A stretch of DNA of 64,000 nucleotides from Promicromonospora sukumoe 327MFSha3.1. GTDB lineage: Bacteria; Actinomycetota; Actinomycetes; Actinomycetales; Cellulomonadaceae. The stretch is from contig NZ_ARQM01000010.1 of the NCBI RefSeq assembly GCF_000385135.1, positions 868,001 to 932,000 on the forward strand, read 5' to 3'. Position numbers and translations under genes: made by a program. Of the stretch, positions 1-64,000 are shown piece after piece (positions within the stretch are counted from its first letter, which is position 1; every line of letters begins with the position of its first letter). The notes beneath the pieces are model-generated. The model did no database searches. It was not told where the DNA came from and was given only the letters and a program-made list of their open reading frames with translations.

Positions 1-1340
1 CGGCCGGCCCAGTACGTCCCCTGCGGGAACCGGAACCGGTCGATCGACTCCTCGTACATCTGCGTGGAGTACCCCGGCAGCGCCGGCAGCACGTACGCCG
101 TGCCCGCGCCCCGGTCGGCGACGACGCACGGGTCGGTGAAGTGCTCGTGCAGGTGGTCCACGTACTCGGTCACGCGGCCGGTCAGGTCGCCGCCGATCGC
201 CACGTAGTCCAGCACGGAGACGTGCTGCACCATCTCGCACAGGCCGACGCCGCCCGCGTGCGGGCACACCGGCACGCCGAACTTGGCGGCGAGCAGCAGC
301 ACGGCGACGATCTCGTTGATGCTGGCCAGCCGCCCGGTGTCGAGCTGGCAGTAGTCGATCGCCTCGGCCTGCATGAGCTGCTTGAACATCACCCGGTTGT
401 GGCAGTGCTCGCCCGTGGCGACGCCGATCGGCGCGACGGCGCGGCGCACCGCGGCGTGCCCCAGGATGTCGTCGGGCGAGGTGGGCTCCTCGATCCACAG
501 CGGGTCGAACGGCGCCAGGGCGCGCATCCACTCGATGGCCTGCGGCACGTCCCACACCTGGTTGGCGTCGATCATCAGGTTCCGGTCGGGGCCCAGCACC
601 TCGCGCGCGATGGTCAGCCGGCGCACGTCCTCGGCCAGGTTCGCGCCGACCTTGAGCTTGACGTGCTGGTACCCGGCGTCGACGGCCTCCTGGCACAGCC
701 GCCGCAGCTTGTCGTCGCTGTAGCCGAGCCAGCCGGCCGACGTCGTGTACACGGGGTAGCCGGTGCGCTCCAGGTGGTCCAGGCGCTCCTGCCGGGTGCC
801 CGCGCGCTCCCGCAGGATCGCCAGGGCCTCCTCGCGGGTCAGGGCGTCCGAGAGGTAGTGCAGGTCGGCGACGTCGACCAGCTCCTCCGGCGTCATGTCC
901 ACCAGCAGCCGCCACAGCGGCTTGCCCGCGCGGCGGGCCACCAGGTCCCAGACCGCGTTGAGCACGGCGGCCAGCGACAGGTGCACCACGCCCTTCTCCG
1001 GCCCGAGCCAGCGGAGCTGGCTGTCGGCGGTCAGGTCCCGGTAGAGCGCGCCCATGTCCGCGGCGATCTCGTCGACGTCGCGGCCGACGAGCGCGGCGGC
1101 CTGCTGGCGCGCGGCCTCGGCCACGATGTCGTTGCCGCGCCCGATCGTGAACGTCAGGCCGTATCCGCCCAGCGGGGCGCCCGATCCGGCCGGGTCAGCG
1201 CCGGGGTCCGTCGCGTCGGTCTCCAGCACGACGTACGCCGCCGAGTAGTCGGCGTCCTTGTTCATCGCGTCGGAACCGTCGGCGGTGACCGACGTCGGGA
1301 ACCGCACGTCCTCGACGCGCACTCCGGTGATCGTGGCCAT
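1..1340 (-). CDS. fucD: L-fuconate dehydratase, enolase superfamily (3' end cut by window edge)
   Basis: Converts L-fuconate to 2-keto-3-deoxy-L-fuconate in the non-phosphorylating L-fucose pathway of the cytoplasm. Translating the minus strand from the ATG at 1340 gives 446 codons with no stop, so the gene runs off the left edge; homologues end within a few residues of this point. Enolase-superfamily landmarks are visible: the KxK catalytic lysine motif (HVKLKVG), metal ligands in MIDANQ, WIEEP and TGEHCHN, and the active-site histidine in CPHAGGVG. The N-terminus (DVRFPTS, DGSDAMN) and the TFTIGRGN stretch are typical of FucD rather than of mandelate racemase or D-galactonate dehydratase. 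It lies 180 bp downstream of the amidohydrolase on the same strand, so it may be its own unit or the end of that operon. An L-rhamnose mutarotase gene at 8427 hints at wider deoxysugar use. Confidence 0.9.
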   Translation of the reverse strand, partial: MATITGVRVEDVRFPTSVTADGSDAMNKDADYSAAYVVLETDATDPGADPAGSGAPLGGYGLTFTIGRGNDIVAEAARQQAAALVGRDVDEIAADMGALYRDLTADSQLRWLGPEKGVVHLSLAAVLNAVWDLVARRAGKPLWRLLVDMTPEELVDVADLHYLSDALTREEALAILRERAGTRQERLDHLERTGYPVYTTSAGWLGYSDDKLRRLCQEAVDAGYQHVKLKVGANLAEDVRRLTIAREVLGPDRNLMIDANQVWDVPQAIEWMRALAPFDPLWIEEPTSPDDILGHAAVRRAVAPIGVATGEHCHNRVMFKQLMQAEAIDYCQLDTGRLASINEIVAVLLLAAKFGVPVCPHAGGVGLCEMVQHVSVLDYVAIGGDLTGRVTEYVDHLHEHFTDPCVVADRGAGTAYVLPALPGYSTQMYEESIDRFRFPQGTYWAG

Positions 1341-1519
1341 GCCGCTCCCTCGCAAACATCCGATGAAATGCCTGCAATCTACGGACGAGTGTGCTGCCAG
1401 GTCAAGGCGCTGACCGTGACCCACGGCTGAATGGTTGGATCAATGTGCTTTTCGTTCAGTTCGGCAGGTTGCGTGCAGCTCGGCAGTTCGCCCCGCGGGA
1501 TCGGGTGGAGCTGCCGAGC

Positions 1520-2761
1520 TCAGACCAGGAGCTCGCCGTCCCTCGCGACGACGCGGCCGGCGGCCACGACCAGCGCGCGGCGCGGGGCGCGGACGACGGC
1601 GTCGGGCACGTTCTCGGCGTCGACCAGCACGACGTCGGCGGGCGCGCCCACGACCAGGTCGTGCACCTCGCGCCCGACGAACCGGGCGGCGTCGGCCGAG
1701 GCGATCCGGGCCGCGGTGACCAGGTCCTCGTCGTAGCGGAAGCCGGACAGCCGGGCGAGCTGCGTGGTCAGCGTGAGCAGGTCGCCGGTGCCGTAGGGCG
1801 ACCACAGGTCGCGGATGCCGTCCGTGCCCAGGCCGACGGGCACCCCGGCGGCGCGCAGCGCGTGCAGCGGCAGGGGAGCGGCACCGATCGGCGCGACCGT
1901 CGACATGGTGATGCCCGCCTCGCCCATCGCGGCGACCAGGTCGGCCTGGCGGGAGCCGGCGAGCTGGCCGACGGCGAAGCCGTGCGCCACGTTCACCTTG
2001 CCCTGCAGGCCGGTGCGCAGGGTGCGGTCGATCATCAGCTCGATCTGGAACGCGCCGAGCTCGCCGCCGTCGTGCAGGTGCACGTCGATGCCCACGCCGT
2101 GCCGCTCCGCGATCGCGAACAGGCCGTCGAGCTGGCCCACGGGGTCGCGGTCGATCGAGGCCGGGTCCAGGCCGCCGATGTGCTCGGCGCCCGCGGCCGC
2201 CGCCTGGTCGAGCAGGTCGAGCACGCCCGGGCGGCGCAGCACGCCGTCCTGCGGGAACGCCACGATCTCGGCGTGCACCGCGCCGCCCAGCGCGGCCACG
2301 GCCTCGCGCACCACCTCGATGCCGCGCAGCCCGACGCCGAGGTCGACGTCCACGTGCGAGCGGACGGCGGTGGTGCCCGTGCGGACCGACTCGCGCAGCA
2401 CGGCGAGCGTCACGTCGACGCCGGGGATGCCGAGCTCGTCGCGGTGCGCACGCTCGTGCGCGATGCGGCCCTGCGTGCCCGGCTCGCCGCCGTAGCTCAC
2501 CCACGGCTTGCCCCACCAGGACTTGTCCACGTGGGCGTGCGCGTTGACCAGGCCCGGGAGGGCGAGCAGGCCGCCACCGTCGACGACGCCGGGGTCCGTG
2601 GTGCCGGGCGTGCGGGTCGTGCTCGCGTGCGCGTTCGGGTCGTGCGCGACGACGGCGGTGATCACGCCGTCCGCGACGTGCAGGTCGCTGCGCTCGCCGC
2701 CCCAGGGGCGCACGTCGCGCAGGACGGTGACGGTGGTGGCGGGTGTGGTGGTGGCGGTCAT
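1520..2761 (-). CDS. Cytosine-deaminase-like amidohydrolase
   Basis: A 413-residue metal-dependent hydrolase of the CodA/N-isopropylammelide hydrolase group, probably deaminating or hydrolysing a cyclic amidine or amide in the cytoplasm. Visible metal-site motifs in order are NAHAHVDK (HxH), HVDVD, DVHLHDGGE (the barrel-strand histidine and acid of this group), VNVAHGF and GTDGIRDLWSPYG (metal Asp). The C-terminal GAPADVVLVDAENV stretch is the usual return to the small beta domain. The ATG overlaps the stop of the upstream lipoprotein gene by 4 bp (ATGA), so the two are co-transcribed and probably translationally coupled. The substrate cannot be told from sequence; cytosine itself is not assured because the family is broad. 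It is divergent from, and likely regulated by, the GntR protein at 4090. Confidence 0.83.
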   Translation of the reverse strand: MTATTTPATTVTVLRDVRPWGGERSDLHVADGVITAVVAHDPNAHASTTRTPGTTDPGVVDGGGLLALPGLVNAHAHVDKSWWGKPWVSYGGEPGTQGRIAHERAHRDELGIPGVDVTLAVLRESVRTGTTAVRSHVDVDLGVGLRGIEVVREAVAALGGAVHAEIVAFPQDGVLRRPGVLDLLDQAAAAGAEHIGGLDPASIDRDPVGQLDGLFAIAERHGVGIDVHLHDGGELGAFQIELMIDRTLRTGLQGKVNVAHGFAVGQLAGSRQADLVAAMGEAGITMSTVAPIGAAPLPLHALRAAGVPVGLGTDGIRDLWSPYGTGDLLTLTTQLARLSGFRYDEDLVTAARIASADAARFVGREVHDLVVGAPADVVLVDAENVPDAVVRAPRRALVVAAGRVVARDGELLV

Positions 2762-4047
2762 GGGTTTCCTTCCACGGAGCTGGTCTCGGGTTCGGGGAGC
2801 GTGACCGGCACGACCGCCTGCGGCCGGCCGGGCACGCGGATCTCGTACGACTCGTCGGTGCCGTCGAGGGCGGCCGCGAGCGGGAGGACGGTCAGGCCGT
2901 CCCAGGCGCCGTCCTGCGTGTAGCCGCCGGCCAGGACGCCGAACGCGGCGCCGTCGTGCTGCCAGACCGCCACGGTCTCGTGCCGCCGGTCGGTCGGGAG
3001 CACGGTCGAGTCGCCCGCGGGGGAGACGACCTCGATGCTCGCGCCGCTGTCCGCGTTGCCGAACGGGCCGTTGCCGGCGACGACGAGCGTGCCGTCGTCC
3101 GCGCGGGCGACGCCGTGCTGGTGGGTGTCGGCGTCGAGGCCGGTGGTGGTCACCTCGCCGGTGGCGGGGTCGACGCGGGCGAGCGCGCGGCCCTGGTAGG
3201 GCAGCAGCAGGTTGCCGTCCGCGTCGAGCACCGCGTAGTGCGGCTTCTCGAAGGACGCGAGGCCGCCCTCGGTGCCGAACGGGGCGACCTCGATCGCGTG
3301 CGCGTCGAACGTCCCGGCGTCCACGACGGTGACGGTGAACCCGTCGTGGTCGATCGTGTAGACCTCGCGGCCGTCGTCGCCGACCAGCACGTCGAAGGGC
3401 CGCCGGCCGACCGGGACCGAGCGCACGACGTCGCCGTCGGCCACGTCGATCTGCTCCAGGAACGCCTCCTCGCCGGTGCTCACCGCGACGTACACGGTGG
3501 CGCCGTCGGGGGAGACCGCGAGGCCCAGCCCGCCGGGGCGGTACTCGCCGTAGGCGACCCGGGCGGGGCCGTGCTCGTAGCCGACCAGGTCGGTGCGCTC
3601 GCGCGTGGCGAGGTCCACCACCGCGACGCCCTCCGCCGTCGAGACGAAGGCGCGGCCGGTCTCCGCGTGGACCGCGACGTCCCAGGGGGCGGCGCCGACG
3701 GTGATCTCGTCGAGGACGGCAGGGCTGTCGGTGGGGCTGTCGGCTGAGCCTGTGCGCTCGCGGGGGTCGACCAGGGCGATCGTGTCGCGGTCGGCCTGGG
3801 TGACCAGGAGGAGCTGCTCGTCGGTCGCGGCTGTGTCCTCGGGGGAGGCGGACGGCGTCGGCGCGGGTGTCGCGGACGGTGCCGGTGGCGTTGCCTTCGG
3901 GGACGGAGCCCCCGCGGTCGTCGCACCTGGGGCCGCCGCCGGGGCCGCCGGTCCGCACCCGGCCAGGAGCAGGCCCGCGACGAGGGCGGCCGCGCCGGTG
4001 CCGAGCGCCCGCCGGAACGGTGCGTGGCGTCGGACGGGGGAGGTCAT
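2758..4047 (-). CDS. Secreted lipoprotein with YVTN/YncE-like beta-propeller
   Basis: A 429-residue protein with a lipoprotein signal peptide: basic N-terminus, a hydrophobic stretch, then the lipobox LLAGC near residue 30. A low-complexity Ala/Pro/Thr linker follows (to about residue 70). The rest has repeating blades such as AETGRAFVSTAEGVAVVDLA, SPDGATVYVAV and DVLVGDDGREVYTIDHDGF, which indicate a seven-bladed YVTN-type propeller anchored outside the membrane. Such propellers bind ligands or other proteins and rarely have activity of their own. An ATG at 4065 is also possible but lies inside the operator palindrome; the ATG at 4047 places the start of a normal signal peptide and fits a leaderless message because a TACCAT -10-like hexamer sits 7-12 bp upstream. 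It is the first gene of the operon with the amidohydrolase. Confidence 0.8.
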   Translation of the reverse strand: MTSPVRRHAPFRRALGTGAAALVAGLLLAGCGPAAPAAAPGATTAGAPSPKATPPAPSATPAPTPSASPEDTAATDEQLLLVTQADRDTIALVDPRERTGSADSPTDSPAVLDEITVGAAPWDVAVHAETGRAFVSTAEGVAVVDLATRERTDLVGYEHGPARVAYGEYRPGGLGLAVSPDGATVYVAVSTGEEAFLEQIDVADGDVVRSVPVGRRPFDVLVGDDGREVYTIDHDGFTVTVVDAGTFDAHAIEVAPFGTEGGLASFEKPHYAVLDADGNLLLPYQGRALARVDPATGEVTTTGLDADTHQHGVARADDGTLVVAGNGPFGNADSGASIEVVSPAGDSTVLPTDRRHETVAVWQHDGAAFGVLAGGYTQDGAWDGLTVLPLAAALDGTDESYEIRVPGRPQAVVPVTLPEPETSSVEGNP

Positions 4048-4050
4048 CCA

Positions 4051-4067
4051 AAAATGGTATCCCATTT
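4051..4067. promoter_or_regulatory. GntR/FadR-type operator between divergent genes
   Basis: An inverted repeat AAATGG-TATC-CCATTT, an AT-rich island in very GC-rich DNA. Its TGGTATCCCA core resembles FCD-type GntR operators such as TGGTATACCA. It covers the putative -10 of the leftward lipoprotein operon and lies just upstream of the GntR gene start at 4090, so one dimer could repress both directions. Confidence 0.7.
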
Positions 4068-4089
4068 ATGGAACTGGCAGGATGGCGCC

Positions 4090-4779
4090 ATGAACGCGCC
4101 CTCGACAGAGCCCTCGGCTGAGCCCGTCTCCGGGGCGTCCGTCGACTTCGAGCCCGAGTCGGTGCGGGTCGCGAGCGCGGTCCGCGAGCAGATCGTGGAC
4201 GGGACGCGCGCGCCGGGCAGCCGGCTGGTCGAGCGGGACCTCGCGGCGGAGCTGGGCGTGAGCCGCATCCCGGTGCGGGACGCGCTGCGCGCGCTCGTCG
4301 CGGAGGGCCTGGTCACGCCGCGGCCGCGCACGTGGGCCGTTGTGCGGGAGTTCACCGACGCCGACGTCGCGCACCTGCAGGAGGTGCGCGAGGCGACCGA
4401 CCCGGTGCAGTTCCGGCTCGCCGCGCAGCGGCGCACCCCGGAGCAGCTCGCGGCGCTGACCCGCGCCTGGGAGCGGGAGGCCGACGCCGCCGCGCGCGGC
4501 GACGGCCCGGCGGCGCGGCGGGCGGCGGCGGACTTCCACGAGGCGGTCGTCGCGGCGTCCGGCAACCCGGTGCTCGCCGAGCTGCACGCCGTCACCGCGA
4601 GCCGGGTGCGCTGGCTGCTTGCCCAGCACTCCGACCTCGCCGCCATCGCTGACGAGCACCGCGCGCTGCTGGACGCCGTCCGGGATCGCGACGCCGAGGC
4701 CGCGGCGCGGCTCGCGCAGGAGCACCTGAGCACGAGCCGCGCCGCGGCGGCCGAGCGCCGGGCCGAGCCGAAGGGCTGA
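4090..4779 (+). CDS. GntR-family (FadR/FCD) transcriptional regulator
   Basis: A 229-residue regulator. A winged helix-turn-helix occupies roughly residues 20-85 (VASAVREQIVDGTRAPGSRL, then LAAELGVSRIPVRDALRAL with the usual GVSR-x-PVRDAL recognition helix). An all-helical FCD ligand domain follows (about residues 95-220), including the metal-binding Asp/His pattern seen as DFHEAVVAASGNPVLAEL and EHRALLDAV. An in-frame start at 4024 would add 22 residues and read through the operator; the ATG at 4090 gives a standard N-terminus. It is divergent from the lipoprotein/amidohydrolase operon, with the operator at 4051-4067 between them, so it most likely controls that operon and itself in response to a small acid or nucleobase-derived metabolite (inference). 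Confidence 0.88.
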   Translation: MNAPSTEPSAEPVSGASVDFEPESVRVASAVREQIVDGTRAPGSRLVERDLAAELGVSRIPVRDALRALVAEGLVTPRPRTWAVVREFTDADVAHLQEVREATDPVQFRLAAQRRTPEQLAALTRAWEREADAAARGDGPAARRAAADFHEAVVAASGNPVLAELHAVTASRVRWLLAQHSDLAAIADEHRALLDAVRDRDAEAAARLAQEHLSTSRAAAAERRAEPKG

Positions 4780-4870
4780 GCGGGCTTGAGTCATCTGGGT
4801 TGGCCGGTTGGGCTGGGAGGCCGGGCCGGCCGGCTGGTGGGTTACCGCCCCGGGGAGAACGTTGGTCTGC

Positions 4871-4919
4871 GGGGTGTGTTGCTCTGCGTGGACATTGTCT
4901 ACGCAGAGCAACACACCCC
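4871..4919. terminator. 49-nt near-perfect hairpin in the 303-bp gap 4780-5082
   Basis: Arms 4871-4893 and 4897-4919 pair around the triloop ATT. The only imperfection is a G-T opposition (4890/4900) that becomes a G-U wobble in the plus-strand RNA but a C-A mismatch in the minus-strand RNA, suggesting selection on rightward RNA. There is no U-tract. It sits 92 bp past the GntR stop and is best read as its terminator. The rest of the gap (4780-5082) holds no convincing ORF; a GGAG ribosome site at about 5073 serves the next gene. Confidence 0.6.
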
Positions 4920-5082
4920 GGGCGGGAGGGTTCGGCCCGGGTGGATATCGAGTACCTCTGGGCTGGTCTCACCAACCTGCCGCTGCTGTGCGGGACCAGC
5001 GCTGACCTCGACAGCGATGAGTCGGGAGCCCGGTCATCGTCGGTACCTGTGCCGCACCCCTCCCGACACGCAGGAGCAGACG

Positions 5083-5892
5083 ATGACCGAGACGACCTCC
5101 AGCCCGACCGACCTCACGACCGGCACCCCGACCAGCACCGCCCCCGCCCGCCCGCCCGTCGTCGACCGGGACGCCTGGCAGGCGGCCCGGGACGAGCTGC
5201 TGGCCCTGGAGAAGGCGCACACCCGCGCGGGCGACGCGCTCGCGGCCGCCCGCCGCCGGCTGCCGATGACGGAGCTCGACGGCAGCGTCGAGGTGGTCGG
5301 CCCTGACGGCCCGGTGCCGTTCGTCGACCTGTTCGAGGGCCGCGACGAGCTCGTCGTCTACCAGCACATGTGGCACGACGGCGACCCGGTGAGCGGGCAG
5401 TGCCCGGGCTGCACCCTGAACGCCTGGCACGTCCAGCAGGCCGCCCCGTACCTGCGGGCGCGCGGGGTGTCGTTCGCGATGCTCACCGAGGGGCCCTGGG
5501 CCGAGGTCGTCCCGTTCCTGCGCTTCATGGGCTACACCGAGCCCTGGTACTCGGTGCGCGGCCTGGCGGCGCCCGTCGGCGTGGACATGGGACACATCGC
5601 CTGCTTCCTGCGCGACGGCGACCGCGTGTACCTCACCTACCGCACCACGGGCCGGGGCAACGAGCCGGCGGCCGGGATCTTCGGCCTGCTCGACATGACG
5701 CCGTACGGGCGGGGTGAGGCCTGGGAGGACGTGCCGGACGGCTGGCCCGCCGGCCAGACGTCCTGCTGGTACTGGGCCACCGACGCCGACGGCGAGGCCA
5801 CCTGGGGGCCGACCAGCCGGCCGACCCCGCAGTGGACCCGCCCCGGGGCGACCCCGGTGGTGCCGGGCGGAGGCGGCGGGCACCACCACTAA
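5083..5892 (+). CDS. DUF899 family thioredoxin-fold protein
   Basis: A 269-residue cytoplasmic protein of the DUF899 (thioredoxin-like) family. Diagnostic features are the N-terminal RDELLALEKAHTRAGDALAA helix and RRRLPMTEL, then VVYQHMWHDGD, the CPGCTLNAWH block (a CxxC-like site as in peroxiredoxin/thioredoxin folds), and the conserved C-terminal DMTPYGRGEAWED with WYW. Members are suspected to be thiol-dependent, but no reaction is established. The sequence ends in a Gly-rich tail with HHH. The ATG at 5083 has a GGAG ribosome site 8 bp upstream; longer in-frame extensions run into the hairpin region and are not credible. It converges with the reductase at 5908. Confidence 0.85.
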   Translation: MTETTSSPTDLTTGTPTSTAPARPPVVDRDAWQAARDELLALEKAHTRAGDALAAARRRLPMTELDGSVEVVGPDGPVPFVDLFEGRDELVVYQHMWHDGDPVSGQCPGCTLNAWHVQQAAPYLRARGVSFAMLTEGPWAEVVPFLRFMGYTEPWYSVRGLAAPVGVDMGHIACFLRDGDRVYLTYRTTGRGNEPAAGIFGLLDMTPYGRGEAWEDVPDGWPAGQTSCWYWATDADGEATWGPTSRPTPQWTRPGATPVVPGGGGGHHH

Positions 5893-5894
5893 CG

Positions 5895-5918
5895 CGCGGG
5901 CCGGCCGTCAGGCCCGCG
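5895..5918. terminator. Short hairpin between convergent genes
   Basis: CGCGGGCC and GGCCCGCG pair across an 8-nt loop immediately after the DUF899 stop, and overlap the 3' end of the opposing gene. A plausible bidirectional terminator. Confidence 0.4.
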
Positions 5919-6750
5919 GGACCCACGCCCCGGCCGCCGCCGCGTTCTTGGCGAAGGCCTCGAACGGGGTGGCCGCCCGGCCCAGGACCCGCTCGACGGT
6001 GTCCGTGGTGGCCGTGTTGCGCCCGTCGAGCACCTCCTGGAAGAGCCAGGCGAGCCCGGCGGCCTCGTCGGGGTGCACGCCGGCGGCGGTCAGCTCGGCG
6101 ACGAAGTCGTCCGGGGTGAGCGCTACGTGCTCGACCGGGCGGCCCGTCGCGTCGCTCAGGAGGCGCGCCACCTGCGTGAAGGTCAGCGCCTCCGGGCCGG
6201 TGAGCTCCAGCACCTCGCCGGCGTGGGCGTCGCTGGTCAGGGCGAGGGCCGCGACGTCGGCGACGTCCTCCAGGCTGACGAACGGCTCGCGCACCTGGTC
6301 GGCGGGCACGGCGATGCGGCCGTCCAGCACGCCGTCGAGCAGGAAGTGCTCGCTGAAGTTCTCCTGGAACCAGGAGCAGCGCACCACCGTGGTGGCGGGC
6401 GCCGCGGCCAGGGCGATGTCCTCGCAGGCGCGGGCGCCGTCCTCCCCGCGGCCGGACAGCAGGACGATCCGCTCGACGCCGTGCCGCACGGCCCGGGCGG
6501 TGAACGCGTCGACGACGGCGTCGGCGCCGGGCAGGGCGAGGTCGGGGGAGTAGCAGAGGTAGACGGCGACCGTGCCGGCGAGGGCGGCATCCCAGCCGGC
6601 GTCGTCGTGCCAGTCGAACGGGACCGCTCCGCCACGGGAGGCGATGCGGACCGGGCGGCCCTGGGCGCGGAGCCGGTCGGCGACGCGGCGGCCGGTGCGG
6701 CCCGTGCCGCCGGTGACGAGGATCGGTGCGGTGGTCTGTGAAGTGGTCAT
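5908..6750 (-). CDS. NmrA-like NAD(P)-binding oxidoreductase/quinone reductase-like protein
   Basis: A 280-residue atypical short-chain dehydrogenase. The dinucleotide-binding motif TGGTGRTGRRVADRL is at the N-terminus. NmrA-type landmarks follow: LLSGRGEDGA, VVRCSWFQENFSEHFL (the SWFxQNF signature of NmrA/HSCARG-like proteins), PFVSLEDVADVAALAL and VLELTGPEALTF. These proteins bind NADP(H) and either reduce quinones or act as redox sensors; there is no classical SDR YxxxK, so the reaction is unknown. An ATG 21 codons upstream would enter the intergenic region, so the ATG at 6750 (MTTSQ) is chosen. It is divergent from the AraC regulator at 6831, a common pairing in which the regulator controls the reductase. 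Confidence 0.82.
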   Translation of the reverse strand: MTTSQTTAPILVTGGTGRTGRRVADRLRAQGRPVRIASRGGAVPFDWHDDAGWDAALAGTVAVYLCYSPDLALPGADAVVDAFTARAVRHGVERIVLLSGRGEDGARACEDIALAAAPATTVVRCSWFQENFSEHFLLDGVLDGRIAVPADQVREPFVSLEDVADVAALALTSDAHAGEVLELTGPEALTFTQVARLLSDATGRPVEHVALTPDDFVAELTAAGVHPDEAAGLAWLFQEVLDGRNTATTDTVERVLGRAATPFEAFAKNAAAAGAWVPRA

Positions 6751-6774
6751 GGGTACATCGAAACGCCGGAACGC

Positions 6775-6820
6775 TGGACGCTGAATAGCCCAGGATCTGC
6801 TCTGCATGTTCAAGCGTCTA
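6775..6820. promoter_or_regulatory. Imperfect inverted repeat in the NmrA/AraC intergenic region
   Basis: TGGACGCTGAATA (6775-6787) and the reverse complement of 6807-6820 (TAGACGCTTGAACA) match at 11 positions with one inserted base. The arms are about 32 bp apart centre to centre, a spacing typical of paired AraC half-sites. It may be the binding site of the adjacent regulator. Confidence 0.45.
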
Positions 6821-6830
6821 GAGTTGGCGT

Positions 6831-7829
6831 ATGGACCCGTTGTCGCAGCTCCTGGCGCACCCGCAGGCGGAGGGCGCCTTCACGCTCCTGATGTCGATGC
6901 GCGCCCCCTGGGCCGTCCGGGTCGAGGACGAGTCCGCGCTCACCGTTGTGATCGTCACCTCGGGCGGCTGCCGGCTGGAGGCCGGCGACACCGTGCACGA
7001 CCTCCGGGAGGGCGACGTCGCCCTGGTGCGCGGCCCGCTGCCCTACCGCGTGGCCGACGCCGCCGGCAGCGCCACGGTCGCGGTCATCGAGCCGGGCCAG
7101 CGCTGCGTCACGCCCGACGGCGCCCCGCTCGACCTGGCCCTCGCGCACGGGCTGCGGCACTGGGGCAACGACCCCGACGGCCCCGACACGATGATCGTCG
7201 CCAGCTACGCCGACGTCGGCAGCGTCGGGCGGTTCGTCACCGAGATCCTGCCCGACGCCGGCGTCGTGCCGGCGGGCGGGCTCGACCCCGCGCTCGTGGG
7301 CCACCTGGTGCGCGAGATGGCGAACGACGGCCTGGGGCAGAGCGTGGTGCTCGACCGGCTCGTGGACGTGGTGACCATCGAGTCGATCCGCGCGTGGACC
7401 GCCGCGCACCCGCCGGCGCGGCCCTCCTGGGTGGGCGGGATCGGCGACCCGGCGGTCAGCGCCGCCTTACGCGCGATGCACGCCGAGCCCGAGCGTGCCT
7501 GGACCGTCGCCGACCTGGCCCGGCGGGCCGCGGTCTCCCGCGCGACCCTCGCCGCGCGGTTCACCGAGCTGGTCGGCACGCCGCCGCTGCGGTACCTGAC
7601 GAGCTGGCGGCTCGCCCTGGCCCGGGACCTGCTCACCGACCGCGCCCGCACGCTCGACGCCGTGGCCCAGCGGGTCGGCTACTCCAGCGGATTCGCGCTG
7701 AGCACGGCGTTCACGCGGGCGTTCGGCGTCAGCCCGGCCGCGTACCGGCGGCGGCTCGCGGCGGGGCCGCGGCAGGTCGGGGCAACGGTTGGTGGGGAGC
7801 TGCCGGCCGGGGCGACGCCCGGCACCTGA
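6831..7829 (+). CDS. AraC-family transcriptional regulator (cupin_6 type)
   Basis: A 332-residue regulator. Residues 1 to about 190 form the AraC-binding-like cupin (MRAPWAVRVEDESALTVVIV, then LREGDVALVRGPLPYRVAD), a layout found in regulators next to NmrA-like reductases. The C-terminal 100 residues hold two helix-turn-helix units: WTVADLARRAAVSRATLAAR and LDAVAQRVGYSSGFALSTAF, followed by FGVSPAAYRRR. The start is the ATG 81 bp from the divergent reductase start. Its likely target is that reductase and itself. Confidence 0.88.
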   Translation: MDPLSQLLAHPQAEGAFTLLMSMRAPWAVRVEDESALTVVIVTSGGCRLEAGDTVHDLREGDVALVRGPLPYRVADAAGSATVAVIEPGQRCVTPDGAPLDLALAHGLRHWGNDPDGPDTMIVASYADVGSVGRFVTEILPDAGVVPAGGLDPALVGHLVREMANDGLGQSVVLDRLVDVVTIESIRAWTAAHPPARPSWVGGIGDPAVSAALRAMHAEPERAWTVADLARRAAVSRATLAARFTELVGTPPLRYLTSWRLALARDLLTDRARTLDAVAQRVGYSSGFALSTAFTRAFGVSPAAYRRRLAAGPRQVGATVGGELPAGATPGT

Positions 7830-7867
7830 TCCTGTCCGAGCTCGGCGCCCCGCGGTACGGTCCCCGG

Positions 7868-8389
7868 ATGCCTTCTCTCCCGTTCCGCCGTCAGTGCCGT
7901 GGTCTCGTCGTCGACGCGGAGGACAGCGTCCTGCTCGTCGCGCACGCGATCGACCAGGTGGGCACCGTCTGGATCGGGCCCGGCGGCGGCGTCGACCCCG
8001 GCGAGACCGTCGAGGAGGCGCTGCGCCGCGAGCTCTTCGAGGAGGTGGGGCTGGTCGTGCCGGACGAGCGGCCGCTCGCGCCCGTGTGGACCCGGGAGGT
8101 CGCCTACCCGCCGGGGATGCCGCGGCCCGGTTTCGCCGGGGTGCACGAGGACTTCTACCTCGTGCGCACCGAGCGGTTCGAGCCGACGTCGGGCCTCGCA
8201 CCGGGCACGCCGGGCCACCCGGACGCCGAGGGGATCGTCGACGCGCGGTGGTGGACGCCGGCCGAGCTGGCCGCCGCGGGCGACGACGTCCTGTTCGGGC
8301 CGCGCGGCCTGCCGGAGCTGCTGGCCGTGACCCTCGCCGACGAACGGGCCGGCCTGCTGGGTGGCGAGCCGCGCCGGATCGGGCTCTGA
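7868..8389 (+). CDS. Nudix hydrolase
   Basis: A 173-residue cytoplasmic pyrophosphohydrolase. The full Nudix box Gx5Ex7REUxEExGU is present (GGVDPGETVEEALRRELFEE, then VGL), starting near residue 40 in the pattern IGPGGGVDPGE. The preceding strand FRRQCRGLVVDAEDSVLLV is the usual Nudix entry and DARWWTPAEL the usual exit. The substrate is not predictable. A much longer frame extends upstream through the AraC gene, but that is only absence of stop codons; the ATG at 7868 gives the normal family length. Confidence 0.87.
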   Translation: MPSLPFRRQCRGLVVDAEDSVLLVAHAIDQVGTVWIGPGGGVDPGETVEEALRRELFEEVGLVVPDERPLAPVWTREVAYPPGMPRPGFAGVHEDFYLVRTERFEPTSGLAPGTPGHPDAEGIVDARWWTPAELAAAGDDVLFGPRGLPELLAVTLADERAGLLGGEPRRIGL

Positions 8390-8426
8390 CCAGCCGCGTC
8401 GTGGGCCTCTGATAGCGTCCGGGTCC

Positions 8427-8753
8427 GTGGAACGACATGGTCTCGTGGTCGACGTGGTCCCGGAGAAGCGCGAGGAGTACCTGCGCCTGCACGCCGCCGT
8501 CTGGCCGCAGGTCGAGGCGACCCTCCAGGCGTGCAACGTGCACAACTACACGATCTTCGTGCTGGAGAACACGCTGTTCGCGTACTACGAGTACACCGGC
8601 GACGACCACGAGGCCGACATGGCCCGGATCGCGCAGGACCCGGTGACCCAGGAGTGGTGGACGCACACCGACCCGTGCCAGACCGCCTTCGGCGAGGACG
8701 CCGCGCCCGGCGAGGGCTGGCGCGACATGCAGGAGGTCTGGCACCTGGCCTGA
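8427..8753 (+). CDS. rhaM: L-rhamnose mutarotase
   Basis: A 108-residue protein that interconverts alpha- and beta-L-rhamnopyranose; close relatives also act on L-fucose. Family landmarks: RHGLVVDVVPEKREEYLRLH, AVWPQVEATLQAC, VHNYTIFVLENTLFAYYEY and WWTHTDPCQ. The active-site His and Tyr of the dimeric alpha+beta barrel fall in these blocks. The start is the GTG at 8427: an ATG further in is out of frame, and upstream in-frame codons overlap the Nudix gene end. It is only 37 bp behind the Nudix gene, so co-transcription is possible. No other rhamnose gene is adjacent. Confidence 0.87.
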   Translation: MERHGLVVDVVPEKREEYLRLHAAVWPQVEATLQACNVHNYTIFVLENTLFAYYEYTGDDHEADMARIAQDPVTQEWWTHTDPCQTAFGEDAAPGEGWRDMQEVWHLA

Positions 8754-8766
8754 CCTCCCGGCAGCG

Positions 8767-8803
8767 GGTAACGGAGACGTAGCACTGCTACGCCTGCGTT
8801 ACC
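8767..8803. terminator. Bidirectional terminator hairpin
   Basis: Arms 8767-8784 and 8786-8803 pair at 16 of 18 positions. They lie between the convergent rhaM and membrane-protein genes and overlap the latter's stop codon. Confidence 0.6.
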
Positions 8804-9308
8804 TCCCCGTCCGGGTAGGGCTTTCCCCGCCGGGCGGCGGCCCGGCGGCCGGTGCCGCTGTTCTGCCCGGGATCAGCAGCATGACCGCCAGCACGATCGC
8901 GACGGCGAGCACCACGACCTGGCCCACCGCCTCGTCCGGGGGCAGGTGGCCGAGGTGCGTGACGTGGTAGGCGAAGTGCAGGATCCCGAACACGGTCCAC
9001 GCGATGCCCAGCAGCCGGCAGCCGACCTGGGAGGGCCGGATCAGCCCGTACAGGCTCGCTGCGCCCAGCGCGAGGTACATGGCGCCGTGGTCGCGGACCA
9101 GGTGCTCGTTGTACGGTCCGTCCTTGGAGACCCACTCGCCGAGCACGGACGGGAAGTGGTCGTAGTACGCCTGCGGCAGGAAGTAGGACCACGCGCCCAC
9201 GAAGCCGACGATGACCACCGTCGCGACGAGGGCGCCGTACTGCACACCGCCCACCGGGCGGGTCGCGGTCGCCGCGGGGGTCGGCACAGGGGCCGCGGGG
9301 TCAGTCAT
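8799..9308 (-). CDS. Small four-helix membrane protein coupled to the ECF41 sigma gene
   Basis: About 169 residues with four predicted membrane segments: VQYGALVATVVIVGFVGAWS near residue 25, AMYLALGAASLYGLI, LLGIAWTVFGILHFAYHV and VVVLAVAIVLAVMLLI. The tail is short, basic and Pro/Gly-rich. The ATG at 9308 (or a GTG at 9314) overlaps the stop of the sigma factor gene, so translation is probably coupled. I do not recognise the family with certainty; it resembles small DoxX/DUF4345-like membrane proteins that often sit beside ECF sigma genes. Its role is unknown; it might sense the signal for the sigma factor or be part of its regulon. Confidence 0.7.
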   Translation of the reverse strand: MTDPAAPVPTPAATATRPVGGVQYGALVATVVIVGFVGAWSYFLPQAYYDHFPSVLGEWVSKDGPYNEHLVRDHGAMYLALGAASLYGLIRPSQVGCRLLGIAWTVFGILHFAYHVTHLGHLPPDEAVGQVVVLAVAIVLAVMLLIPGRTAAPAAGPPPGGESPTRTGR

Positions 9309-10284
9309 CGTCACGTCCTTCGTCCGTCCCGGGGATCGGGAGCCAGTGGGTGAGCTTGGCGGGGTTGAGCATGATCCACACGTCGGTGACCAGCTCCTGC
9401 TCGACGCGGAGCGTCATCACGCCGGCCACCTGGTCGCCGGTGCGCAGCACCACGCCCAGACCGTCGGCGGTGGGTTCCAGGTGGTGCGTCAGCTCCGGCA
9501 TCTTGGCGTCGACGCCGAGCACCAGCCGTGCGACGCGCTCGGGGCCCTCGATCACGTTGAGCGCTGCCGTGACGAGCCCGTTGGCGTCGGTGCGCAGCTC
9601 GACGTCGGGCGCCAGCACGCGCATGAGCTGCCGCATGTCGCCCGCCTGCGCAGCGTGCAGGAAGGCCCGGACCGTGCGGTCGTGCTCGTCGCGCGGCACG
9701 GCGGCGGTGCGGTTCTCGCGGACCTGGCGGCGTCCGGTCGCGGCGAGCTGGCGGACGGCGGCCGGCGTCCGCCCGACGATCTCAGCGATCTCGTCGAACG
9801 GCACGGCGAAGACGTCGTGCAGCACGAACGCGACGCGCTGCGCGGGCGTCATCGCCTCCAGGACCACCAGCAGCGCGGTGCTCACGGCGTCGTCGAGGGT
9901 CACCCGGTCCAGCGGGTCGGCGGTGCCGTCGAACAGGTCGGCGGGCAGCGGCTCGGGCAGCCACTGGCCGATGTACCGCTCCCGGCGTCGGCGAGCCGAG
10001 GCCAGCAGGTCGAGGGCGATGCGGCTCGCCACGCGCGTCAGCCACCCGGCGGGGTTGTCGATCGCCCTGCGCTCGGCCTCCTCCAGCCGGTACCAGCGCA
10101 GGTAGGTCTCCTGCACGATGTCCTCGGCGTCGGCGAGGGTGCCCGTCATCCGGTACGCGAGCGAGAGCAGACGGCGGCGCTCGGCGAACACGCCGTCCAG
10201 CCCGGTGTCCGGATCGTCGTGCTGCCCGGTGTCCTTCTCGTCGTCCACGGCCGGTCCTCGTCCTGTCTCGTTCTCGTTCATCAT
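9301..10284 (-). CDS. ECF41-type RNA polymerase sigma factor with C-terminal SnoaL-like domain
   Basis: About 327 residues: sigma region 2 (LLSLAYRMTGTLADAEDIVQ, then ETYLRWYR), region 4 (MTPAQRVAFVLHDVFAVPFD, then EIAEIVGRTPAAVRQLAATG), and an extra NTF2/SnoaL-like domain of about 110 residues. ECF41 hallmarks are visible: the linker motif WLPEPLPADLF and the C-terminal NPAKL element. In this group the fused domain takes over the anti-sigma role. GTG 10287, ATG 10284 and ATG 10281 are all in frame; a predicted ECF41 promoter ends only 7 bp upstream, so the message may be leaderless and I chose the first ATG. The divergent neighbour at 10448 is an NAD(P)-binding protein, the type of gene that ECF41 factors usually control. 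Confidence 0.9.
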   Translation of the reverse strand: MMNENETGRGPAVDDEKDTGQHDDPDTGLDGVFAERRRLLSLAYRMTGTLADAEDIVQETYLRWYRLEEAERRAIDNPAGWLTRVASRIALDLLASARRRRERYIGQWLPEPLPADLFDGTADPLDRVTLDDAVSTALLVVLEAMTPAQRVAFVLHDVFAVPFDEIAEIVGRTPAAVRQLAATGRRQVRENRTAAVPRDEHDRTVRAFLHAAQAGDMRQLMRVLAPDVELRTDANGLVTAALNVIEGPERVARLVLGVDAKMPELTHHLEPTADGLGVVLRTGDQVAGVMTLRVEQELVTDVWIMLNPAKLTHWLPIPGTDEGRDDD

Positions 10285-10290
10285 CACCCT

Positions 10291-10317
10291 GACGACGCAG
10301 CCCCGCGGTGTGTGAGC
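10291..10317 (-). promoter_or_regulatory. Predicted ECF41 promoter (autoregulatory)
   Basis: On the minus strand, -35 GCTCACA (10317-10311), a 16-bp spacer, then -10 CGTC (10294-10291). The ECF41 consensus is TGTCACA-N16-CGTC as I recall it. The -10 lies 7 bp from the sigma gene start. Confidence 0.6.
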
Positions 10318-10337
10318 ACTGTGTGAGCACCGGGCGA

Positions 10338-10364
10338 CCTCACATCCGGGACGGCCGCGTCGTC
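10338..10364 (+). promoter_or_regulatory. Predicted ECF41 target promoter
   Basis: -35 CCTCACA (10338-10344), a 16-bp spacer, then -10 CGTC (10361-10364), facing the gene at 10448. Its architecture is identical to the minus-strand site 20 bp away, which supports both predictions. Confidence 0.6.
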
Positions 10365-10447
10365 AGACCGGTGTTCAGGTCGTGGCGGCGAGCGCGGGCG
10401 GGCCCGCCCCCGCCGCGACACAATGAGGACGGACCGGAGGAAGACCG

Positions 10448-11203
10448 ATGAGGATCGCAGTCGCAGGCGGGACGGGAGCGGTCGGCAGGCATACCGCTCG
10501 GGCGGCGCGCGAGCGCGGGCACGACGTGGTGGTGCTCTCGCGGGCGGACGGCGTGGACGTCACCACGGGACACGGGCTGACGGCGGCGCTGCGCGACGTG
10601 GACACCGTCGTCGACGTCACCAACACGACGACGTTCTTCGCGCGTACGTCGCGCCGGTTCTTCGAGGCCGCGACGCACCACCTGCTCGCCGCCGGGCAGG
10701 CGAACGGGGTGGGCCACCACGTGGCCCTGTCCATCGTGGGCATCGACGGCATGGACGCGTCGTACTACGCGGGCAAGGTCGCCCAGGAGCGCGCCGTGCG
10801 GGCCGGCCAGGTGCCGTACACGATCGCGCGGGCGGGGCAGTTCCACGAGTACGTGGGCCGGCTCCTGTCCAGCCAGAAGGGTCCGGTGGCCGTCATGCCC
10901 ACCGCGCCCATGCGGCCGGTCGCCGCGCGCGAGGTGGGGGAGCACCTCGTCGCGGTCGCGGAGGGCGGTCCCGTGGGGCGCGCCACGGATTTCGTCGGCC
11001 CGCGGGACGAGCAGCTCGCCGACCTCGCCCGGCGGCAGCTCGCGTACGAGGGCGTCCGCCGCCGGGTCTGGGAGGTCACCCTCCCCCTGACCTACACCCG
11101 GGGGCTGGCCTCGGGGGCGCTGCGCGGCGGTCCGGACCGGATCGAGGCTCGGATCACCTTCGACGACTGGCTGGCGAGCGAGGACCACCGGCCGCTCGCC
11201 TGA
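10448..11203 (+). CDS. NAD(P)-binding SDR/NmrA-like epimerase, likely ECF41 target
   Basis: A 251-residue atypical short-chain dehydrogenase with the N-terminal Rossmann motif GGTGAVGRHTARAA and the family blocks VDVTNTTTFF, HHVALSIVGID, YYAGKVAQE (a YxxxK-like pair) and PYTIARAGQFHEYV. It resembles the epimerase/oxidoreductase arm of the carboxymuconolactone decarboxylase-oxidoreductase-epimerase trio found with ECF41 factors. It is divergent from the sigma gene with a matching promoter at 10338-10364 and has a GGAGGAAGACC ribosome region. The substrate is unknown; detoxification of an oxidised or quinone compound is the usual guess. Confidence 0.83.
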   Translation: MRIAVAGGTGAVGRHTARAARERGHDVVVLSRADGVDVTTGHGLTAALRDVDTVVDVTNTTTFFARTSRRFFEAATHHLLAAGQANGVGHHVALSIVGIDGMDASYYAGKVAQERAVRAGQVPYTIARAGQFHEYVGRLLSSQKGPVAVMPTAPMRPVAAREVGEHLVAVAEGGPVGRATDFVGPRDEQLADLARRQLAYEGVRRRVWEVTLPLTYTRGLASGALRGGPDRIEARITFDDWLASEDHRPLA

Positions 11204-11230
11204 CGGCGCCCGCGGGTGCGGCGCGCCCGC

Positions 11231-11791
11231 TCACCACCGCTCGTGCGGGATGCGCTCCAGGACCAGGAGCATGATCACGCCGCTGATCAGCAGGGGTAGC
11301 CACTCCTCGTGCCCGTTCGCGACCTGGATCACGCCGATCACCAGGCAGGGCAGGGCCGCGAGGCCGACGAGCCCGATCACGACGCGGACCGGGGTGGGGA
11401 ACTTGGCCGGCTCGGGCGGCTCGGCGAGGAGCCGCTTCGTCGGGATCGCGCCGGCTGGGTCGGCGCCGGTCGGGACCGCGCTGGCTGGGTCGTTGCCGGC
11501 CGGGGCTGCGCCGGCCCGGTCTGTGGCAGGCGGCTCGGGCTCCGGTACGAGCCCGCGCCGCGTCAGCTCCTCCTCGGTCAGGATCGGCCCCAGCGGGGTG
11601 ACGGCGGTCGCGACCGGACCGTCGTCGTCCTGCCCGACCGCGTAGGAGACCCGCTCGCCGCGCTCCAGGACCTGGGCGCCGTGCGTCAGGACCTCGACCT
11701 GGTGGACGCGCAGGCGCGGCCCGCCGTCGTCCGGCACGACGACGCCCCACCCGGCCTCGGCGTCGTACGCCGTCACGGTCCCCTCGGCCAT
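11231..11791 (-). CDS. Cold-shock-like domain fused to two membrane helices
   Basis: 186 residues. The first ~65 residues (EGTVTAYDAEAGWGVVVPDD, then LRVHQVEVL and RVSYAVGQDDDGPVATAV) have the five-strand pattern of a cold-shock OB fold, with the usual GTV-x-Y-x5-GWG start but without the full RNP aromatic set. A Pro/Ala/Asp/Gly-rich linker of about 50 residues with GNDPASA/GADPAGA-like repeats follows, then helices VVIGLVGLAALPCLVIGVIQ and WLPLLISGVIMLLVL. The start could be GTG 11794 or ATG 11791. The function is unknown; a membrane-tethered nucleic-acid-binding or assembly factor is conceivable. Confidence 0.72.
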   Translation of the reverse strand: MAEGTVTAYDAEAGWGVVVPDDGGPRLRVHQVEVLTHGAQVLERGERVSYAVGQDDDGPVATAVTPLGPILTEEELTRRGLVPEPEPPATDRAGAAPAGNDPASAVPTGADPAGAIPTKRLLAEPPEPAKFPTPVRVVIGLVGLAALPCLVIGVIQVANGHEEWLPLLISGVIMLLVLERIPHERW

Positions 11792-11827
11792 CACGTGCCC
11801 CCTGTGCGGTGTGGTCCGGCCACGACG

Positions 11828-12790
11828 CTAGCGGGGCGGCGGTGCCGCGTCCAGGACCGCCCGGCCCGCCGCGGTCAGCTCGTGGGTGACCGTCCGGCCG
11901 GCGCGGCTGCTGTCGATCAGGCCGGCATCGCGCAGGACGGTCAGGTGCTCGCTGGCGGTCGGGTTCGTGACGTTCACCAGGTGGGCCACCACGGTGGTCT
12001 GCAGCGGCGTGGTCAGCGCGGCCAGGATCCGGGCCCGGGTGGCCCCGAGCAGCCGGTCGAGCGACCGCGGGGTGGCGGGCGCCGACCAGAGGTAGCGACC
12101 CGTGGCCGGGTAGCAGATCGCGGGGGACCAGTGGTCCGACGTCGTGCACTGCACGCGGTCGGTGATGAACAGGGACGGCACCAGGATCAGGCCGTCCGGG
12201 CAGTCGGTCGCGACGTCGACGGCGGACCGGACGGTCACGGTGTCGCCATCGCTGGTCACGGACGGGTGCAGCCGGGGGAGCACGGCGCGCAGACCCTCGC
12301 GGTTGACCTGCACGGCGCGGTCCAGCAGCTCGGCGCGCAGGGCCTGCCGCATGGACGGCCACTCGGGTTCGACGGCCGCCCGCCAGAGCCGGCGCACCGC
12401 GGCGGCGGCGTCGGCCCGGGTGCGTGCAGGGTCGTCGAGCAGCCGGCGGCGGGCCGCGGGTTCGAGACGGGCCGTGGCGTCGACGAGCTCGGCGTGCACC
12501 TGCTCGACCGGGGCGGCGAGCAGGGTGGCCATGCCCTCGTCGAAGCTCGGCTCGCTGGTCGGCGGCGTCGGGTCCAGGAAGTCGGGCCGGTAGGCGCCGT
12601 CCGCCATGAAGACCGTCAGGGCCGACAGGTCCAGACCCGCCAGGCGCTGCCGGCGACGGCGCAGCCACGGGTGGAAGACCGGGTGCCGGCGGGGCTCGGT
12701 CAGGAGCCGGGCGAGGCTGACCACCTCGTGCACCGGCGACATCGCCCACCGCACGCCGGTGGCGCCTGCGCCCAGCCGGTAATGGATCAC
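11828..12790 (-). CDS. ArsR/HTH_5 regulator with N-terminal DUF5937-like domain
   Basis: 320 residues. The long N-terminal domain (HYRLGAGATGVRWAMSPVHE, then VVSLARLL and HPWLRRRRQRLAGLDL) is that of DUF5937-type regulators. The C-terminal ~80 residues form an ArsR winged helix: RARILAALTTPLQTTVVAHL, TNPTASEHLTVLRDAGLI and GRTVTHELTAAGRAVL. The start is the GTG at 12790, which gives the conserved VIHYRLG opening; a longer open frame upstream overlaps the divergent cupin and is rejected. A perfect palindrome (12831-12846) lies between this gene and the cupin gene and is the likely operator. The inducer is unknown. Confidence 0.82.
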   Translation of the reverse strand: MIHYRLGAGATGVRWAMSPVHEVVSLARLLTEPRRHPVFHPWLRRRRQRLAGLDLSALTVFMADGAYRPDFLDPTPPTSEPSFDEGMATLLAAPVEQVHAELVDATARLEPAARRRLLDDPARTRADAAAAVRRLWRAAVEPEWPSMRQALRAELLDRAVQVNREGLRAVLPRLHPSVTSDGDTVTVRSAVDVATDCPDGLILVPSLFITDRVQCTTSDHWSPAICYPATGRYLWSAPATPRSLDRLLGATRARILAALTTPLQTTVVAHLVNVTNPTASEHLTVLRDAGLIDSSRAGRTVTHELTAAGRAVLDAAPPPR

Positions 12791-12830
12791 CGCCTCATTC
12801 TGGGTTGTCGCCGCAGGTGGGACCAGACTG

Positions 12831-12846
12831 TTCGGCCACGGCCGAA
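12831..12846. promoter_or_regulatory. Perfect palindrome TTCGGCC-AC-GGCCGAA
   Basis: A 16-bp inverted repeat with 7-bp arms between the divergent ArsR-type regulator and the cupin gene, 41 bp from both starts. A good candidate for the regulator's binding site. Confidence 0.55.
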
Positions 12847-12886
12847 TCGAGCGCGGCCGGACGTGCCCGCTGCCGAGACTCGGGGC

Positions 12887-13327
12887 ATGACACAGCAAAC
12901 GGCAGAGCACACCGCATCCCGACTCATCCGCCTCGGCGCCAGCGGCTCCACGATCGAGGTCCTCGCGAGCCCGGGGGACACCGACGGGACCCTGAGCCTG
13001 TACCGCTGGCGCCTCGCGCCCTCCAGCCGGGGGCCGGCGCCGCACTTCCACACCACGTTCAGCGAGACGTTCGTGGTCGAGGAGGGCCAGGTCGACTTCT
13101 TCGACGGCGCCACGTGGCGCGCCCTGGGCCCCGGCGACACCGCGTTCTCCGCGCGCGGATCCGTGCACGGGCTCCGCAAGGATCGCGACGAGCCCGCCAC
13201 CGTGCTCATGGTGCTCGCGCCGGGCGTGCGGCGCGAGGACTACTTCGCCCAGCTCGCCACCGCCGGGGAGGCGGACATGGAGCGGCTGCACGCGGAGCAC
13301 GACAACCACTTCGTCGACGAGGGGTGA
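12887..13327 (+). CDS. Cupin-domain protein
   Basis: A 146-residue single-domain cupin. Cupin motif 1 is recognisable as PAPHFHTTFSETFVVEEGQV (HxH with a Glu further on) and motif 2 as GDTAFSARGSVHGLRK, so a bicupin-like metal site with three His/Glu ligands is possible. Such proteins serve as dioxygenases, isomerases or binding proteins, and this one cannot be assigned further. It is divergent from the ArsR-type regulator with a palindromic operator between them, so its expression is probably induced by that regulator's ligand. Confidence 0.82.
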   Translation: MTQQTAEHTASRLIRLGASGSTIEVLASPGDTDGTLSLYRWRLAPSSRGPAPHFHTTFSETFVVEEGQVDFFDGATWRALGPGDTAFSARGSVHGLRKDRDEPATVLMVLAPGVRREDYFAQLATAGEADMERLHAEHDNHFVDEG

Positions 13328-13360
13328 GCCTTCCCCCGGCGTCACCCGCCCGACTCACCT

Positions 13361-13418
13361 TCGAGGCCTAAGTTTCTCGTCTTTGGACGTCTCCAAAGAC
13401 GAGAAACTTAGGCCTCGA
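13361..13418. repeat. 58-nt perfect hairpin (27-bp arms, 4-nt loop)
   Basis: Arms 13361-13387 and 13392-13418 pair perfectly around CGTC. The centre (AAGTTTCTCGTCTTTGGA) is much richer in A+T than the flanks. It lies 34 bp after the cupin stop and 73 bp before the TPR gene. It may be a terminator, but the arm length, perfect pairing and different composition also fit a dispersed palindromic element. Confidence 0.65.
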
Positions 13419-13490
13419 AAGCGAGGGGGCCGCGCCCGCCCGGCCGGCCCGCCCCGCTAGGCTCCCCTCTGTCACGAGGAGGCCCTACCC

Positions 13491-14252
13491 ATGACGTTCA
13501 GCGAGACTGCACGCGCCGCGTTCCGGCGCGGGGACGACGACGCCGTCGCGCGCCTGGCCCGCGACGAGACCGAGCGGGCCCGCGCGGCCGACGACCAGCC
13601 CGCCCTCGTCGAGGCGCTGTACATGAGGTCCCGGCTCGCGATCCGCGCCGGCGACCTCGACGAGGCGGCGCGGATCGCGTCGGCCGCGCTGGCCGCCGCG
13701 ATCAAGACCGGTGACCGCGCCCTGGAGGAGCGCCCGCGGCACGTCCTGGCCGGCGTGACCCGCATGGCGGGCGACCTGCCCCGCGCCCGCGTGCTCTACC
13801 AGGAGAGCATCGAGCTCAACGAGGCCCTCGGCAACGCCGACACCGTCACCTCCGAGCTGCACAACCTCGCCTTCACCGAGCTGGGCCTCGGCGAGCGGAC
13901 GGCGGCGCGCGAGCGGTTCGCGACCAGCCGCGCCCGCATCGTCGCCGGGGACTACCGGGACTTCGTCCCCTACGCCTACGTCGGGGCCGCCGCCCTGGCC
14001 GTGGCCGACGGCGACCTGCCCCGCGCCGCCCGCCTGCTCGGCCTCGCGGAGCGCGCCTTCGCGGACCTCGGCCAGGTCCCCGACCCGGACGACGCCGCCG
14101 AGCTCGCCGCGGTCGAGGCCGCCGTCCGCGACGCGCTCGGTGACGACGGCCTGGCCGACGGCCGCGCGGCCGGATCCCGTCTCGACCCGTGGGACACGCT
14201 GGCGCTCGCGGTACGCGACGGCGCCGAACTCGCTGTACCACAAAGCCCCTGA
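13491..14252 (+). CDS. TPR-repeat protein
   Basis: 253 residues of helical hairpins consistent with four to six tetratricopeptide repeats, e.g. ALVEALYMRSRLAIRAGDLD, RHVLAGVTRMAGDLPRARVL, ELHNLAFTELGLGERTAARE and YVGAAALAVADGDLPRAARL. There is no signal peptide or catalytic motif. Proteins of this type are often detached LuxR/AfsR-like TPR tails, but no ATPase or DNA-binding domain is present here. A GAGGAGG ribosome site precedes the ATG at 13491. It is upstream of and co-directional with the CYP157-like P450 with a gap of about 100 bp; a functional link is unproven. Confidence 0.75.
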   Translation: MTFSETARAAFRRGDDDAVARLARDETERARAADDQPALVEALYMRSRLAIRAGDLDEAARIASAALAAAIKTGDRALEERPRHVLAGVTRMAGDLPRARVLYQESIELNEALGNADTVTSELHNLAFTELGLGERTAARERFATSRARIVAGDYRDFVPYAYVGAAALAVADGDLPRAARLLGLAERAFADLGQVPDPDDAAELAAVEAAVRDALGDDGLADGRAAGSRLDPWDTLALAVRDGAELAVPQSP

Positions 14253-14353
14253 CCAGCAGGAACGCCAGCACGCTCCGCCTCCGGCCCCAGGAGATGAAAG
14301 TGTTCGAGATGAGAAATGCCGGCCCTTCCGCACCACCCGACGGTCATGGTCGG

Positions 14354-15640
14354 ATGACCCCCATGAATCCGCAGACCGCCCGCCACGTCGCCACGCTGGA
14401 GGAGCACAGGGGGCTGACGTCGCTCACGGAGATCACCAGCAGCCCCGACCCGCAGGCGCACTACGCGCGCCTGCGCGCGCAGTGGGGGGAGGTGGCGCCG
14501 GTCGAGATCGAGCGCAAGGACGACGTCGTGGTCCCGGCCTGGCTGGTGCTGGGGCACGCGGAGAACTGTCACGTGATGCGCTCCGAGGTGGACTACAGCC
14601 GGAACGCGGCGAACTGGCGCTGGAACCGCGAGAACCTGCTGCCCGCCGGCACCGCGATCGGCACGTTCGCCCCGCCCGCGCCGCGCCCGACGTCGTTCTA
14701 CCACGACGGCCCCGAGCGCGAGCGGCTGCGCGCGCCGCTCGACGACGCGCTGGCCGCGCTCGACGAGCGCGCCGTGCGGGACCAGACGCGGTACATGTGC
14801 GAGCGCGTCATCGAGCGGATGGGCGACTCCGGGAGCGGCGACCTCGTGAAGGTGTACAGCCGGCCCGTCGGGTTCCTCGCGATGACCACGACGCTCGGGT
14901 TCGACCTGGAGACGGGGGCGCGGCTCATGGCCGACTCCGCCGCCGTGGTCAGCGGCGACGGCGAGCAGGTCGCCAAGGCCCAGGCGTCCACGGCCGCGAT
15001 CGTCATGGAGCACATCGGCCAGCGCCGGCAGGACGGCGGGCAGGACCTCATCGGGCACCTGGTCGGCCACCCCAACTTCGCGCACGACGGCGAGATCGCC
15101 ACCAGCGCGATCGTGCCCGTGAGCGCGGCGGCGATCTTCCTGACGGCCTGGATCACCCAGACGCTGCACCAGCTCCTGGCGGACCGGGAGCTGTCGGCCC
15201 GGATGTCGGGCGGCCGGCTCACGCTGGACGGCACGCTCGACCAGGTGCTGTGGCGCCGCTCGCCCATCGCCCAGTCCCCGGCGCTGCGCTACGCCCGCAA
15301 CGACGTGCAGCTGGGCGGGCGCTCGATCCGCAAGGGCGACGCGCTGGTGCTGGCGATCGCCGCGGCGAACGCCGACCCCGCCGTGCACACCGACGACCTG
15401 TGGGACGAGGTGGACAACCGCTCCCACCTGTCCTGGGGCACCGGTCCGCACGCCTGCCCGGCGCCGCGGCTGGCCCGGCTGATCGCCCGGACCGCCGTCG
15501 ACCACCTGCTGCGGCACCGGGACGTGCAGCTCACCGTGCCCGAGAGCAGCCTGCCCGCGGCGGCCTCGCCGTGGGTGCGGCACGCGGAGAAGCTCCCGGT
15601 GACCTGGCAGCGGGCCACCGACCGCGGGGCGTTCCGCTGA
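14354..15640 (+). CDS. CYP157-like cytochrome P450 lacking the ExxR motif
   Basis: About 428 residues with a P450 fold. The heme-binding loop LSWGTGPHACPAPRLARL carries the cysteine ligand (C368 from this start), and the preceding HTDDLWDEVDNRSH plus LGGRSIRKGDALVLAIAAAN are normal meander and K'-strand blocks. The K-helix, however, reads DQVLWRRSP (296-304) where P450s have ExxR: the Glu is Gln and the Arg is Trp. The I helix (VSAAAIFLTAWITQTLHQLL) lacks the acid-Thr pair. Both losses match the Streptomyces CYP157 family, described as the P450 family without ExxR. Starts at 14294, 14354 and 14363 are possible. Expected products are hard to predict; such P450s may have non-standard or electron-relay roles. 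A CYP154-like P450 lies convergent at 15694-16884. Confidence 0.8.
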   Translation: MTPMNPQTARHVATLEEHRGLTSLTEITSSPDPQAHYARLRAQWGEVAPVEIERKDDVVVPAWLVLGHAENCHVMRSEVDYSRNAANWRWNRENLLPAGTAIGTFAPPAPRPTSFYHDGPERERLRAPLDDALAALDERAVRDQTRYMCERVIERMGDSGSGDLVKVYSRPVGFLAMTTTLGFDLETGARLMADSAAVVSGDGEQVAKAQASTAAIVMEHIGQRRQDGGQDLIGHLVGHPNFAHDGEIATSAIVPVSAAAIFLTAWITQTLHQLLADRELSARMSGGRLTLDGTLDQVLWRRSPIAQSPALRYARNDVQLGGRSIRKGDALVLAIAAANADPAVHTDDLWDEVDNRSHLSWGTGPHACPAPRLARLIARTAVDHLLRHRDVQLTVPESSLPAAASPWVRHAEKLPVTWQRATDRGAFR

Positions 15641-15693
15641 GGGGATCCCGCGGCAGGCACTGACCCCGCGGCCGGCGGCCCGGGCGCGGCTAG

Positions 15694-16884
15694 CTAGCCC
15701 AGCACCGCGGGCAGCCGCACCGGCCCGTTGGCGACGAACCCGGGCACCTGCCCGTGGTCGCCGTCGGGCTCGACGAGCCGCAGGCCGGGGAAGCGCTCGA
15801 AGAGCGCGCGCAGGGCGGTCTCGGCCTCCAGCCGGGCCAGCGGCTCGCCCACGCAGTGGTGCGCGCCGGCGCCGAAGGCGAGGTGCGTGTGGTCGGCCCG
15901 CGCCGGGTCGAAGACCGCGGGCTCGGCGTGCACGGCCGCGTCGCGCCCCGGGGCGCCGAACACGGCGATGATCGGGTCGCCCTTGGCGATCGGCACGCCG
16001 CCGAGCTCGAGGTCCTCGACCGCGAACCGCAGCGGGATGTAGATCACCGGGGGCGCCACGCGCAGCGTCTCGTCGACCACGGCCGACCAGGTCACCTCGC
16101 CCGAGCGGACGGCGGCCAGCACGTCCGGGTGGGTCAGCAGCAGCTCGATGGCGGAAGCCAGCAGGTTCACGGTGGTCTCGTGGCCGGCCACGAGCATGAG
16201 GTTCGCGGTCGAGACGGCCTCGTCGTCGGGCAGCTCGGCCGCGACCGTGCTGATCAGGTCCTCGCCCGGCCGCTCCCGCTTGTCGTGGACGAGCGCCGCC
16301 AGCATGGAGCGCAGCTCGAGCTGGGCGGCGCCCTGGGCCTCGCGCGACGCCCCGGTGTTGATCAGGGTGTCCGCGCACCGGCGCATGTCCGCGCGCTGGT
16401 CGTCCGGCACGCCGAGCAGGTCGCAGATCACCTCGACCGGGATCGTCGCGGCGAAGATCTCGCGCAGGTCCACCTCGGCGCCGCCCTTGCCGGCGTCGGC
16501 CAGGGCCTCCAGCGCCGCGGTGGTGGCCGCCGCGACGCGCGGCTCCATCGCTCGGGTCCGGCGCGCCGTGAACGACCGCGCCGCCACCCTGCGCATGGCG
16601 CGGTGCTCGGTGCCGTACGCGTTGAACATCGACCGGCCGGTCACCCACGTGTACAGCGGCCACTGCGGCGTGATGTCGCCGTCGAGCAGCGCCACCCAGT
16701 GCTGCCGGGCGTCCTTGGAGATTCTGGGGTCCACGAGCATCGGGCGCAGCAGGGCCAGGTCGGTCACGGCCAACGCCTCCACCCCGCCGGGCAGCGCGAC
16801 CCGGGTGACGGGTCCCCGCTCCCGCAGCCGCGCTACCTCTTCCAGCGGCGCCCTGCCGGTGGCATCCAGGACCAGCGTCTCCAC
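15694..16884 (-). CDS. CYP154-like cytochrome P450
   Basis: A 396-residue soluble bacterial P450 monooxygenase with all canonical motifs: I-helix AGHETT (233-238), K-helix ETLR (272-275), and the heme loop FGAGAHHCVGEPLARLEA with C344. The VEDLELGGVPIAKGDPIIAV block, FGAPGRDAAVH and the C-terminus resemble the CYP154 family. GTG starts at 16890 and 16884 are possible; a GAGGAG ribosome site is spaced 5 bp from the latter. It is convergent with the CYP157-like P450, giving the CYP157/CYP154 partnership known from Streptomyces, but without the kinase/GTPase conservon genes. Electron donors (ferredoxin, reductase) are not in the window. Confidence 0.87.
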   Translation of the reverse strand: METLVLDATGRAPLEEVARLRERGPVTRVALPGGVEALAVTDLALLRPMLVDPRISKDARQHWVALLDGDITPQWPLYTWVTGRSMFNAYGTEHRAMRRVAARSFTARRTRAMEPRVAAATTAALEALADAGKGGAEVDLREIFAATIPVEVICDLLGVPDDQRADMRRCADTLINTGASREAQGAAQLELRSMLAALVHDKRERPGEDLISTVAAELPDDEAVSTANLMLVAGHETTVNLLASAIELLLTHPDVLAAVRSGEVTWSAVVDETLRVAPPVIYIPLRFAVEDLELGGVPIAKGDPIIAVFGAPGRDAAVHAEPAVFDPARADHTHLAFGAGAHHCVGEPLARLEAETALRALFERFPGLRLVEPDGDHGQVPGFVANGPVRLPAVLG

Positions 16885-17001
16885 GAGCACTCCTCACGAC
16901 GAAACAAACGACCTGTTGCGGGACCAGTCAGTGGCCCAGTCTTTGTCGTGATGCCCGCTTTGTCCATATCCGAGCGGGTGATGCGGGGAGGTGATGCTTC
17001 G

Positions 17002-18735
17002 TCAGTCGAAAAGACGGCGGAACACGTTCGTGTCCGCGAGGTCGACCAGCTCGTCGCCGCGCCCCGACATGATGGTGCGGATCGCGTAGAGCGTGAAGCC
17101 CTTGACCTGCTGGGCGTTGACCGCCGGCGGGACGGACAGCTCCTGGCGCGCCGTGACGACGTCGACCAGCGCCGGGCCGTCGTGCTCGAACGCCTCGCGC
17201 AGGGCGCCCTCCAGGTCGTCGGGCTGCTCCACCCGGCGGCCGTGGATGCCCATCGCGTTCGCGACGTCGGCGAAGTTCGGGTTGTCGAGCTCGGTGCCGT
17301 AGTTCACGAACCCCGCGGCCTTCATCTCGACCTCGACGAAGTTCAGCGACGAGTTGTTGAACACCACGACCTTCACGGGCAGCTTGTTCTGCCGCAGGGT
17401 GAGCAGCTCGCCCAGCAGCATGCCGAGGCCGCCGTCGCCCGCCAGCGCGACCACCTGCCGGTCCGGGAACGCGGACTGGGCGCCGATGGCGTGCGGCAGC
17501 GCGTTGGCCATCGTGCCGTGGTTGAACGAGCCGATGAGCCGACGCCGGCCGTTCATCGTCAGGTAGCGCGCGGCCCACACGACGGGGGAGCCGACGTCGG
17601 GGATGAACACGGCGTCGTCGCTCGCCAGCTCGCTGACCAGCCGCGCGACGTACTGCGGGTGGATCGGCTCGCGGTTGCGGTCGTTGTCGGCCAGCTCGTC
17701 GAGGCTCTTGCGGGCCCGCGTGTAGTGCTTGATCGAGGAGTCGAGGTGCCGGCGGCTGCTCTTGTCGTCCAGCCGCGGCAGCAGGGCCTCGATGGTGTCG
17801 CCGACGTCGCCCACCAGGCCCAGGTCGATCGGCGTGCGCCGGCCGAGCTGCTCGCCGCGCACGTCGACCTGCACCACCTGCGCCTTGGACGGGTAGAACT
17901 GCGGGTACGGGAAGTCGGTGCCGAGCATGAGCAGCGCGTCGCAGCTCTCCATGGCGCGGTAGCCGGAGGCGAAGCCGAGCAGGCCCGTCATGCCGACGTC
18001 GTACGGGTTGTCGTACTCCAGGAACTCCTTGCCGCGCATCGCGTGCACGATCGGCGCCTTGAGCTTCTCGGCGATCTGCAGCACCTGCCGGTGGGCGCCC
18101 TCGGTGCCGGCGCCGCCCAGGATGGTCACCCGCTTGGCCTCGTTCAGGATCTGCGCCGCGATCCCGAGCTCGTGCTCGCCGGGGCGCATCACGGGCTGCG
18201 TGGCCCGGATCGGCGCGGACTTCTTGCGGCCCACGTTGTCGGCCAGGAAGATCTCGCCCGGCACGACGACGACGGCGACGCCGCGCTTCTCGACGGCGGT
18301 GCGCATCGCGATCTCGAGCACGCGGGGGAGCTGCTCGGGCAGGCTCACCAGCTCGGTGTAGACGCTGCACTCGCGGAACAGCTCCTGCGGGTGGGTCTCC
18401 TGGAAGTACGTGCTGCCGATCTCGGTCGCCGGGATGTGCGCGGCGATCGCGAGCACCGGCACCCGGCTCCGGTTGGCGTCGTACAGGCCGTTGACCAGGT
18501 GCAGGTTGCCGGGCCCGCAGCTACCCGCGCACACGGTCAGCTCCCCGGTCAGCGCGGCCTCGGCCGCCGCCGCGAACGCCGCCGCCTCCTCGTGCCGCAC
18601 GTGCTGCCAGGCCACCTTGTCGGTGCGGCGGATCGCGTCGGTGAACCCGTTCAGCGAGTCACCCGGCAGGCCGTAGACCCGCTCGACCCCCGCGTCCTCG
18701 ATGATCTCGACGATGGTCTCGGCAACGTTCGTCAT
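17002..18735 (-). CDS. poxB: Pyruvate dehydrogenase (quinone)/pyruvate oxidase
   Basis: 577 residues, strongly similar along its length to E. coli PoxB: GVERVYGLPGDSLNGFTDAI, RHEEAAAFAAAAEAALTGEL (with the ThDP-activating Glu50), CAGSCGPGNLHLVNGLYDAN, FQETHPQELFRECS, YDNPYDVGMTGLLGFASGYR, GSFNHGTMANALPHAIGAQS and the ThDP motif GDGGLGMLLGELL with VVVFNNSSLNFV. It decarboxylates pyruvate to acetate and CO2 and passes electrons to the quinone pool using ThDP and FAD. The C-terminal SGRGDELVDLADTNVFRRLF corresponds to the lipid-activated membrane-binding tail of PoxB. The gene stands alone, divergent from the protein at 18901. A weak CCCGCT/AGCGGG hairpin at 16954-16978 downstream may terminate it. 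Confidence 0.95.
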   Translation of the reverse strand: MTNVAETIVEIIEDAGVERVYGLPGDSLNGFTDAIRRTDKVAWQHVRHEEAAAFAAAAEAALTGELTVCAGSCGPGNLHLVNGLYDANRSRVPVLAIAAHIPATEIGSTYFQETHPQELFRECSVYTELVSLPEQLPRVLEIAMRTAVEKRGVAVVVVPGEIFLADNVGRKKSAPIRATQPVMRPGEHELGIAAQILNEAKRVTILGGAGTEGAHRQVLQIAEKLKAPIVHAMRGKEFLEYDNPYDVGMTGLLGFASGYRAMESCDALLMLGTDFPYPQFYPSKAQVVQVDVRGEQLGRRTPIDLGLVGDVGDTIEALLPRLDDKSSRRHLDSSIKHYTRARKSLDELADNDRNREPIHPQYVARLVSELASDDAVFIPDVGSPVVWAARYLTMNGRRRLIGSFNHGTMANALPHAIGAQSAFPDRQVVALAGDGGLGMLLGELLTLRQNKLPVKVVVFNNSSLNFVEVEMKAAGFVNYGTELDNPNFADVANAMGIHGRRVEQPDDLEGALREAFEHDGPALVDVVTARQELSVPPAVNAQQVKGFTLYAIRTIMSGRGDELVDLADTNVFRRLFD

Positions 18736-18900
18736 GGGTGCGCCCCCTGGCCGATCGGCGTTCGCGCTGCTCGGGCGGTGCCTCCCGGGTCAGCAGGTCC
18801 CGTCGAACGTATGCCGCGGCCCATCGCGTCGCAACGCCGGGCGGTGGGTCACCCGCCACTTGCGTGGAACGGGCGGGCCGTGCGTCCTACGCTCGGGCGT

Positions 18901-19902
18901 ATGGCCTCCGTACCCGTGTCCGACGACGTGGCGGCGTGGCTGCTCGACAGCGACCCGGCCCTGCGCTGGCAGGTAGAGAAGGACCTGCTGCGCGCGCCCG
19001 CCGACGTCTGGCAGGCCACGCGGGCCCGCATCGCGACCGAGGGGTTCGGGGCCCGCCTGCTCGCGCTGCAGGACGAGGCCGGCACCTGGGCCGGCGGTGC
19101 GTTCTTCCCGGCGGGCTTCGACTTCGACGGCCCGGAGGCGCAGCCCGGCGCGGGGCAGCCGTGGACCGCCACCACGTGGTCGCTCAACACCCTGCGCGAG
19201 TGGGGCCTGGACCCCGCGGTGCTCCGCGAGCGGGACACCGCCGCCCTGATCGCCGCCAACGCCCGGTGGGAGTACGACGACCTGCCCTACTGGGGCGGCG
19301 AGGTCGACGCCTGCATCAACGGGTTCACGCTCGCCAACGGCCTCTGGCTCGGGGCGGACGTCGCGGGCGTCGCCGACTGGTTCGTCGCCCACCAGATGGC
19401 CGAGGGCGGCTGGAACTGCGAGTGGGTCGAGGGCTCGACGCGCGCCTCGGTGCGGTCCACGCTCAACTCGCTCAAGGGCCTGCTCGCCCACGAGGAGGCG
19501 ACCGGCGGCACGGACGCCGTCCGCGAGGCGCAGCGGCGGGCCGAGGAGTACCTGCTGGAGCGGCACCTCATCCACCGGCTGACCACCGGCGAGCCCCTCG
19601 CCGACTGGGTGTTCCGCCTCGCCTACCCGTTCCGCGCGTTCTACGACGTGCTCACCGCCACCGACTACTTCCGCGCGGCCTCGCTGCTGCGCGACACGCC
19701 GCCCGACCCGCGCGTGGCCGAGGCCGTCGAGCTGGTGCGCTCGCAGCGGCAGCCGGACGGCACCTGGCTGCAGGGCCGGCGCCACCCCGGCCGGGTGTGG
19801 TTCGAGGTCGACGTCGACGCGGGGCAGCCGTCGAAGTGGCTCACGTTCCACGCGGCGCGGGTGCTCGGCTGGTGGGACGACGAGCTGCACGGGAGCTGCT
19901 GA
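18901..19902 (+). CDS. Squalene-cyclase/prenyltransferase-fold (alpha/alpha toroid) protein
   Basis: 333 residues without signal peptide. Repeats of the terpenoid cyclase/prenyltransferase toroid are visible, for example ALRWQVEKDLL, LLALQDEAGTWAGG, WFVAHQMAEGGWNCEW and RSQRQPDGTWL, each a QW-like motif (Q-x3-G-x-W). The DXDD protonation motif of true squalene-hopene cyclases is not seen, so this is probably one of the cyclase-like proteins of unknown function common in actinobacteria rather than a hopanoid enzyme. The ATG at 18901 is the natural start. It is divergent from poxB, and the 165-bp gap shows no clear operator. Confidence 0.75.
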   Translation: MASVPVSDDVAAWLLDSDPALRWQVEKDLLRAPADVWQATRARIATEGFGARLLALQDEAGTWAGGAFFPAGFDFDGPEAQPGAGQPWTATTWSLNTLREWGLDPAVLRERDTAALIAANARWEYDDLPYWGGEVDACINGFTLANGLWLGADVAGVADWFVAHQMAEGGWNCEWVEGSTRASVRSTLNSLKGLLAHEEATGGTDAVREAQRRAEEYLLERHLIHRLTTGEPLADWVFRLAYPFRAFYDVLTATDYFRAASLLRDTPPDPRVAEAVELVRSQRQPDGTWLQGRRHPGRVWFEVDVDAGQPSKWLTFHAARVLGWWDDELHGSC

Positions 19903-19925
19903 GACGCTCGCGGACGGGAGCCCGG

Positions 19926-20792
19926 TCAGGACATCGCGCTCGCGGCCAGCCGCGTCGCGGTCTCCACGAGGTCGTCCAGCGCCGCCGACCGGACACCCGC
20001 CGGCCAGGCGAGCAGCGTCGTCACGTCGGGTGCGTCGACGACGGGCACCGCCACGTGCTCGGGCCACTGCCAGGCCCGGCTGGAGCCCGGGATGACCAGC
20101 AGCGTGCGACCGAGGGCGACGAGCTGCGCGAGCTGGGACTGGCTGCGGACCTCGGGCCCGGGGCCGGGCGGGTAGGTGCCGTCGTGCTGCGGCCAGCGCG
20201 CGATCGGCAGGCCGGGTACGTCGCTCACCTCGGCCATGGTCAGGCTGGCGCGCTGCGCGAGCGGGTGCGCGGCGGGCACGATCGCCACCTGGCCCTCGGT
20301 CACGATCTCCACGGTGTCCAGGCCCGTCAGCACGTCGAACGGGGCGTGCACGATCGCGACGTCCGCGCTGCCGTTGCGCAGGAGCTGACCCTGCCCGCCG
20401 ATCTCGCAGAGCAGCACGTCCACCTCCACGGCACCCGGCCGCGCCGCGTACGAGTCGAGCAGCCGCTTGAGCAGCTCGTGCGACGAGCCCGCCTTCGTGG
20501 TCAGGACGAGCCCAGGCTCCGGCGCCGCCGCGCGCCGGGTCCGGCGGACGACGGCGTCCACCGCGTCGAGGGCGAGCCGCGCCTCGGTCAGCATGGCCGA
20601 CCCGGCGGCCGTGAGCGAGACACCCCGGCGGTCCCGGTCCAGGAGTACGACGCCGAGGCGTCGCTCGAGCTGCTGGACGGCCCGTGACAACGGCGGTTGG
20701 GCCATGTTCAGGCGTTCCGCGGCCCGGCCGAAGTGCAGCTCCTCCGCCACCGCGACGAAGTACCTCAGCTCGCGGGTCTCCAGTCCGTCCAT
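19926..20792 (-). CDS. LysR-family transcriptional regulator
   Basis: 288 residues. The N-terminal helix-turn-helix is classic: RELRYFVAVAEELHFGRAAE, RLNMAQPPLSRAVQQLERRL, LLDRDRRGVSLTAAG. The periplasmic-binding-protein-like ligand domain follows (residues ~90-288), including GQGQLLRNGSADVAIVHAPF and TEGQVAIVPAAHPLAQ. The ATG at 20792 is chosen; longer frames upstream cover the operator region. It is divergent from the aldo/keto reductase, and a T-N11-A type palindrome lies at 20854-20872, so this reductase is the expected target along with autoregulation. Confidence 0.92.
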   Translation of the reverse strand: MDGLETRELRYFVAVAEELHFGRAAERLNMAQPPLSRAVQQLERRLGVVLLDRDRRGVSLTAAGSAMLTEARLALDAVDAVVRRTRRAAAPEPGLVLTTKAGSSHELLKRLLDSYAARPGAVEVDVLLCEIGGQGQLLRNGSADVAIVHAPFDVLTGLDTVEIVTEGQVAIVPAAHPLAQRASLTMAEVSDVPGLPIARWPQHDGTYPPGPGPEVRSQSQLAQLVALGRTLLVIPGSSRAWQWPEHVAVPVVDAPDVTTLLAWPAGVRSAALDDLVETATRLAASAMS

Positions 20793-20853
20793 CGGTCCAC
20801 GGTATCGGGCGCGGCAGCATCGGCCGCCACGGCATCGGGCGTCACGGGATCGG

Positions 20854-20872
20854 TGATACCGGTGGGGTATCA
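20854..20872. promoter_or_regulatory. LysR-type palindromic binding site
   Basis: TGATACC-GGTGG-GGTATCA, a perfect 7-bp inverted repeat around a 5-bp spacer that contains the LysR T-N11-A signature. It lies 62 bp from the lysR start and 119 bp from the aldo/keto reductase start. Confidence 0.7.
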
Positions 20873-20990
20873 GCCCTGATCGAACCGGTCTTGGACGTCG
20901 CCGCGACGGCGGTCGCACGATCGACGTCGGAGGCCGGACGGCCGGGCACCCGCCGTCGTCCGCGACCTCCACCGACGAGAGGCCACGACC

Positions 20991-21863
20991 TTGAGCACCA
21001 TCGCTCCCACCCTGCCCGGCGGCACCTGGACCCTGGGCGACCTGACCGTCACCCGCTTCGGCTACGGCGCCATGCAGCTTGCCGGTCCCGGGGTGCTGGG
21101 TCCCCCTGCCGACCGGGACGGCGCCCTCGCCGTGCTGCGCGAGGCCGTCGACCTGGGCATCACGCACCTCGACACCGCCGGCGCCTACGGGCCACGAGTC
21201 ACGAACGAGCTCATCCGTGAGGCCCTGCACCCTTATCCCGACACGCTGCACGTCGTCACGAAGGCCGGCGCCTCTCGCGACGAACAGGGTGGCTGGCCCG
21301 TCGAGCGCCGGCCCGACCAGCTGCGGCGGCAGATCGACGACGACCTGGAGACCCTCGGCCTCGACGCGCTGGACCTGGTCCACCTGCGCCTCGGCGACGG
21401 GTCGGGCCGCAGGGAGGGCTCGCTCGCGGAGGCTTTCGAGACGATGGCCGCGCTCCAGCAGGAAGGGCTGGTCCGGCAACTGGGCCTGAGCAACGTGACC
21501 GCGCGTCAGGTCGCGGAGGCCCGGAGCATCGCACCGGTGGTGAGCGTGCAGAACATGTACAACCTCGCCCACCGTGACGACGACGAGCTGATCGACCGGC
21601 TCGCCGCCGACAGCATCGCCTATGTGCCCTGGTTCCCGCTCGGCGGGTTCAGTCCGCTGCAGTCCGAGGCGCTGTCCGCCGTCGCCGCCCGGCTGGGCAC
21701 GACGACGATCGCGGTGGCGCTGGCGTGGCTGCTCCGACGGTCCCCCAACGTGCTGCTGATCCCGGGCACGTCGTCGGTCGCGCACCTCCGGGAGAACGTG
21801 GCCGGTGCGGGCGTGGAGCTCGGCGCGGACGACCTCGCCGAGCTGGACGGGATCGGGCGGTAG
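20991..21863 (+). CDS. Aldo/keto reductase
   Basis: A 290-residue NADPH-dependent oxidoreductase with a TIM barrel. Catalytic tetrad positions are visible: Asp and Tyr in DTAGAYG, Lys in VVTKAGAS and His in DLVHLRLG. The C-terminal cofactor blocks NVLLIPGTSSVAHLRENVAG and VQNMYNL support an AKR of the E. coli YdbC/Tas-like group. The start appears to be TTG at 20991 with GAGAGG upstream; no in-frame ATG or GTG fits the N-terminus. It is divergent from the LysR regulator and probably induced by that regulator's ligand, an aldehyde or quinone-like compound (inference). Confidence 0.9.
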   Translation: MSTIAPTLPGGTWTLGDLTVTRFGYGAMQLAGPGVLGPPADRDGALAVLREAVDLGITHLDTAGAYGPRVTNELIREALHPYPDTLHVVTKAGASRDEQGGWPVERRPDQLRRQIDDDLETLGLDALDLVHLRLGDGSGRREGSLAEAFETMAALQQEGLVRQLGLSNVTARQVAEARSIAPVVSVQNMYNLAHRDDDELIDRLAADSIAYVPWFPLGGFSPLQSEALSAVAARLGTTTIAVALAWLLRRSPNVLLIPGTSSVAHLRENVAGAGVELGADDLAELDGIGR

Positions 21864-21916
21864 CGACAGTGCCCGGCGGGGTGCCCTTCGGCATTCGATC
21901 ACTATCGATCAGAATG

Positions 21917-21946
21917 TTGACCTCGCCGGGCGCTCCGGCCTACGTT
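21917..21946 (+). promoter_or_regulatory. Predicted vegetative promoter of the GH59-like gene
   Basis: -35 TTGACC (21917-21922), an 18-bp spacer, then -10 TACGTT (21941-21946). Just upstream, 21893-21915 forms a near-palindrome with two GATC cores, and two more GATCAT cores lie at 21978-22000; these may bind a regulator. Confidence 0.5.
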
Positions 21947-22051
21947 CGGCCTCAGCAGAGCGGGGAGTGGTCGCGCAAAGCGATCATGAACGATCATCGC
22001 TGATCGTCGCCCCGTGTGCCCGGTCCAGTCAACGACGACGGAGAGTGCCCC

Positions 22052-24874
22052 ATGCCACGACCCCACCGCCGCACGGCCAGGTTCACCACCAGGAGCACCG
22101 CGGTCGCCGCGGTCCTCGTCCTCGCCGCGGGCGGCCTCCTGGCCCCCAGCGCGAGCGCGAGCGCACCGCGCGACGTGACCGCGACGTCGTCGTCGTCGAC
22201 CACAGGTTCCCAGCCGGCCCTGCCGGTGCTCCGGCTGGACGACCCGAGCATCGACTGGCGCGAGCTCCTGGTCGACGGCGACGACGTGCAGCGCGGCGCC
22301 GACGGGACCGCGTTCAACACGTTCGGCGGGTTCGGGTCGGTGTCCTGCAACAACACCTCCAACCTGCTGCTCGACTACAAGGAGGAGCAGCCCGAGGCGT
22401 ACTGGCGCATCATGCGGATGCTCTTCGACCCCGAGACGGGCGCGGGGCTCAAGCACATCAAGGTGGAGCTCGGCGCGGACAGCAACTCGTCGTCGGGCGC
22501 GGAGCCGGCCACGAAGCGCAGCGCCGACGAGCCCGCGAACGTGCTGCGCGGGGCGGGCTTCCACTTCATCGCCGACGCGCTGTCGATCAACCCGGACATC
22601 GAGACCGAGGCGCTGCGCTGGGGCGAGCCGTCCTGGACCGGGAACGACCCCGTGAAGCGGTACCAGTGGTACAAGGAGACGATCGACGCCGCGTACGACA
22701 CCTTCGGCGTCGAGTTCGACTGGATGAGCCCGTCGCAGAACGAGGTCCGGGGCAGCACGTACCAGGCGTCCGAGCTGGCGTGGACGGTCCAGTTCGCGCA
22801 GTGGCTGGAGCGGGACGCCGCCGCGCCGGACGCCCGCTACGACTACTCGAAGATCAAGATCGTGGCGCTGGACTCGTACCGCGAGGGCGACGCCGTCGCC
22901 GCCCGCATCCTGGCCGACCCGGCGGCCCTGGAACAGATCGACGCCCTCGGCTACCACTACGACATCGTGGGCGGCCCCAACGTGACCCGGCTGAACAAGG
23001 AGTTCGGCAAGGAGATCCTGTACTCCGAGGGCGTGGCCCCCATGATCGACCCGCAGTACCGCCTCGCCGCGGACCCGTCCCGGGGCGGCGTCGGGGGCAC
23101 GGTCTCGGCTGCCGACATCGCGGACCGGTTCATCAACGCCTACCGCTGGAGCGGCGCGGGCGCCGACCCCGCGCACATGACCACGTTCCTGTTCCAGCCC
23201 GCGGTCAGCGCCATGTACGAGGGCACGCAGTACTCGCCGAAGCACCTGGTCCGCGCCTCCGACCCGTGGTCGGGCTACTGGGAGGGCGACGTCGGCCTGG
23301 TCGCCGTGCGGCACTTCCACCAGTTCGTCGGCGAGGGCTGGGAGTACGTCGAGGGCGCCACGGGCGGCGACGGCACCAAGGGCGACGGCGGCACCAACGT
23401 CGACAGCTCGACCCGCACCGTGCTCACGGCCCGCACACCTGCGTCCGCCGACGGCGAGGGCAGTGCCGACGGCGGCGGCAGTGCCGACGGCGAGACCCAG
23501 TGGTCGCAGGTGCACGCGAACAACACCCGCACGGACCGGTACTTCGAGGTCAAGGTGGCCGACCTGGGTCCGGCCGACCGGCCGCTGTACGCGTGGGAGA
23601 CGCGCGGGCCGGACGCCGGCCAGGCGTACGACGCGAACTACTTCCAGAACACGGGCGTCTACGAGCCGGTCCGCACGGAGACGATCGACGGCGTCGAGCA
23701 CGCCGTCTACCGCGTCAAGGTGCCGGCCTACTCGATCCTGACGCTGTCGACGCTCGCGCACGGCGTGTCCGGCACCACGGACGAGTACGTGCCGGGGGAG
23801 CTCGCGCCCGACACGGCCGACACGATCCTCCCGCTGCCGTACCGCGACGACTTCGAGTACGACGAGTACCCGGTCACCCGGGTCGGCGGCGAGCGGATGA
23901 CCTATCTGGAGCGCCGCGGCGGCACGCCGCGCTACACGGCGGACCAGGACGGCGCCTTCGAGGTGGTCCGCGGTGACCGGAAGCGTGGCCACGTGCTCCA
24001 GCAGCAGATCAACGCGGGCAACCGCGGGTTCACCTGGAACGTGTGGGGCAACGGGCGGCAGGACGTGCTGCAGACGGCGTCGCCGTCGACCGTGCTCGGC
24101 GACCACCGGTGGGCCGACTACACCGCGGCCGTGGACTTCCGGCTCGACGACGTGGACCGCGACGCGAGCCTGGAGAACTTCGCCGGCCTCGGCGTGCGGC
24201 AGACGTACGCGCGCGGCGGCGACCAGGCCACCTACGCCGTCCGCGTGCACGAGGACGGCCGCTGGCAGCTCCGCAAGCTCGACCAGGTCGTGGCCTCCGG
24301 CGCGGTGGCCGGGTTCGACGGCGGCGCGTGGCACAGGCTCGCGGTCGAGGCGCGCGAGAACGTCGTCACCGCGACGCTCGACGGCGTGCGCCTGACCCGG
24401 TACACGGACACGTCCGCGAACCCGGTGCTGGCCGGCCGCATCGCCCTGACCAGCGGGTTCTACAACACGCAGTACGACAACCTGGCGGTCACCCCGGTGC
24501 GGGGCCAGGCCTGGGCCTCGGAGAAGATCGACGACGCCGACCCGCGTCTGACCTACCCGGACGGGTTCACCTTCACGCAGGCGGGCTACGCCCACTTCAA
24601 CCGCACGCAGCACGTGCTCGCGGCGAGCCGGTCGGTGACCGTGCCGTTCCGGGGCACCGGGATCAACCTGTTCGGCGCGACGGCCGCCGCGACCCTGGAG
24701 GTGAGCGTCGACGGCGCCGCCCCGCGGACCGTGCAGGTCGGGCCGGTGGGCACGCGCGAGACGTCGTACTGGCTGCGCGGCCTGGGCAACCGGCAGCACA
24801 CGGTCACGGTCCGGGTGGTCAGCGGCACGTTCACCCTGGACGGCGTCGACGTCCTGACCCCGGGGCGGTCGTGA
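22052..24874 (+). CDS. Secreted GH59-like glycoside hydrolase with lectin-type C-terminal modules
   Basis: 940 residues. A Sec signal peptide (basic start, VAAVLVLAAGGLLAP, cleavage near ASASA) is followed by a GH59-type (beta/alpha)8 domain: FNTFGGFGSVSCNNTSNLLL, RMLFDPETGAGLKHIKVELG and WGEPSWTG. The catalytic pair is predicted as acid/base E231 (SPSQNEVRGS) and nucleophile E326 (ILYSEGVAPM). A beta-sandwich, a LamG/GALC-like lectin domain (about 600-830) and a terminal module (INLFGATAAATLEVSVDGAA) follow. Residues ~470-490 hold a short Asp/Gly/Ser-rich duplication. It is more divergent than the second GH59 gene at 56444. Galactoside or galactan hydrolysis outside the cell is likely, but the exact substrate is open. 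The start is the ATG with GGAGAG upstream. Confidence 0.8.
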   Translation: MPRPHRRTARFTTRSTAVAAVLVLAAGGLLAPSASASAPRDVTATSSSSTTGSQPALPVLRLDDPSIDWRELLVDGDDVQRGADGTAFNTFGGFGSVSCNNTSNLLLDYKEEQPEAYWRIMRMLFDPETGAGLKHIKVELGADSNSSSGAEPATKRSADEPANVLRGAGFHFIADALSINPDIETEALRWGEPSWTGNDPVKRYQWYKETIDAAYDTFGVEFDWMSPSQNEVRGSTYQASELAWTVQFAQWLERDAAAPDARYDYSKIKIVALDSYREGDAVAARILADPAALEQIDALGYHYDIVGGPNVTRLNKEFGKEILYSEGVAPMIDPQYRLAADPSRGGVGGTVSAADIADRFINAYRWSGAGADPAHMTTFLFQPAVSAMYEGTQYSPKHLVRASDPWSGYWEGDVGLVAVRHFHQFVGEGWEYVEGATGGDGTKGDGGTNVDSSTRTVLTARTPASADGEGSADGGGSADGETQWSQVHANNTRTDRYFEVKVADLGPADRPLYAWETRGPDAGQAYDANYFQNTGVYEPVRTETIDGVEHAVYRVKVPAYSILTLSTLAHGVSGTTDEYVPGELAPDTADTILPLPYRDDFEYDEYPVTRVGGERMTYLERRGGTPRYTADQDGAFEVVRGDRKRGHVLQQQINAGNRGFTWNVWGNGRQDVLQTASPSTVLGDHRWADYTAAVDFRLDDVDRDASLENFAGLGVRQTYARGGDQATYAVRVHEDGRWQLRKLDQVVASGAVAGFDGGAWHRLAVEARENVVTATLDGVRLTRYTDTSANPVLAGRIALTSGFYNTQYDNLAVTPVRGQAWASEKIDDADPRLTYPDGFTFTQAGYAHFNRTQHVLAASRSVTVPFRGTGINLFGATAAATLEVSVDGAAPRTVQVGPVGTRETSYWLRGLGNRQHTVTVRVVSGTFTLDGVDVLTPGRS

Positions 24875-24917
24875 CAGGGGTGTTCTGACAAGGACGACGA
24901 ACCGACCGATCTCAATT

Positions 24918-24936
24918 GTCCTGAGCATCAGGGGAC
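24918..24936. terminator. Hairpin between convergent genes
   Basis: GTCCTGA (24918-24924) pairs with TCAGGGGAC (24928-24936, one bulged G) around GCA. It overlaps the stop of the opposing gene. Probably a bidirectional terminator. Confidence 0.45.
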
Positions 24937-25452
24937 GTTGCTCAGCGGGTACGCGAGGCCCGTGCCCGCGTCGACCAGGGCGGCCCGGTTCAGCGTGCCC
25001 GTCAGCGGGACGATCTCGTAGACCGCCTCCAGCACCAGCGGCGTCTGCTCCAGCCGGGCGCGCGTCGCCACGGTGACGTGCGGCGTCCAGACGCCGGGCA
25101 CGTAGTGCTTGTGCAGCTCCTCGTCGGAGGCTCCCAGCGCTTCGACCACCCGCTCCTGGCGCGCCGCGAGCACGCTCGTGACCGCCGGGACGAGGCTCAT
25201 CCGGCCGCGCCGGAACGCGGCGACGGCGTCGAACCGCACCGGCGTCGGCCCGGCGTCGGGCAGGGCCTCGACGGCGGCGCGCACCTTGTCCAGGTCCCAG
25301 GAGCGCAGCACCGCCAGGGACAGGTGCGGCAGGTGCCGGCGGTGGGTGTGCGTGGCGAGGGTGGGCACGCCCTGGTCCTCGAGCCGCTGCCACAGCCGTC
25401 GCAGGACCCGCTCGGTCGGCCTGTCGAACAGCAGGCAGATCGCCAGCGCCAC
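24928..25452 (-). CDS. 2'-5' RNA ligase/2H phosphoesterase family protein
   Basis: 174 residues with the two HxT/S-x signatures of the 2H superfamily: HLSLAVL near residue 43 and HVTVATR near residue 125, separated by the usual two-lobed fold. Family members hydrolyse or form 2'-5' or cyclic phosphodiester bonds in RNA or nucleotides; the physiological substrate is unknown. Start GTG at 25452 (MALAICLLFDRPTE). It lies 32 bp downstream of the IclR gene in the same direction, so the two may share a transcript, though no functional link is evident. Confidence 0.8.
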   Translation of the reverse strand: MALAICLLFDRPTERVLRRLWQRLEDQGVPTLATHTHRRHLPHLSLAVLRSWDLDKVRAAVEALPDAGPTPVRFDAVAAFRRGRMSLVPAVTSVLAARQERVVEALGASDEELHKHYVPGVWTPHVTVATRARLEQTPLVLEAVYEIVPLTGTLNRAALVDAGTGLAYPLSNVP

Positions 25453-25484
25453 GAGGTCAGCCTAGGCCCGCGCTCCGCACCCGC

Positions 25485-26282
25485 TCAGCGCACCATGCTG
25501 TTGCCCTGCACCGCCGCCAGCCGGGACCGGACGCTGAGCAGGGTCTCGATGATGAGGTCCTCCCGTCCGTCGCCGAGACGGCTGATCGGCACCGCGACGC
25601 TCATGGCGTCCACGGCGTGGTTGCTGAACGGGAGCGCCACGCCGAAGCAGCGCACGCCCATGCACGACTCCTCGCTCTCGGTCGCGTAGCCCTGGTAGGC
25701 CGCGCGGTCGATGATCTCCAGCACGGCGTCCTTGTCGGTGGTGGTGTTCGGCGTGATCGCGGCGATCGACTCGGGCACCAGGTCGCCCCGGGACTCGGCC
25801 GGCATCTCGGCGAGCAGGGCGCGCCCCAGCGACGTGGCGTACGCCGGGAGCCGGCGCCCGACGGCGGAGTGCATGCGCAGCGGGTGCACCGACTCGCGCT
25901 TGGCCGTGTAGATGACGTCGGCGCCGTCGAGGCGGCCCAGGTGCACCGTCTCCTGCGTGGCGGCGGCCACCTCGTCGAGCACGGCCGTGGCGCGGGCCAG
26001 CACGGGGTCGCCGTCGAGGTAGGCGGAGCTGACCACGAGGGAGTGGATGCCCAGCTGGTAGACGGTGCCGGTCGGGTCGGTCTGCAGCCAGCCCCGGTCG
26101 GTCATGGTGCGCAGCAGCGCGTGCAGGCTGCTCTTGGGGATGCTGAGGCGCGTCGAGAGCTGCAGCTGGGTTCCGGGGCCGTTCGCGGCGATGTCGTCGA
26201 GCAGGTCCAGGGCGCGCGCCGCCGACTTGACCGGACCGGTCTCCGTGGTGCCGGTCGTCTGGAACTCCTTCTGCAGCTGCAT
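25485..26282 (-). CDS. IclR-family regulator of the kdu operon
   Basis: 265 residues. The winged helix-turn-helix is at residues ~15-75 (VKSAARALDLLDDIAANGPG, LSTRLSIPKSSLHALLRTMT), followed by the GAF-like IclR effector domain (LVVSSAYLDGDPVLARATAV, ETVHLGRLDGADVIYTAKRE, YATSLGRALLAEMP, SCMGVRCFGVALPF). The ATG at 26282 has AGGAGAG upstream; a 44-codon extension is rejected because it lacks the family pattern. It is divergent from kduI, and two tandem copies of a GTTC...GAAC element lie at the predicted kdu start of transcription. By analogy with KdgR of enterobacteria it probably represses uronate genes until a keto-deoxy acid binds. Confidence 0.9.
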   Translation of the reverse strand: MQLQKEFQTTGTTETGPVKSAARALDLLDDIAANGPGTQLQLSTRLSIPKSSLHALLRTMTDRGWLQTDPTGTVYQLGIHSLVVSSAYLDGDPVLARATAVLDEVAAATQETVHLGRLDGADVIYTAKRESVHPLRMHSAVGRRLPAYATSLGRALLAEMPAESRGDLVPESIAAITPNTTTDKDAVLEIIDRAAYQGYATESEESCMGVRCFGVALPFSNHAVDAMSVAVPISRLGDGREDLIIETLLSVRSRLAAVQGNSMVR

Positions 26283-26393
26283 CAACGCTCTCCTCTGGTC
26301 CTGCCGGGTCTCTCCGTGGGCACCCGGGCAACTGACCCCGGGGGTGAATACGACAGTACCGCGAGTTCGCATACATGGACAGGGTTCCGGCCC

Positions 26394-26423
26394 TTGACCC
26401 GTGGCCCGGGTCACGTCTATCTT
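26394..26423 (+). promoter_or_regulatory. Predicted promoter of the kdu operon
   Basis: -35 TTGACC (26394-26399), an 18-bp spacer, then -10 TATCTT (26418-26423). Transcription should start near 26430, at the first operator repeat. Confidence 0.6.
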
Positions 26424-26428
26424 CGGAC

Positions 26429-26464
26429 CAGTTCACATAGACGAACGCAGTTCACAGACGAACG
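26429..26464. promoter_or_regulatory. Tandem IclR operator repeats
   Basis: CAGTTCACATAGACGAACG (26429-26447) is followed directly by CAGTTCACAGACGAACG (26448-26464), the same unit lacking two bases. Each contains a GTTC/GAAC inverted pair. Their position at and after the predicted start site fits repression by roadblock. Confidence 0.7.
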
Positions 26465-26495
26465 CGATTCGCCAGACCGACCGAGGGGCAGCTAC

Positions 26496-27314
26496 GTGAT
26501 CCAGGTTCGATACTCCACATCTCCCGGCAGCGCGGAGACGGCAACCACCGCGGACCTGCGGGAGAGCTTCCTCGTCGGGGACCTCTTCGTCAGCGGCGAG
26601 GTCCGGGGCACGTACACCCACGACGACCGGCTGCTCGTCGGCGGGGCCGTCCCGGCCGACGGCGAGGTCGGCCTCCCGGCCTGGACCGACGTGCTCGGCA
26701 CCGACAGCCACCTCGAGGGCCGCGAGCTCGGCGTCATCAACGTGGGCGGCGCGGGCCACGTCGTCGTCGACGGCGAGAAGTTCGAGCTGGAGCACCTCGA
26801 CGGCCTGTTCGTCGGCCGGGGGAGCGAGGTCACCTTCGTCGGCGCCGACGCCGCCTACTACTTCGTGTCCGCGCCGGCGCACACCGCCTACCCGACCCAG
26901 GCGCTGCGCCACAGCGAGGTGGAGCCGGTCGCGCTCGGCTCGGCCGAGGCGGCCAACGAGCGCAACCTCTTCCGGTACGTCTGGGGTCAGGACGTCAAGT
27001 CCGCCCAGCTCCAGTTCGGGGTCACGGTCATCGCCGGCGGCTCGGTGTGGAACACGTTCCCGCCGCACCTGCACGACCGCCGCACCGAGATCTACTGCTA
27101 CGTCGACCTCGACGAGAGCGACCGCGTCTTCCACTTCATGGGCAAGCCCGGCGAGACCCGCCACCTGGTGCTCCGCAACCGCGAGGCCGTCATCTCCCCG
27201 CCGTGGTCCATCCACGCCGGGGCCGGCACGGGCTCGTACGCGTTCATCTGGGCCATGGCCGGCGAGAACAACGTCTACACCGACCTCAGCCCCGTGGCGG
27301 TGGACGACCTGTGA
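26496..27314 (+). CDS. kduI: 5-dehydro-4-deoxy-D-glucuronate isomerase
   Basis: A 272-residue cupin-type zinc isomerase that turns 5-keto-4-deoxyuronate (from unsaturated uronides of pectin, alginate-like or glycosaminoglycan polymers) into 2,5-diketo-3-deoxygluconate. The four zinc ligands of KduI are recognisable with the correct spacing: H191, H193 and E198 in HLHDRRTEIY, and H240 in PPWSIHAG. DRLLVGGAVP, GVINVGGAG and GETRHLVLRNREAVISPPWS are typical. The start is the GTG at 26496 preceded by CGAGGGG. It is the first gene of the operon and overlaps kduD by 4 bp. Confidence 0.95.
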   Translation: MIQVRYSTSPGSAETATTADLRESFLVGDLFVSGEVRGTYTHDDRLLVGGAVPADGEVGLPAWTDVLGTDSHLEGRELGVINVGGAGHVVVDGEKFELEHLDGLFVGRGSEVTFVGADAAYYFVSAPAHTAYPTQALRHSEVEPVALGSAEAANERNLFRYVWGQDVKSAQLQFGVTVIAGGSVWNTFPPHLHDRRTEIYCYVDLDESDRVFHFMGKPGETRHLVLRNREAVISPPWSIHAGAGTGSYAFIWAMAGENNVYTDLSPVAVDDL

Positions 27315-28069
27315 CGACCTCGCCCTTCGACCTGACCGGCCGGTGCGCCGCGGTGACCGGCGCGGGCCGCGGCCTCGGCCAGGCGGTCGCGCTCGGGCTG
27401 TCCCGCGCGGGGGCCGACGTCGTGCTGATCGGCCGGCCCGGCAACCAGGACGCCACGCGTGACCTGGTGCTCGCGCAGGGCGGCAAGGCCGACGTCGTCG
27501 ACCTGGACGTGAGCGACCTGGACGCCGTCGAGCGGGTCGGCACGGAGCTGGCCGGCTCGCGACAGATCGACGTCCTGGTCAACAACGCCGGCGTCATCGA
27601 CCGCGAGGACTCCGTGGACGTGGGCCGCGAGGCCTGGCAGCGGGTGCTCGACGTCAACCTGAACGGGCTCTTCTTCCTCACCCAGCAGCTCGGCCGGCCG
27701 ATGGTCGAACGTGGCCACGGCAAGGTCGTCAGCATCGCCAGCCTGCTGTCCTTCCAGGGCGGCCTGCGGGTGGTGTCGTACGCCGCGAGCAAGCACGGCG
27801 TCGCCGGGGTGACCAAGGCGCTGGCCAACGAGTGGGGGCCGCACGGCGTCCAGGTCAACGCCATCGCCCCGGGCTACATGGTCACCGACAACACCACGGC
27901 GCTCCGCGAGGACGCGGACCGCTCCCGCTCCATCCTCGAACGCATCCCGGCCGGCCGCTGGGGTACCGCCGAGGACATCGCCGGAGCGGCCGTCTTCCTC
28001 AGCTCGCCCGCCGCCGACTACGTCAACGGCCACGTGCTGGCCGTGGACGGCGGCTGGCTGGCGCGTTGA
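27311..28069 (+). CDS. kduD: 2-dehydro-3-deoxy-D-gluconate 5-dehydrogenase (SDR)
   Basis: A 252-residue classical SDR. TGAGRGLG (16-23) binds the nucleotide; NNAG, the serine in VVSIASLLS, YAASK and the C-terminal DGGWLA complete the family set. As the partner of KduI it reduces 2,5-diketo-3-deoxygluconate to 2-keto-3-deoxygluconate with NADH. The GTG start at 27311 overlaps the kduI stop (GTGA), indicating coupling. No KDG kinase or aldolase follows, so that part of the pathway must be encoded elsewhere. Confidence 0.92.
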   Translation: MTTSPFDLTGRCAAVTGAGRGLGQAVALGLSRAGADVVLIGRPGNQDATRDLVLAQGGKADVVDLDVSDLDAVERVGTELAGSRQIDVLVNNAGVIDREDSVDVGREAWQRVLDVNLNGLFFLTQQLGRPMVERGHGKVVSIASLLSFQGGLRVVSYAASKHGVAGVTKALANEWGPHGVQVNAIAPGYMVTDNTTALREDADRSRSILERIPAGRWGTAEDIAGAAVFLSSPAADYVNGHVLAVDGGWLAR

Positions 28070-28130
28070 CCCACAGCAGTTCCGCATCACAGAGCCGGAC
28101 CCCGGCACCGAACGAAATCGAGGATAGACA

Positions 28131-29216
28131 ATGAAGTTCACCTCTCGACACACGGCCGCCGTCGTCGGCGTCACCCTGGTGGCCGCCGCGCTCACGGGCT
28201 GTACCGAAACCGCTGCCGGAGGCGGCGGCGAGACCGCCGCGGCCGAAGGCTGCGCCCCCGAGGACGTGACCCTCGTGGGTCAGGTCCGCAACGAGTCCAA
28301 CCCCTACGAGGCCTCGTGGCTCGACGGCGGCGACGCCTTCGCCGAGCAGGTCGGCCTCACGCAGGAGCGGCTCACGTACGACGGCGACTCGACCCGCCAG
28401 CAGGAGCAGATCAGCCAGCTCCTCGCCGGCGACACCGACTGCCTGGTCATGAACATCCTGCCCAACGGCGACTCGGACACCCCGCCCATCGTCGAGGGTG
28501 CCGAGGCGGCGGGCGCCTACCTCGTCACCCAGTGGAACAAGCCGGCCGACCTGAACGTCACCGACTACGACTACTGGCTGTCCCACCTCACCTACAACGG
28601 CGTGGAGTCGGGCAAGCAGATCGGCGACGCGCTGTCGGAGGCCATCGGCGGCTCCGGCGGCATCGTGGCCCTCCAGGGCATCCTGGACACCGGCGCCGCC
28701 AAGGACCGGTTCGCCGGGCTCGAGGAGTCGCTGGCCGCCAACCCGGACGTCGAGCTGCTCGACGACCAGACCGCCAACTTCTCCCGCGCCGAGGCGCTCG
28801 AGGTGACCAAGACGCTGCTCACCAAGCACGGTGACGACATCAAGGGCATCTGGGCCGCCAACGACGACATGGCGCTCGGCGCGCTGGAGGCGCTCCAGCA
28901 GGCCGGTCGCGACGACGTCGCCGTGGTCGGCATCGACGCCGTGCCCGACGCGCTCACCGCGATCGAGGACGGCACCATGACCGCCACCGTCTCCAGCGAC
29001 GGCCCGTGGCAGGGCGGCATCGGCCTGGCCATCGGCTACTGCGTGGCCACCGGCGAGCTCGCCGCCGAGGACATCGCCGACGAGGACCGCGCCTGGTACG
29101 CGGAGCAGTTCCTCATCGAGCAGGACAACGTCGCCGACTTCGTCTCCCCGGAGACCGACGAGGCCGACTTCGCCTGCGACAACCTCTTCAGCCGCTCGCA
29201 GGGCGCGATGTCGTGA
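28131..29216 (+). CDS. Ribose-type ABC transporter substrate-binding lipoprotein
   Basis: 361 residues. A lipoprotein signal peptide ends in the lipobox AALTGC near residue 24. The mature part is a periplasmic-binding-protein-like I (RbsB-type) fold: QVRNESNPYEASWLDGGDAF, QEQISQLLAGDTDCLVMNIL, GIVALQGILDTGAAKDRFAG, IKGIWAANDDMALGALEALQ and VAVVGIDAVPDAL. It captures a sugar outside the membrane and delivers it to the two permeases encoded behind it. The setting next to kduI/kduD suggests an (unsaturated) uronide or related oxidised sugar as ligand (inference). Confidence 0.92.
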   Translation: MKFTSRHTAAVVGVTLVAAALTGCTETAAGGGGETAAAEGCAPEDVTLVGQVRNESNPYEASWLDGGDAFAEQVGLTQERLTYDGDSTRQQEQISQLLAGDTDCLVMNILPNGDSDTPPIVEGAEAAGAYLVTQWNKPADLNVTDYDYWLSHLTYNGVESGKQIGDALSEAIGGSGGIVALQGILDTGAAKDRFAGLEESLAANPDVELLDDQTANFSRAEALEVTKTLLTKHGDDIKGIWAANDDMALGALEALQQAGRDDVAVVGIDAVPDALTAIEDGTMTATVSSDGPWQGGIGLAIGYCVATGELAAEDIADEDRAWYAEQFLIEQDNVADFVSPETDEADFACDNLFSRSQGAMS

Positions 29217-30235
29217 CCATGACGACATCCCCCGCCGAAGCCGACACCGACGTCGTGCACGCGCAGCGCCCCCGGCCTCGGCGGGGGGTGTCCCTCATGG
29301 ACGCGGGTCCACCGATCGCGCTCGTCGTGCTCTTCGGTGTCTTCGCGGCCATGAGCCCCGGCTTCCGGACGTTCTCGAACGTACAGAACGTGCTGGACGC
29401 CGCGGCCGTCCTCGCGGTCGTGACCTGCGGCATCAGCTTCGTGCTGATGATGGGGTCGATCGACCTGTCCGCGCCCGGCATCATGGGCGCCTCCGCGATC
29501 ACGGTCGCCCTGCTGGTCGCCAACAACCGCAACGACAACGACCTCGGCCTGGTCGGCGTCCTCGTCGCCGTGCTCGTCGCGGCAGCCCTCGGCTGTCTCA
29601 GTGGGCTCGCGCTGGTGGTGCTGAAGGTGCCCTCGTTCATGGCCACCCTCGGCGTCTCCGCCGTCGGCCTGGGCGTGGCCACCCTCATGTTCGCGGGCGT
29701 CCAGCCCAACATCTCCGACGCGATGCTGGAGGGCTGGGCCGTCGAGCGGTTCCTCGGGCTGGCCCGGCTCACCTGGATCGCCCTGGCCTGCGTGATCGCG
29801 GCCTGGCTGGTCCAGCGCTACACCCGCCTGGGCCGGTACGCGTTCGCGATCGGCGGCGCCGAGGAGGTGCTGGCCCTGTCCGGCGTGCGGGTCGCGCCCT
29901 ACAAGGTGGCGGTCTTCACCATGGCCGGCGCGTTCTACGGGCTGGCCGGCGTGATGGTCACCAGCCAGCTCGGCGCCGGCCTGGTCCAGGCGGGGCGGGG
30001 CTTCGACTTCTCCGCCATCACGGCCGCCGTCGTCGGCGGCACCCTGCTCATCGGCGGCCGGGGCGGCATCCTGCAGTCCACGGTCGGCGTGCTGCTCGTG
30101 ACGGTGCTGACCAACGGCCTGGTCCAGGTCGGCGTCAGCCCGTACTGGCAGGGCGGGGTCCAGGGCCTCATCGTCGTCGCGGCCGTCGCGGCCGCCGTCA
30201 TCCCACAGCGTCGTAGGAACCAGGTGACCAAGTGA
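29213..30235 (+). CDS. ABC sugar transporter permease (RbsC-like), first of two
   Basis: 340 residues with about nine to ten membrane segments. Family marks: ALVVLFGVFAAMSPGFRTFS, FVLMMGSIDLSAPGIMGASA (the GxIDLS motif), ALVVLKVPSFMATLGVSAVG, RYTRLGRYAFAIGGAEEVLA and AITAAVVGGTLLIGGRGGIL. A GTG start overlaps the upstream stop by 4 bp (GTGA); an ATG two codons later is the alternative. It forms a heterodimeric membrane channel with the permease at 31797. Confidence 0.92.
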   Translation: MTMTTSPAEADTDVVHAQRPRPRRGVSLMDAGPPIALVVLFGVFAAMSPGFRTFSNVQNVLDAAAVLAVVTCGISFVLMMGSIDLSAPGIMGASAITVALLVANNRNDNDLGLVGVLVAVLVAAALGCLSGLALVVLKVPSFMATLGVSAVGLGVATLMFAGVQPNISDAMLEGWAVERFLGLARLTWIALACVIAAWLVQRYTRLGRYAFAIGGAEEVLALSGVRVAPYKVAVFTMAGAFYGLAGVMVTSQLGAGLVQAGRGFDFSAITAAVVGGTLLIGGRGGILQSTVGVLLVTVLTNGLVQVGVSPYWQGGVQGLIVVAAVAAAVIPQRRRNQVTK

Positions 30236-31794
30236 CAACCGACCTGCAGACCGACCCCGGGCCGCGCGCGCCGGGGTCCCCGGCCGCCCTCGAGGTGCGC
30301 GGCCTGGTCAAGCACTACCCGGGCGTCAAGGCGCTCGACGGCGTCGACCTGGTCGTGCGCCAGCACGAGGTGCTCGGCCTGGCCGGCGAGAACGGCGCCG
30401 GCAAGTCCACGCTGCTCAAGGCGCTGGTCGGCCTGGTCCGGCCCGACGCCGGCGAGATCTGGGTGCGCGGCGAGAAGGTCAGGCTGCGCAGCATCATGGA
30501 CGCCGCCGACCACGGCATCGGCATGGTGTTCCAGGAGCAGTCGCTGGTGCCCAACCTGACCGCCGCCGAGAACATCGTGCTCGGCAGCGAGGGCCCGGGC
30601 GTGCGCCGCGGGGTCTACCGCTGGCGCACCATGCGCGCGCTCGCGCAGGAGCAGCTCGACAAGATCGGGTCGCACATCGACCCGCTCGCGCGCACCGACA
30701 CCCTGAGCTTCGCCGACCGGCAGATGGTCGAGATCGCCAAGGTGCTGCGGATCGAGGAGCGCACCTCGCACCCGCCGGTGATCATCCTCGACGAGCCCAC
30801 CTCGGTGCTGGAGTCCAAGGAGATCGACACTCTCTTCACCCAGGTGCGCCGGCTGCGCGAGTTCGCGTCCGTCGTCTTCGTCTCCCACCGGCTCGACGAG
30901 GTGCTCGACGTCTGCGACCGGGTCGCCGTGCTGCGCGGCGGCCAGTCGGTGGGCGAGGTGCCCGCCGAGGGTGCGGCGCCGGCCGAGCTGCACCGCATGA
31001 TGATCGGCTCGACCGGGGCCGACGACCACTACCACGACAGCGCCGCCGAGCGGTCCGACGAGCCCCGCCGGCCCCGCCTCGAGGTGCGCGGCCTGTCCGG
31101 CAAGACCTTCCGCGACGTCGACCTCGACGTGCACGCCGGGGAGATCGTCGGCATCGTCGGCGTGCACGGCTCCGGCCGCGAGGACGTGTGCCGGGCGCTC
31201 TTCGGCGCCGAGCCCACGACGGCGGGCGAGGTGGTGCTCGACGGCAAGAAGCTGGAGCTGTCCGGCACCCGCGCGGCCTGCGCCGCCGGCGTCGGCTACG
31301 TGCCGGCCGAGCGCAAGACCGAGGGCATGGTCGGGCCGATGTCGGTGGCCGACAACATGACCCTGACCAAGCAGCAGGCCCGCTGCAGCGGGCCCGTGGT
31401 GCGCCCGCGCAAGCAGGCGTCGCTCGTGGACGGGTGGATCGAGCGGCTCTCGATCCGCACCCCGCACCGGGGCACCGCGATCCAGCGGCTGTCGGGCGGC
31501 AACCAGCAGAAGGTGGTCCTCGCGCGCTGGCTGGTGGCCGGCGACGTGCGCCTGCTGCTGCTCGACCACCCGACCCGTGGCCTCGACATCGGGGCGCGCT
31601 CGGAGGTCTACCGGCTGATGCGGGAGCTCGCCAACAGCGGAGTGGCCACCGTGCTGCTGGCCGACAGCCTGGAGGAGGCGATCGGCATGTCCGACCGCAT
31701 CATCGTGATGAGCGACGGCCGCGCGACCAAGGAGGTCGCGGCCCCCGCGGGGGGCAAGCCCACCCCGCTCGACCTCGTCAAGGAGATGGTCTGA
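30232..31794 (+). CDS. ABC sugar transporter ATPase (RbsA-like, two nucleotide-binding domains)
   Basis: 520 residues with tandem ATPase domains. NBD1 has Walker A GENGAGKST and Walker B VIILDEPTS, but its signature is degenerate (LSFADRQMVEIAKVL). NBD2 has the usual weak Walker A of this family (GVHGSGRED), a good signature LSGGNQQKVVLARW, and Walker B LLLLDHPTRGLDIG, where the catalytic Glu is replaced by His446. It energises import by the flanking permeases. GTG start overlaps the upstream permease stop (GTGA). The DHPT change implies that NBD2 may bind but poorly hydrolyse ATP; a sequencing error is possible but the codon (CAC for GAG/GAA) needs two changes. Confidence 0.93.
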   Translation: MTTDLQTDPGPRAPGSPAALEVRGLVKHYPGVKALDGVDLVVRQHEVLGLAGENGAGKSTLLKALVGLVRPDAGEIWVRGEKVRLRSIMDAADHGIGMVFQEQSLVPNLTAAENIVLGSEGPGVRRGVYRWRTMRALAQEQLDKIGSHIDPLARTDTLSFADRQMVEIAKVLRIEERTSHPPVIILDEPTSVLESKEIDTLFTQVRRLREFASVVFVSHRLDEVLDVCDRVAVLRGGQSVGEVPAEGAAPAELHRMMIGSTGADDHYHDSAAERSDEPRRPRLEVRGLSGKTFRDVDLDVHAGEIVGIVGVHGSGREDVCRALFGAEPTTAGEVVLDGKKLELSGTRAACAAGVGYVPAERKTEGMVGPMSVADNMTLTKQQARCSGPVVRPRKQASLVDGWIERLSIRTPHRGTAIQRLSGGNQQKVVLARWLVAGDVRLLLLDHPTRGLDIGARSEVYRLMRELANSGVATVLLADSLEEAIGMSDRIIVMSDGRATKEVAAPAGGKPTPLDLVKEMV

Positions 31795-31796
31795 GC

Positions 31797-32789
31797 ATGT
31801 CCACCCCCGTCCTCGCCCAGCCGGCCCCCGACGCGCCGGTCGTCCACCGGCCCACCGTGGGCCAGCGGCTCACGTCGTTCATGCCGGTCATCGCGCTCGT
31901 CGTGCTGCTGGCGGCGCTGACCATCGCCGACCCCGGCTTCCTCACCCTGAGCAGCCTCACGGCGGCGGTCCGGACCGCCGCCCCGCTCATCGTGCTCGCG
32001 GCCGGCGCCACCGTGGTGGTCCTGTGCGGCGGCATCGACCTGTCGATCGCCGCGCTCTGCTCGCTGGCCACCGTGTTCTTCGCGCTGTGGCTGCCCGACC
32101 TCGGCGGGGCCACCACCCTCGCGATCATCGCGGCGACCGGCGCGATCGGGGCGCTGCAGGGCGTGGTCCACGTGCTGCTGCGCATCCCGTCGTTCATCGT
32201 CACCCTCGGCGGCATGAGCATCTTCGCCGCGATCGCCCTGGTGATCTCGGACGCCGGCCCGATCCCGCTGTCCGACCGGGACTCCACCAAGTGGCTCACG
32301 CTCTACGTCGCGGGCGTGCTGCCGATGGCGTTCGTCGTCGCGCTGGTGCTCGTCGCTGTCGTCTCCCTCGTGCTGAAGCTCACCCCGCTGGAGAGCTGGG
32401 TGCGGGCCACCGGCTACTCGGAGTCCGCCGCCCGCCTGGGCGGCGCGCCCGTCGACCTGGTCAAGATCGGCGCGTTCACCCTCTCGGGTGCCTGCGCGGG
32501 CCTGGCCGCCGTCATGCTGGTCTCCCGCAACTTCAGCGGCAGCCCGACCATGGCGGACAACCTGCTGCTCCCCGCGGTGGCGGCCATCGTGGTGGGCGGC
32601 ACCGCCATCACCGGCGGCCACGGCTCGCTGTGGCGCAGCCTCGCCGGGGCGCTCGTGGTGACCCTGCTGCGCGTGGGGCTGCCGATCGTCGGCGTCCCGT
32701 CGGCCTACGAGCAGATCCTGTACGGGGCGATCATCGTCGCCGCCGTCGCGCTCACCCTGGACCGATCGAAGGTGCTGATCATCAAGTAG
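31797..32789 (+). CDS. ABC sugar transporter permease (RbsC-like), second
   Basis: 330 residues with multiple membrane helices and the motif VVVLCGGIDLSIAALCSLAT, plus IPSFIVTLGGMSIFAAIALV, LESWVRATGYSESAARLGGA and AAIVVGGTAITGGHGSLWRS. It follows the ATPase stop by 2 bp. Two different permeases in one ribose-type system are found in some carbohydrate-uptake-2 transporters where the channel is a heterodimer. Starts at the ATG 31797. Confidence 0.92.
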   Translation: MSTPVLAQPAPDAPVVHRPTVGQRLTSFMPVIALVVLLAALTIADPGFLTLSSLTAAVRTAAPLIVLAAGATVVVLCGGIDLSIAALCSLATVFFALWLPDLGGATTLAIIAATGAIGALQGVVHVLLRIPSFIVTLGGMSIFAAIALVISDAGPIPLSDRDSTKWLTLYVAGVLPMAFVVALVLVAVVSLVLKLTPLESWVRATGYSESAARLGGAPVDLVKIGAFTLSGACAGLAAVMLVSRNFSGSPTMADNLLLPAVAAIVVGGTAITGGHGSLWRSLAGALVVTLLRVGLPIVGVPSAYEQILYGAIIVAAVALTLDRSKVLIIK

Positions 32790-32862
32790 CCCCGGCAACC
32801 ACCCAGCCGCCGTCCGATCCCGACGCCCGATACCCGGACCCCGACACCACGGAAGGTTCCCC

Positions 32863-34353
32863 ATGTCCGAGAACTCCCTTCTCCTGCCCGCCGTCTCGAA
32901 GTTCCTCTCCTCGCCCAAGCAGCTCCTGATCGACGGCGAGTGGGTGGACGCCAAGGACGGCCAGACCTTCGCGACGGTGAATCCCGCGACCGAGGAGGTC
33001 CTCGTCCAGGTGGCCCAGGCCTCCGCGATCGACGCCGACCGGGCCGTCACCGCCGCCCGGAACGCCTTCGAGCACGGTTCGCCGTGGTCGAGGATGACGC
33101 CGCGCGACCGCTCCCACCTGCTGTGGCGCATCGGCGACATGATCGACGAGCGCGCCGAGGAGTTCGCGCAGCTCGAGTCGCTCGACAACGGAAAGAGCGT
33201 CGCGTCCGCGCGCGGCGACGTCGGCGTGGCCGCCGAGCTGTTCCGGTACTTCGCCGGGTGGGCCACCAAGATGGAGGGCACCACCATCCCGATGTCGGTG
33301 CCGGGCCGCGACTTCCACGCGTACACGCGGCGCGAGGCCATCGGCGTCGTCGCGGGCATCGTGCCGTGGAACTTCCCGCTGACCATGGCCGCCTTCAAGA
33401 TCATCCCGTCGATCACCGCGGGCAACACCGTGGTGCTCAAGCCCGCCGAGCAGACCCCGCTCACCGCGCTGCGGCTCGGCGAGCTGCTGCTGGAGGCCGG
33501 CGTCCCGGCCGGTGTCGTCAACGTGCTGCCCGGGTTCGGCGACGCGGGTGCCGCCCTGGTGGACCACGCGGGCGTCGACAAGGTTGCCTTCACCGGCAGC
33601 ACCGAGGTGGGCAAGAAGATCGCCGCGGGCGCCTCGCGGAACCTCAAGAAGGTGTCGCTGGAGCTGGGCGGCAAGGCGCCCAACATCATCTTCGCCGACG
33701 CCGACCTGGACGCCGCGATCGCCGGCGCCGCGCTGGCCGGCTACTTCAACGAGGGCCAGTGCTGCGTCAACGGCTCGCGCCTGTACGTCCAGCGCGAGGT
33801 GTTCGACCAGGTCATCGAGGGCGTCGCCGCGGCGGCCAAGGCCATCAAGGTGGGCGACGCGTTCGACCCGGCCACCACCATGGGCCCGCTGGTCTCGCAG
33901 GAGCAGCACGAGAAGGTCATGGGCTACGTGCGCGGCGCGGTGGCCGACGGCGCCACGATCGCGGCGGGCAGCCCCGACCCGGCCGCCGACCGCGGCTACT
34001 TCTTCTCGCCGACCCTCATCACCGACGTCACCGAGCAGATGGCCGTGCAGACCGACGAGATCTTCGGGCCCGTCATCACCGCCATCCCGTTCGACACCGA
34101 GGACGAGGTCGTCGCCGCGGCGAACAACACCGTCTACGGCCTGGCCGCCGGCGTCTGGTCCAAGGACCTCGGCACCGCCCACCGCGTGGGCGGCCGCCTG
34201 CGCGCCGGCACGGTCTGGCTCAACACCTGGCACGCCGACGACGTCACCCTCCCGCGGGGCGGCTTCAAGCAGTCCGGCTGGGGCCGCGAGCTGGGCTCGT
34301 TCGGCCTGGACGACTACACGGAGCTCAAGACGGTGATCGCCGAGCTGCGCTGA
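32863..34353 (+). CDS. NAD(P)-dependent aldehyde dehydrogenase
   Basis: 496 residues of the ALDH superfamily. Cofactor and active-site landmarks: IVPWNFPLTMAAFKIIPSIT, VLKPAEQTPLTALRLGELLL, FTGSTEVGKKIAAGAS, E267 in LELGGKAPNI, the catalytic cysteine C301 in FNEGQCCVNGSRLYVQ, and EIFGPVITAIPF. It oxidises an aldehyde to an acid in the cytoplasm. As the last intracellular gene of the kdu/ABC cluster, behind a 73-bp gap, it may oxidise a sugar aldehyde or semialdehyde from the imported compound (inference). The closest textbook classes are betaine/phenylacetaldehyde-type ALDHs; the substrate cannot be read from sequence. Confidence 0.92.
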   Translation: MSENSLLLPAVSKFLSSPKQLLIDGEWVDAKDGQTFATVNPATEEVLVQVAQASAIDADRAVTAARNAFEHGSPWSRMTPRDRSHLLWRIGDMIDERAEEFAQLESLDNGKSVASARGDVGVAAELFRYFAGWATKMEGTTIPMSVPGRDFHAYTRREAIGVVAGIVPWNFPLTMAAFKIIPSITAGNTVVLKPAEQTPLTALRLGELLLEAGVPAGVVNVLPGFGDAGAALVDHAGVDKVAFTGSTEVGKKIAAGASRNLKKVSLELGGKAPNIIFADADLDAAIAGAALAGYFNEGQCCVNGSRLYVQREVFDQVIEGVAAAAKAIKVGDAFDPATTMGPLVSQEQHEKVMGYVRGAVADGATIAAGSPDPAADRGYFFSPTLITDVTEQMAVQTDEIFGPVITAIPFDTEDEVVAAANNTVYGLAAGVWSKDLGTAHRVGGRLRAGTVWLNTWHADDVTLPRGGFKQSGWGRELGSFGLDDYTELKTVIAELR

Positions 34354-34442
34354 CCAGGCCCCGAGAGCGCTGAGGCTCAGGGGGCACCACATGTTCAGGG
34401 GGCACTGAACGCAAGACGCACCACCGGAGTGCAGCTCCGGGG

Positions 34443-34469
34443 CGGCCGACCCCGTGCGGGGATCGGCCG
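34443..34469. terminator. Hairpin after the kdu/ABC/aldehyde dehydrogenase genes
   Basis: CGGCCGACCCCG (34443-34454) pairs with CGGGGATCGGCCG (34457-34469) with one bulge. It lies between the aldehyde dehydrogenase and the giant oxidase gene and could terminate or attenuate. A direct repeat TCAGGGGGCAC also occurs twice within 34377-34407. Confidence 0.45.
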
Positions 34470-34518
34470 TCCCGGCCTGCCCTCATGTCCATCCACCACG
34501 TGCGAAAAGGGATCAAAG

Positions 34519-37500
34519 ATGAACCTGTTCCGCAGACCTGACCGGCGGCGCGACGCGCGTCGTCTGACCCGGGCCCCGATACGACTGGCGGCCATGCTGG
34601 TCGCCCTGGGGGTGGCCGCGCCGCTCATGGGCGGCGTCGCCCAGGCCGCGCCGACCCCTGCCGCGCCGGCCGCGGCCGGGTCCGTCGACGACGGCGTGCT
34701 GCGCGTCCTGCTCTTCTACAAGTCCAACTTCCACGCGTCGCACGTCCAGGCCCGCCAGGCCGTCCGCGACCTCGTCACGGACCTGGGCGTCGAGTACGAC
34801 CAGCCGGTCGAGATCCAGGAGACGGACGACCCCGCGGCGTTCACCACGGCGAACCTCGCGACCAAGGACACGGTCGCCTTCGCCCAGACCGGTGGCGTGC
34901 TGTTCAACGTGGACCAGCGCGCCGCGCTGGAGGGGTACATCCGCGGTGGCGGCGGGTACCTCGGCCTGCACTACGCCGGCTGGTCGGTCGGGCAGAGCGA
35001 GCACGACGTCAACCCGTTCTACGCCCGGCTCGTGGGCGCGGTGTCCGAGGGCCACCCCGAGAACCCGGCGGTCCGCCCGGGCCGCGTGGTCGTCAAGGAC
35101 ACCTCGCACCCGCTGACCCAGGGCCTGCCGACCGAGTTCACCCGCAGCGACGAGTGGTACGACTGGGTGGTCAACCCGGCGCCCAACGTGCGCACCCTGC
35201 TCAACGCCGACGAGTCGTCGTACGGCGGGGGCAACAACGGCACGAACCACCCGATCACCTGGTGCCAGGAGATCGACGAGGGCCGGTCGTGGTACTCCGG
35301 GATGGGGCACGAGGGCACGGCGTACGCCGAGGCCCCGATCCGCACCCAGATGAAGAACGGCCTGGCCTACACCGCGGGCCTGCTCCCGGCCGACTGCTCG
35401 CCGCCGGACAAGGCGGAGAACGGCGCCTGGAGCGGGGTCACGCCCTGGCCGCTGGTGCCGATCAACGCGGCGCTGACGTCCGACGGCAAGGTGCAGTCGT
35501 TCGGCAGCGTGTCGTCGGGCTGCACCGACAACACGCCCTACGACTTCGGCGGCAACTCGTGCGTCGTGCAGGGCGGCCAGATGGAGATCGACGTCTGGGA
35601 CCCGACCGAGGAGCGCACGGCCGCGAACGTGAACGACGGCATCGTGACGAACTCGACGTACACCGACCTGTTCTGCTCGATGCAGGTGCAGATGCCGCAC
35701 CGGCGCGCCACGATGACGGTCGGCGGTGACGACGGCCTGGGCGGCAACGCGCCCAACGACGCCGCCATCGGCGTCACGAGCTACACGACCAACCAGGGCC
35801 TGCGCAACGAGGCCCCGATGAACTACCCGCGCTGGTACCCGACGGGCACCACCCTGCCCGACGGCTCCGTCGTGGTGCAGGGCGGCAGCCTCAAGGGCGG
35901 CCCGGGCGGCCCCGGCGTCCTGACGCCGGAGCTCTACACCCCGGACGAGGGCAGCTCCTGGAAGCTGCTGGAGGGCGCCACGAGCGCGGCCGCGTACGGC
36001 GACGGCGGGAACGGCAACGGGCCCGACGAGAACCGCTGGTGGTACCCGCGCGCGTTCGTCGCGCCGGGCAACGGCAACGTCTTCAACATCACCGGCACCC
36101 AGATGTACGAGCTCGACCCGTCCGGTGACGGCGAGGTGACCCTGCGGGGCACCCTGCCGGCGGACGTCGCCAACCAGGGCGGCCTCGGCAACCCGGTCGG
36201 CGCCACGTCGACGGCGACCATGTACCGCCCCGGCAAGATCCTGCAGGTCGGCGGTGGCTGGTGGGCCAACGGCGGCGGTCCGGACGGCGCCCGCGCCGGC
36301 TTCACCGTGGACATCACGGGCGGCACGGACGCGCCCGTGGTCGAGAAGACGGAGCCGATGCAGTACGCCCGGCACTGGGCCACGTCCACGGTGCTGCCCG
36401 ACGGCGACGTGATCGTCACCGGCGGCTCCCGGGACAACAACGGCAACGGCGGCTACGTCACCACGGCCGAGATCTGGGACCCGGAGACGGGCGAGTGGAC
36501 CACGATCGACGTGCCGTACGAGCACGCCCGCCTGTACCACTCGACCGCGCTGCTCCTGCCGGACGGCCGCGTGATGGTGGGCGGCGGCGGCACGCCGGGC
36601 CCGCGCAACTACACGGACGTCGAGTTCTACTCGCCGGCGTACCTGTTCGACGGCGACGAGCCGGCGGTCCGCCCCGCGGTCACGGGCGTGCCGAAGAAGG
36701 TCGGCTACGACGGCACGTTCGGCGTCCAGGCCGACGGCGAGGTCTCGCGCGTCACCCTGGTCCGCAACGGCTCCGTGACGCACGGGTTCAACAACGACCA
36801 GAACTTCCAGGACCTGGCGTTCGCCCAGTCGGGCGACGACCTGACCATCGAGACCCCGGTCGACGGCACCTATGCCCCGCCCGGCGCGTACATGCTCTTC
36901 GTCTTCGACGAGGACGGCACGCCCTCGGTGGCCGACATCGTCCAGATCGACCCCGAGGTCGCGATGGACGCCCGGGCCCCGCACCTGGTCGACCAGATCG
37001 AGTACCCGCGCCTGCCGGCCGAGTGGCGCTCCGCCAACCCGCCGGCCGTCGTCGACGTGGCGCCCGGCAACGGCCGGATGTCCCCGTGGGAGGTGGACGG
37101 CGACGTCCAGCTCGTCCGCGCGGCGGCCTCGAGCCAGGGCGGTCTCGGCCTGACGGGCTACCACCTCGCCGTCGGCACCGAGGGCGACCTGACACGCACG
37201 GTCAAGGGTCTCGACCCGGGCCGCGAGTACCGCGTCTCGCTGCGCTACGCCCGCGACAGCCGGTCCGCCGGCACCGCCCCGGGCACGGCGGACCTCTCGG
37301 TCGGTGACCTGTCCACCACGCTGTCGGCGGGGTCGAACCTGTCGTCGCAGAGCAAGTTCGGCACGTACGTCGGCACCTTCACCGCCGGGGCCCGGTCGCA
37401 GGACCTGACCCTCGCGGCCGGGGACTCCGGCGCGGGCGTCATGATCGACGACCTAGTGATCGTGGGCTCCGACCCCGGAGCCGGCGACGTCCCCGTGCAC

Positions 37501-40281
37501 TACGAGTTCGAGGAGGGCACCGGCACGCGGGCCGCGAACACCGGCACGGACGACTCGGTGGGCGCCGCGGCGCTCACGGGGACGACCGGGTGGAGCGAGA
37601 ACGGCGTCTTCGGCGACGCGCTCGACCTGGCCGGCGGCAGCAACGCCAACGCGGTGGACCTGCCCGACAACCTGCTGCAGGGCGAGGAGGCCTTCACCAC
37701 CTCGTTCTGGGTGCGTCCCGACGTGCGGACGGGCTGGACCGGTCTGTTCCACATCGGTGACGGGCTGGCGGGGGCGGGCAGCTTCTTCCAGATCCAGATG
37801 CAGACCAACGCCGCCGCCGGCGGCACGGGTCTGGCCGCGACGTTCAAGGCCAAGGGTGCGGCCCTGGAGGAGCGGGTCTACGCCACGCCCACCCGGGACG
37901 TGGCCGTCGACGAGTGGAACCACGTCGCGTTCACCCGCCAGGGTGCGACCGGCACGCTCTACCTCAACGGCGAGGCCGTCGCGTCGCGCAACGACCTGAC
38001 GATCGACATGACCGACGTCGGTCCGACGGCGAACAACTGGCTGGGCCGCAACGGATTCCCGGACCCGGCCTACGACGGCCTGATGGACGACGTCCGGGTC
38101 TACACCTCGGCGCTCGGCGACGCCGACATCGAGGCCCTGTACGCCGACGGCAGCGCGCTCGCCACGACCACCACGGTCGCGGTCGAGCCGGGCTCTCCGT
38201 CGCCGTTCGGCGAGCCGGTCGACGTCTCGGCCACGGTCGAGGACGAGACCGGCGCGGCGCCCACGGGCGTCGCGGAGCTGTGGGTCGACGGCGCCCGCGT
38301 GGGCGGGCAGGTCGACCTGGCCGACGGCGCGGTGCGGTTCACGGACGTGGCGCTCTCGCCGGGCGACCACGAGGTGCAGGTCCGCTTCGTGGCCGACGAC
38401 GGGTGGCGCGACTCCGCACGGACCGTGGAGCACACGGTCGAGCGGCCGCCGCCCGGTACGGGCACGCCGATCCACTACAGGTTCGACGAGGGTCAGGGCA
38501 CCACGGCGGCCAACACCGGGCTGGACAGCTCGGTCGGGGCGGCCACCCTCGGCGGGTCGGCGGGCTGGAACCCGGCCGGACGGTTCGGCTCGGCGGTCAA
38601 CCTGCCCGGCGGCGCGTCGGGCACGGGCAACCAGGTCAGGCTGCCGGACAACATCGAGGCGGGGATGGAGGACGAGTTCAGCGTCTCCATCTGGGCCCGG
38701 CCGGACGCCCTGCCCACGTGGGTGCCGCTGCTGCAGATCGGCAGCAGCACCGACACGTTCTTCCTGCTCCAGTCCAACACCCAGACGAGCGGCGCCACCG
38801 GCTTCGCGGCGACCTTCAAGGCGCCGGGGACCCCGGGCAGCGCCCAGGAACGTCTGGTGCTGGGCCAGGGCAACGACCTGCCGCTGAACGAGTGGACGCA
38901 CGTCGTGTTCACCCAGAGCGGCTCGGTCGGGAAGATCTACTTCGACGGCGAGCTCCAGGCCACGCGCGACGACTTCACCGTCACCATCGGTGACGTCGGC
39001 GTGGGCGGGCAGACGACGGCCAACCTCATCGGCGGTACCAGCTGGCCCGACGCCCGCTGGGACGGCCTGGTCGACGACTTCCGGATGTTCGGTTACGAGC
39101 TCACCGCCGAGCAGGTCGGTGACCTGCACGCCGGCACCGCGGCCAACACGGCCCCGGTGGGCGCCGCCGACGCCTACGGCACCGTCGAGGACGAGCCCCT
39201 GACGGTGGCGGCGCCGGGGGTCCTGGCCAACGACACCGACCTCGACGGGGACGACCTGACCGCGACCGGGCTCACGCAGCCGGCCCACGGCGACGTCGTG
39301 CTCAACGGGAACGGGTCCTTCACCTACACGCCGGACAGCGGGTTCTTCGGCACGGACACTTTCACCTACCAGGCCTCCGACGGCGCCGCGCAGTCCGCGG
39401 CGACGACGGTGACCATCACCGTCGAGGAGGGGGAGCAGCCGCCGGTCAACACCGCGCCGGTGGCCGGCAACGACGCCTACGCGGCAGTGGGCGGCCAGCC
39501 CCTGACGCTCCCGGCGCCAGGCGTCCTGGCCAACGACACCGACGAGGACGGCAACGTGCTCACCGCCACCGCGGTGACGCAGCCGGCCAACGGCCGGGTC
39601 ACCCTGGAGGCGGACGGCTCGTTCACCTACGTCTCCGACGACGGGTTCTCCGGCAAGGACGTGTTCACCTACAAGGCCTCCGACGGCACGGCGACGTCCG
39701 CGCCGGCCACGGTGGCCATCACGGTGAAGTCGCCCAAGGTGACGGCCGTGGCGGGCGTCGCCCTGCCGATCACCTACGGCACGGCCGGCACGGTCTCGGT
39801 GGCGGTGTCCCCGGACACGGCCACGGGCACGGTCGAGCTGAGCAACGGCACCACGGCGCTGGCGAGCGGCACGGTCGCGGACGGACGGGCGACCCTCGTC
39901 CTGCCGGCCAACACGGTCCGCCCGGGCGTGTACGACCTCACCCTGCGGTACGGGGGCGACGCCGACCACAAGCCCGCGTCCTCCAAGGTGCGGGTCGTGG
40001 TCGACAAGGTGGTGCCGACCATGGAGATCGAGGCGAAGAAGGGCAAGGCCAAGAAGGTCGTCGTCGACGTGTCGTTCACGGCCGCGCACGAGGTCCCGGT
40101 GACGGGGCAGGTGCGCATCGCGGTCAAGGACGGCCAGACGCTGACCGGGGACATCAAGGACGGGCTCGCCCGCTTCGAGGTGAACCAGCCCAAGGGGAAG
40201 GACCTGACGCTCACGGCGTCCTACCTCGGCAGCGAGCTCGCGCTCGCGGCCGAGACCAGGGTGACGGTCAGGGTGAAGTAG
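34519..40281 (+). CDS. Giant secreted ThuA-copper radical oxidase fusion
   Basis: 1920 residues with a Sec signal peptide (ends near AQAAP, residue ~45). Domains in order: ThuA-like (57-294, LRVLLFYKSNFHASH, GGGGYLGLHYAGW, SGMGHEGTAY); a galactose-oxidase/glyoxal-oxidase kelch propeller with Ig-like cap (297-816); a galactose-binding-like region (817-985); LamG (991-1212); Ig-like (1213-1312); LamG (1314-1537); two cadherin-like/VCBS modules (1542-1737); Ig-like (1742-1832); a C-terminal beta domain. The radical-copper site looks intact: C386 (DLFCSM) to crosslink with Y440 (RWYPT), axial Y673 and ligand H674 (RLYHSTALLLPDG), and H755 (VTHGFNN). It should oxidise primary alcohols or aldehydes outside the cell with H2O2 release. 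A longer frame from 34429 would precede the AAAGGGATC ribosome region; ATG 34519 gives the signal peptide. Its place directly behind the kdu operon suggests sugar oxidation (inference). Confidence 0.88.
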   Translation: MNLFRRPDRRRDARRLTRAPIRLAAMLVALGVAAPLMGGVAQAAPTPAAPAAAGSVDDGVLRVLLFYKSNFHASHVQARQAVRDLVTDLGVEYDQPVEIQETDDPAAFTTANLATKDTVAFAQTGGVLFNVDQRAALEGYIRGGGGYLGLHYAGWSVGQSEHDVNPFYARLVGAVSEGHPENPAVRPGRVVVKDTSHPLTQGLPTEFTRSDEWYDWVVNPAPNVRTLLNADESSYGGGNNGTNHPITWCQEIDEGRSWYSGMGHEGTAYAEAPIRTQMKNGLAYTAGLLPADCSPPDKAENGAWSGVTPWPLVPINAALTSDGKVQSFGSVSSGCTDNTPYDFGGNSCVVQGGQMEIDVWDPTEERTAANVNDGIVTNSTYTDLFCSMQVQMPHRRATMTVGGDDGLGGNAPNDAAIGVTSYTTNQGLRNEAPMNYPRWYPTGTTLPDGSVVVQGGSLKGGPGGPGVLTPELYTPDEGSSWKLLEGATSAAAYGDGGNGNGPDENRWWYPRAFVAPGNGNVFNITGTQMYELDPSGDGEVTLRGTLPADVANQGGLGNPVGATSTATMYRPGKILQVGGGWWANGGGPDGARAGFTVDITGGTDAPVVEKTEPMQYARHWATSTVLPDGDVIVTGGSRDNNGNGGYVTTAEIWDPETGEWTTIDVPYEHARLYHSTALLLPDGRVMVGGGGTPGPRNYTDVEFYSPAYLFDGDEPAVRPAVTGVPKKVGYDGTFGVQADGEVSRVTLVRNGSVTHGFNNDQNFQDLAFAQSGDDLTIETPVDGTYAPPGAYMLFVFDEDGTPSVADIVQIDPEVAMDARAPHLVDQIEYPRLPAEWRSANPPAVVDVAPGNGRMSPWEVDGDVQLVRAAASSQGGLGLTGYHLAVGTEGDLTRTVKGLDPGREYRVSLRYARDSRSAGTAPGTADLSVGDLSTTLSAGSNLSSQSKFGTYVGTFTAGARSQDLTLAAGDSGAGVMIDDLVIVGSDPGAGDVPVHYEFEEGTGTRAANTGTDDSVGAAALTGTTGWSENGVFGDALDLAGGSNANAVDLPDNLLQGEEAFTTSFWVRPDVRTGWTGLFHIGDGLAGAGSFFQIQMQTNAAAGGTGLAATFKAKGAALEERVYATPTRDVAVDEWNHVAFTRQGATGTLYLNGEAVASRNDLTIDMTDVGPTANNWLGRNGFPDPAYDGLMDDVRVYTSALGDADIEALYADGSALATTTTVAVEPGSPSPFGEPVDVSATVEDETGAAPTGVAELWVDGARVGGQVDLADGAVRFTDVALSPGDHEVQVRFVADDGWRDSARTVEHTVERPPPGTGTPIHYRFDEGQGTTAANTGLDSSVGAATLGGSAGWNPAGRFGSAVNLPGGASGTGNQVRLPDNIEAGMEDEFSVSIWARPDALPTWVPLLQIGSSTDTFFLLQSNTQTSGATGFAATFKAPGTPGSAQERLVLGQGNDLPLNEWTHVVFTQSGSVGKIYFDGELQATRDDFTVTIGDVGVGGQTTANLIGGTSWPDARWDGLVDDFRMFGYELTAEQVGDLHAGTAANTAPVGAADAYGTVEDEPLTVAAPGVLANDTDLDGDDLTATGLTQPAHGDVVLNGNGSFTYTPDSGFFGTDTFTYQASDGAAQSAATTVTITVEEGEQPPVNTAPVAGNDAYAAVGGQPLTLPAPGVLANDTDEDGNVLTATAVTQPANGRVTLEADGSFTYVSDDGFSGKDVFTYKASDGTATSAPATVAITVKSPKVTAVAGVALPITYGTAGTVSVAVSPDTATGTVELSNGTTALASGTVADGRATLVLPANTVRPGVYDLTLRYGGDADHKPASSKVRVVVDKVVPTMEIEAKKGKAKKVVVDVSFTAAHEVPVTGQVRIAVKDGQTLTGDIKDGLARFEVNQPKGKDLTLTASYLGSELALAAETRVTVRVK

Positions 40282-40297
40282 GCGGTGAGGTAGAGAA

Positions 40298-40333
40298 GGC
40301 CGGGCCCGGAGGACGGATCCTCCGGGCCCGGCC
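40298..40333. terminator. Strong bidirectional terminator
   Basis: A perfect 16-bp stem (40298-40313 with 40318-40333) around CGGA, placed between the convergent giant oxidase and tautomerase genes. Confidence 0.75.
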
Positions 40334-40355
40334 CGAACCTCGAAAGAGCTGGCTG

Positions 40356-40580
40356 TCAGTCCTCCGCGAACGTGGCGACGACGCCCGCCCGGCTGTCGTC
40401 CTCGCTGGCGAGCACGCCGCCGTTGGCGACGATGTCGGGCGTGATCTCGCTGAAGACCATGCGGACGTCCTGGCGGCGGGCGCCCAGGATCTCGACCGCG
40501 CTGTCGGCCACGGCCTTGGCGAAGTCACGACGCTGCTCGACGGTACGGCCGCGCAGCAGCTCGACGGTGATGTTGGGCAT
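40356..40580 (-). CDS. 4-oxalocrotonate tautomerase family enzyme
   Basis: A 74-residue tautomerase subunit. The catalytic amino-terminal Pro follows the initiator Met (MPNITVELLRGRT), and FAKAVADSAVEILGARRQDV and VRMVFSEITP are typical. It acts as a trimer or hexamer on enol/keto acids in the cytoplasm. It is longer by about ten residues than the classical 62-residue xylH type, as in cis-CaaD-like and YdcE-like relatives. It stands alone, convergent with the giant oxidase; any role in keto-acid steps of uronate breakdown is speculative. Confidence 0.88.
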   Translation of the reverse strand: MPNITVELLRGRTVEQRRDFAKAVADSAVEILGARRQDVRMVFSEITPDIVANGGVLASEDDSRAGVVATFAED

Positions 40581-40635
40581 GGCTTCCCTCCGGTGGCGGC
40601 CGCTCCGCCGGGACTCAGTTCACGGGAGCGACCTT

Positions 40636-40653
40636 GGTTCAGTGACGTGAACC
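40636..40653. promoter_or_regulatory. Inverted repeat GGTTCA-GTGACG-TGAACC
   Basis: A perfect 6-bp inverted repeat between the divergent tautomerase and YcnI genes. Related TTCA/TGAA words recur at 40619, 40674 and 40700. It may be an operator for one of the two genes. Confidence 0.4.
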
Positions 40654-40709
40654 ACCGTACGCGGTGCGGTGGGTGAACGTCCACGGTTTCGGGCCCTCAG
40701 TTCACACTC

Positions 40710-40738
40710 TTGACAGTGGTTCGGCGGGCTGATTTGGT
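40710..40738 (+). promoter_or_regulatory. Predicted promoter of the ycnI-copCD operon
   Basis: A perfect -35 TTGACA (40710-40715), a 17-bp spacer and a weak -10 TTTGGT (40733-40738), 27 bp before the ATG. Confidence 0.5.
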
Positions 40739-40764
40739 ATCGCCAACTCGACGATGGAGTCGCC

Positions 40765-41475
40765 ATGAATCGCAAGACCGCCGTCCGGCGCGCCACCCTG
40801 TCCGGACTCGCCGCCGCCGGCCTGGTGGCGCTGGCGACCGTGCCGGCCTCGGCCCACGTGACCATCACGCCGTCCACCACCGCGGCGGGCGCCACGGCCG
40901 AGCTCCGGGTCGAGATCCCGCACGGCTGCGCCGAGTCCGCGACCACCGCGATCACCATCCGGATGCCGGAGGGGGTCACCGAGGTGCGCGCCTCCGGCAC
41001 GGACCGCTGGGCGGTCGACCAGGCCGCGGACGCCCTCACCTACAGCACGGACACCCCGCTGCCGGACGGCGAGCACGCCGAGGTCGCCTTCTCCGTGCGC
41101 CTGCCCGACGACGACGGGGCGACCCTCGTCTTCCCGGTCGTCCAGCGGTGCGAGGTGGGCGAGGCCGCCTGGACCGAGGTCGCCGAGCACGCGGAGGGGC
41201 ACGACGACCTGGAGCGGCCGGCGCCGGTGCTGGTCGTGACGGAGGGGAAGGGTGGAGACGAGGCCGAGGCCGAGCCTCTGGCCGAAGCCAGTGCGGTCGC
41301 CGAGCATGCCGAAGCAGGAGCTGACGACGCCGCCGAGGCCGCACCCGCCGACGCCGCGCCCGCTGCCGCCGACTCCGGCCGCAACCCCCTGGTCACCTAC
41401 GGCGCGGCCGCCCTGCTGGTCGCGGGCGCGCTGGCGGGCGGCGTCGTCCTGCTCCGCCGGCGCCGGAACTCATGA
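40765..41475 (+). CDS. ycnI: YcnI (DUF1775) copper-binding membrane-anchored protein
   Basis: 236 residues. A Sec signal peptide is cut before the conserved N-terminal His (ASA|HVTITPS), which in YcnI binds copper(II) together with a Glu and a Trp. The DUF1775 core follows (ELRVEIPHGCAESATTAITI, RMPEGVTEVRAS, FPVVQRCEVGEAAWTEV), then an Ala/Glu-rich linker and a C-terminal helix (LVTYGAAALLVAGALAGGVV) with a basic tail, so it is anchored facing outward. It is the first gene of a two-gene operon with CopC-CopD (ATGA overlap) and probably helps copper acquisition. Confidence 0.9.
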   Translation: MNRKTAVRRATLSGLAAAGLVALATVPASAHVTITPSTTAAGATAELRVEIPHGCAESATTAITIRMPEGVTEVRASGTDRWAVDQAADALTYSTDTPLPDGEHAEVAFSVRLPDDDGATLVFPVVQRCEVGEAAWTEVAEHAEGHDDLERPAPVLVVTEGKGGDEAEAEPLAEASAVAEHAEAGADDAAEAAPADAAPAAADSGRNPLVTYGAAALLVAGALAGGVVLLRRRRNS

Positions 41476-43277
41476 GCCTCGCCGACGCCGGCCGCCGCGC
41501 CGGGGGCTGGCTGCTCCTGCTCACCGTCCTGGCCGCCCTCCTGGTGGGCCCGGCGGGCAGCGCCTCGGCCCACGCCACCCTCGTCAGCACCGACCCGGCC
41601 CAGGGCGCGGTGCTGGAGACCGCGCCCGAGCGGGTCACGTTCACGTTCAACGAGTCCGTGATCGGCGTGCCCGCGGGCATCAAGGTGTTCGACGCGACGG
41701 GCACCGAGGTGGCCTCCACGGCCACGGTCCGCGCGTCACGGCTCCTCGTCGACCTCGACGAGGAGGTCGCCGACGGCACCCTCGTGGTCGTGTGGCGGCT
41801 CGTGTCCGAGGACGGGCACCCGATCGGCGGCTCGCTGAGCTTCGCGGTCGGCGCGCCCAGCGACGTCGTCGACGTGCCCGGGACCGGCGCCGACGCCGGG
41901 ACCGAGGCACCCGCCCTGCTCGGCGTGGTCCGCGGCGTCGGCTACGTGGGCCTGCTCCTGGCCGCCGGGCTGGCCGCCTTCGCGGTGCTGTTCCTCCCGC
42001 GCGACCCGGCCGCCGACCGCTCGCGGGCCCGGCTGCGGCCCGTCGCCCGCGTGGCGGCCGGCGTCGGCGCGCTCGGCTGGGCGGCCGCCGTGCCGCTGGT
42101 CGCGCTCTACCAGCTCGGCCTCCCGGCCTCCGCGCTCGCCGACGGCGACACCTGGACGGCGCTCGCGGCCACCGAGTACGCGGTGCCGGCCGCCGTCGTC
42201 GCGGGACTCGCCCTGGCCGTGTGCGCGCTCCCGGCGTCCGCCCCCGGCCGGGGACGGACCGTGCTGGTGCTGGCCGGCTGCGCGCTGGCGGTCACCGCGC
42301 CCGCGTTCACCGGGCACACGCGGGCCGCGACACCCGAGGCGCTCGTGCTCGGCGGGGACGTGCTGCACCTGGCCGCCGGGTCCCTCTGGCTGGGCGGCCT
42401 GGTGGCGATCGCCCTGGTGCTCGGCGACCTCGCGCGCGGCGAGCACGGCGCCGTCGTGCTCGGCGCGTTCTCCACCTGGGCGGCCGGGCTGCTCGCGGTG
42501 CTGGTGGTCGCGGGGACCGTGCTGGCGTGGCGGATCTCCGGGAGCTGGGCGGCCCTGCTCGACTCCGGCTACGGCGCCCTGCTGCTGGTCAAGGTGCTCG
42601 CCGCCCTGGTCGCGATCGGCATCGCCGCGTGGAACCGGTACGCGCTGCTACCGAGGTTCCGGACGGCGGCGGCGCAGCCCGAGCCCACCCGCCCGCCTCC
42701 GCCCCGCGGCCGCAAGGCGTCCCGCAGCGGTGCGGTCTCCCGCGGCCGCACGGCGCCCGCCCGCACCGACCGTTCGGCGTCGGCCACGCCGCTGGTCCGG
42801 ACGGCGCTCGCGGAGGCGGGCGTGCTGGTCGTCGTGCTGGCGGTCACCGGCTTCCTGGTGGACCGGAGCCCGGAGACGGCGTCGGCGGTCGCGGCCGAGG
42901 ACCGCGGGGAGAGCGCCACCGAGTCGGTGAAGCTGGACGACATCGCGGCGCGGATCACCCTGGACCCCGTCGCCGTGGGGCCCGCCACGCTCACGATCGA
43001 GATGACCGACGCGGCGGGGGAGCCCGCGGAGGGCTTCGAGGCCCCGCGGATGAGCCTGGCGTCCGACGAGGTGGAGCTCGGGGAGCTCTCGCTCAGCTCG
43101 CTCGGGCCGGGCGTGTACGCGGGCGACGTCGTGCTGCCGACCACGGGGGAGTGGGAGGTGCAGGTGTCGCTGCGCACCACGGAGTTCGACAACCCGGTGC
43201 GGACGGTGACGTTCCGGGTGCCGGACGCCGCCGCCGAGGACCCTGGGCCGAGCGAGAGCGCTCAGGTGAGCCGGTAG
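41472..43277 (+). CDS. CopC-CopD fusion copper transport protein (YcnJ-like)
   Basis: 601 residues. A signal peptide ends at ASA before HATLVSTDPAQGAVL, the CopC domain (to about residue 135) with the copper-binding N-terminal His and the SEDGHPIGG motif. CopD follows with about eight membrane helices (GVVRGVGYVGLLLAAGLAAF, HLAAGSLWLGGLVAIALV, GYGALLLVKVLAALVAIGIA), then an extracytoplasmic YcnJ-type C-terminal domain (ITLDPVAVGPATLTIEMTDA, PTTGEWEVQVSLRT). It imports or delivers copper across the membrane. The ATG overlaps the ycnI stop. The 3' end overlaps the convergent methyltransferase by 16 bp. Confidence 0.93.
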   Translation: MSLADAGRRAGGWLLLLTVLAALLVGPAGSASAHATLVSTDPAQGAVLETAPERVTFTFNESVIGVPAGIKVFDATGTEVASTATVRASRLLVDLDEEVADGTLVVVWRLVSEDGHPIGGSLSFAVGAPSDVVDVPGTGADAGTEAPALLGVVRGVGYVGLLLAAGLAAFAVLFLPRDPAADRSRARLRPVARVAAGVGALGWAAAVPLVALYQLGLPASALADGDTWTALAATEYAVPAAVVAGLALAVCALPASAPGRGRTVLVLAGCALAVTAPAFTGHTRAATPEALVLGGDVLHLAAGSLWLGGLVAIALVLGDLARGEHGAVVLGAFSTWAAGLLAVLVVAGTVLAWRISGSWAALLDSGYGALLLVKVLAALVAIGIAAWNRYALLPRFRTAAAQPEPTRPPPPRGRKASRSGAVSRGRTAPARTDRSASATPLVRTALAEAGVLVVVLAVTGFLVDRSPETASAVAAEDRGESATESVKLDDIAARITLDPVAVGPATLTIEMTDAAGEPAEGFEAPRMSLASDEVELGELSLSSLGPGVYAGDVVLPTTGEWEVQVSLRTTEFDNPVRTVTFRVPDAAAEDPGPSESAQVSR

Positions 43278-44341
43278 AAGCGGAAGAAACCGAAGTCGCT
43301 GATCGGCAGCACCTCGACCGTCTCGAATCCTGCGGCCTGGGCGTACTCCCGCAGGCGGTCGGGGCGCATGACCGTCCCGGTGGCCGCGCTCGGCAGGCTG
43401 GAGCGGCCGTCGGGCAGGCACACGAAGAGGCTGAAGCCGTACATCAGCCGCTCGAGCTCGTCGCCGTCGGGTGCGAACGTCTCGGCGACGGCCTCGTCCA
43501 TCACGACCAGCGGGGCGCCGGGCGCGAGCGACCTCCGGACGGCGGCGAGGACGTCGACGGGCCGGGGCATGTCGTGGACGCACTCGAAGGCGAAGGCCGC
43601 GTCGTAGAGCTCGGCCGGGAGCTCGGCGGCGTCCCCGTGCGAGAACCGGACCCGGTCGTCGACGTGGGCCGTCCGGGCGTTCGCGGCGGCCATCGCGACC
43701 GACGGCGCGTCGATGTCGATCCCGTGCACCGCGGCGTCGGGGTAGGCCCTGCCGAGCGCGATGCTGGACCAGCCGCCGCCGGAGCCGACGTCCAGGATCT
43801 GCGCCCCAGGGCGCGCGAGTCGCTCGTGCAGGTCGGTGACGCCGGCGAGCGCGTCGGCCAGCCGGTGCTCGAACCACGGCCGGTTCGCGTCCGCCTGCCC
43901 CTCGCGTGCGTGGTCGCCGAGCTCGGCCCAGCTGATCCCGGCGCCGGTGCGGTACGCGTCGAGCAGCCGGGGAAGAGCGGGGCCGACGGCGCCGAACATC
44001 CGGCCGACGGGCGCCAGGAAGCTGAGGCTGTGCTGGTCGGTCATGACCTCCGCGGTGGCCGCCGGGATGCTGAAGACGCGCTCGTCGGCGGCGCCGTCGG
44101 AGTCGAGGTGCAGCAGGCCGGTGACGGTCTGCTGCTCCAGCCACTCGCGCGCGTACCGGGCATCGGTGCCGGTGCGCTCGGCGAGCTGGGGCGCGGTAGC
44201 GGGGCCGTCGTCGGCCAGCGAGCGGTACCAGCCCAGGCGGTCGCCCAGGAAGGTCGACATCAGGTCCACGGTGCCGAGCACGGCGCCGAAGAGACGTTCG
44301 GCGACGGCCTCGGCCGTGGGGGCATCCGGGCTGGTATCCAT
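43262..44341 (-). CDS. SAM-dependent methyltransferase with N-terminal winged helix
   Basis: 359 residues. The N-terminal ~100 residues form a dimerisation/winged-helix-like domain (APQLAERTGTDARYAREWLE, QQTVTGLL) of the type found before class I methyltransferases. The Rossmann methyltransferase domain shows motif I ILDVGSGGGWSSIALGRAYP, motif II VHGIDIDAP, and the later blocks FSHGDAAELP and FAFECVHDMPRPVDVL. The substrate is unknown. The ATG at 44341 is used. Orientation is opposite to both neighbours, and it overlaps the end of copCD. Confidence 0.88.
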   Translation of the reverse strand: MDTSPDAPTAEAVAERLFGAVLGTVDLMSTFLGDRLGWYRSLADDGPATAPQLAERTGTDARYAREWLEQQTVTGLLHLDSDGAADERVFSIPAATAEVMTDQHSLSFLAPVGRMFGAVGPALPRLLDAYRTGAGISWAELGDHAREGQADANRPWFEHRLADALAGVTDLHERLARPGAQILDVGSGGGWSSIALGRAYPDAAVHGIDIDAPSVAMAAANARTAHVDDRVRFSHGDAAELPAELYDAAFAFECVHDMPRPVDVLAAVRRSLAPGAPLVVMDEAVAETFAPDGDELERLMYGFSLFVCLPDGRSSLPSAATGTVMRPDRLREYAQAAGFETVEVLPISDFGFFRFYRLT

Positions 44342-44748
44342 CCCCCCACGGTCCGCCCGGCGGGTGCGGGGCACCAGTGCGGGAGCGGGGGATTTTTTGG
44401 GGGGCCGCTCCCCGGCGGCTGAGCTCGGCCCCTGCCTACCGCCCCGCCGGTGCACCTGCGCCCGTGCCCGCCCCCGCAGACCGAGTGGGGACTCTTGACG
44501 CCCCAGGATTCGCCCTCGTAATATCCGAACCGCAAGACTGCAAGAAATTGACAGACGACGAGCACAAAGCAGTGCACGTACTGCAACTCTGCACTCTCGC
44601 CTCCGGTTCGGCAGTTTTCCACGGCTGCCTCGGTGGCGCCGACCCGATCCACCCAGGACGTCGACGCGCGCCACGGCGGGCGCGCCGGCGTCGGGCGACG
44701 ACGCCCGCGGGTGACCGAGCCCGCCCCGGCGGGAGAACGAGGACGTTC
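44342..44748. other. 407-bp intergenic region with promoter and leader of the GH87 gene
   Basis: No credible ORF is present. The stretch 44390-44580 is unusually A+T-rich for this DNA. It holds the promoter at 44495-44524 and, downstream within the predicted leader, a perfect inverted repeat GCAGT-GCACGT-ACTGC (44569-44584), plus ATTGACA at 44547-44553 and TGCAACTCTGCA at 44582-44593. The leader to the ATG would be about 215 nt. Confidence 0.6.
44495..44524 (+). promoter_or_regulatory. Strong sigma-70-type promoter of the GH87 gene
   Basis: -35 TTGACG (44495-44500), an 18-bp spacer and -10 TAATAT (44519-44524), the best vegetative promoter match I see in the window. Confidence 0.65.
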
Positions 44749-47700
44749 ATGAGAATCCCCTGGAAGCACACGGTCGTGACGGGCGCCGCGCTGGCGCTCG
44801 TCGCGCCGTTCGGACTGGCCGTCGTCGCGCACGCCGCGGACGCCACCAACCTCGCCTTCGGCAAGCCGATCACGGCGTCGTCCGTGACGCAGACGTACGT
44901 CGCGGGCAACGCGAACGACGGGAACGTCTCGTCCTACTGGGAGGGCGCGGGCGGCCAGTACCCGGCGCACCTCACGGTCGACCTCGGGCAGGAGGCCGAC
45001 GTCGAGCGCGTCGTCGTGAAGCTGCCGCCGCCCGCCGCGTGGTCGCCGCGCACGCAGACGTTCAGCGTGCTCGGCCGGTCCGACGGCGAGTCGTCGTTCC
45101 GCACGCTCAAGGCGTCGGCCGCCTACTCGTTCGACCCGGCGAGCGGCAACACCGTCGAGGTCCCGCTGGACGGGGAGGCCGACGAGGTGCGCCTCGCGTT
45201 CAGCTCCAACACCGGCGCGGGCAACGGCCAGGTCTCCGAGCTGCAGGTCTGGGGCACGCCCACGGGCGACCCGGACCCGACCGACCCGCCGGACCCCACC
45301 GATCCCACCGACCCGACCGGCACCAACTACGCGAAGGACCGCCCCGCGGCCGCGTCGTCGACCGAGTGGACCTACGTCGCCGCCAACGCGGTGGACGGGC
45401 AGACCGGTACGTACTGGGAGGGCGCCGGCGGGCAGTACCCGTCCACGCTTGACGTCTCCCTGGCCGCGCCCACGCAGGTCAGCAGCGTGCGGGTGCGCGT
45501 GAACCCGGACGGCGCCTGGGGCGCGCGCACACAGACCTTCTCGGTCTGGGGACGTTCCGGCACCGGTGCGTGGCAGGAGCTCAAGGCGTCCGCCGGGTAC
45601 GCCTTCGCGCCTGGGAGCGGCAACCTCGTGGACGTTCCCGTGACCGGCACCGTCACCGACGTCCGTCTGCGCTTCACCGCCAACACCGGGGCGGGCAACG
45701 GGCAGGTCGCCGAGCTGGAGGTCTACGGCGCCCCGGCGCCCAACCCGAACCTCACGGTCACGGCGGTGACGGCGTCCCCGGCCTCGCCGACGGCGACCAC
45801 GCCCCTGACGCTCACGGCGACCGTGAAGAACACGGGCGACCGGGCCTCGGCGGCCACGACGCTGGACGGGAAGATCGGCGGCAGCACGGCGGGCTCGGCG
45901 AACGTCGCCGCGCTCCAGCCGGGCGCGACCGCCCAGGTGACGGTCGCGGCCGGCACCAAGCCCGCGGGCGAGTACACCGTGGGCGCCGTCGTCGACCCCG
46001 GAAACGCCGTGGCCGAGCAGAACGAGACCGACAACGCGTTCACGGCGTCCGCCAAGCTCGTGGTCGGGGAGGCGCCCGGGCCGGACCTGGAGGTCGTCTC
46101 CGTGTCCTCGAACCCGGCCAACCCCGCCGTCGGCTCGGCCGTGTCGTTCAGCGTCCAGGTGCGCAACCGCGGCAACCAGGCCGCGGCGGCCGGTTCGGTC
46201 ACGCGCGTCGTGGCCGGCTCCACCACCCTGAACGGCACGACGCCGGCCGTCCCGGCGGGCGGGACCGTCACCGTCACGCCGAGCGGGTCGTGGACCGCGA
46301 CCAACGGCGGCGTCACCGTGACCGCCACGGCCGACGCGACCGACGTCGTCGACGAGACGAACGAGGACAACAACACCGGCACGCTGTCGGTGACCGTGGG
46401 GCGCGGCGCCGCCGTGCCGTACACGACCTACGAGGCCGAGGACGGGCAGCACACCGGCACGCTCCTGCAGACCGACCCGCTGCGCACGTTCGGGCACACC
46501 AACTTCGCCACGGAGTCGTCGGGCCGCGAGTCGGTGCGGCTGAACAGCACCGGCCAGTACGTGCAGTTCACGTCCACCAACCAGACCAACTCGATCGTCG
46601 TCCGCAACTCCATCCCCGACTCCGCCGGCGGCGGGGGACAGGAGAAGACGATCAGCCTCTACGCGGACGGCCAGTTCGTGCAGAAGCTGACGCTCTCCTC
46701 GAAGCACTCGTGGCTGTACGGGACCACGGACCAGCCCGAGGGTCTCGTCAACACCCCGGGCGGCGATGCCCGCCGCCTGTTCGACGAGTCCCACGCCCTG
46801 CTGAACCGGTCGTTCCCGGCCGGCACGGTGTTCAAGCTGCAGCGCGACTCCGGCGACGACGCGGCCTTCTACATCATCGACCTGGTCGAGCTCGAGCAGG
46901 TCGCGCCGCCCACCTCCAAGCCCGCGCAGTGCACGTCCATCACCGAGTACGGCGCCGTCCCGAACGACGGGCTGGAGGACACGGCCGCCATCCAGGCCGC
47001 CGTCACCGCCAACCAGGAGGGCGAGATCGACTGCGTGTGGATCCCGGCCGGCCAGTGGCGCCAGGAGAAGAAGATCCTCACCGACGACCCGCTCAACCGT
47101 GGCACGCACAACCAGGTGGGCATCAGCGACGTCACCATCCGCGGCGCGGGCATGTGGCACTCGCAGCTCTACAGCCTGATCAAGCCCCACCTCGCCCCGG
47201 GCGTCATCAACCACCCGCACGAGGGCAACTTCGGGTTCGACATCGACGACAACGTCCAGATCTCCGACATCGCGATCTTCGGCTCCGGCGACATCCGCGG
47301 CAACAACGGGCAGGAGGAGGGCGGCGTCGGCCTCAACGGGCGCTTCGGCCAGGACACGAAGATCACCAACGTGTGGATCGAGCACGCGAACGTCGGCGTC
47401 TGGGTCGGGCGCGACTACACCAACATCCCCGAGCTGTGGGGCCCCGGCGACGGCGTCGAGTTCTCCGGGATGCGCATCCGCAACACCTACGCGGACGGCA
47501 TCAACTTCAGCAACGGGACGCGCAACTCGCTGGTCTTCAACTCGACCTTCCGCAACACCGGCGACGACGCGCTGGCCGTCTGGGCCAACCCGTACGTCAA
47601 GGACCGCAACGTCGACATCGGCCACGACAACGCGTTCCGCAACAACACCGTCCAGCTCCCGTGGCGCGCCAACGGCATCGCGATCTACGGCGGCTACGAC

Positions 47701-48150
47701 AACTCCATCGAGAACAACCTGGTCTACGACACGATGAACTACCCCGGCATCATGCTGGCGACCGACCACGACCCGCTGCCGTTCTCGGGGACCACGCTGA
47801 TCGCCAACAACGGCCTGTACCGCACGGGCGGGGCGTTCTGGAACGAGGACCAGGAGTTCGGGGCGATCACGATCTTCCCGCAGACCCACGACATCACCGG
47901 CGTCACCATCCGGGACACGGACATCGTCGACTCCACGTACGACGGCATCCAGTTCAAGAACGGCGGCGGCAACATGCCCGACGTCCGCATCACGAACGTC
48001 CGGATCGACAAGTCCAACAACGGCTCCGGCATCCTCGCGATGGGCGGCGCCCGCGGCAACGCGATCCTCTCGAACGTGACCGTCACCAACTCCGGTGAGG
48101 GGGACGTCGAGAAGGAGCCCGGTTCGCAGTTCGTCTTCACCGGCCAGTAG
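44749..48150 (+). CDS. Secreted GH87-type alpha-1,3-glucanase (mycodextranase-like)
   Basis: 1133 residues. Signal peptide (ends near AHAAD, ~27); discoidin/F5-8C module 1 (28-170); a PTDP-rich linker; discoidin module 2 (188-325); two CARDB-like domains (330-555); a CBM6/35-like module (558-720, YEAEDGQHTGTLLQ, SGRESVRLNSTGQYVQF); and a right-handed beta-helix catalytic domain (730-1133, ITEYGAVPNDGLEDTAAIQA, GAGMWHSQLYS). Three aspartates, D916 (ADGINF) and D939-D940 (NTGDDALAVW), have the same 23-residue spacing as the catalytic trio described for GH87. The enzyme should cleave alpha-1,3-glucan (fungal wall, dental or soil polymers) or mixed nigeran outside the cell. The two discoidin modules are clearly an internal duplication (both contain WEGAGGQYP and RTQTFSV). 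The ATG has GAGGA upstream. Confidence 0.83.
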   Translation: MRIPWKHTVVTGAALALVAPFGLAVVAHAADATNLAFGKPITASSVTQTYVAGNANDGNVSSYWEGAGGQYPAHLTVDLGQEADVERVVVKLPPPAAWSPRTQTFSVLGRSDGESSFRTLKASAAYSFDPASGNTVEVPLDGEADEVRLAFSSNTGAGNGQVSELQVWGTPTGDPDPTDPPDPTDPTDPTGTNYAKDRPAAASSTEWTYVAANAVDGQTGTYWEGAGGQYPSTLDVSLAAPTQVSSVRVRVNPDGAWGARTQTFSVWGRSGTGAWQELKASAGYAFAPGSGNLVDVPVTGTVTDVRLRFTANTGAGNGQVAELEVYGAPAPNPNLTVTAVTASPASPTATTPLTLTATVKNTGDRASAATTLDGKIGGSTAGSANVAALQPGATAQVTVAAGTKPAGEYTVGAVVDPGNAVAEQNETDNAFTASAKLVVGEAPGPDLEVVSVSSNPANPAVGSAVSFSVQVRNRGNQAAAAGSVTRVVAGSTTLNGTTPAVPAGGTVTVTPSGSWTATNGGVTVTATADATDVVDETNEDNNTGTLSVTVGRGAAVPYTTYEAEDGQHTGTLLQTDPLRTFGHTNFATESSGRESVRLNSTGQYVQFTSTNQTNSIVVRNSIPDSAGGGGQEKTISLYADGQFVQKLTLSSKHSWLYGTTDQPEGLVNTPGGDARRLFDESHALLNRSFPAGTVFKLQRDSGDDAAFYIIDLVELEQVAPPTSKPAQCTSITEYGAVPNDGLEDTAAIQAAVTANQEGEIDCVWIPAGQWRQEKKILTDDPLNRGTHNQVGISDVTIRGAGMWHSQLYSLIKPHLAPGVINHPHEGNFGFDIDDNVQISDIAIFGSGDIRGNNGQEEGGVGLNGRFGQDTKITNVWIEHANVGVWVGRDYTNIPELWGPGDGVEFSGMRIRNTYADGINFSNGTRNSLVFNSTFRNTGDDALAVWANPYVKDRNVDIGHDNAFRNNTVQLPWRANGIAIYGGYDNSIENNLVYDTMNYPGIMLATDHDPLPFSGTTLIANNGLYRTGGAFWNEDQEFGAITIFPQTHDITGVTIRDTDIVDSTYDGIQFKNGGGNMPDVRITNVRIDKSNNGSGILAMGGARGNAILSNVTVTNSGEGDVEKEPGSQFVFTGQ

Positions 48151-48158
48151 TGCGGACG

Positions 48159-48201
48159 ACGACGCGGGGTACCGGTGCGTGCTGCCGGTACCCCGCGTCG
48201 T
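48159..48201. terminator. Terminator of the GH87 gene
   Basis: A perfect 17-bp stem (48159-48175 with 48185-48201) and a 9-nt loop, starting 9 bp after the stop codon. Confidence 0.75.
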
Positions 48202-48229
48202 GTCAGTGGCGCCGCGTACCTTCGGTGCC

Positions 48230-48682
48230 ATGGTCCTGAGCCTGGAAGAGCTGAGCGCCGACAACCTCGGTGATGTGCTGCGCCTGCCGCCGCAGGCCGG
48301 CGACGACGAGCCGGTCGCGCCCACGGCCTGGTCGGTCGCCGAGGCCTACGTGCACCCGACCGCCTGGCCCAGAGCGGTGACCGACGACGGCGCGGTCGTG
48401 GGCTTCGTCATGGCGAGCTGGAGCCCGGAGGAGCCCGAGCCCGCCTTCCGCGCCGGTATCTGGCGGCTCAACGTCGCGACGGCGGCCCGCGGGCGGGGCG
48501 TGGGACGGTTCGCCGTCGAGCAGGTCGCCGCAGAGGCGCGCCGTCGCGGCGTCGACCGGATCACGGTCCTGTGGGACGCCACCCACGCCAGCAGCCCTGA
48601 GCAGTTCTACCTGCGGTGCGGGTTCCGGCCCGTTGGCGAGCTGCTGGGCGAGGTGGTGGGGGAGCTCGACGTGCGCACGTGA
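48230..48682 (+). CDS. GNAT-family N-acetyltransferase
   Basis: 150 residues with a GNAT fold: the substrate strands GAVVGFVMASWSPEE and FRAGIWRLNVATAARGRGVG, the latter containing the acetyl-CoA pyrophosphate loop (R-G-R-G-V-G), then FAVEQVAAEARRRGVDRITV and FYLRCGFRPVGE. It resembles small diamine/aminoglycoside-type or ribosomal acetyltransferases; the acceptor is unknown. The ATG at 48230 gives the standard start. Confidence 0.87.
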   Translation: MVLSLEELSADNLGDVLRLPPQAGDDEPVAPTAWSVAEAYVHPTAWPRAVTDDGAVVGFVMASWSPEEPEPAFRAGIWRLNVATAARGRGVGRFAVEQVAAEARRRGVDRITVLWDATHASSPEQFYLRCGFRPVGELLGEVVGELDVRT

Positions 48683-48701
48683 CCCGGGAGTTCACCCGGG
48701 T
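48682..48701. terminator. Short hairpin after the GNAT gene
   Basis: ACCCGGG (48682-48688) and CCCGGGT (48695-48701) with a 6-nt loop, directly at the stop codon. Confidence 0.45.
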
Positions 48702-48839
48702 GGCAATGTCCTTGTTCGAGCTTTTTCGGCAACTTGTCCGCTCTCGACCCGTACGATTCCCTTCCAAGAGAGCGCACGCCGCTCGGGCCGAGGGGGAACC
48801 GGCGACGCGCACGACGAGGCACGGCGACGGAGGACCACG

Positions 48840-49937
48840 GTGGGCGAGCGGGAGTCCGAGCGGACCCAGGACCTGAGATTCACCGTGTCCGAACCGGCGA
48901 CGTCGGAGACCCTGCCGCTGCCCCCGCCGTCGTCCGCGGCTCCGGGGCCGACGCCGCCGTCGGTGGTGCCGTCCCCGTACGGTCCGGCCGGTGTGCCGGC
49001 CGCGCAGGTCAACCCGCACGCGACGACGAGCCTCGTGCTCGGCATCACGTCGCTGTTCCTCAGCCTCCTCTTCGTGCCGTCGATCCTCGGCATCATTCTC
49101 GGGTTCGTGGGCCTGGCCCGGTCGCGCCGCACCGACCCGCCGACCGGCCGCGGGGCCGCGATCGCCGGCATCGTCCTGTCGGTGGTCGGCGTGGTGCTCG
49201 GCGTGTTCGTCGCGATGGCGGCGTCCACGTTCGTGTCCGACGCGGCGAAGGCGATCGTGGACCGGAGCACGGCCGCGCCGGAGGGCGAGACCACGCCTGC
49301 TCCTCCTGCCGACTTCGTCGAGGTCGACGCGGCCCAGTGGAAGTCCGTCGTCGAGCACCCCGGCAAGGCCGAGGGCCAGGCCGTCGTGGTCTTCGCGGAG
49401 GTCGCGAGGTTCGACAGCACCACGGGCACCGACCGGTTCCTCGGCGGCCTCGGGGTGGACCAGCCGGGCACCGAGCGGGAGCTCGAGGACCCGGCCGTCG
49501 TCATCGGGCCGGAGGTGATGCTCGACGGCGTGGAGACCGGCGACCTGCTGCGGATCCACGCCGTGGTGACCGGCTCGTTCGAGCTCAGGACCGACCTCGG
49601 CGGCACCGTGACCGTCCCGGCGCTGACCATCTCGAAGTTCGAGGACGTCGGCTTCGCGGACCTGGGCGAGGACCTCGCGGTCGGTTCGGCCGAGACCAAG
49701 CAGCCCGGCTGGATCACGGTCCCGGTCACGGTGACCAACAGCGGGACCCAGGTGTTCACGTACAGCGCCACACTGGTCGCCGAGAGCAAGGACGGCAAGA
49801 AGTCCTACGACCGGGGCCCGGTGTTCGTCGAGAAGCTCGGCCCCGGCAAGGAGGAGAAGGTCGCCGTCGACTTCTTCGAGGACGTCCCGGCGGACGCCGT
49901 CTACCGCGTGGAGTCGGTGGAGCGGTTCGTCGAGTGA
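48840..49937 (+). CDS. DUF4190-like membrane protein with extracellular DUF4352-like domain
   Basis: 365 residues. A Pro-rich cytoplasmic N-terminus (about 65 residues) is followed by two helices of the DUF4190 type (TSLVLGITSLFLSLLFVPSI with LGFVGLARSRR, and IAGIVLSVVGVVLGVFVAMA). The remaining ~230 residues are outside: a first beta domain (QAVVVFAEVARFDSTTG, VIGPEVMLDGVETGDLLRIH) and a telokin-like/DUF4352-type Ig domain (ITVPVTVTNSGTQVFTYSAT, LVAESKDGKKSYDRGPVFVE). The function is unknown; such proteins are often cell-surface or stress related. The GTG at 48840 has GGAGG 7 bp upstream; a longer frame lacks a ribosome site. Confidence 0.75.
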   Translation: MGERESERTQDLRFTVSEPATSETLPLPPPSSAAPGPTPPSVVPSPYGPAGVPAAQVNPHATTSLVLGITSLFLSLLFVPSILGIILGFVGLARSRRTDPPTGRGAAIAGIVLSVVGVVLGVFVAMAASTFVSDAAKAIVDRSTAAPEGETTPAPPADFVEVDAAQWKSVVEHPGKAEGQAVVVFAEVARFDSTTGTDRFLGGLGVDQPGTERELEDPAVVIGPEVMLDGVETGDLLRIHAVVTGSFELRTDLGGTVTVPALTISKFEDVGFADLGEDLAVGSAETKQPGWITVPVTVTNSGTQVFTYSATLVAESKDGKKSYDRGPVFVEKLGPGKEEKVAVDFFEDVPADAVYRVESVERFVE

Positions 49938-49990
49938 GGGTGGCTGTGGAAGCGACGCACCGTAGCCGGAGCCTCTGACAGGATTTGCCT

Positions 49991-50944
49991 GTGCCCCGCC
50001 CCTCTGACCTCGAATCCCGCATCGCCCTGTGCGCCGACAGCCTGACCGGCCTCTCGGTCGGTGACGCGCTCGGCGCCCAGTACTTCGTCCCGGCGAACGA
50101 CCCCGTCATGCTGCTCGACAACGGCGTCCTGCCCGACGGCGAGTGGCCGTGGACCGACGACACCGACATGGCCTGCACCGTGGCCGCCGAGCTGGTCGAG
50201 CACGGTGGGATCGAGCAGGACCGGATCGCCCGGGCCTTCGCCGAGCGCTGCGACCCGTACCGGGGCTACGGGGCCGGCGCCGTGCAGGTGCTGCACCAGA
50301 TCCGCGACGCCGTGCCCTGGCAGCGGGCCACCGTCGCGGCGTTCCCCGCCGGGTCCTACGGCAACGGCGCCGCGATGCGGGTCGCGCCGCTGGGCGCGTA
50401 CTTCGCGGGAGACCTGGACCGGGCCGCCGAGCAGGCGATCCGCGCCTCCGAGGTCACCCACGCGCACGCGGAGGGGATCGCCGGTGGCGTCGTCGTCGCG
50501 GTCGCGACAGCCTTCGTGGCGTGGGCCTCCGTCGACCGCATTCGCCCGGAGCCGAAGGACGTGCTCGACAGCGTCGAGCCGTACCTCCTGCCCGGGGCGA
50601 CGGCCCAGGGCATCACCCTCGCCCGCGACCTGCTCGACGCGTCTGTCGAGGAGGCTGCCTGGCGCCTCGGCAACGGGGCACGCGTCTCCGCGCAGGACAC
50701 GGTGCCGTTCTGCCTGTGGGCGGCGGCCACCCGGCTGACCGACTACCCGGCGGCCATCAAAGCCTGCATCGCGGCGGGCGGCGACGTCGACACGACGGCC
50801 GCGATCGTGGGCGGGATCGTCGGCGCCTACACGGGCGTGGGGGAGTCCGACGGCGTCGTGGGGGTGCCGACCGCGTGGCTCGGCCACCGCGAGGCACTTC
50901 CCGAGTGGGCCGCCGGTGTCAGAGGCGGTCGCTACGCTTCCTGA
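49991..50944 (+). CDS. ADP-ribosylglycohydrolase (DraG/ARH family)
   Basis: 317 residues, all-helical. Metal-site motifs of the family are in place: GDALGAQ near the start, WTDDTDMACTVAAEL, YGNGAAMRVAPLGAYFAG, THAHAEGIAGGVVVAVATAF and the C-terminal GGDVDTTAAIVGGIVGAYTG, which hold the two magnesium ions. It removes ADP-ribose from proteins, nucleic acids or small molecules in the cytoplasm. GTG 49991 is chosen over TTG 49985. It is separated from the next gene by only 2 bp, so the two form an operon. No ADP-ribosyltransferase is recognisable nearby. Confidence 0.9.
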   Translation: MPRPSDLESRIALCADSLTGLSVGDALGAQYFVPANDPVMLLDNGVLPDGEWPWTDDTDMACTVAAELVEHGGIEQDRIARAFAERCDPYRGYGAGAVQVLHQIRDAVPWQRATVAAFPAGSYGNGAAMRVAPLGAYFAGDLDRAAEQAIRASEVTHAHAEGIAGGVVVAVATAFVAWASVDRIRPEPKDVLDSVEPYLLPGATAQGITLARDLLDASVEEAAWRLGNGARVSAQDTVPFCLWAAATRLTDYPAAIKACIAAGGDVDTTAAIVGGIVGAYTGVGESDGVVGVPTAWLGHREALPEWAAGVRGGRYAS

Positions 50945-50946
50945 CC

Positions 50947-51534
50947 ATGCGAGACCCGGCACTCTGGCAGGCGCGCGGTATCTACGTGGACTCCGACGAC
51001 GACGGGCTCGCTCCCGAGACGAGCCACCCCGCGTTCGTCGCGCTGGCGCCGTGGTCGTTCTACGACGGCGCCGACGAGTTCGCGCCCTTCGGCAACGACC
51101 ACGGACACGACACCCTCGGGGCGCTCGCGGAGTGGTACCTGGCGGGCGGGTCCGACGACGATGTCCCGGCGTTGCTCGCCGACAGCCTGGACGGCTTCGG
51201 GGTGCCCGACGGGCTCTGGTCGGCCGACTCAGCCGTGGCCCGGGAGTGGGCGGCCGGCCCCGAGGAAGACGAGCACCTCGTCACCGCGGCCGCGCAGACC
51301 GCGGTCGCCGTCGCCGTCGGACAGCTCAAGATCCGGGGCCACGTCACGTCCGCCGTCCGGTACCTCGGGTGGCAGGCGGTCACGATCCACCGGGTGCTGA
51401 CCGAGCAGGCGGCGGTCCGGTACCCGGCGTGGCGGCACGCGGACCGTGCGTCCGCAGGGATCGACGACGTCGTCAAGGTACTGACCCGGGCGCCGTCCGC
51501 CCCCGCGGCCCCGGTCCGCGCCAACCACGTCTGA
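50947..51534 (+). CDS. YfeS-like protein of unknown function
   Basis: 195 residues. The N-terminal half (HPAFVALAPWSFYDGADEFA, then PFGNDHGHDTLGALAEWY) recalls the C-terminal region of YfeS-like proteins, with the PFG-ND-G-DTL pattern; I am only moderately sure of this. The second half (AAQTAVAVAVGQLKIRGHVT, LGWQAVTIHRVLTEQ) is helical. There is no signal peptide. Immediate coupling (2-bp gap) to the ADP-ribosylglycohydrolase suggests a shared function, perhaps ADP-ribose signalling or its reversal, but this is inference. Confidence 0.7.
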   Translation: MRDPALWQARGIYVDSDDDGLAPETSHPAFVALAPWSFYDGADEFAPFGNDHGHDTLGALAEWYLAGGSDDDVPALLADSLDGFGVPDGLWSADSAVAREWAAGPEEDEHLVTAAAQTAVAVAVGQLKIRGHVTSAVRYLGWQAVTIHRVLTEQAAVRYPAWRHADRASAGIDDVVKVLTRAPSAPAAPVRANHV

Positions 51535-51586
51535 CACGGCGACGCGGACGCCACCCCGTCTCCGGGGCGACGTCCGCGCGGCGTGT
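51534..51586. terminator. Bidirectional terminator, long GC-rich stem
   Basis: Arms 51534-51558 and 51563-51586 pair with one bulge and a few mismatches around TCTC. They lie between the convergent YfeS-like and MFS genes. Confidence 0.6.
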
Positions 51587-51588
51587 CG

Positions 51589-52986
51589 TCAGTCCTGCTT
51601 CGCCGCGGCCGGCGTGCCGCCGTCGACCGGCGCAGCGCCGTGCGCCGGAACACCGCCACCCAGCGCCGGCCAGCTCGCGTACTCCACGCCGCCGCGCCGC
51701 GCGGGCGCCGTCTCGGGCAGCATGACGAGCGCGACGATCGAGCACACCACGAGCAGCGCCGTGTACCCGGCCACCAGCCAGAAGCCGCCGTCGGCCGCGA
51801 CCAGCAGTGCCGTGGCGACCACGGTGAACGGGCCCGAGGCGACCATGGCGCCGAACTGCCACACCACCGAGACGCCCGAGTAGCGCACCGAGGAGTCGAA
51901 GAGCTCGGGGAAGAACGATGCCTGCGGCGCGTACGTGCCCGAGTGGCCGAGTCCCAGGCCGACCACGAGCAGCGCCGTGATCACCGCGAGGTTCTCCGTC
52001 TGCACCGCGAGGAACGCGGGCACGATGAGCAGCAGGTTCAGCACGGCCAGCGTCAGGAACACCGGGCGGCGTCCGATGCGGTCGGTGATGTGCCCCCAGA
52101 CCGGGATCATGACGATCTCGACCAGGATCGCGATGATGACCGCCTCCAGCACCAGGCCGGAGCTGTAGCCGTTGTTGTCCGCGTACGCGACCAGGAAGAT
52201 CGTGTAGAAGGGGAACATCGCGGCCTCGACGAACTTGGCGAAGAACCCGCCCACCACCTCGCGACGGCGCTGGCCGAAGAGCTGGCGCAGCGGGGCGTGC
52301 GACTCGGCCTTGCGCTCGCGCGCGGCCTTGAAGGTCTCGGACTCGTCGACCTTCGAGCGGATGTACAGGCCGACGGCGACCACGACGATCGACAGCAGGA
52401 ACGGCACGCGCCAGCCCCAGGCGAGGAACGCGTCCTCGTCCATCCACTGCTGCAGGCCCGCGAACAGCGCCGTCGGGATCAGGTAGGCCACGGGGGAGCC
52501 GAGCTGCACGAAGCTCGCGTAGAAGCCGCGCCGCTTCTGCGGCGACGCCTCGGCCGTGAGCAGGACGGCGCCGCCCTGCTCGCCGCCGACGCCGAAGCCC
52601 TGGATGAGCCGCACCACCACGAGGATGACGGCCGCCCACATGCCGATCTGCTCGTAGGTGGGCATCAGGCCGACGGCGAAGGTACCGAGCCCGGTGAGCA
52701 GCAGGGTGAACACGAGCGCCTTCTTGCGGCCCAGCCGGTCACCGATGTGGCCCCAGACCAGCCCGCCGAGCGGCCGGGCGAAGAAGCCGACGGCGTACGT
52801 CGAGAACGCGGCGAGCGTCCCGACCAGCGGGTCGGCCTCGGGGAAGAAGATCTGGTTGAACACCAGGGCCGAGGCCGTGCCGTAGATGAAGAAGTCGTAG
52901 TACTCGGCGATGGTGCCGATGACGGACGCGCCGACGGTCTTTCGCAGCGTCTTCGGGTCGACCGTGCCGGCCGGGGTGCCGCTCAT
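51589..52986 (-). CDS. MFS transporter, metabolite:H+ symporter (MHS) family
   Basis: 465 residues with twelve predicted helices. MHS hallmarks: ASVIGTIAEYYDFFIYGTAS at the start, the loop motif GHIGDRLGRKKAL and its repeat GHITDRIGRRPVF, RLIQGFGVGGEQGGAVLLTA, EASPQKRRGFYASFVQLGSP and LPETAPA at the end. The family imports organic acids (citrate, alpha-ketoglutarate, shikimate), proline/betaine or similar compounds with protons. The ATG at 52986 has GAGGAGG upstream; 13 codons of extension are rejected. It is divergent from the GntR gene at 53072, which probably regulates it. Confidence 0.92.
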   Translation of the reverse strand: MSGTPAGTVDPKTLRKTVGASVIGTIAEYYDFFIYGTASALVFNQIFFPEADPLVGTLAAFSTYAVGFFARPLGGLVWGHIGDRLGRKKALVFTLLLTGLGTFAVGLMPTYEQIGMWAAVILVVVRLIQGFGVGGEQGGAVLLTAEASPQKRRGFYASFVQLGSPVAYLIPTALFAGLQQWMDEDAFLAWGWRVPFLLSIVVVAVGLYIRSKVDESETFKAARERKAESHAPLRQLFGQRRREVVGGFFAKFVEAAMFPFYTIFLVAYADNNGYSSGLVLEAVIIAILVEIVMIPVWGHITDRIGRRPVFLTLAVLNLLLIVPAFLAVQTENLAVITALLVVGLGLGHSGTYAPQASFFPELFDSSVRYSGVSVVWQFGAMVASGPFTVVATALLVAADGGFWLVAGYTALLVVCSIVALVMLPETAPARRGGVEYASWPALGGGVPAHGAAPVDGGTPAAAKQD

Positions 52987-53018
52987 GCTGCCTCCTCGCA
53001 GTGGATCACCCCGGGACG

Positions 53019-53038
53019 CTAGCATACTAGTGCGCTAG
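53019..53038. promoter_or_regulatory. 20-bp near-palindrome, candidate GntR operator
   Basis: CTAGCATACTAGTGCGCTAG pairs at 8 of 10 positions around ACTAGT. It is AT-rich with three CTAG words in 20 bp, and lies between the divergent MFS and GntR genes, 33 bp from both starts. Confidence 0.6.
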
Positions 53039-53071
53039 AACACGATCGCGGATCTACGGCAGAATCAGGGC

Positions 53072-53770
53072 ATGTCGACGCCGCCACTCCTGACCACCGC
53101 CCGGGTCCGCGGGGAGAACACCCGCCGCCTGGTCCACACCTGGCTCCGCCGGCAGATCATCGGGCTGGAGCTGGCTCCCGGCGAGCCGCTGTCGGAGGCC
53201 GAGATCGGCTCGCGCCTCGGCGTCAGCCGCACCCCCGTGCGCGAGAGCCTGATCCTGCTCGCCGAGGAGGGGCTCGTGGAGGTGTTCCCGCAGCGCGGCA
53301 GCTTCGTGGGGCCCATCCGCTACGAGGACGTCGTCTCGGCCCAGTTCGTGCGCGAGGCCATCGAGTGCTCGTCGCTGGAGCAGGGCGGCGCGCTGGTCAC
53401 CGCGGGCGACGTCGCCGAGCTGCGCGCGCTGATCGTGCGGCAGCACGAGGCGGAGCACGCCGAGGACGCCGCCGCGTTCTTCGACCTCGACGAGGAGTTC
53501 CACCTGCGGCTCATGCGCGCCTGCGGGCACGAGTCCGCGTGGCGCATCGTGGCGTCCGCGAAGGCGCAGATGGACCGCGCCCGCCGGCTCTCGCTGCCCG
53601 AGGGTGGCAAGATGACCGGCCTCATCGAGCAGCACGAGAGCGTGGTTGACGCCCTCGACCTGGGCGACGTCGCCGCGGCCGTCGCGCGGCTCCGTGAGCA
53701 CCTGCGCGTGGTGCTGCAGGACATCACGCACATCCAGGCGGAGCGGCCGGAGCTGTTCGCCCGGGCGTAG
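53072..53770 (+). CDS. GntR-family (FadR/FCD) transcriptional regulator
   Basis: 232 residues. The winged helix-turn-helix (VHTWLRRQIIGLELAPGEPL, EAEIGSRLGVSRTPVRESLI) is followed by an FCD helical domain with its metal/ligand residues in FFDLDEEFHLRLMRACGHES and EQHESVVDALDLGDVAAAVA. It is clearly a paralogue type of the regulator at 4090 but not a close copy. It is divergent from the MHS transporter, with a palindrome between. An ACTAGT core also occurs at 53814-53819, overlapping the predicted promoter of the glycosidase gene downstream, so this regulator might act there too (weak evidence). Confidence 0.92.
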   Translation: MSTPPLLTTARVRGENTRRLVHTWLRRQIIGLELAPGEPLSEAEIGSRLGVSRTPVRESLILLAEEGLVEVFPQRGSFVGPIRYEDVVSAQFVREAIECSSLEQGGALVTAGDVAELRALIVRQHEAEHAEDAAAFFDLDEEFHLRLMRACGHESAWRIVASAKAQMDRARRLSLPEGGKMTGLIEQHESVVDALDLGDVAAAVARLREHLRVVLQDITHIQAERPELFARA

Positions 53771-53792
53771 CGGACGGTCGCAACGAGCGACC

Positions 53793-53821
53793 TTGTCATT
53801 CGTCATACATCTTACTAGTCT
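53793..53821 (+). promoter_or_regulatory. Predicted promoter of the MGH1-like glycosidase/GH59 unit
   Basis: -35 TTGTCA (53793-53798), a 17-bp spacer and -10 TAGTCT (53816-53821). A LacI-type operator follows 15 bp downstream. Confidence 0.5.
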
Positions 53822-53835
53822 GTGTCGGCCAGGCA

Positions 53836-53849
53836 TGTTAGCGCTCACA
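53836..53849. promoter_or_regulatory. LacI-family operator
   Basis: TGTTAGCGCTCACA differs at one base from the common actinobacterial LacI-family operator TGTTAGCGCTAACA. It lies just downstream of the predicted start of transcription and 14 bp before the glycosidase ATG, a position suited to repression. No lacI gene is in the window. Confidence 0.7.
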
Positions 53850-53863
53850 ATGAAGGAGCAGCC

Positions 53864-56386
53864 ATGACCGATCACAGCGGCGTGATCCGGGCAGTGCGCC
53901 GGAGCCCCCTCGTCCTCGGCATCGCGGCGGCCGTCGTCGCGGCGTCGATGGTTCCCGCGGGCGGCGTCCCCGACGCGCGTACCGACAGCACCGACAGCAG
54001 GGGCAGCAGCCACGGCACCAGCGAGATCGAGCGCCCTTTCGCGCTCCCCGGCCACGTCGAGCGCGACGACAACGGCGCGCTGTACGTGGGGGAGGGCGAG
54101 AGCCGGTTCGCCCTGCGCGTGAACCTCCTGACCTCGGCCGGCAAGCTGATCCGCGAGAACCAGGGCCTGCTGGCCCACGTCGCTGACGTCGGCCCCGTCA
54201 CCGTCGACGGCTCGTACTACGAGGTGCGGATCAGCAGCGACGACCGGACGATCACGCCCGACCGCCTGGGCGCGCTGCGCGAGATCCTCGCCCACCGCGA
54301 CGACTGGTCGCCGGAGCAGGTGGACCAGGCCCGCGAGCAGCTCCCGAGCCTCGAGGCGCGGTACGAGCAGACGCAGCGCGACAAGCAGACGATCGTCATA
54401 AGGTTCGCGCGCACGGCCCCCAACACGCTGGTCGGCGCCGTCACCGCCCTGCAGGACGACACCACGATGTTCCTCGAGGCGGCGCCCCCGTGGGGTGAGC
54501 CGAGCAGCTACCGCGTCACCGACGGCGGCATCCGCGCGTCCAGCCCGGGGCTCGACGACCCGGACGTGACCGGCCACTTCGCGCTCACCCCCACGCGCCG
54601 GGCCGACGCCGGGGCGTCCTACGCCTCGATCTCCGACCTGGTCGCGGGCATGCAGGGCGACGACGCCGCGCCGGGCTCCGCCGCCGCCGCGCTGCGCTAC
54701 ACGCTCGACCGGAACGAGACGATCACCTTCACCTCGACCGTCTCCGACGACGCCGCGACCAGCACCGCGACCAGCGCCGGCCACGGCCAGATCCTCGCCG
54801 CCATCGCCCGCGCCCGGGCCCAGGCCGACGTCGGCACCCTGAGCGGCAGCGGCCCGGCCGGCCGCTCGGCCACGGCCATGCGCAGCGCCATCGCGCTCAA
54901 CGCCAACTACGACGAGCGGTTCCGCCAGCGGTTCCTCGTGTGGGGCTGGGGCCGGGGCGGCGCCGAGAACGACACGATCTTCACCGGCTGGGACTCCGCG
55001 TGGGACGCCGTCGTCGCGCTCACCGTGGACCCCGAGCTGGCCCGGGAGCACGAGCGCGACCTCTTCGACACCGGCGGGCCCCGCTACGACCAGCTGCACG
55101 CCGGGCCCATGCACGCCTACGCCGTCAAGCGGATCTACGGTTCCACGGGCGACATCGACCTGGTGCGCGAGGCCTACCCCTCGCTCGCGGCTTTCATCGA
55201 GAAGCTGCCCGAGTGGGACGTCAACGGCGACGGGCTCCTGGAGGCGCCCTACGACGCGGACCCGAGCAAGGTGGGCAACCACCTCGGCCTGGACGACCTG
55301 CCCGTGTACTGGTCGGCCGAGCGCATCGCCAAGGAGGGCGGCAGCGGCGACGAGCGCGACAACACCGACCTCACCGACGTCGCGCTGACCTCCTACTACG
55401 CGCTGATGGCGCAGACCATGGCCGAGCTCGCCGACGCCCTGGGCCGCGACGACGACGCGCGCCGCTACCGGGCGCTGTTCGACGACGTGCGGCGCGCCGT
55501 CAACGAGACCCTGTGGAACGAGGAGCAGGGCATGTACCTCGACCGGCACCTCGACGGCCGCTGGGGCGAGGTGGTCACGCCCACGATCTTCTACCCGCTG
55601 TTCGGCGGGGTGGCGACCGACGAGCGGGCCCGCCGGACGGTGCGCGAGAACCTCCTGGACCCGGAGAAGTTCTGGGGCGAGTACGCCGTGCCGAGCATCA
55701 GCCGGGACGACGCCGAGTACTGCGCCAACGGCCTGGAGGCGCCCAACGCGTCGGCGTCCTACACCTACTACGTGGGCTGGAACCAGGAGAACTCCTGCGA
55801 GCAGTGGCGCGGCGCCGTCTGGCCGCCCATGAACGCGACCGTCTACGACGGGCTCAAGCGGTACGGCCTCGACCAGGCGGCGGGCGAGCTCGCCGAGAAG
55901 AGCACGGACATGTGGCTCGACACCTGGGACCGCGACAAGCAGTTCCCCGAGTACTTCGACCCCGAGCCCGGCCAGGTGATCAACGGCTCCGCTGTGGACA
56001 GCGCCTGGCGCTACTACACGTGGTCCAACGTGATGCCGCTGATGGCGGTGCACGAGCTGGTCGCCGAGGACCCGTGGGGCACACCCGGCTCGGTCACCTT
56101 CGGCTCGCTCGTGCTGACGGGCCGCAACACCGTGGACGACGTCCGCGTGGGCGGCAGCACCTACGCCGCGACGGTGAGCCCCGACCGCACCGAGCTGCGC
56201 CAGGACGGCCGCCAGGTGTTCCGCGCCGTCGGCGGCCGGGTCGTGGTGCGCGACTTCGTGGCGACCGGGCAGCGCGCCTGCTTCGAGGTGAACGCCGACT
56301 CGCGGGTGCGCCTGACGTTCCTGCCGGAGCGGGGCGCGCCGCGCCAGACCACCGTGGGCGCCGGCCGCACCGAGGCGTGCCTGTAG
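53864..56386 (+). CDS. Secreted MGH1/GH63-like glycoside hydrolase
   Basis: 840 residues. The N-terminus has a basic start and a hydrophobic stretch (SPLVLGIAAAVVAASMVPAG), a signal peptide or membrane anchor. An N-terminal beta domain (to about residue 320) is followed by the (alpha/alpha)6 catalytic domain of the mannosylglycerate-hydrolase/GH63/GH37 type: TIFTGWDSAWDAVVALTVDP (with the probable catalytic Asp), EWDVNGDGLLEAPYDADPSK, VTPTIFYPLFGGV, YYVGWNQENSCEQWRGAVWP and FPEYFDPEPGQVINGSA. It probably removes terminal alpha-linked sugars from an oligosaccharide or glycoside outside the cell. A 42-bp upstream extension would read through the LacI operator; ATG 53864 has AAGGAG. The GH59 gene follows 57 bp later, so they likely act on the same glycan. 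Confidence 0.83.
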   Translation: MTDHSGVIRAVRRSPLVLGIAAAVVAASMVPAGGVPDARTDSTDSRGSSHGTSEIERPFALPGHVERDDNGALYVGEGESRFALRVNLLTSAGKLIRENQGLLAHVADVGPVTVDGSYYEVRISSDDRTITPDRLGALREILAHRDDWSPEQVDQAREQLPSLEARYEQTQRDKQTIVIRFARTAPNTLVGAVTALQDDTTMFLEAAPPWGEPSSYRVTDGGIRASSPGLDDPDVTGHFALTPTRRADAGASYASISDLVAGMQGDDAAPGSAAAALRYTLDRNETITFTSTVSDDAATSTATSAGHGQILAAIARARAQADVGTLSGSGPAGRSATAMRSAIALNANYDERFRQRFLVWGWGRGGAENDTIFTGWDSAWDAVVALTVDPELAREHERDLFDTGGPRYDQLHAGPMHAYAVKRIYGSTGDIDLVREAYPSLAAFIEKLPEWDVNGDGLLEAPYDADPSKVGNHLGLDDLPVYWSAERIAKEGGSGDERDNTDLTDVALTSYYALMAQTMAELADALGRDDDARRYRALFDDVRRAVNETLWNEEQGMYLDRHLDGRWGEVVTPTIFYPLFGGVATDERARRTVRENLLDPEKFWGEYAVPSISRDDAEYCANGLEAPNASASYTYYVGWNQENSCEQWRGAVWPPMNATVYDGLKRYGLDQAAGELAEKSTDMWLDTWDRDKQFPEYFDPEPGQVINGSAVDSAWRYYTWSNVMPLMAVHELVAEDPWGTPGSVTFGSLVLTGRNTVDDVRVGGSTYAATVSPDRTELRQDGRQVFRAVGGRVVVRDFVATGQRACFEVNADSRVRLTFLPERGAPRQTTVGAGRTEACL

Positions 56387-56443
56387 CCCACCCGCCTACC
56401 TGCCCACCAGCACCATCTGCACGAACACCAAGGAGCAACCAGC

Positions 56444-59389
56444 ATGCGCGGTACACACACGCCCGAACGCTCGGGCCCACCCGAACGGGGCCGACGACGG
56501 CGCCGCCTGACGGCGTCGGTCCTGGCGGGAGCGCTGCTCACCGCCGGGGCGCTGGTGGGCGGCGCCTCGGCGGTCGCCGGCACGCCTGCCGACGGTGCCG
56601 TCGGCACGCCCGTCGACGGCGCGGCGACCATCGCCGTCGACGGCGCGAGCGAGGGTCGCACGTACGACGGCATCGGGGCGATCTCCGGGGGCGGCGCCAC
56701 GTCGCGGCTGCTCCTGGACTACCCGCGCGAGGAGCGGGCCGAGGTCCTCGACTACCTGTTCAAGCCCGGCTACGGGGCGTCGCTGGAGATGCTCAAGGTC
56801 GAGATCGGCGGCGACACCAACACGACCGACGGCTCGGAGTCGAGCCACGCGCACGTGCGGGGCGAGGTCAGCTGCGACGCGGGCTACGAGTGGTGGCTCA
56901 TGCGGGAGGCGGTCAAGCGCAACCCGGACATCACACTGGGTGCGCTCGCCTGGGGCGCGCCCGGCTGGCTCGGTGACGGCGAGTACTACTCCCACGACAC
57001 GATCGAGTACTTCGTCGACTGGCTCGACTGCGCCGCCGGGCACGGGCTGACCATCGACAACGTGGGCATCCGCAACGAGCGCGAGTACGAGTCCCAGTGG
57101 GTCAAGGACTACCGCGCGGCGCTCGACGCGGCCGGGTACGCGGACGTGCGGATCATCGCCTCGGACGAGGCGGCGCGCCGCGGGGAGTGGCCCATCGCCG
57201 TCGACATGGCCGACGACCCCGAGCTGTTCGACGCCGTCGACCTGCTGGGCAACCACTACTCGCGCGGGCCCAGCTCCGCGGCGGCCCAGGCCCTGGGCAA
57301 GCCGCTGTGGATCTCGGAGGGCGGGCCGTGGTCGGCCGAGTGGGGCGCGGGCGGCTCGTCCGCGTCGGTGCCCTCGCTCGTCAACCACGCCTACCTGGAG
57401 GGACGCATCACCGGCGTCACCTTCTGGAACCTGCTCACCAGCTACTACGACGGCCTGAGCATCTCCGACGCGGGCCTGATGCGGGCCAACACGCCGTGGT
57501 CGGGGGCGTACCAGGTGCAGTCGGCCGTCTGGGCGGTCGCGCAGACCACGCAGTTCGCCGAGCCGGGCTGGCGGTACCTCGACACCTCCTCGGGCTACCT
57601 CGACGTCACGGACACCGCGCAGGGCAGCTTCGTCACGCGCGCGGCGCCCGACGGCGGCGACTGGAGCACCGTGATCGAGACCATCGGGGCGGCCGCGCCG
57701 CGCACGGTCACGCTGTCGGTCGCGGGCGGGCTCAAGGCGCGCGACCTGCACGTGTGGCAGTCGACGGCGGACGACCGGCTCGTGCGCGAGGCCGACCCGC
57801 GGCGCTCCGCCGACGGCACCTGGTCCGTGACCGTCCCCGCGAACGCCGTCGTCACCGTGACGACCACCAGGGGCAAGGGCCTCGGCGACGCGGAGGGCAG
57901 CCACGAGTCCGCGTTCCCCTTCCCGTACGCGAACAGCCTCGCCGACGGCGGCCCCAGCGGGCAGACGCCGTACTTCTCCCAGATGGAGGGCGCCTACGAG
58001 GAGCGGCCGTGCGAGGGCGGACGCCGCGGCACGTGCCTGACGCAGGTCTCGCCGCTGCCCGCGATCTCGTGGGCGGCGTGGAAGAAGCCGGCCGGGATCC
58101 TGGGCGACCTGAACTGGTCCGACTACACCGTCGGCGTCCAGGCCTACGTGCCGGCCGACGGCACCGCCGAGGTGCTCGGCCGCGTCTCCAACGACGCGAT
58201 GGCACCGGTCCCGGGCGGCTACGGGCTCAGCCTGGCCGCTGACGGCACCTGGTCGGTCGGTCGGGGCGAGCCCGGCGGGAAGGCCTGGCTGGAGCTGGCG
58301 AGCGGCGCGCTCGCGGGCGACGCCGGTTCCGGGGACGACGCCGCGGGCTGGCACGACCTCGCGCTGTCCTTCGAGGGCGACGTGATCACGGCGACGATCG
58401 ACGGCGAGCGGGTCGGCGAGGTCACCGACGGCACCTGGGTGTCCGGCATGGTCGGGCTCTCGGGCGACTACGCGCCGGTGCAGTTCGCCGACCTGCGCGT
58501 CGACCCGCTGCGCCCGGTCGCGACGATCGACGACGCCGACACCGGCGCCCCGGGCGAGTCCGCGACGATCGCCTACGAGGGGGACGGGTGGGCGCACTGC
58601 TCGGTCGGCTCGGGGCACGACTCCCGGCACGGTGGCCGCTGCGACGCGGTGACCGCCCGGCAGCTGCGCGACGCCGTCGGCGGCACCGTGAGCGCGAGCC
58701 GCGACCGCGGCGACGCGTTCACGGTCACGTTCGACGGCACGCAGGCCACGCTCACCGGCGTCGCCGGCCCGCGGGGCGGCAGCGCGCGGGTGTCGGTCGA
58801 CGGCAACGAGCCCGTGGTGCTGCCCTACGGCGACCTCGGCGAGGTCGAGTGGCGCACGCCGGTGCTGACCGACGGCCCGCACACCCTGCGGTTCGAGGTG
58901 GCCTCGGGCCGTTCCTCGGCCGGCCGGGACGGCTGGGTCTCCGTGGACCGGGTCGACGTCGCGCCCGGCGGCAGCGGGACCAGCTCCGTGGACGACCAGA
59001 GCGAGGGCACCGGCCTGGGCCGCCTCGAGTACCGCGGCGACGGCTGGCTGAGCTGCCCGGGCTGCATCAACCGGACCGGGCTGTACCACTCCTCGGTGAC
59101 GTCGACGACGGTGACCGGCGACGCGGTGGACTTCCGGTTCTCGGGCTCGTCGGTGGACCTGTACGGGCTGCGCGCCTCCAACCAGGGCCTGGCGACGGTG
59201 CTGATCGACGGCGTCGAGGTCGGCACCGCCGACTTCTACGGCCGCACGCGGGTGGGCAACCAGCTCATCTGGACCAGCCCGGACCTGGAGCCCGGTGAGC
59301 ACACGCTGACGTTGGTGGCGTCGGGCCTGGGCAGCGGGTCGCCGTCCGGCACGGGCATCAACGTCGACCGGCTGGTCGTGCGCCGGTAG
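56444..59389 (+). CDS. Secreted GH59 galactosylceramidase homologue
   Basis: 981 residues with a signal peptide (LTASVLAGALLTAGALVGGA, cut near residue 45). The sequence follows human galactocerebrosidase through all three domains: GIGAISGGGATSRLLLDYPR, YLFKPGYGASLEMLKVEIGG, TDGSESSH, YEWWLMREAVKRNPDITLGA, acid/base E212 (GIRNEREY), nucleophile E292 (LWISEGGPWS), and FWNLLTSYYDGLSISDAGLM. The lectin-like domain contains GILGDLNWSDYTVGVQAYVP and FADLRVDPL. Two extra C-terminal modules (about 690-830 and 840-981) with SARVSVDGNEPVVLPYGD and VDLYGLRASNQGLATVLIDG look like carbohydrate-binding or galactose-binding-like repeats. It is expected to release beta-linked galactose from glycolipids or galactosides outside the cell. 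ATG has AAGGAG upstream; likely co-transcribed with the preceding glycosidase. Confidence 0.92.
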   Translation: MRGTHTPERSGPPERGRRRRRLTASVLAGALLTAGALVGGASAVAGTPADGAVGTPVDGAATIAVDGASEGRTYDGIGAISGGGATSRLLLDYPREERAEVLDYLFKPGYGASLEMLKVEIGGDTNTTDGSESSHAHVRGEVSCDAGYEWWLMREAVKRNPDITLGALAWGAPGWLGDGEYYSHDTIEYFVDWLDCAAGHGLTIDNVGIRNEREYESQWVKDYRAALDAAGYADVRIIASDEAARRGEWPIAVDMADDPELFDAVDLLGNHYSRGPSSAAAQALGKPLWISEGGPWSAEWGAGGSSASVPSLVNHAYLEGRITGVTFWNLLTSYYDGLSISDAGLMRANTPWSGAYQVQSAVWAVAQTTQFAEPGWRYLDTSSGYLDVTDTAQGSFVTRAAPDGGDWSTVIETIGAAAPRTVTLSVAGGLKARDLHVWQSTADDRLVREADPRRSADGTWSVTVPANAVVTVTTTRGKGLGDAEGSHESAFPFPYANSLADGGPSGQTPYFSQMEGAYEERPCEGGRRGTCLTQVSPLPAISWAAWKKPAGILGDLNWSDYTVGVQAYVPADGTAEVLGRVSNDAMAPVPGGYGLSLAADGTWSVGRGEPGGKAWLELASGALAGDAGSGDDAAGWHDLALSFEGDVITATIDGERVGEVTDGTWVSGMVGLSGDYAPVQFADLRVDPLRPVATIDDADTGAPGESATIAYEGDGWAHCSVGSGHDSRHGGRCDAVTARQLRDAVGGTVSASRDRGDAFTVTFDGTQATLTGVAGPRGGSARVSVDGNEPVVLPYGDLGEVEWRTPVLTDGPHTLRFEVASGRSSAGRDGWVSVDRVDVAPGGSGTSSVDDQSEGTGLGRLEYRGDGWLSCPGCINRTGLYHSSVTSTTVTGDAVDFRFSGSSVDLYGLRASNQGLATVLIDGVEVGTADFYGRTRVGNQLIWTSPDLEPGEHTLTLVASGLGSGSPSGTGINVDRLVVRR

Positions 59390-59561
59390 GCGCCGTCGTC
59401 GCGCCGCCGACCGCCCTGCTGAGGGCGGCCGGCGGCGCGTCCGCACGGGCCTGCAGGTCGACGCGGCGCGCCCCGCACCCCGTGCACCGCACGTAGAGCA
59501 CCCAGCCGTCCGAGGTGGGGTGGCGTGAGTCCGTCGTCCACGAGTGTTCTGTCGTCGTCAT
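59358..59561 (-). CDS. Small CxxCG (zinc-ribbon-like) protein
   Basis: 67 residues from ATG 59561 (70 from GTG 59570). The conserved first 40 residues (EHSWTTDSRHPTSDGWVLYV, then RCTGCGARRV) match a short actinobacterial family with an R-H-T/P-S-x-G core and a single CxxC-G knuckle. The remaining part is low-complexity. The 3' end overlaps the GH59 gene by 32 bp, and the GH59 terminator lies inside its coding region. It is divergent from the CGNR gene 26 bp away. The function is unknown. Confidence 0.6.
   Translation of the reverse strand: MTTTEHSWTTDSRHPTSDGWVLYVRCTGCGARRVDLQARADAPPAALSRAVGGATTAPTGARPAGRR
59401..59438. terminator. Terminator of the GH59 gene
   Basis: Arms 59401-59417 and 59422-59438 pair at 16 of 17 positions around GCTG, 12 bp after the GH59 stop and inside the opposing small gene. 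Confidence 0.65.
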
Positions 59562-59587
59562 GGCGCCCACGATGCTGTAATGGTCTT

Positions 59588-60109
59588 GTGCATCTCAACC
59601 CTTACGGCGAGTACGCCGTGCTGCTCGCCGCGTCCCTGGCCAACGACTGGCCGGACGACCGGGCGGGGATCGAGGCCCGCACCCGCGAGTTCGGCATGAC
59701 GATGGAGTTCCGCGAGGAGCCGGCCGACCACGCGCACGCCCGCCAGGCCATCGACGACTGGCTGCGCGTCGTGGACACGCCGGACCCCGAGCAGCGCGCC
59801 GCGCTGCTGAACGCCCAGATGGCCGCCGTGGCGGCCTACCCGCGCCTGACCGACCACGACGGCGAGGGCTGGCACCTGCACTACCGCGACGAGAACCAGG
59901 TGCTGTCCGCGGTGCTGCGGGCCGTGATCAGCGTGGGCACCTCGCTCCACCTCGTCACGCGCGGCATGCACCGCCTGGCACGCTGCGCGTCGGAGCCCTG
60001 CACGAACGTCGTGGTCGACGTGACCCGCAACGGCCGGCAGCGCTACTGCTCGGTGCGCTGCGCCAACCGCGCCGCGGTGCGGCGGCACCGCGGGCGGTCG
60101 GCGCCCTAG
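59588..60109 (+). CDS. CGNR zinc-finger transcription factor
   Basis: 173 residues. The N-terminal ABATE-like helical domain (HLNPYGEYAVLLAASLANDW, then DDWLRVVDTPDPEQRAALLN) is followed by the C-terminal CGNR zinc finger: CASEPCTNVVVDVTRNGRQR then YCSVRCANRAAVRRHR, with four cysteines and a variant CANR in place of CGNR. These proteins are thought to bind stress-related ligands and DNA. Start GTG 59588. A TGTAAT -10-like hexamer at 59575-59580 would place transcription start at the GTG, so the message may be leaderless; no ribosome site is visible. Confidence 0.88.
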   Translation: MHLNPYGEYAVLLAASLANDWPDDRAGIEARTREFGMTMEFREEPADHAHARQAIDDWLRVVDTPDPEQRAALLNAQMAAVAAYPRLTDHDGEGWHLHYRDENQVLSAVLRAVISVGTSLHLVTRGMHRLARCASEPCTNVVVDVTRNGRQRYCSVRCANRAAVRRHRGRSAP

Positions 60110-60110
60110 C

Positions 60111-61019
60111 TCAGCGCCAGAGCTCGCCCACCGGGCCGGCGAGGGACTTCCCCTGCTCGTAGCCCGCCTGCGCCACGGCCGGACGCCGCGAGTAGTCCAT
60201 CGCGCCGGCGCCGGACATGAGCTCGGCGGCGTCGCCCGGGAAGACCGTCTCGACCCGGCTGCCTCCGGCCCGCAGCGCGCTCACCTGCGTGGCGAGGTCG
60301 AGCCCCCAGTCGGCGGGCGCCCGCGTGCGGCCGCCGAACGGGGACAGCACGAGCACTCGCGCGTACCCGGCCGCCAGGTCGGCGTTCTCGGCGTTGGCCC
60401 GGTAGCCGCCGTCGATGTACCGGCGCTCGCCGATGCGGTAGGCGAAGCCGCTGGAGCAGCTCGCCGCGACGGCGTCCGCCAGGTCGACGCCGCTGTGCCG
60501 GTCGAACAGCACGGGTTCGCCGGTGCGGGCGTCGACGGCCGTGAGGACGATCGCCCGGTCCGGCCAGTCCTGGCCGGGCAGGCGGGCGGCGACGGTGGCG
60601 CGCCACTGTGCCTGCACCGTGTCGTCCGACGTGCCGGGCAGGTCGAGGGCCGCCGCGCCCAGGCGGCGGCGCATGTCGGCCACGTCGGTGGCGCCCTCGA
60701 CGATCCGGCGGGTGCGTTCCATCTGTTCGGCGGCTGCCCGGACACGGGCGGGATCCTGGGTCGGCCTGGCGCCGGCCGGGGCCGGGGCCGGTGCGGCGAG
60801 GACGGCGGCGTACAGCTCGGCGGGAGTAGCCCCGCCGAGCTGGGCCGCCGTGGTCGACCCGGCCGACGTCCCGAGGGTCAGGTCGGCGGCGGTCACGTCG
60901 ACGCCGGCGTCGTACAGGCCGGCGACGACGCCGATCAGCCAGGCGTTGCCGGTCGTCCCGCCGCCCCCGAGGACGAGCGCGCGGGTACGGGGCACAGCAG
61001 AAGAGGGTGTGGTGTTCAT
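60111..61019 (-). CDS. Patatin-like phospholipase
   Basis: A 302-residue serine acyl hydrolase. The oxyanion motif LGGGGTTGNAW is at the start, the nucleophile elbow GTSAGS near residue 50, and the Asp of the catalytic dyad in YIDGGYRANAEN around residue 195. SCSSGFAYRIGERRY is also typical. It hydrolyses acyl esters of lipids in the cytoplasm or at the membrane. The ATG at 61019 is used; 56 codons of open frame upstream lack any family match. It ends 2 bp from the convergent CGNR gene and has no obvious terminator. Confidence 0.9.
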   Translation of the reverse strand: MNTTPSSAVPRTRALVLGGGGTTGNAWLIGVVAGLYDAGVDVTAADLTLGTSAGSTTAAQLGGATPAELYAAVLAAPAPAPAGARPTQDPARVRAAAEQMERTRRIVEGATDVADMRRRLGAAALDLPGTSDDTVQAQWRATVAARLPGQDWPDRAIVLTAVDARTGEPVLFDRHSGVDLADAVAASCSSGFAYRIGERRYIDGGYRANAENADLAAGYARVLVLSPFGGRTRAPADWGLDLATQVSALRAGGSRVETVFPGDAAELMSGAGAMDYSRRPAVAQAGYEQGKSLAGPVGELWR

Positions 61020-61228
61020 GGGAGTCGCCTTTCGCGATTGCCGGTGTGGCGCTCCCGTGGCGACTAGATCGCCGTCGGGATCGTGGACTGCGGGGGAGCA
61101 CCCGGTGCGGTCACTGCGTTCACGGGTCTCACCTCCTGCGGTCGGTACACGATCACCGCAGACGCTACCCGCCCGCCGTCGGGCCACGCAATCGACTTTT
61201 CGGCCGGCGGTGCGAGGGCTGTGCCACC

Positions 61229-61642
61229 ATGGCCGACGTGCCGATTCACCGCGCCGTCGACCTGATCGCCCTGCGCGAGGCGCTGGAGGCCTCGTGGAGT
61301 CCGCGCACCTCCTACGGCGGCGTCTGGGAGCCGGGCAACCCGGCGCTCGGCCAGTGCTATCCGACGACGCGCGTGGTGCAGCTCTTCTTGCCCGCGAGCG
61401 AGATCGTCAAGGGCGTCGTGCGCACCCCGGCGCGGGACGAGGTGCACTTCTGGAGCGAGCTGCCGGTCGGGTCGGACACGGTCGCGATCGACCTCACCTG
61501 GCAGCAGTTCCCGCCGGGCTCGGTCGTCACGGTCCGCGAGGTGCTGGACCGGGAGCGGCTCGGCGACAGCCCGCCGACGGTCGCCCGGTGCGCGCTCCTG
61601 CTGGCCGACGTCGAGCGGCACCTGCAGGGACGTGTGAACTGA
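61229..61642 (+). CDS. YunG-like protein
   Basis: 137 residues matching the YunG family of unknown function: LREALEASWSPRTSYGGVWE, PGNPALGQCYPTTRVVQLFL (the conserved NPxxGQC-x-TxxVVQ block), and the HFWSELPVGSDTVAIDLTWQ region. There is no signal peptide. ATG at 61229. Its stop overlaps the GrpB start (TGATG), so the two are translationally coupled. The upstream 209-bp gap shared with patatin contains no clear operator. Confidence 0.82.
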   Translation: MADVPIHRAVDLIALREALEASWSPRTSYGGVWEPGNPALGQCYPTTRVVQLFLPASEIVKGVVRTPARDEVHFWSELPVGSDTVAIDLTWQQFPPGSVVTVREVLDRERLGDSPPTVARCALLLADVERHLQGRVN

Positions 61643-62154
61643 TGCTCGAGGAGTACGACCACAGGTGGCCCGAGCTCTATACGCGCGCGGCCGCCGAGCT
61701 TCTCGACGTCGAGCCGTCCTGGGAGGTGGAGCACATCGGCTCCACCGCGATCCCGGGGATGGCAGCCAAGCCGATCATCGACTTGGCCGTTCGTGTCGGC
61801 TCGCTCGCCGAGGTCCGTGCGCGTCTCGACGAGCTGGCTGCACGGGGTTGGCTGCGGATCGCGCGTGGTCCGCGGTCCCATCTGGTCCTCGTCAAGCAGC
61901 AGGGACCTCGGCGCACCCACATCGCCCACTTCTTCGTCGTCGAGCAGTGGGCGGGTTGCCATCAGCGGTTGTTCCGCGACTGGCTGCTGACTCACCAGCA
62001 GGACGCGGAGCGCTATCTCGACGTCAAGAGGAGGGCGGCGCAGCTGGCATCCGACGGTCCGGACTACACCGCGCGCAAGGCGGCTGTCGTGCAGGAGATC
62101 GTGGATCGGGCACGCGCGGCCCAGGGCCTCCCGCAGGCCGACATCGCGGAATAG
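61642..62154 (+). CDS. GrpB family (UPF0157) nucleotidyltransferase-like protein
   Basis: 170 residues of the GrpB/UPF0157 family, which has a nucleotidyltransferase-like fold: YTRAAAELL, VEHIGSTAIPGMAAKPIIDL (the G-S-T-x-V/I-x-G-x-x-x-K-x-x-x-D core), GPRRTHIAHFFVVEQWAGCH and RDWLLTHQQDAERY. The substrate is unknown. Codon choice is visibly less GC-extreme than its neighbours (more GAT, TTG, TCC-type codons), which hints at later acquisition. It overlaps the YunG stop by one base. Confidence 0.87.
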   Translation: MLEEYDHRWPELYTRAAAELLDVEPSWEVEHIGSTAIPGMAAKPIIDLAVRVGSLAEVRARLDELAARGWLRIARGPRSHLVLVKQQGPRRTHIAHFFVVEQWAGCHQRLFRDWLLTHQQDAERYLDVKRRAAQLASDGPDYTARKAAVVQEIVDRARAAQGLPQADIAE

Positions 62155-62175
62155 CGCTGAGGTCGCGTCACTCCG

Positions 62176-62733
62176 TCATCGGGGTGACCGGCCCGCGCCG
62201 TCCGCCCCCGGCGCCCGCACGCCGAACCACTGCTCGGCGCCGTACGCCTCGAACCGCGCCGTCTCGACGAAGCCCAGCCGCGTCGCGAGGCGCACCGAGC
62301 GCACGTTGGCGGTCTGCGTGGTCAGCACCACGGGCTCGCCCGGGAGTACGCCCGAGAGCCAGTCGAGCGCGGCCGCGCACGCCTCGGCGGCGTAGCCCCG
62401 GCCCCACACCTGCGGCAGGAACAGGTAGCCCAGCTCGATCTTCCCGGCGGCTCGCAGCTTCTGGTGCTCGCCGTCGCGGCTCTCGAGCGTGATCACCCCG
62501 ACCATCGCCCCGTCCAGGTCGACGACGAACTGGCCCGGCCGCCCCTTGGGCACGGCCGGGATCTCGGCCTCCAGCTCGTCGCGAGGGCGCGCGCCGCCGA
62601 TGTACGCGCCCACCTCGGGGGACGCGTTCAGCTCGATGACGGCGGCGCGGTCGTGGGCCCCGGGCTCGCGCAGCACCAGCCGCTCGGTGCGGATCGGCTC
62701 GGGCGGCCAGGTGACGCTTGCCAGGTCTGCCAT
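62176..62733 (-). CDS. GNAT-family acetyltransferase (RimJ/RimL type)
   Basis: 185 residues. RimJ-like features: IRTERLVLREPGAHDRAAVI at the start, LDGAMVGVITLESRDG, KIELGYLFLPQVWGRGYAAE with the acetyl-CoA loop (Q-V-W-G-R-G-Y-A), ALDWLSGVLPGEP and ANVRSVRLATRLGFVETARF. The acceptor is probably a protein N-terminus or a small molecule. It lies 22 bp upstream (in reading direction) of nothing further on this strand; the serine hydrolase ends just before its start. Confidence 0.9.
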   Translation of the reverse strand: MADLASVTWPPEPIRTERLVLREPGAHDRAAVIELNASPEVGAYIGGARPRDELEAEIPAVPKGRPGQFVVDLDGAMVGVITLESRDGEHQKLRAAGKIELGYLFLPQVWGRGYAAEACAAALDWLSGVLPGEPVVLTTQTANVRSVRLATRLGFVETARFEAYGAEQWFGVRAPGADGAGRSPR

Positions 62734-62755
62734 GCGCGCACCCTACCGATGCCGG

Positions 62756-64000
62756 TCACGCGGCGATCCTCGGTGCGCACCGCATGCCGATGTAGCAGCA
62801 GGCGTTCCCGTCGGGGAGGGTCGCGAACACGACGGGCATGTAGCCCTCGCTGAAGGACGGGCCTGCGCCGGTGGCGGCGAACACGGTGCCCGACAGCGGG
62901 ATGAGCCGCCCCTCGATCGCAGGGGAGAGCCCGGCCATGTCGTCCACGAACTCGTAGCGGATCCGGCCCTCGCCGTCCTGCTCGGAGATGGTGATGCGGA
63001 CGCCCTCGCGGCGGTAGACGCCGGCGTGGGGCGCGAGGTCCACGGCGGGCGGCTCGGCTGCGGGCTCGAACGCTCCGGGCATGGTGACCCCGGCCAGCTC
63101 GGCGAGCAGCTCCGCGAGCAGGTCGCCGTAGAGCTGCCGGGCGCCTCCGCCGTTGGTCAGCAGCGAGACGGCGACGCCGGCGTGCGGCACCACCCGTAGG
63201 TAGGCGTACTGGCCGATGGCGGCGCCGTCGTGGCCGAACCCGGGGACGCCGTCCCAGTCGTAGAGCGTCCAGCCGAGCCCCCAGCCGTCGGCGCTCACGG
63301 TCCACTTGTCGGGGACGCCGGTGACCCGGCGCTGCATCTCCTCGACCGCTCGCGCCGACAGGACCCGGCCGCCGTCGGGCGCGGTACCGCCGTCGAGGTG
63401 CATCCGGGCGAGGCGGACCATGTCGGCGGCGCTGGTGATGACCCGCCCGTACGGTCCGGCGGCGCGCGGCATGAGGTCCCAGGCCGGCGCCGGCTCCGGG
63501 TAGGCGCCGGGCTCGCCGAGGTGGCTCATGGCGGTGCGGAAGGCGAGCGCCTCCTCGGGCAGGGTCATCGAGTGCGACATCCCGAGCGGTGCGAACAGCA
63601 GGTCCTTCAGGGCCTGGTCCCAGGTCGTGCCGGTGAGCACCTCGATGATGCGGCCGAGCACGACGTAGCCGACGCTCGAGTACGACACCATGCCGGGCGG
63701 GCAGTCGAGCGGGACCGTCGCGGCCGCCGCCACGAAGCGTTCGAGGCAGTCGTCGCCGCGTCCGCCGTCGTAGTTGAAGTCGCAGGTGAGGCCGCTGGTG
63801 TGGGAGAGGAGCTGGCGCGGCGTGACGGTCCGGGACGCCTCGGGGTCGGCGACGGTGAAGTCGGGCAGGACCGCGCGGACCGGGGCGTCCAGGTCGAGCA
63901 GCCCCTCGTCGGCGAGCCGGGCGATCGCCGTCGCCGTGTAGACCTTGGCGACCGAGCCGGTCAGGAACAGCGAGTCGGTGGTGGTCTCGACGCCGGTCCC
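62756..64000 (-). CDS. Serine hydrolase, beta-lactamase class C/PBP-like (5' end beyond window)
   Basis: 415 codons are visible without a start: the frame is open to the right edge. The active site is intact: S-x-x-K in FLTGSVAKVYTATA near the edge, Y-S-x-x-G-Y in MVSYSSVGYVVLG, and a later HDG-A block (GFGHDGAAIGQY) corresponding to the K/H-T/S-G motif. LLSHTSGL and PLGMSHSMT are typical of this family of esterases, D-aminopeptidases and penicillin-recognising enzymes. A C-terminal beta domain follows (VYRREGVRITISEQDGEGRI). An internal ATG at about 63733 gives only a truncated form without the nucleophile and is not the start. Confidence 0.88.
   Translation of the reverse strand, partial: GTGVETTTDSLFLTGSVAKVYTATAIARLADEGLLDLDAPVRAVLPDFTVADPEASRTVTPRQLLSHTSGLTCDFNYDGGRGDDCLERFVAAAATVPLDCPPGMVSYSSVGYVVLGRIIEVLTGTTWDQALKDLLFAPLGMSHSMTLPEEALAFRTAMSHLGEPGAYPEPAPAWDLMPRAAGPYGRVITSAADMVRLARMHLDGGTAPDGGRVLSARAVEEMQRRVTGVPDKWTVSADGWGLGWTLYDWDGVPGFGHDGAAIGQYAYLRVVPHAGVAVSLLTNGGGARQLYGDLLAELLAELAGVTMPGAFEPAAEPPAVDLAPHAGVYRREGVRITISEQDGEGRIRYEFVDDMAGLSPAIEGRLIPLSGTVFAATGAGPSFSEGYMPVVFATLPDGNACCYIGMRCAPRIAA

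Follow-up and report, generated by a model that had tools for sequence, protein, structure and literature searches.

Galactose oxidase of family AA5 is represented here by the Fusarium enzyme (1gof), the bacterial enzyme of Pseudoarthrobacter siccitolerans (9g43) and 9g8h; a Trp290/Arg330 pair is described as an indicator of galactose 6-oxidase (EC 1.1.3.9) (PMC11267884). The Streptomyces oxidase GlxA (4unm) is described as acting in morphogenesis (PMC4736821, PMC3543389), and an AA5 alcohol oxidase of Burkholderia pseudomallei fused to an inactive CE3 domain is in print (Mazurkewich 2023). For the C6-oxidising cellulose monooxygenase HiPMO1, a PL20 lyase step following oxidation to glucuronic acid was postulated (PMC6391835), and kduI-kduD clusters have been tied to a compound derived from pectin and glycosaminoglycans (PMC12838403).

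In the window (the whole stretch of DNA analysed, 64,000 nucleotides, from a soil actinobacterium), a single gene joins a ThuA domain to a predicted copper radical oxidase. The gene neighbourhood is the main finding. The oxidase and ThuA together may break down sugar polymers by oxidation rather than by the addition of water.

The fusion protein and its relatives

The features of the fusion protein were as follows:

34519..40281, + strand: ThuA-copper radical oxidase fusion protein, 1920 aa (ORF, Pfam, phmmer)
34519..34680, + strand: putative secretion signal (basic and hydrophobic N-terminus), then a short linker, residues 1-54 (sequence reading)
34702..35373, + strand: ThuA domain, residues 62-285 (Pfam PF06283, E 1.8e-48; model pLDDT 90.5, top PDB match 4jqs)
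35398..36948, + strand: galactose-oxidase-type (AA5-like) copper radical oxidase, residues 294-810 (phmmer, alignment, Foldseek)
37642..38130, + strand: first LamG domain (Laminin_G_3), residues 1042-1204 (Pfam)
39145..40002, + strand: two cadherin-like/Big_9 repeats (residue 1543 to approximately 1737) and an Ig-like Big_3_5 domain (1750-1828) (Pfam)

The reading frame was open over 34429-40281 (+), and its ATG at 34519, with AAAGGGA (ribosome-site-like) just upstream, gives the 1920-residue product. Pfam placed ThuA, GO-like_E_set, two Laminin_G_3 (the second near residues 1318-1537), two Cadherin_5/Big_9 and Big_3_5 domains in it. The preliminary description had read the gene as one protein of ThuA, a galactose-oxidase-type oxidase and LamG, cadherin-like and Ig-like domains, and both Pfam and phmmer bore this out. 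An AlphaFold2 model across the junction of ThuA and oxidase (residues 51-811; pLDDT 80.3, pTM 0.83), a check proposed there, had galactose oxidases as top PDB matches for the oxidase part and ThuA-like proteins for the N-terminus.

Residues 294-810 aligned with galactose oxidase (phmmer; 9g8h, E 9.8e-41; 1gof, E 8.3e-32), and the modelled oxidase matched it in Foldseek (E 6.3e-36; fold-alignment identity 22-28%). GO-like_E_set (PF09118) covered residues 718-810 (E 9.7e-21) and kelch models also matched; Glyoxal_oxid_N, at 36.9 bits, narrowly missed its 37.5-bit cut-off. The five residues proposed earlier as ligands (C386, Y440, Y673, H674 and H755) could all be placed: in the phmmer alignments they lay opposite the galactose oxidase ligands, which we take to be Cys228, Tyr272, Tyr495, His496 and His581, and they were invariant in 37/37 aligned sequences and in 64/64 intact fused relatives. 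The latter count bears on the ligands and not on the fusion, because these relatives were chosen as ORFs of >1000 residues with both domains. On sequence and model, residues 294-810 are a predicted AA5-type copper radical oxidase with a Kelch propeller, then an early-set domain, and five predicted ligands.

Narrower labels were rejected. The position of Trp290 is L458 (Leu 53, Val 6, Ser 3 and Ile 2 among the 64 relatives), and that of Arg330 is P502, which was placed by sequence alignment beside gaps and was variable (Pro/Ala/Gln, others), with Arg in 0/64; the pair is not conserved, and a strict galactose oxidase label was therefore dropped. Membership of GlxA was rejected on the NCBIfam GlxA model (127.6 bits vs. 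a cut-off of 800).

The ThuA domain scored 166 bits with PF06283 (cut-off 33.4), covering profile positions 1-209 of 209, and its model had the ThuA-like fold (4jqs; E 2.8e-17, TM 0.76/0.74). Conserved polar residues common to other ThuA domains were kept in the 64 intact relatives; H151, E161, D211, E212, H244 and H264 are among the conserved ThuA residues. Two further proteins of the same genome (L139 and L140) have ThuA fused to a GSDH sugar dehydrogenase, one of them also with a 3-keto-disaccharide hydrolase domain. We found no proven reaction for ThuA in the open-access literature; action on oxidised (keto) sugars is ascribed to rhizobial ThuA/ThuB.

All 66 close relatives carried the fusion, with ThuA directly before the oxidase, and all were actinobacterial. 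They are the 71 loci minus L102, which is truncated by the end of its contig and 42% identical, and minus L106-L109, whose kelch-type matches are distant (27-48%), span part of the query and showed no ThuA; subtracting a broken copy (L103) gives 65 loci, and subtracting a split frame (L099) gives the 64 intact ones. With 64 intact fused relatives from one scan, the fusion is not a lone oddity, and a chimera of one genome was rejected on the 66 relatives. Carriage by a virus or plasmid was also rejected: no relative turned up when viral contigs were scanned with the oxidase, and the matches in 18 plasmid records were partial, each spanning less than 80% of the query. In the open-access literature we found no characterised member of the ThuA-oxidase family, and among the matches listed the fusion was unnamed.

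Discoidin or ricin domains are annotated in the genes of some other bacterial oxidase relatives. Separately, an upstream ThuA ORF at L071 was considered as ThuA plus an unassigned 495-residue stretch, which had no match in Pfam or the PDB and no relative in the viral scan. That reading was rejected, since by eye the ORF looks like an over-long frame before a signal-like start; its product is probably ThuA-LamG-LamG.

The gene neighbourhood

The genes around the fusion gene in the window were as follows:

25485..26414, - strand: IclR-family regulator, divergent (Pfam)
26496..27314, + strand: KduI, 5-dehydro-4-deoxy-glucuronate isomerase (NCBIfam NF002091, 360 bits vs. cut-off 250)
27311..28069, + strand: KduD-type short-chain dehydrogenase (TIGR01832, 338.0 bits, cut-off 338.85)
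28131..29216, + strand: CUT2 sugar-binding protein (Peripla_BP_4)
29216..30235, + strand: CUT2 permease 1 (BPD_transp_2)
30232..31794, + strand: CUT2 double ATPase (ABC_tran)
31797..32789, + strand: CUT2 permease 2 (BPD_transp_2)
32863..34353, + strand: aldehyde dehydrogenase, ALDH (Aldedh, E 3.4e-173; below the NCBIfam cut-off for each of the 25 models listed)
40765..41475, + strand: YcnI-like protein, DUF1775 (in 30/65 loci)
41472..43277, + strand: CopC-CopD fusion, copper binding and transport (Pfam; in 32/65 loci)

The regulator, KduI, KduD, binding protein, both permeases, ATPase and ALDH were all nearby in 19 of 20 extended loci. Counts per locus come from tblastn, since a simple gene caller passed over some of the KduD and permease genes and also reported antisense ORFs. 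Because each permease matches the other at approximately 33%, the two permease counts in the 13-kb loci (59/65 and 59/65) depend on each other; the extended loci have the two permeases at separate places. The operon lay upstream of the oxidase in most loci, downstream in Blastococcus and Actinotalea, and divergently in Jiangella, and the linkage has thus outlived rearrangement. Copper-protein genes were near the oxidase in about half of the 65 loci; YcnI has a copper role.

Among 394 genomes of the class, 9 had the oxidase (E ≤ 1e-60) and 10 had this type of ALDH (E ≤ 1e-190), both thresholds being our own choice. All 9 oxidase genomes also had the ALDH type, and in each of them the two genes shared a contig and lay no more than 15 kb apart. 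In a survey of the order, which scored at most 3 candidates per genome in a first pass and 5 in a second, the fusion was lacking in 3/5 genomes with this ALDH type. The same operon occurred without the oxidase in three genomes (L130, L133 and L134), which argues against strict coupling, and one oxidase copy (L071/L124) had no operon, the second copy in that genome having one.

A KDPG aldolase and a KDG-kinase-like gene were found in 32/65 of the shorter (13-kb) loci (tblastn). At L049, the aldolase scored 235.4 bits with TIGR01182 (cut-off 156.05). The kinase is of the PfkB family by Pfam, with 140.2 vs. 440 bits for the best KDG-kinase equivalog, and is called KDG-kinase-like because no NCBIfam cut-off was reached. 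The operon of the window contains neither gene; KDPG aldolase was widespread (22/22 genomes examined and 8/14 controls).

KduI requires a 4-deoxy-5-keto-uronate. We searched 22 genomes (G308 and G316 left out) for sources of it, the lyase families searched being PL1 and PL22. GH88/GH105 was over the cut-off (26.6 bits) in 2/19 oxidase-bearing genomes, with partial matches slightly under it in the genome of the window and in G297 (24.9 and 22.7 bits), and in 2/3 genomes without the oxidase; this difference was not significant (Fisher test, P = 0.07). PL22 was found in 0/22 genomes. PL1 was present in 12/19 oxidase-bearing genomes, that of the window included, and absent from 7/19, and UxaC gave the same counts, again with the genome of the window among the 12; absence in a genome reached through its locus may be a draft gap, because genome completeness is not given.

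A proposed oxidation followed by elimination, and its alternatives

From the computed domains, ligand conservation and gene linkage we infer a pathway whose secretion, substrate, order of steps and every reaction are proposed here, above all the elimination by ThuA, which is our own suggestion. The fusion protein would be secreted and would open a sugar pathway that does without hydrolysis, its LamG modules holding the polysaccharide. At C6 of a 4-linked sugar of the glucose or galactose type, the oxidase would convert the hydroxymethyl group to an aldehyde, rendering the C5 hydrogen acidic. The fused ThuA would then catalyse β-elimination across C4-C5, a chain cleavage of the kind made by polysaccharide lyases, and release 4-deoxy-hex-4-enodialdose. 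After import of this product by the CUT2 transporter, ALDH would oxidise C6 to the carboxylate, yielding 4-deoxy-5-hexosulose uronate, which KduI and KduD would convert to KDG, and KDG kinase and KDPG aldolase would complete the route to pyruvate and glyceraldehyde 3-phosphate. YcnI and CopCD would provide copper.

We regard this oxidise-then-eliminate pathway, from oxidase and ThuA through CUT2, ALDH and KduI/KduD to KDG, as a tentative reading that falls somewhat short of an even chance. It is favoured by the domains and ligands, the operon linkage (19/20), the oxidase-ALDH match (9/9) and the KDPG aldolase and kinase genes (32/65); by the scarcity of enzymes that usually supply KduI with its substrate and the absence of UxaC from 7/19 genomes; and by the constant order of ThuA and oxidase, the conserved ThuA residues, the ThuA-GSDH fusions and the nearby copper genes. 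Context strengthens the earlier suggestion that the oxidised sugar is what ThuA works on, since the operon fits catabolism of a C6-oxidised, 4,5-unsaturated sugar, ThuA precedes the oxidase in 66/66 close relatives, and two ThuA-GSDH fusions occur in the same genome; the reaction itself is still conjectural. Counted against the pathway are the three genomes with the operon but no oxidase, KduD, 0.85 bits short of its cut-off, the kinase under every NCBIfam cut-off, the place of KDPG aldolase and kinase outside the operon of the window and the commonness of the aldolase anyway, the near-cut-off GH88/GH105 matches, PL1 and UxaC in 12/19 genomes each, and the L071/L124 copy without operon. Elimination at C6 aldehydes is possible without an enzyme. 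Galactose oxidase itself is described as able to oxidise the aldehyde further to the acid (PMC6391835), and an oxidase doing so would leave less for ALDH. The stronger claim is of a new kind of polysaccharide-cutting enzyme, a single secreted protein whose copper-radical C6 oxidation and ThuA-catalysed elimination at the aldehyde would feed an operon that takes a neutral polymer of glucose or galactose units to KDG; the substrate would contain no uronic acid, and a glycoside hydrolase would not be needed. This claim is the more doubtful, with roughly one chance in three of being right.

The same operon also fits C6 oxidation without elimination, in which the oxidase would make galacto-hexodialdose and ALDH galacturonate, with KduI/KduD in a side role on uronates and ThuA ancillary (e.g., binding or hydrating). 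UxaC in 12/19 oxidase-bearing genomes, the marginal KduD score and the implication of E. coli KduI and KduD in hexuronate conversion speak for this route, but UxaC is absent from the other 7 and an altronate dehydratase would be required. The KDPG aldolase and KDG-kinase-like genes (32/65 loci) fit a KDG intermediate, although KDG would be formed on this route as well; we consider the route unlikely. A somewhat lower probability is given to co-use of pectin, in which KduI/KduD would take unsaturated galacturonate from ordinary lyases while oxidase and ALDH acted on galactose side chains, giving one material and not one pathway. PL1-type lyase genes in 12/19 oxidase-bearing genomes, including that of the window, and the link of kduI-kduD to a pectin-derived compound in PMC12838403 agree with it, whereas GH88/GH105 over the cut-off in only 2/19 (plus the two partial matches), PL22 in 0/22, the 7/19 genomes without PL1 and the lack of a lyase among the identified conserved neighbours do not. 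Least probable, and in our judgment quite improbable, is a GlxA-like oxidase that would produce H2O2 or act on glycans of the cell wall, its ThuA being an inactive carrier domain comparable to the CE3 domain of the Burkholderia enzyme. The morphogenetic role described for GlxA (PMC4736821, PMC3543389), the AA5-inactive CE3 fusion in print (Mazurkewich 2023) and the bacterial relatives annotated with discoidin or ricin are in its favour, but the operon is of a catabolic type with a sugar transporter, the shared ThuA polar residues do not vary among the 64 intact copies, unlike those of a dead domain, and the GlxA model scored 127.6 bits against its cut-off of 800.

If the oxidise-then-eliminate pathway is true, it joins hydrolysis, uronate lyases and monooxygenases as a way in which microbes cut polysaccharides, ThuA gains a reaction, and the KduI-KduD pathway is explained in genomes where the feeding enzymes searched for are scarce. 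Even if the oxidase half alone is true, what is left is a copper oxidase conserved in actinobacteria, which its neighbouring genes link to the uptake and breakdown of sugars, together with a defined operon.

Comparison with known systems

The fusion protein resembles galactose oxidase in its Kelch propeller and early-set domain, its five predicted ligands and its alignment over the full oxidase, but it is 22-28% identical in the fold alignment, has an N-terminal ThuA, a long LamG/cadherin tail and a catabolic-type operon, and mostly has Leu (53/64) for Trp290 and never Arg for Arg330. It shares the actinobacterial copper radical oxidase fold with Streptomyces GlxA, whereas its N-terminus differs and the GlxA model stays far below its cut-off. 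The B. pseudomallei protein likewise joins an AA5 oxidase to a second carbohydrate-enzyme fold, which is there a CE3 domain called inactive in the title (Mazurkewich 2023) and here a ThuA with its conserved residues kept. L139 and L140 also combine ThuA, a sugar oxidoreductase and carbohydrate-binding domains, with GSDH in place of the copper radical oxidase and ThuA domains 41-42% identical. The isomerase-reductase pair is that of the KduI-KduD pathway for 4-deoxy-5-hexosulose uronate as described in PMC12838403, but here it is joined to ALDH, CUT2, copper genes and the oxidase, mostly without GH88/GH105 over the cut-off and with PL22 absent. That a neutral glucan could be oxidised at C6 and then undergo β-elimination has already been postulated for HiPMO1 (PMC6391835); that proposal involves a polysaccharide monooxygenase and a separate lyase, whereas the present locus has a copper radical oxidase fused to ThuA, with elimination proposed to occur at the aldehyde stage, and an operon that would take up the product.

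Fusion protein and its oxidase site

The fusion of ThuA, oxidase and binding modules claimed in the preliminary description was borne out by the open reading frame, by Pfam domains and by alignment to galactose oxidases:

34519-40281, + strand: ThuA-oxidase fusion ORF (1920 residues, ATG start, ribosome-site-like stretch upstream of the ATG)
Residues 62-285: ThuA domain (Pfam)
Residues 718-810: galactose-oxidase early-set domain (Pfam), preceded by kelch signals

By sequence search, residues 294-810 were alignable with galactose oxidases of known structure, and the C-terminal part carried two LamG, two cadherin-like repeats and one Ig-like repeat (Pfam). Early-set galactose-oxidase matches in the 6.25-Mb source genome were confined to this protein. 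Sequence alignment placed C386, Y440, Y673, H674 and H755 opposite the galactose oxidase ligands (the Cys-Tyr pair, the axial Tyr and the His ligands). None of the five varied among 37 aligned sequences or among the 64 intact fused relatives. The Trp290/Arg330 pair has been taken as the key indicator of galactose 6-oxidase activity (PMC11267884). Because the Trp290 position was mostly Leu and the Arg330 position was variable and never Arg in the 64 intact fused relatives, the label galactose oxidase was dropped.

The ThuA model was confident (pLDDT 90.5), and its best solved relatives (4jqs, 4pxy, 4e5v and 1t0b) were all deposited as ThuA-like proteins. In the joint model of ThuA and oxidase (pLDDT 80.3, pTM 0.83), the N-terminus matched ThuA-like proteins and the oxidase part matched galactose oxidases, Colletotrichum copper oxidases, GlxA and glyoxal oxidase. 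The junction near residue 295 was well modelled (blocks with pLDDT of 87 and 79); the weak stretches included residues 336-347 and 405-417 of the oxidase.

Invariant ThuA residues in the 64 intact copies were His72, His151, Glu161, His179, DEWY 211-214, His244, WC 248-249, Arg256, Tyr259 and His264, nearly all of which were also kept in 11 ThuA domains of other proteins. Two other proteins of the window's genome joined ThuA to GSDH sugar dehydrogenases, one also with a 3-keto-disaccharide hydrolase domain. At a Paractinoplanes aksuensis locus (L071), a ThuA 81% identical to the window's lay in the ORF just ahead of the ThuA-oxidase gene; from about residue 460 of frame 1327-4869 (+), this ORF is probably a free ThuA-LamG-LamG protein. 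Given these conserved residues, the GSDH fusions and the ThuA-LamG-LamG protein, ThuA seems to work actively alongside sugar oxidoreductases rather than to serve as a passive linker.

In the 1344-aa frame of one own-genome locus (L140, contig C10, 1245-5276, - strand), the ThuA match fell into two stretches, with an F5/8 type C domain separating or adjoining them; GSDH, PKD and the 3-keto-disaccharide hydrolase domain came after.

Distribution of the fusion

Genome contigs were searched once with the oxidase as query; the search matched peptide patterns, so it found close relatives, and it returned 71 loci. The closest named match was from Promicromonospora kroppenstedtii (99% identical). Sixty-six loci were close relatives (at least 63% identical), all with ThuA directly ahead of the oxidase, and 64 of these were intact single ORFs of 1216-2294 residues. 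Hosts were Promicromonospora, Myceligenerans, Isoptericola, Cellulomonas, Nocardioides, Kribbella, Blastococcus, Actinoplanes, Catellatospora, Asanoa, Nonomuraea, Herbidospora, Jiangella and other actinobacteria. The fusion was found in 2 of 297 sampled genomes of the order, and the oxidase (E 1e-60 or better) in 9 of 394 genomes of the class. The ThuA-AA5 architecture raised in the preliminary description thus recurs among close relatives and is rare in these samples. Distant oxidases without ThuA were about 31-34% identical (L011, L012, L032, L035 and L037), and for some plasmid-borne ones the gene annotation listed discoidin or ricin domains.

Of the two close relatives that were not intact, the fusion gene of Nocardioides sp. 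TF02-7 (L099, 5220-10600, +) was split over two frames, which may be real or an assembly error. That of Microbacterium sp. NIBRBAC000506063 (L103, 5084-7600, +) was decayed, with matches over several frames, one with stops.

Operon around the fusion gene

Directly 5′ of the fusion gene, the window encodes an aldehyde dehydrogenase (ALDH), all parts of a CUT2 sugar ABC transporter, KduD and KduI, with an IclR regulator in divergent orientation; YcnI and then CopC-CopD lay 3′. Other carbohydrate genes in the window were:

22016-24871, + strand: first GH59 (galactocerebrosidase-type) protein (Pfam)
44557-48147, + strand: alpha-1,3-glucanase-type protein (CatAgl D1/D2), also carrying F5/8 type C and CARDB domains
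53822-56383, + strand: MGH1-like/trehalase-like glycosidase
56444-59386, + strand: second GH59 (galactocerebrosidase-type) protein in the same 64 kb (Pfam)

The neighbourhood survey extended 20 loci, 19 of which held the full set of regulator, KduI, KduD, ALDH and every transporter part (binding protein, both permeases and ATPase). The sole exception was the Paractinoplanes aksuensis locus L071/L124; a second copy in the same genome (L086/L126) has the set. The block preceded the fusion gene in most loci, followed it in Blastococcus (L131) and Actinotalea (L132) and diverged from it in Jiangella (L129); Catellatospora (L125), Herbidospora (L128) and Paractinoplanes (L126) had the copper genes upstream. 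In the 65 shorter loci, the frequencies of ALDH (59), YcnI (30) and CopCD (32) are undercounts because the loci were cut. All nine oxidase genomes of the class survey also had an operon-type ALDH gene, which shared a contig with the oxidase gene and lay within 15 kb of it. The gene linkage of fusion to operon is solid.

KduI and KduD catalyze the first steps in the breakdown of 4-deoxy-5-hexosulose uronate (PMC12838403). At 32 of 65 loci there were also genes for KDPG aldolase and for a PfkB sugar kinase that resembles KDG kinase and reached no NCBIfam cut-off; in the Nocardioides locus L049, both lay between ALDH and the fusion gene. KDG kinase and KDPG aldolase take the later steps of the standard route to pyruvate, and many operons thus appear to hold the whole route.

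Proposed oxidise-then-eliminate route

4-Deoxy-5-hexosulose uronate usually arises from uronate polymers, which lyases cut first and GH88/GH105 or PL22 enzymes then process. GH88/GH105 was above the cut-off in 2 of 19 oxidase-bearing genomes, and two further genomes (the window's own and G297) had partial matches just below it; PL1 and UxaC were each present in 12 of the 19. PL22 was found in none of 22 genomes; KDPG aldolase was in all 22, but is common generally. None of GH88/GH105, PL1, PL22 and UxaC was found in four Nocardioides (G300, G301, G303 and G315), one Blastococcus (G302) and one Jiangella (G314) genome. The scarcity argument is weaker for the window's own genome, since PL1 and UxaC are present there.

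In the proposed route, the oxidase would form a C6 aldehyde and ALDH would oxidise it, so that the two would turn a neutral sugar into its C6 carboxylate; galactose oxidase can itself produce some acid (PMC6391835). The KduI substrate would require a C4-C5 elimination otherwise missing from the route. We hypothesize that ThuA supplies it: of the catalytic parts, ThuA is the one left unassigned, and it forms one protein with the oxidase. The KduI substrate has the threo configuration, which galactose and glucose, and not mannose, would yield after losing their C4 and C5 stereochemistry. A 4-linked galactan or glucan is therefore the proposed substrate, the sequence allowing no finer choice.

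Three Micrococcales genomes with the operon and no oxidase (L130, L133 and L134) speak against strict coupling, and the fusion enzyme is thus no fixed part of the operon; in the order survey, the fusion was present in two of five genomes with operon-type ALDH. Oxidase-free strains may import a product that other organisms make, or obtain it in a different way; GH88/GH105 was above the cut-off in two of the three, a difference from the oxidase-bearing genomes that was not significant. At L134, a galactokinase gene and an epimerase-family gene, GalE-like by eye (15336-17516, -), adjoin the oxidase-free KduI-KduD-CUT2-ALDH operon, a weak hint of galactose. The assignment of KduD is also marginal by score.

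Our best though tentative reading is that the fusion is the entry enzyme for a conserved operon, on an oxidise-then-eliminate route to KDG. That one protein would combine copper-radical C6 oxidation with ThuA-catalysed chain cutting by elimination at the aldehyde is a reading that we rate somewhat lower. Confidence in both was lowered by the near-cut-off GH88/GH105 matches, the own-genome PL1 and UxaC, and a printed postulate. The earlier suggestion that ThuA acts on the oxidised sugar is thus partly supported, through the tie between the fusion and a conserved sugar operon, with the ThuA step still hypothetical.

Elimination next to a carbonyl breaks glycosidic bonds in 3-keto glycosides, by enzymes that the source does not name ThuA (PMC10628242). 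For cellulose, C6 oxidation followed by lyase cleavage has already been postulated (PMC6391835). The general idea is not new; for the enzyme pairing and operon, our literature searches found no published precedent. The printed postulate pairs a monooxygenase with PL20, whereas ours pairs an oxidase with ThuA and adds the operon.
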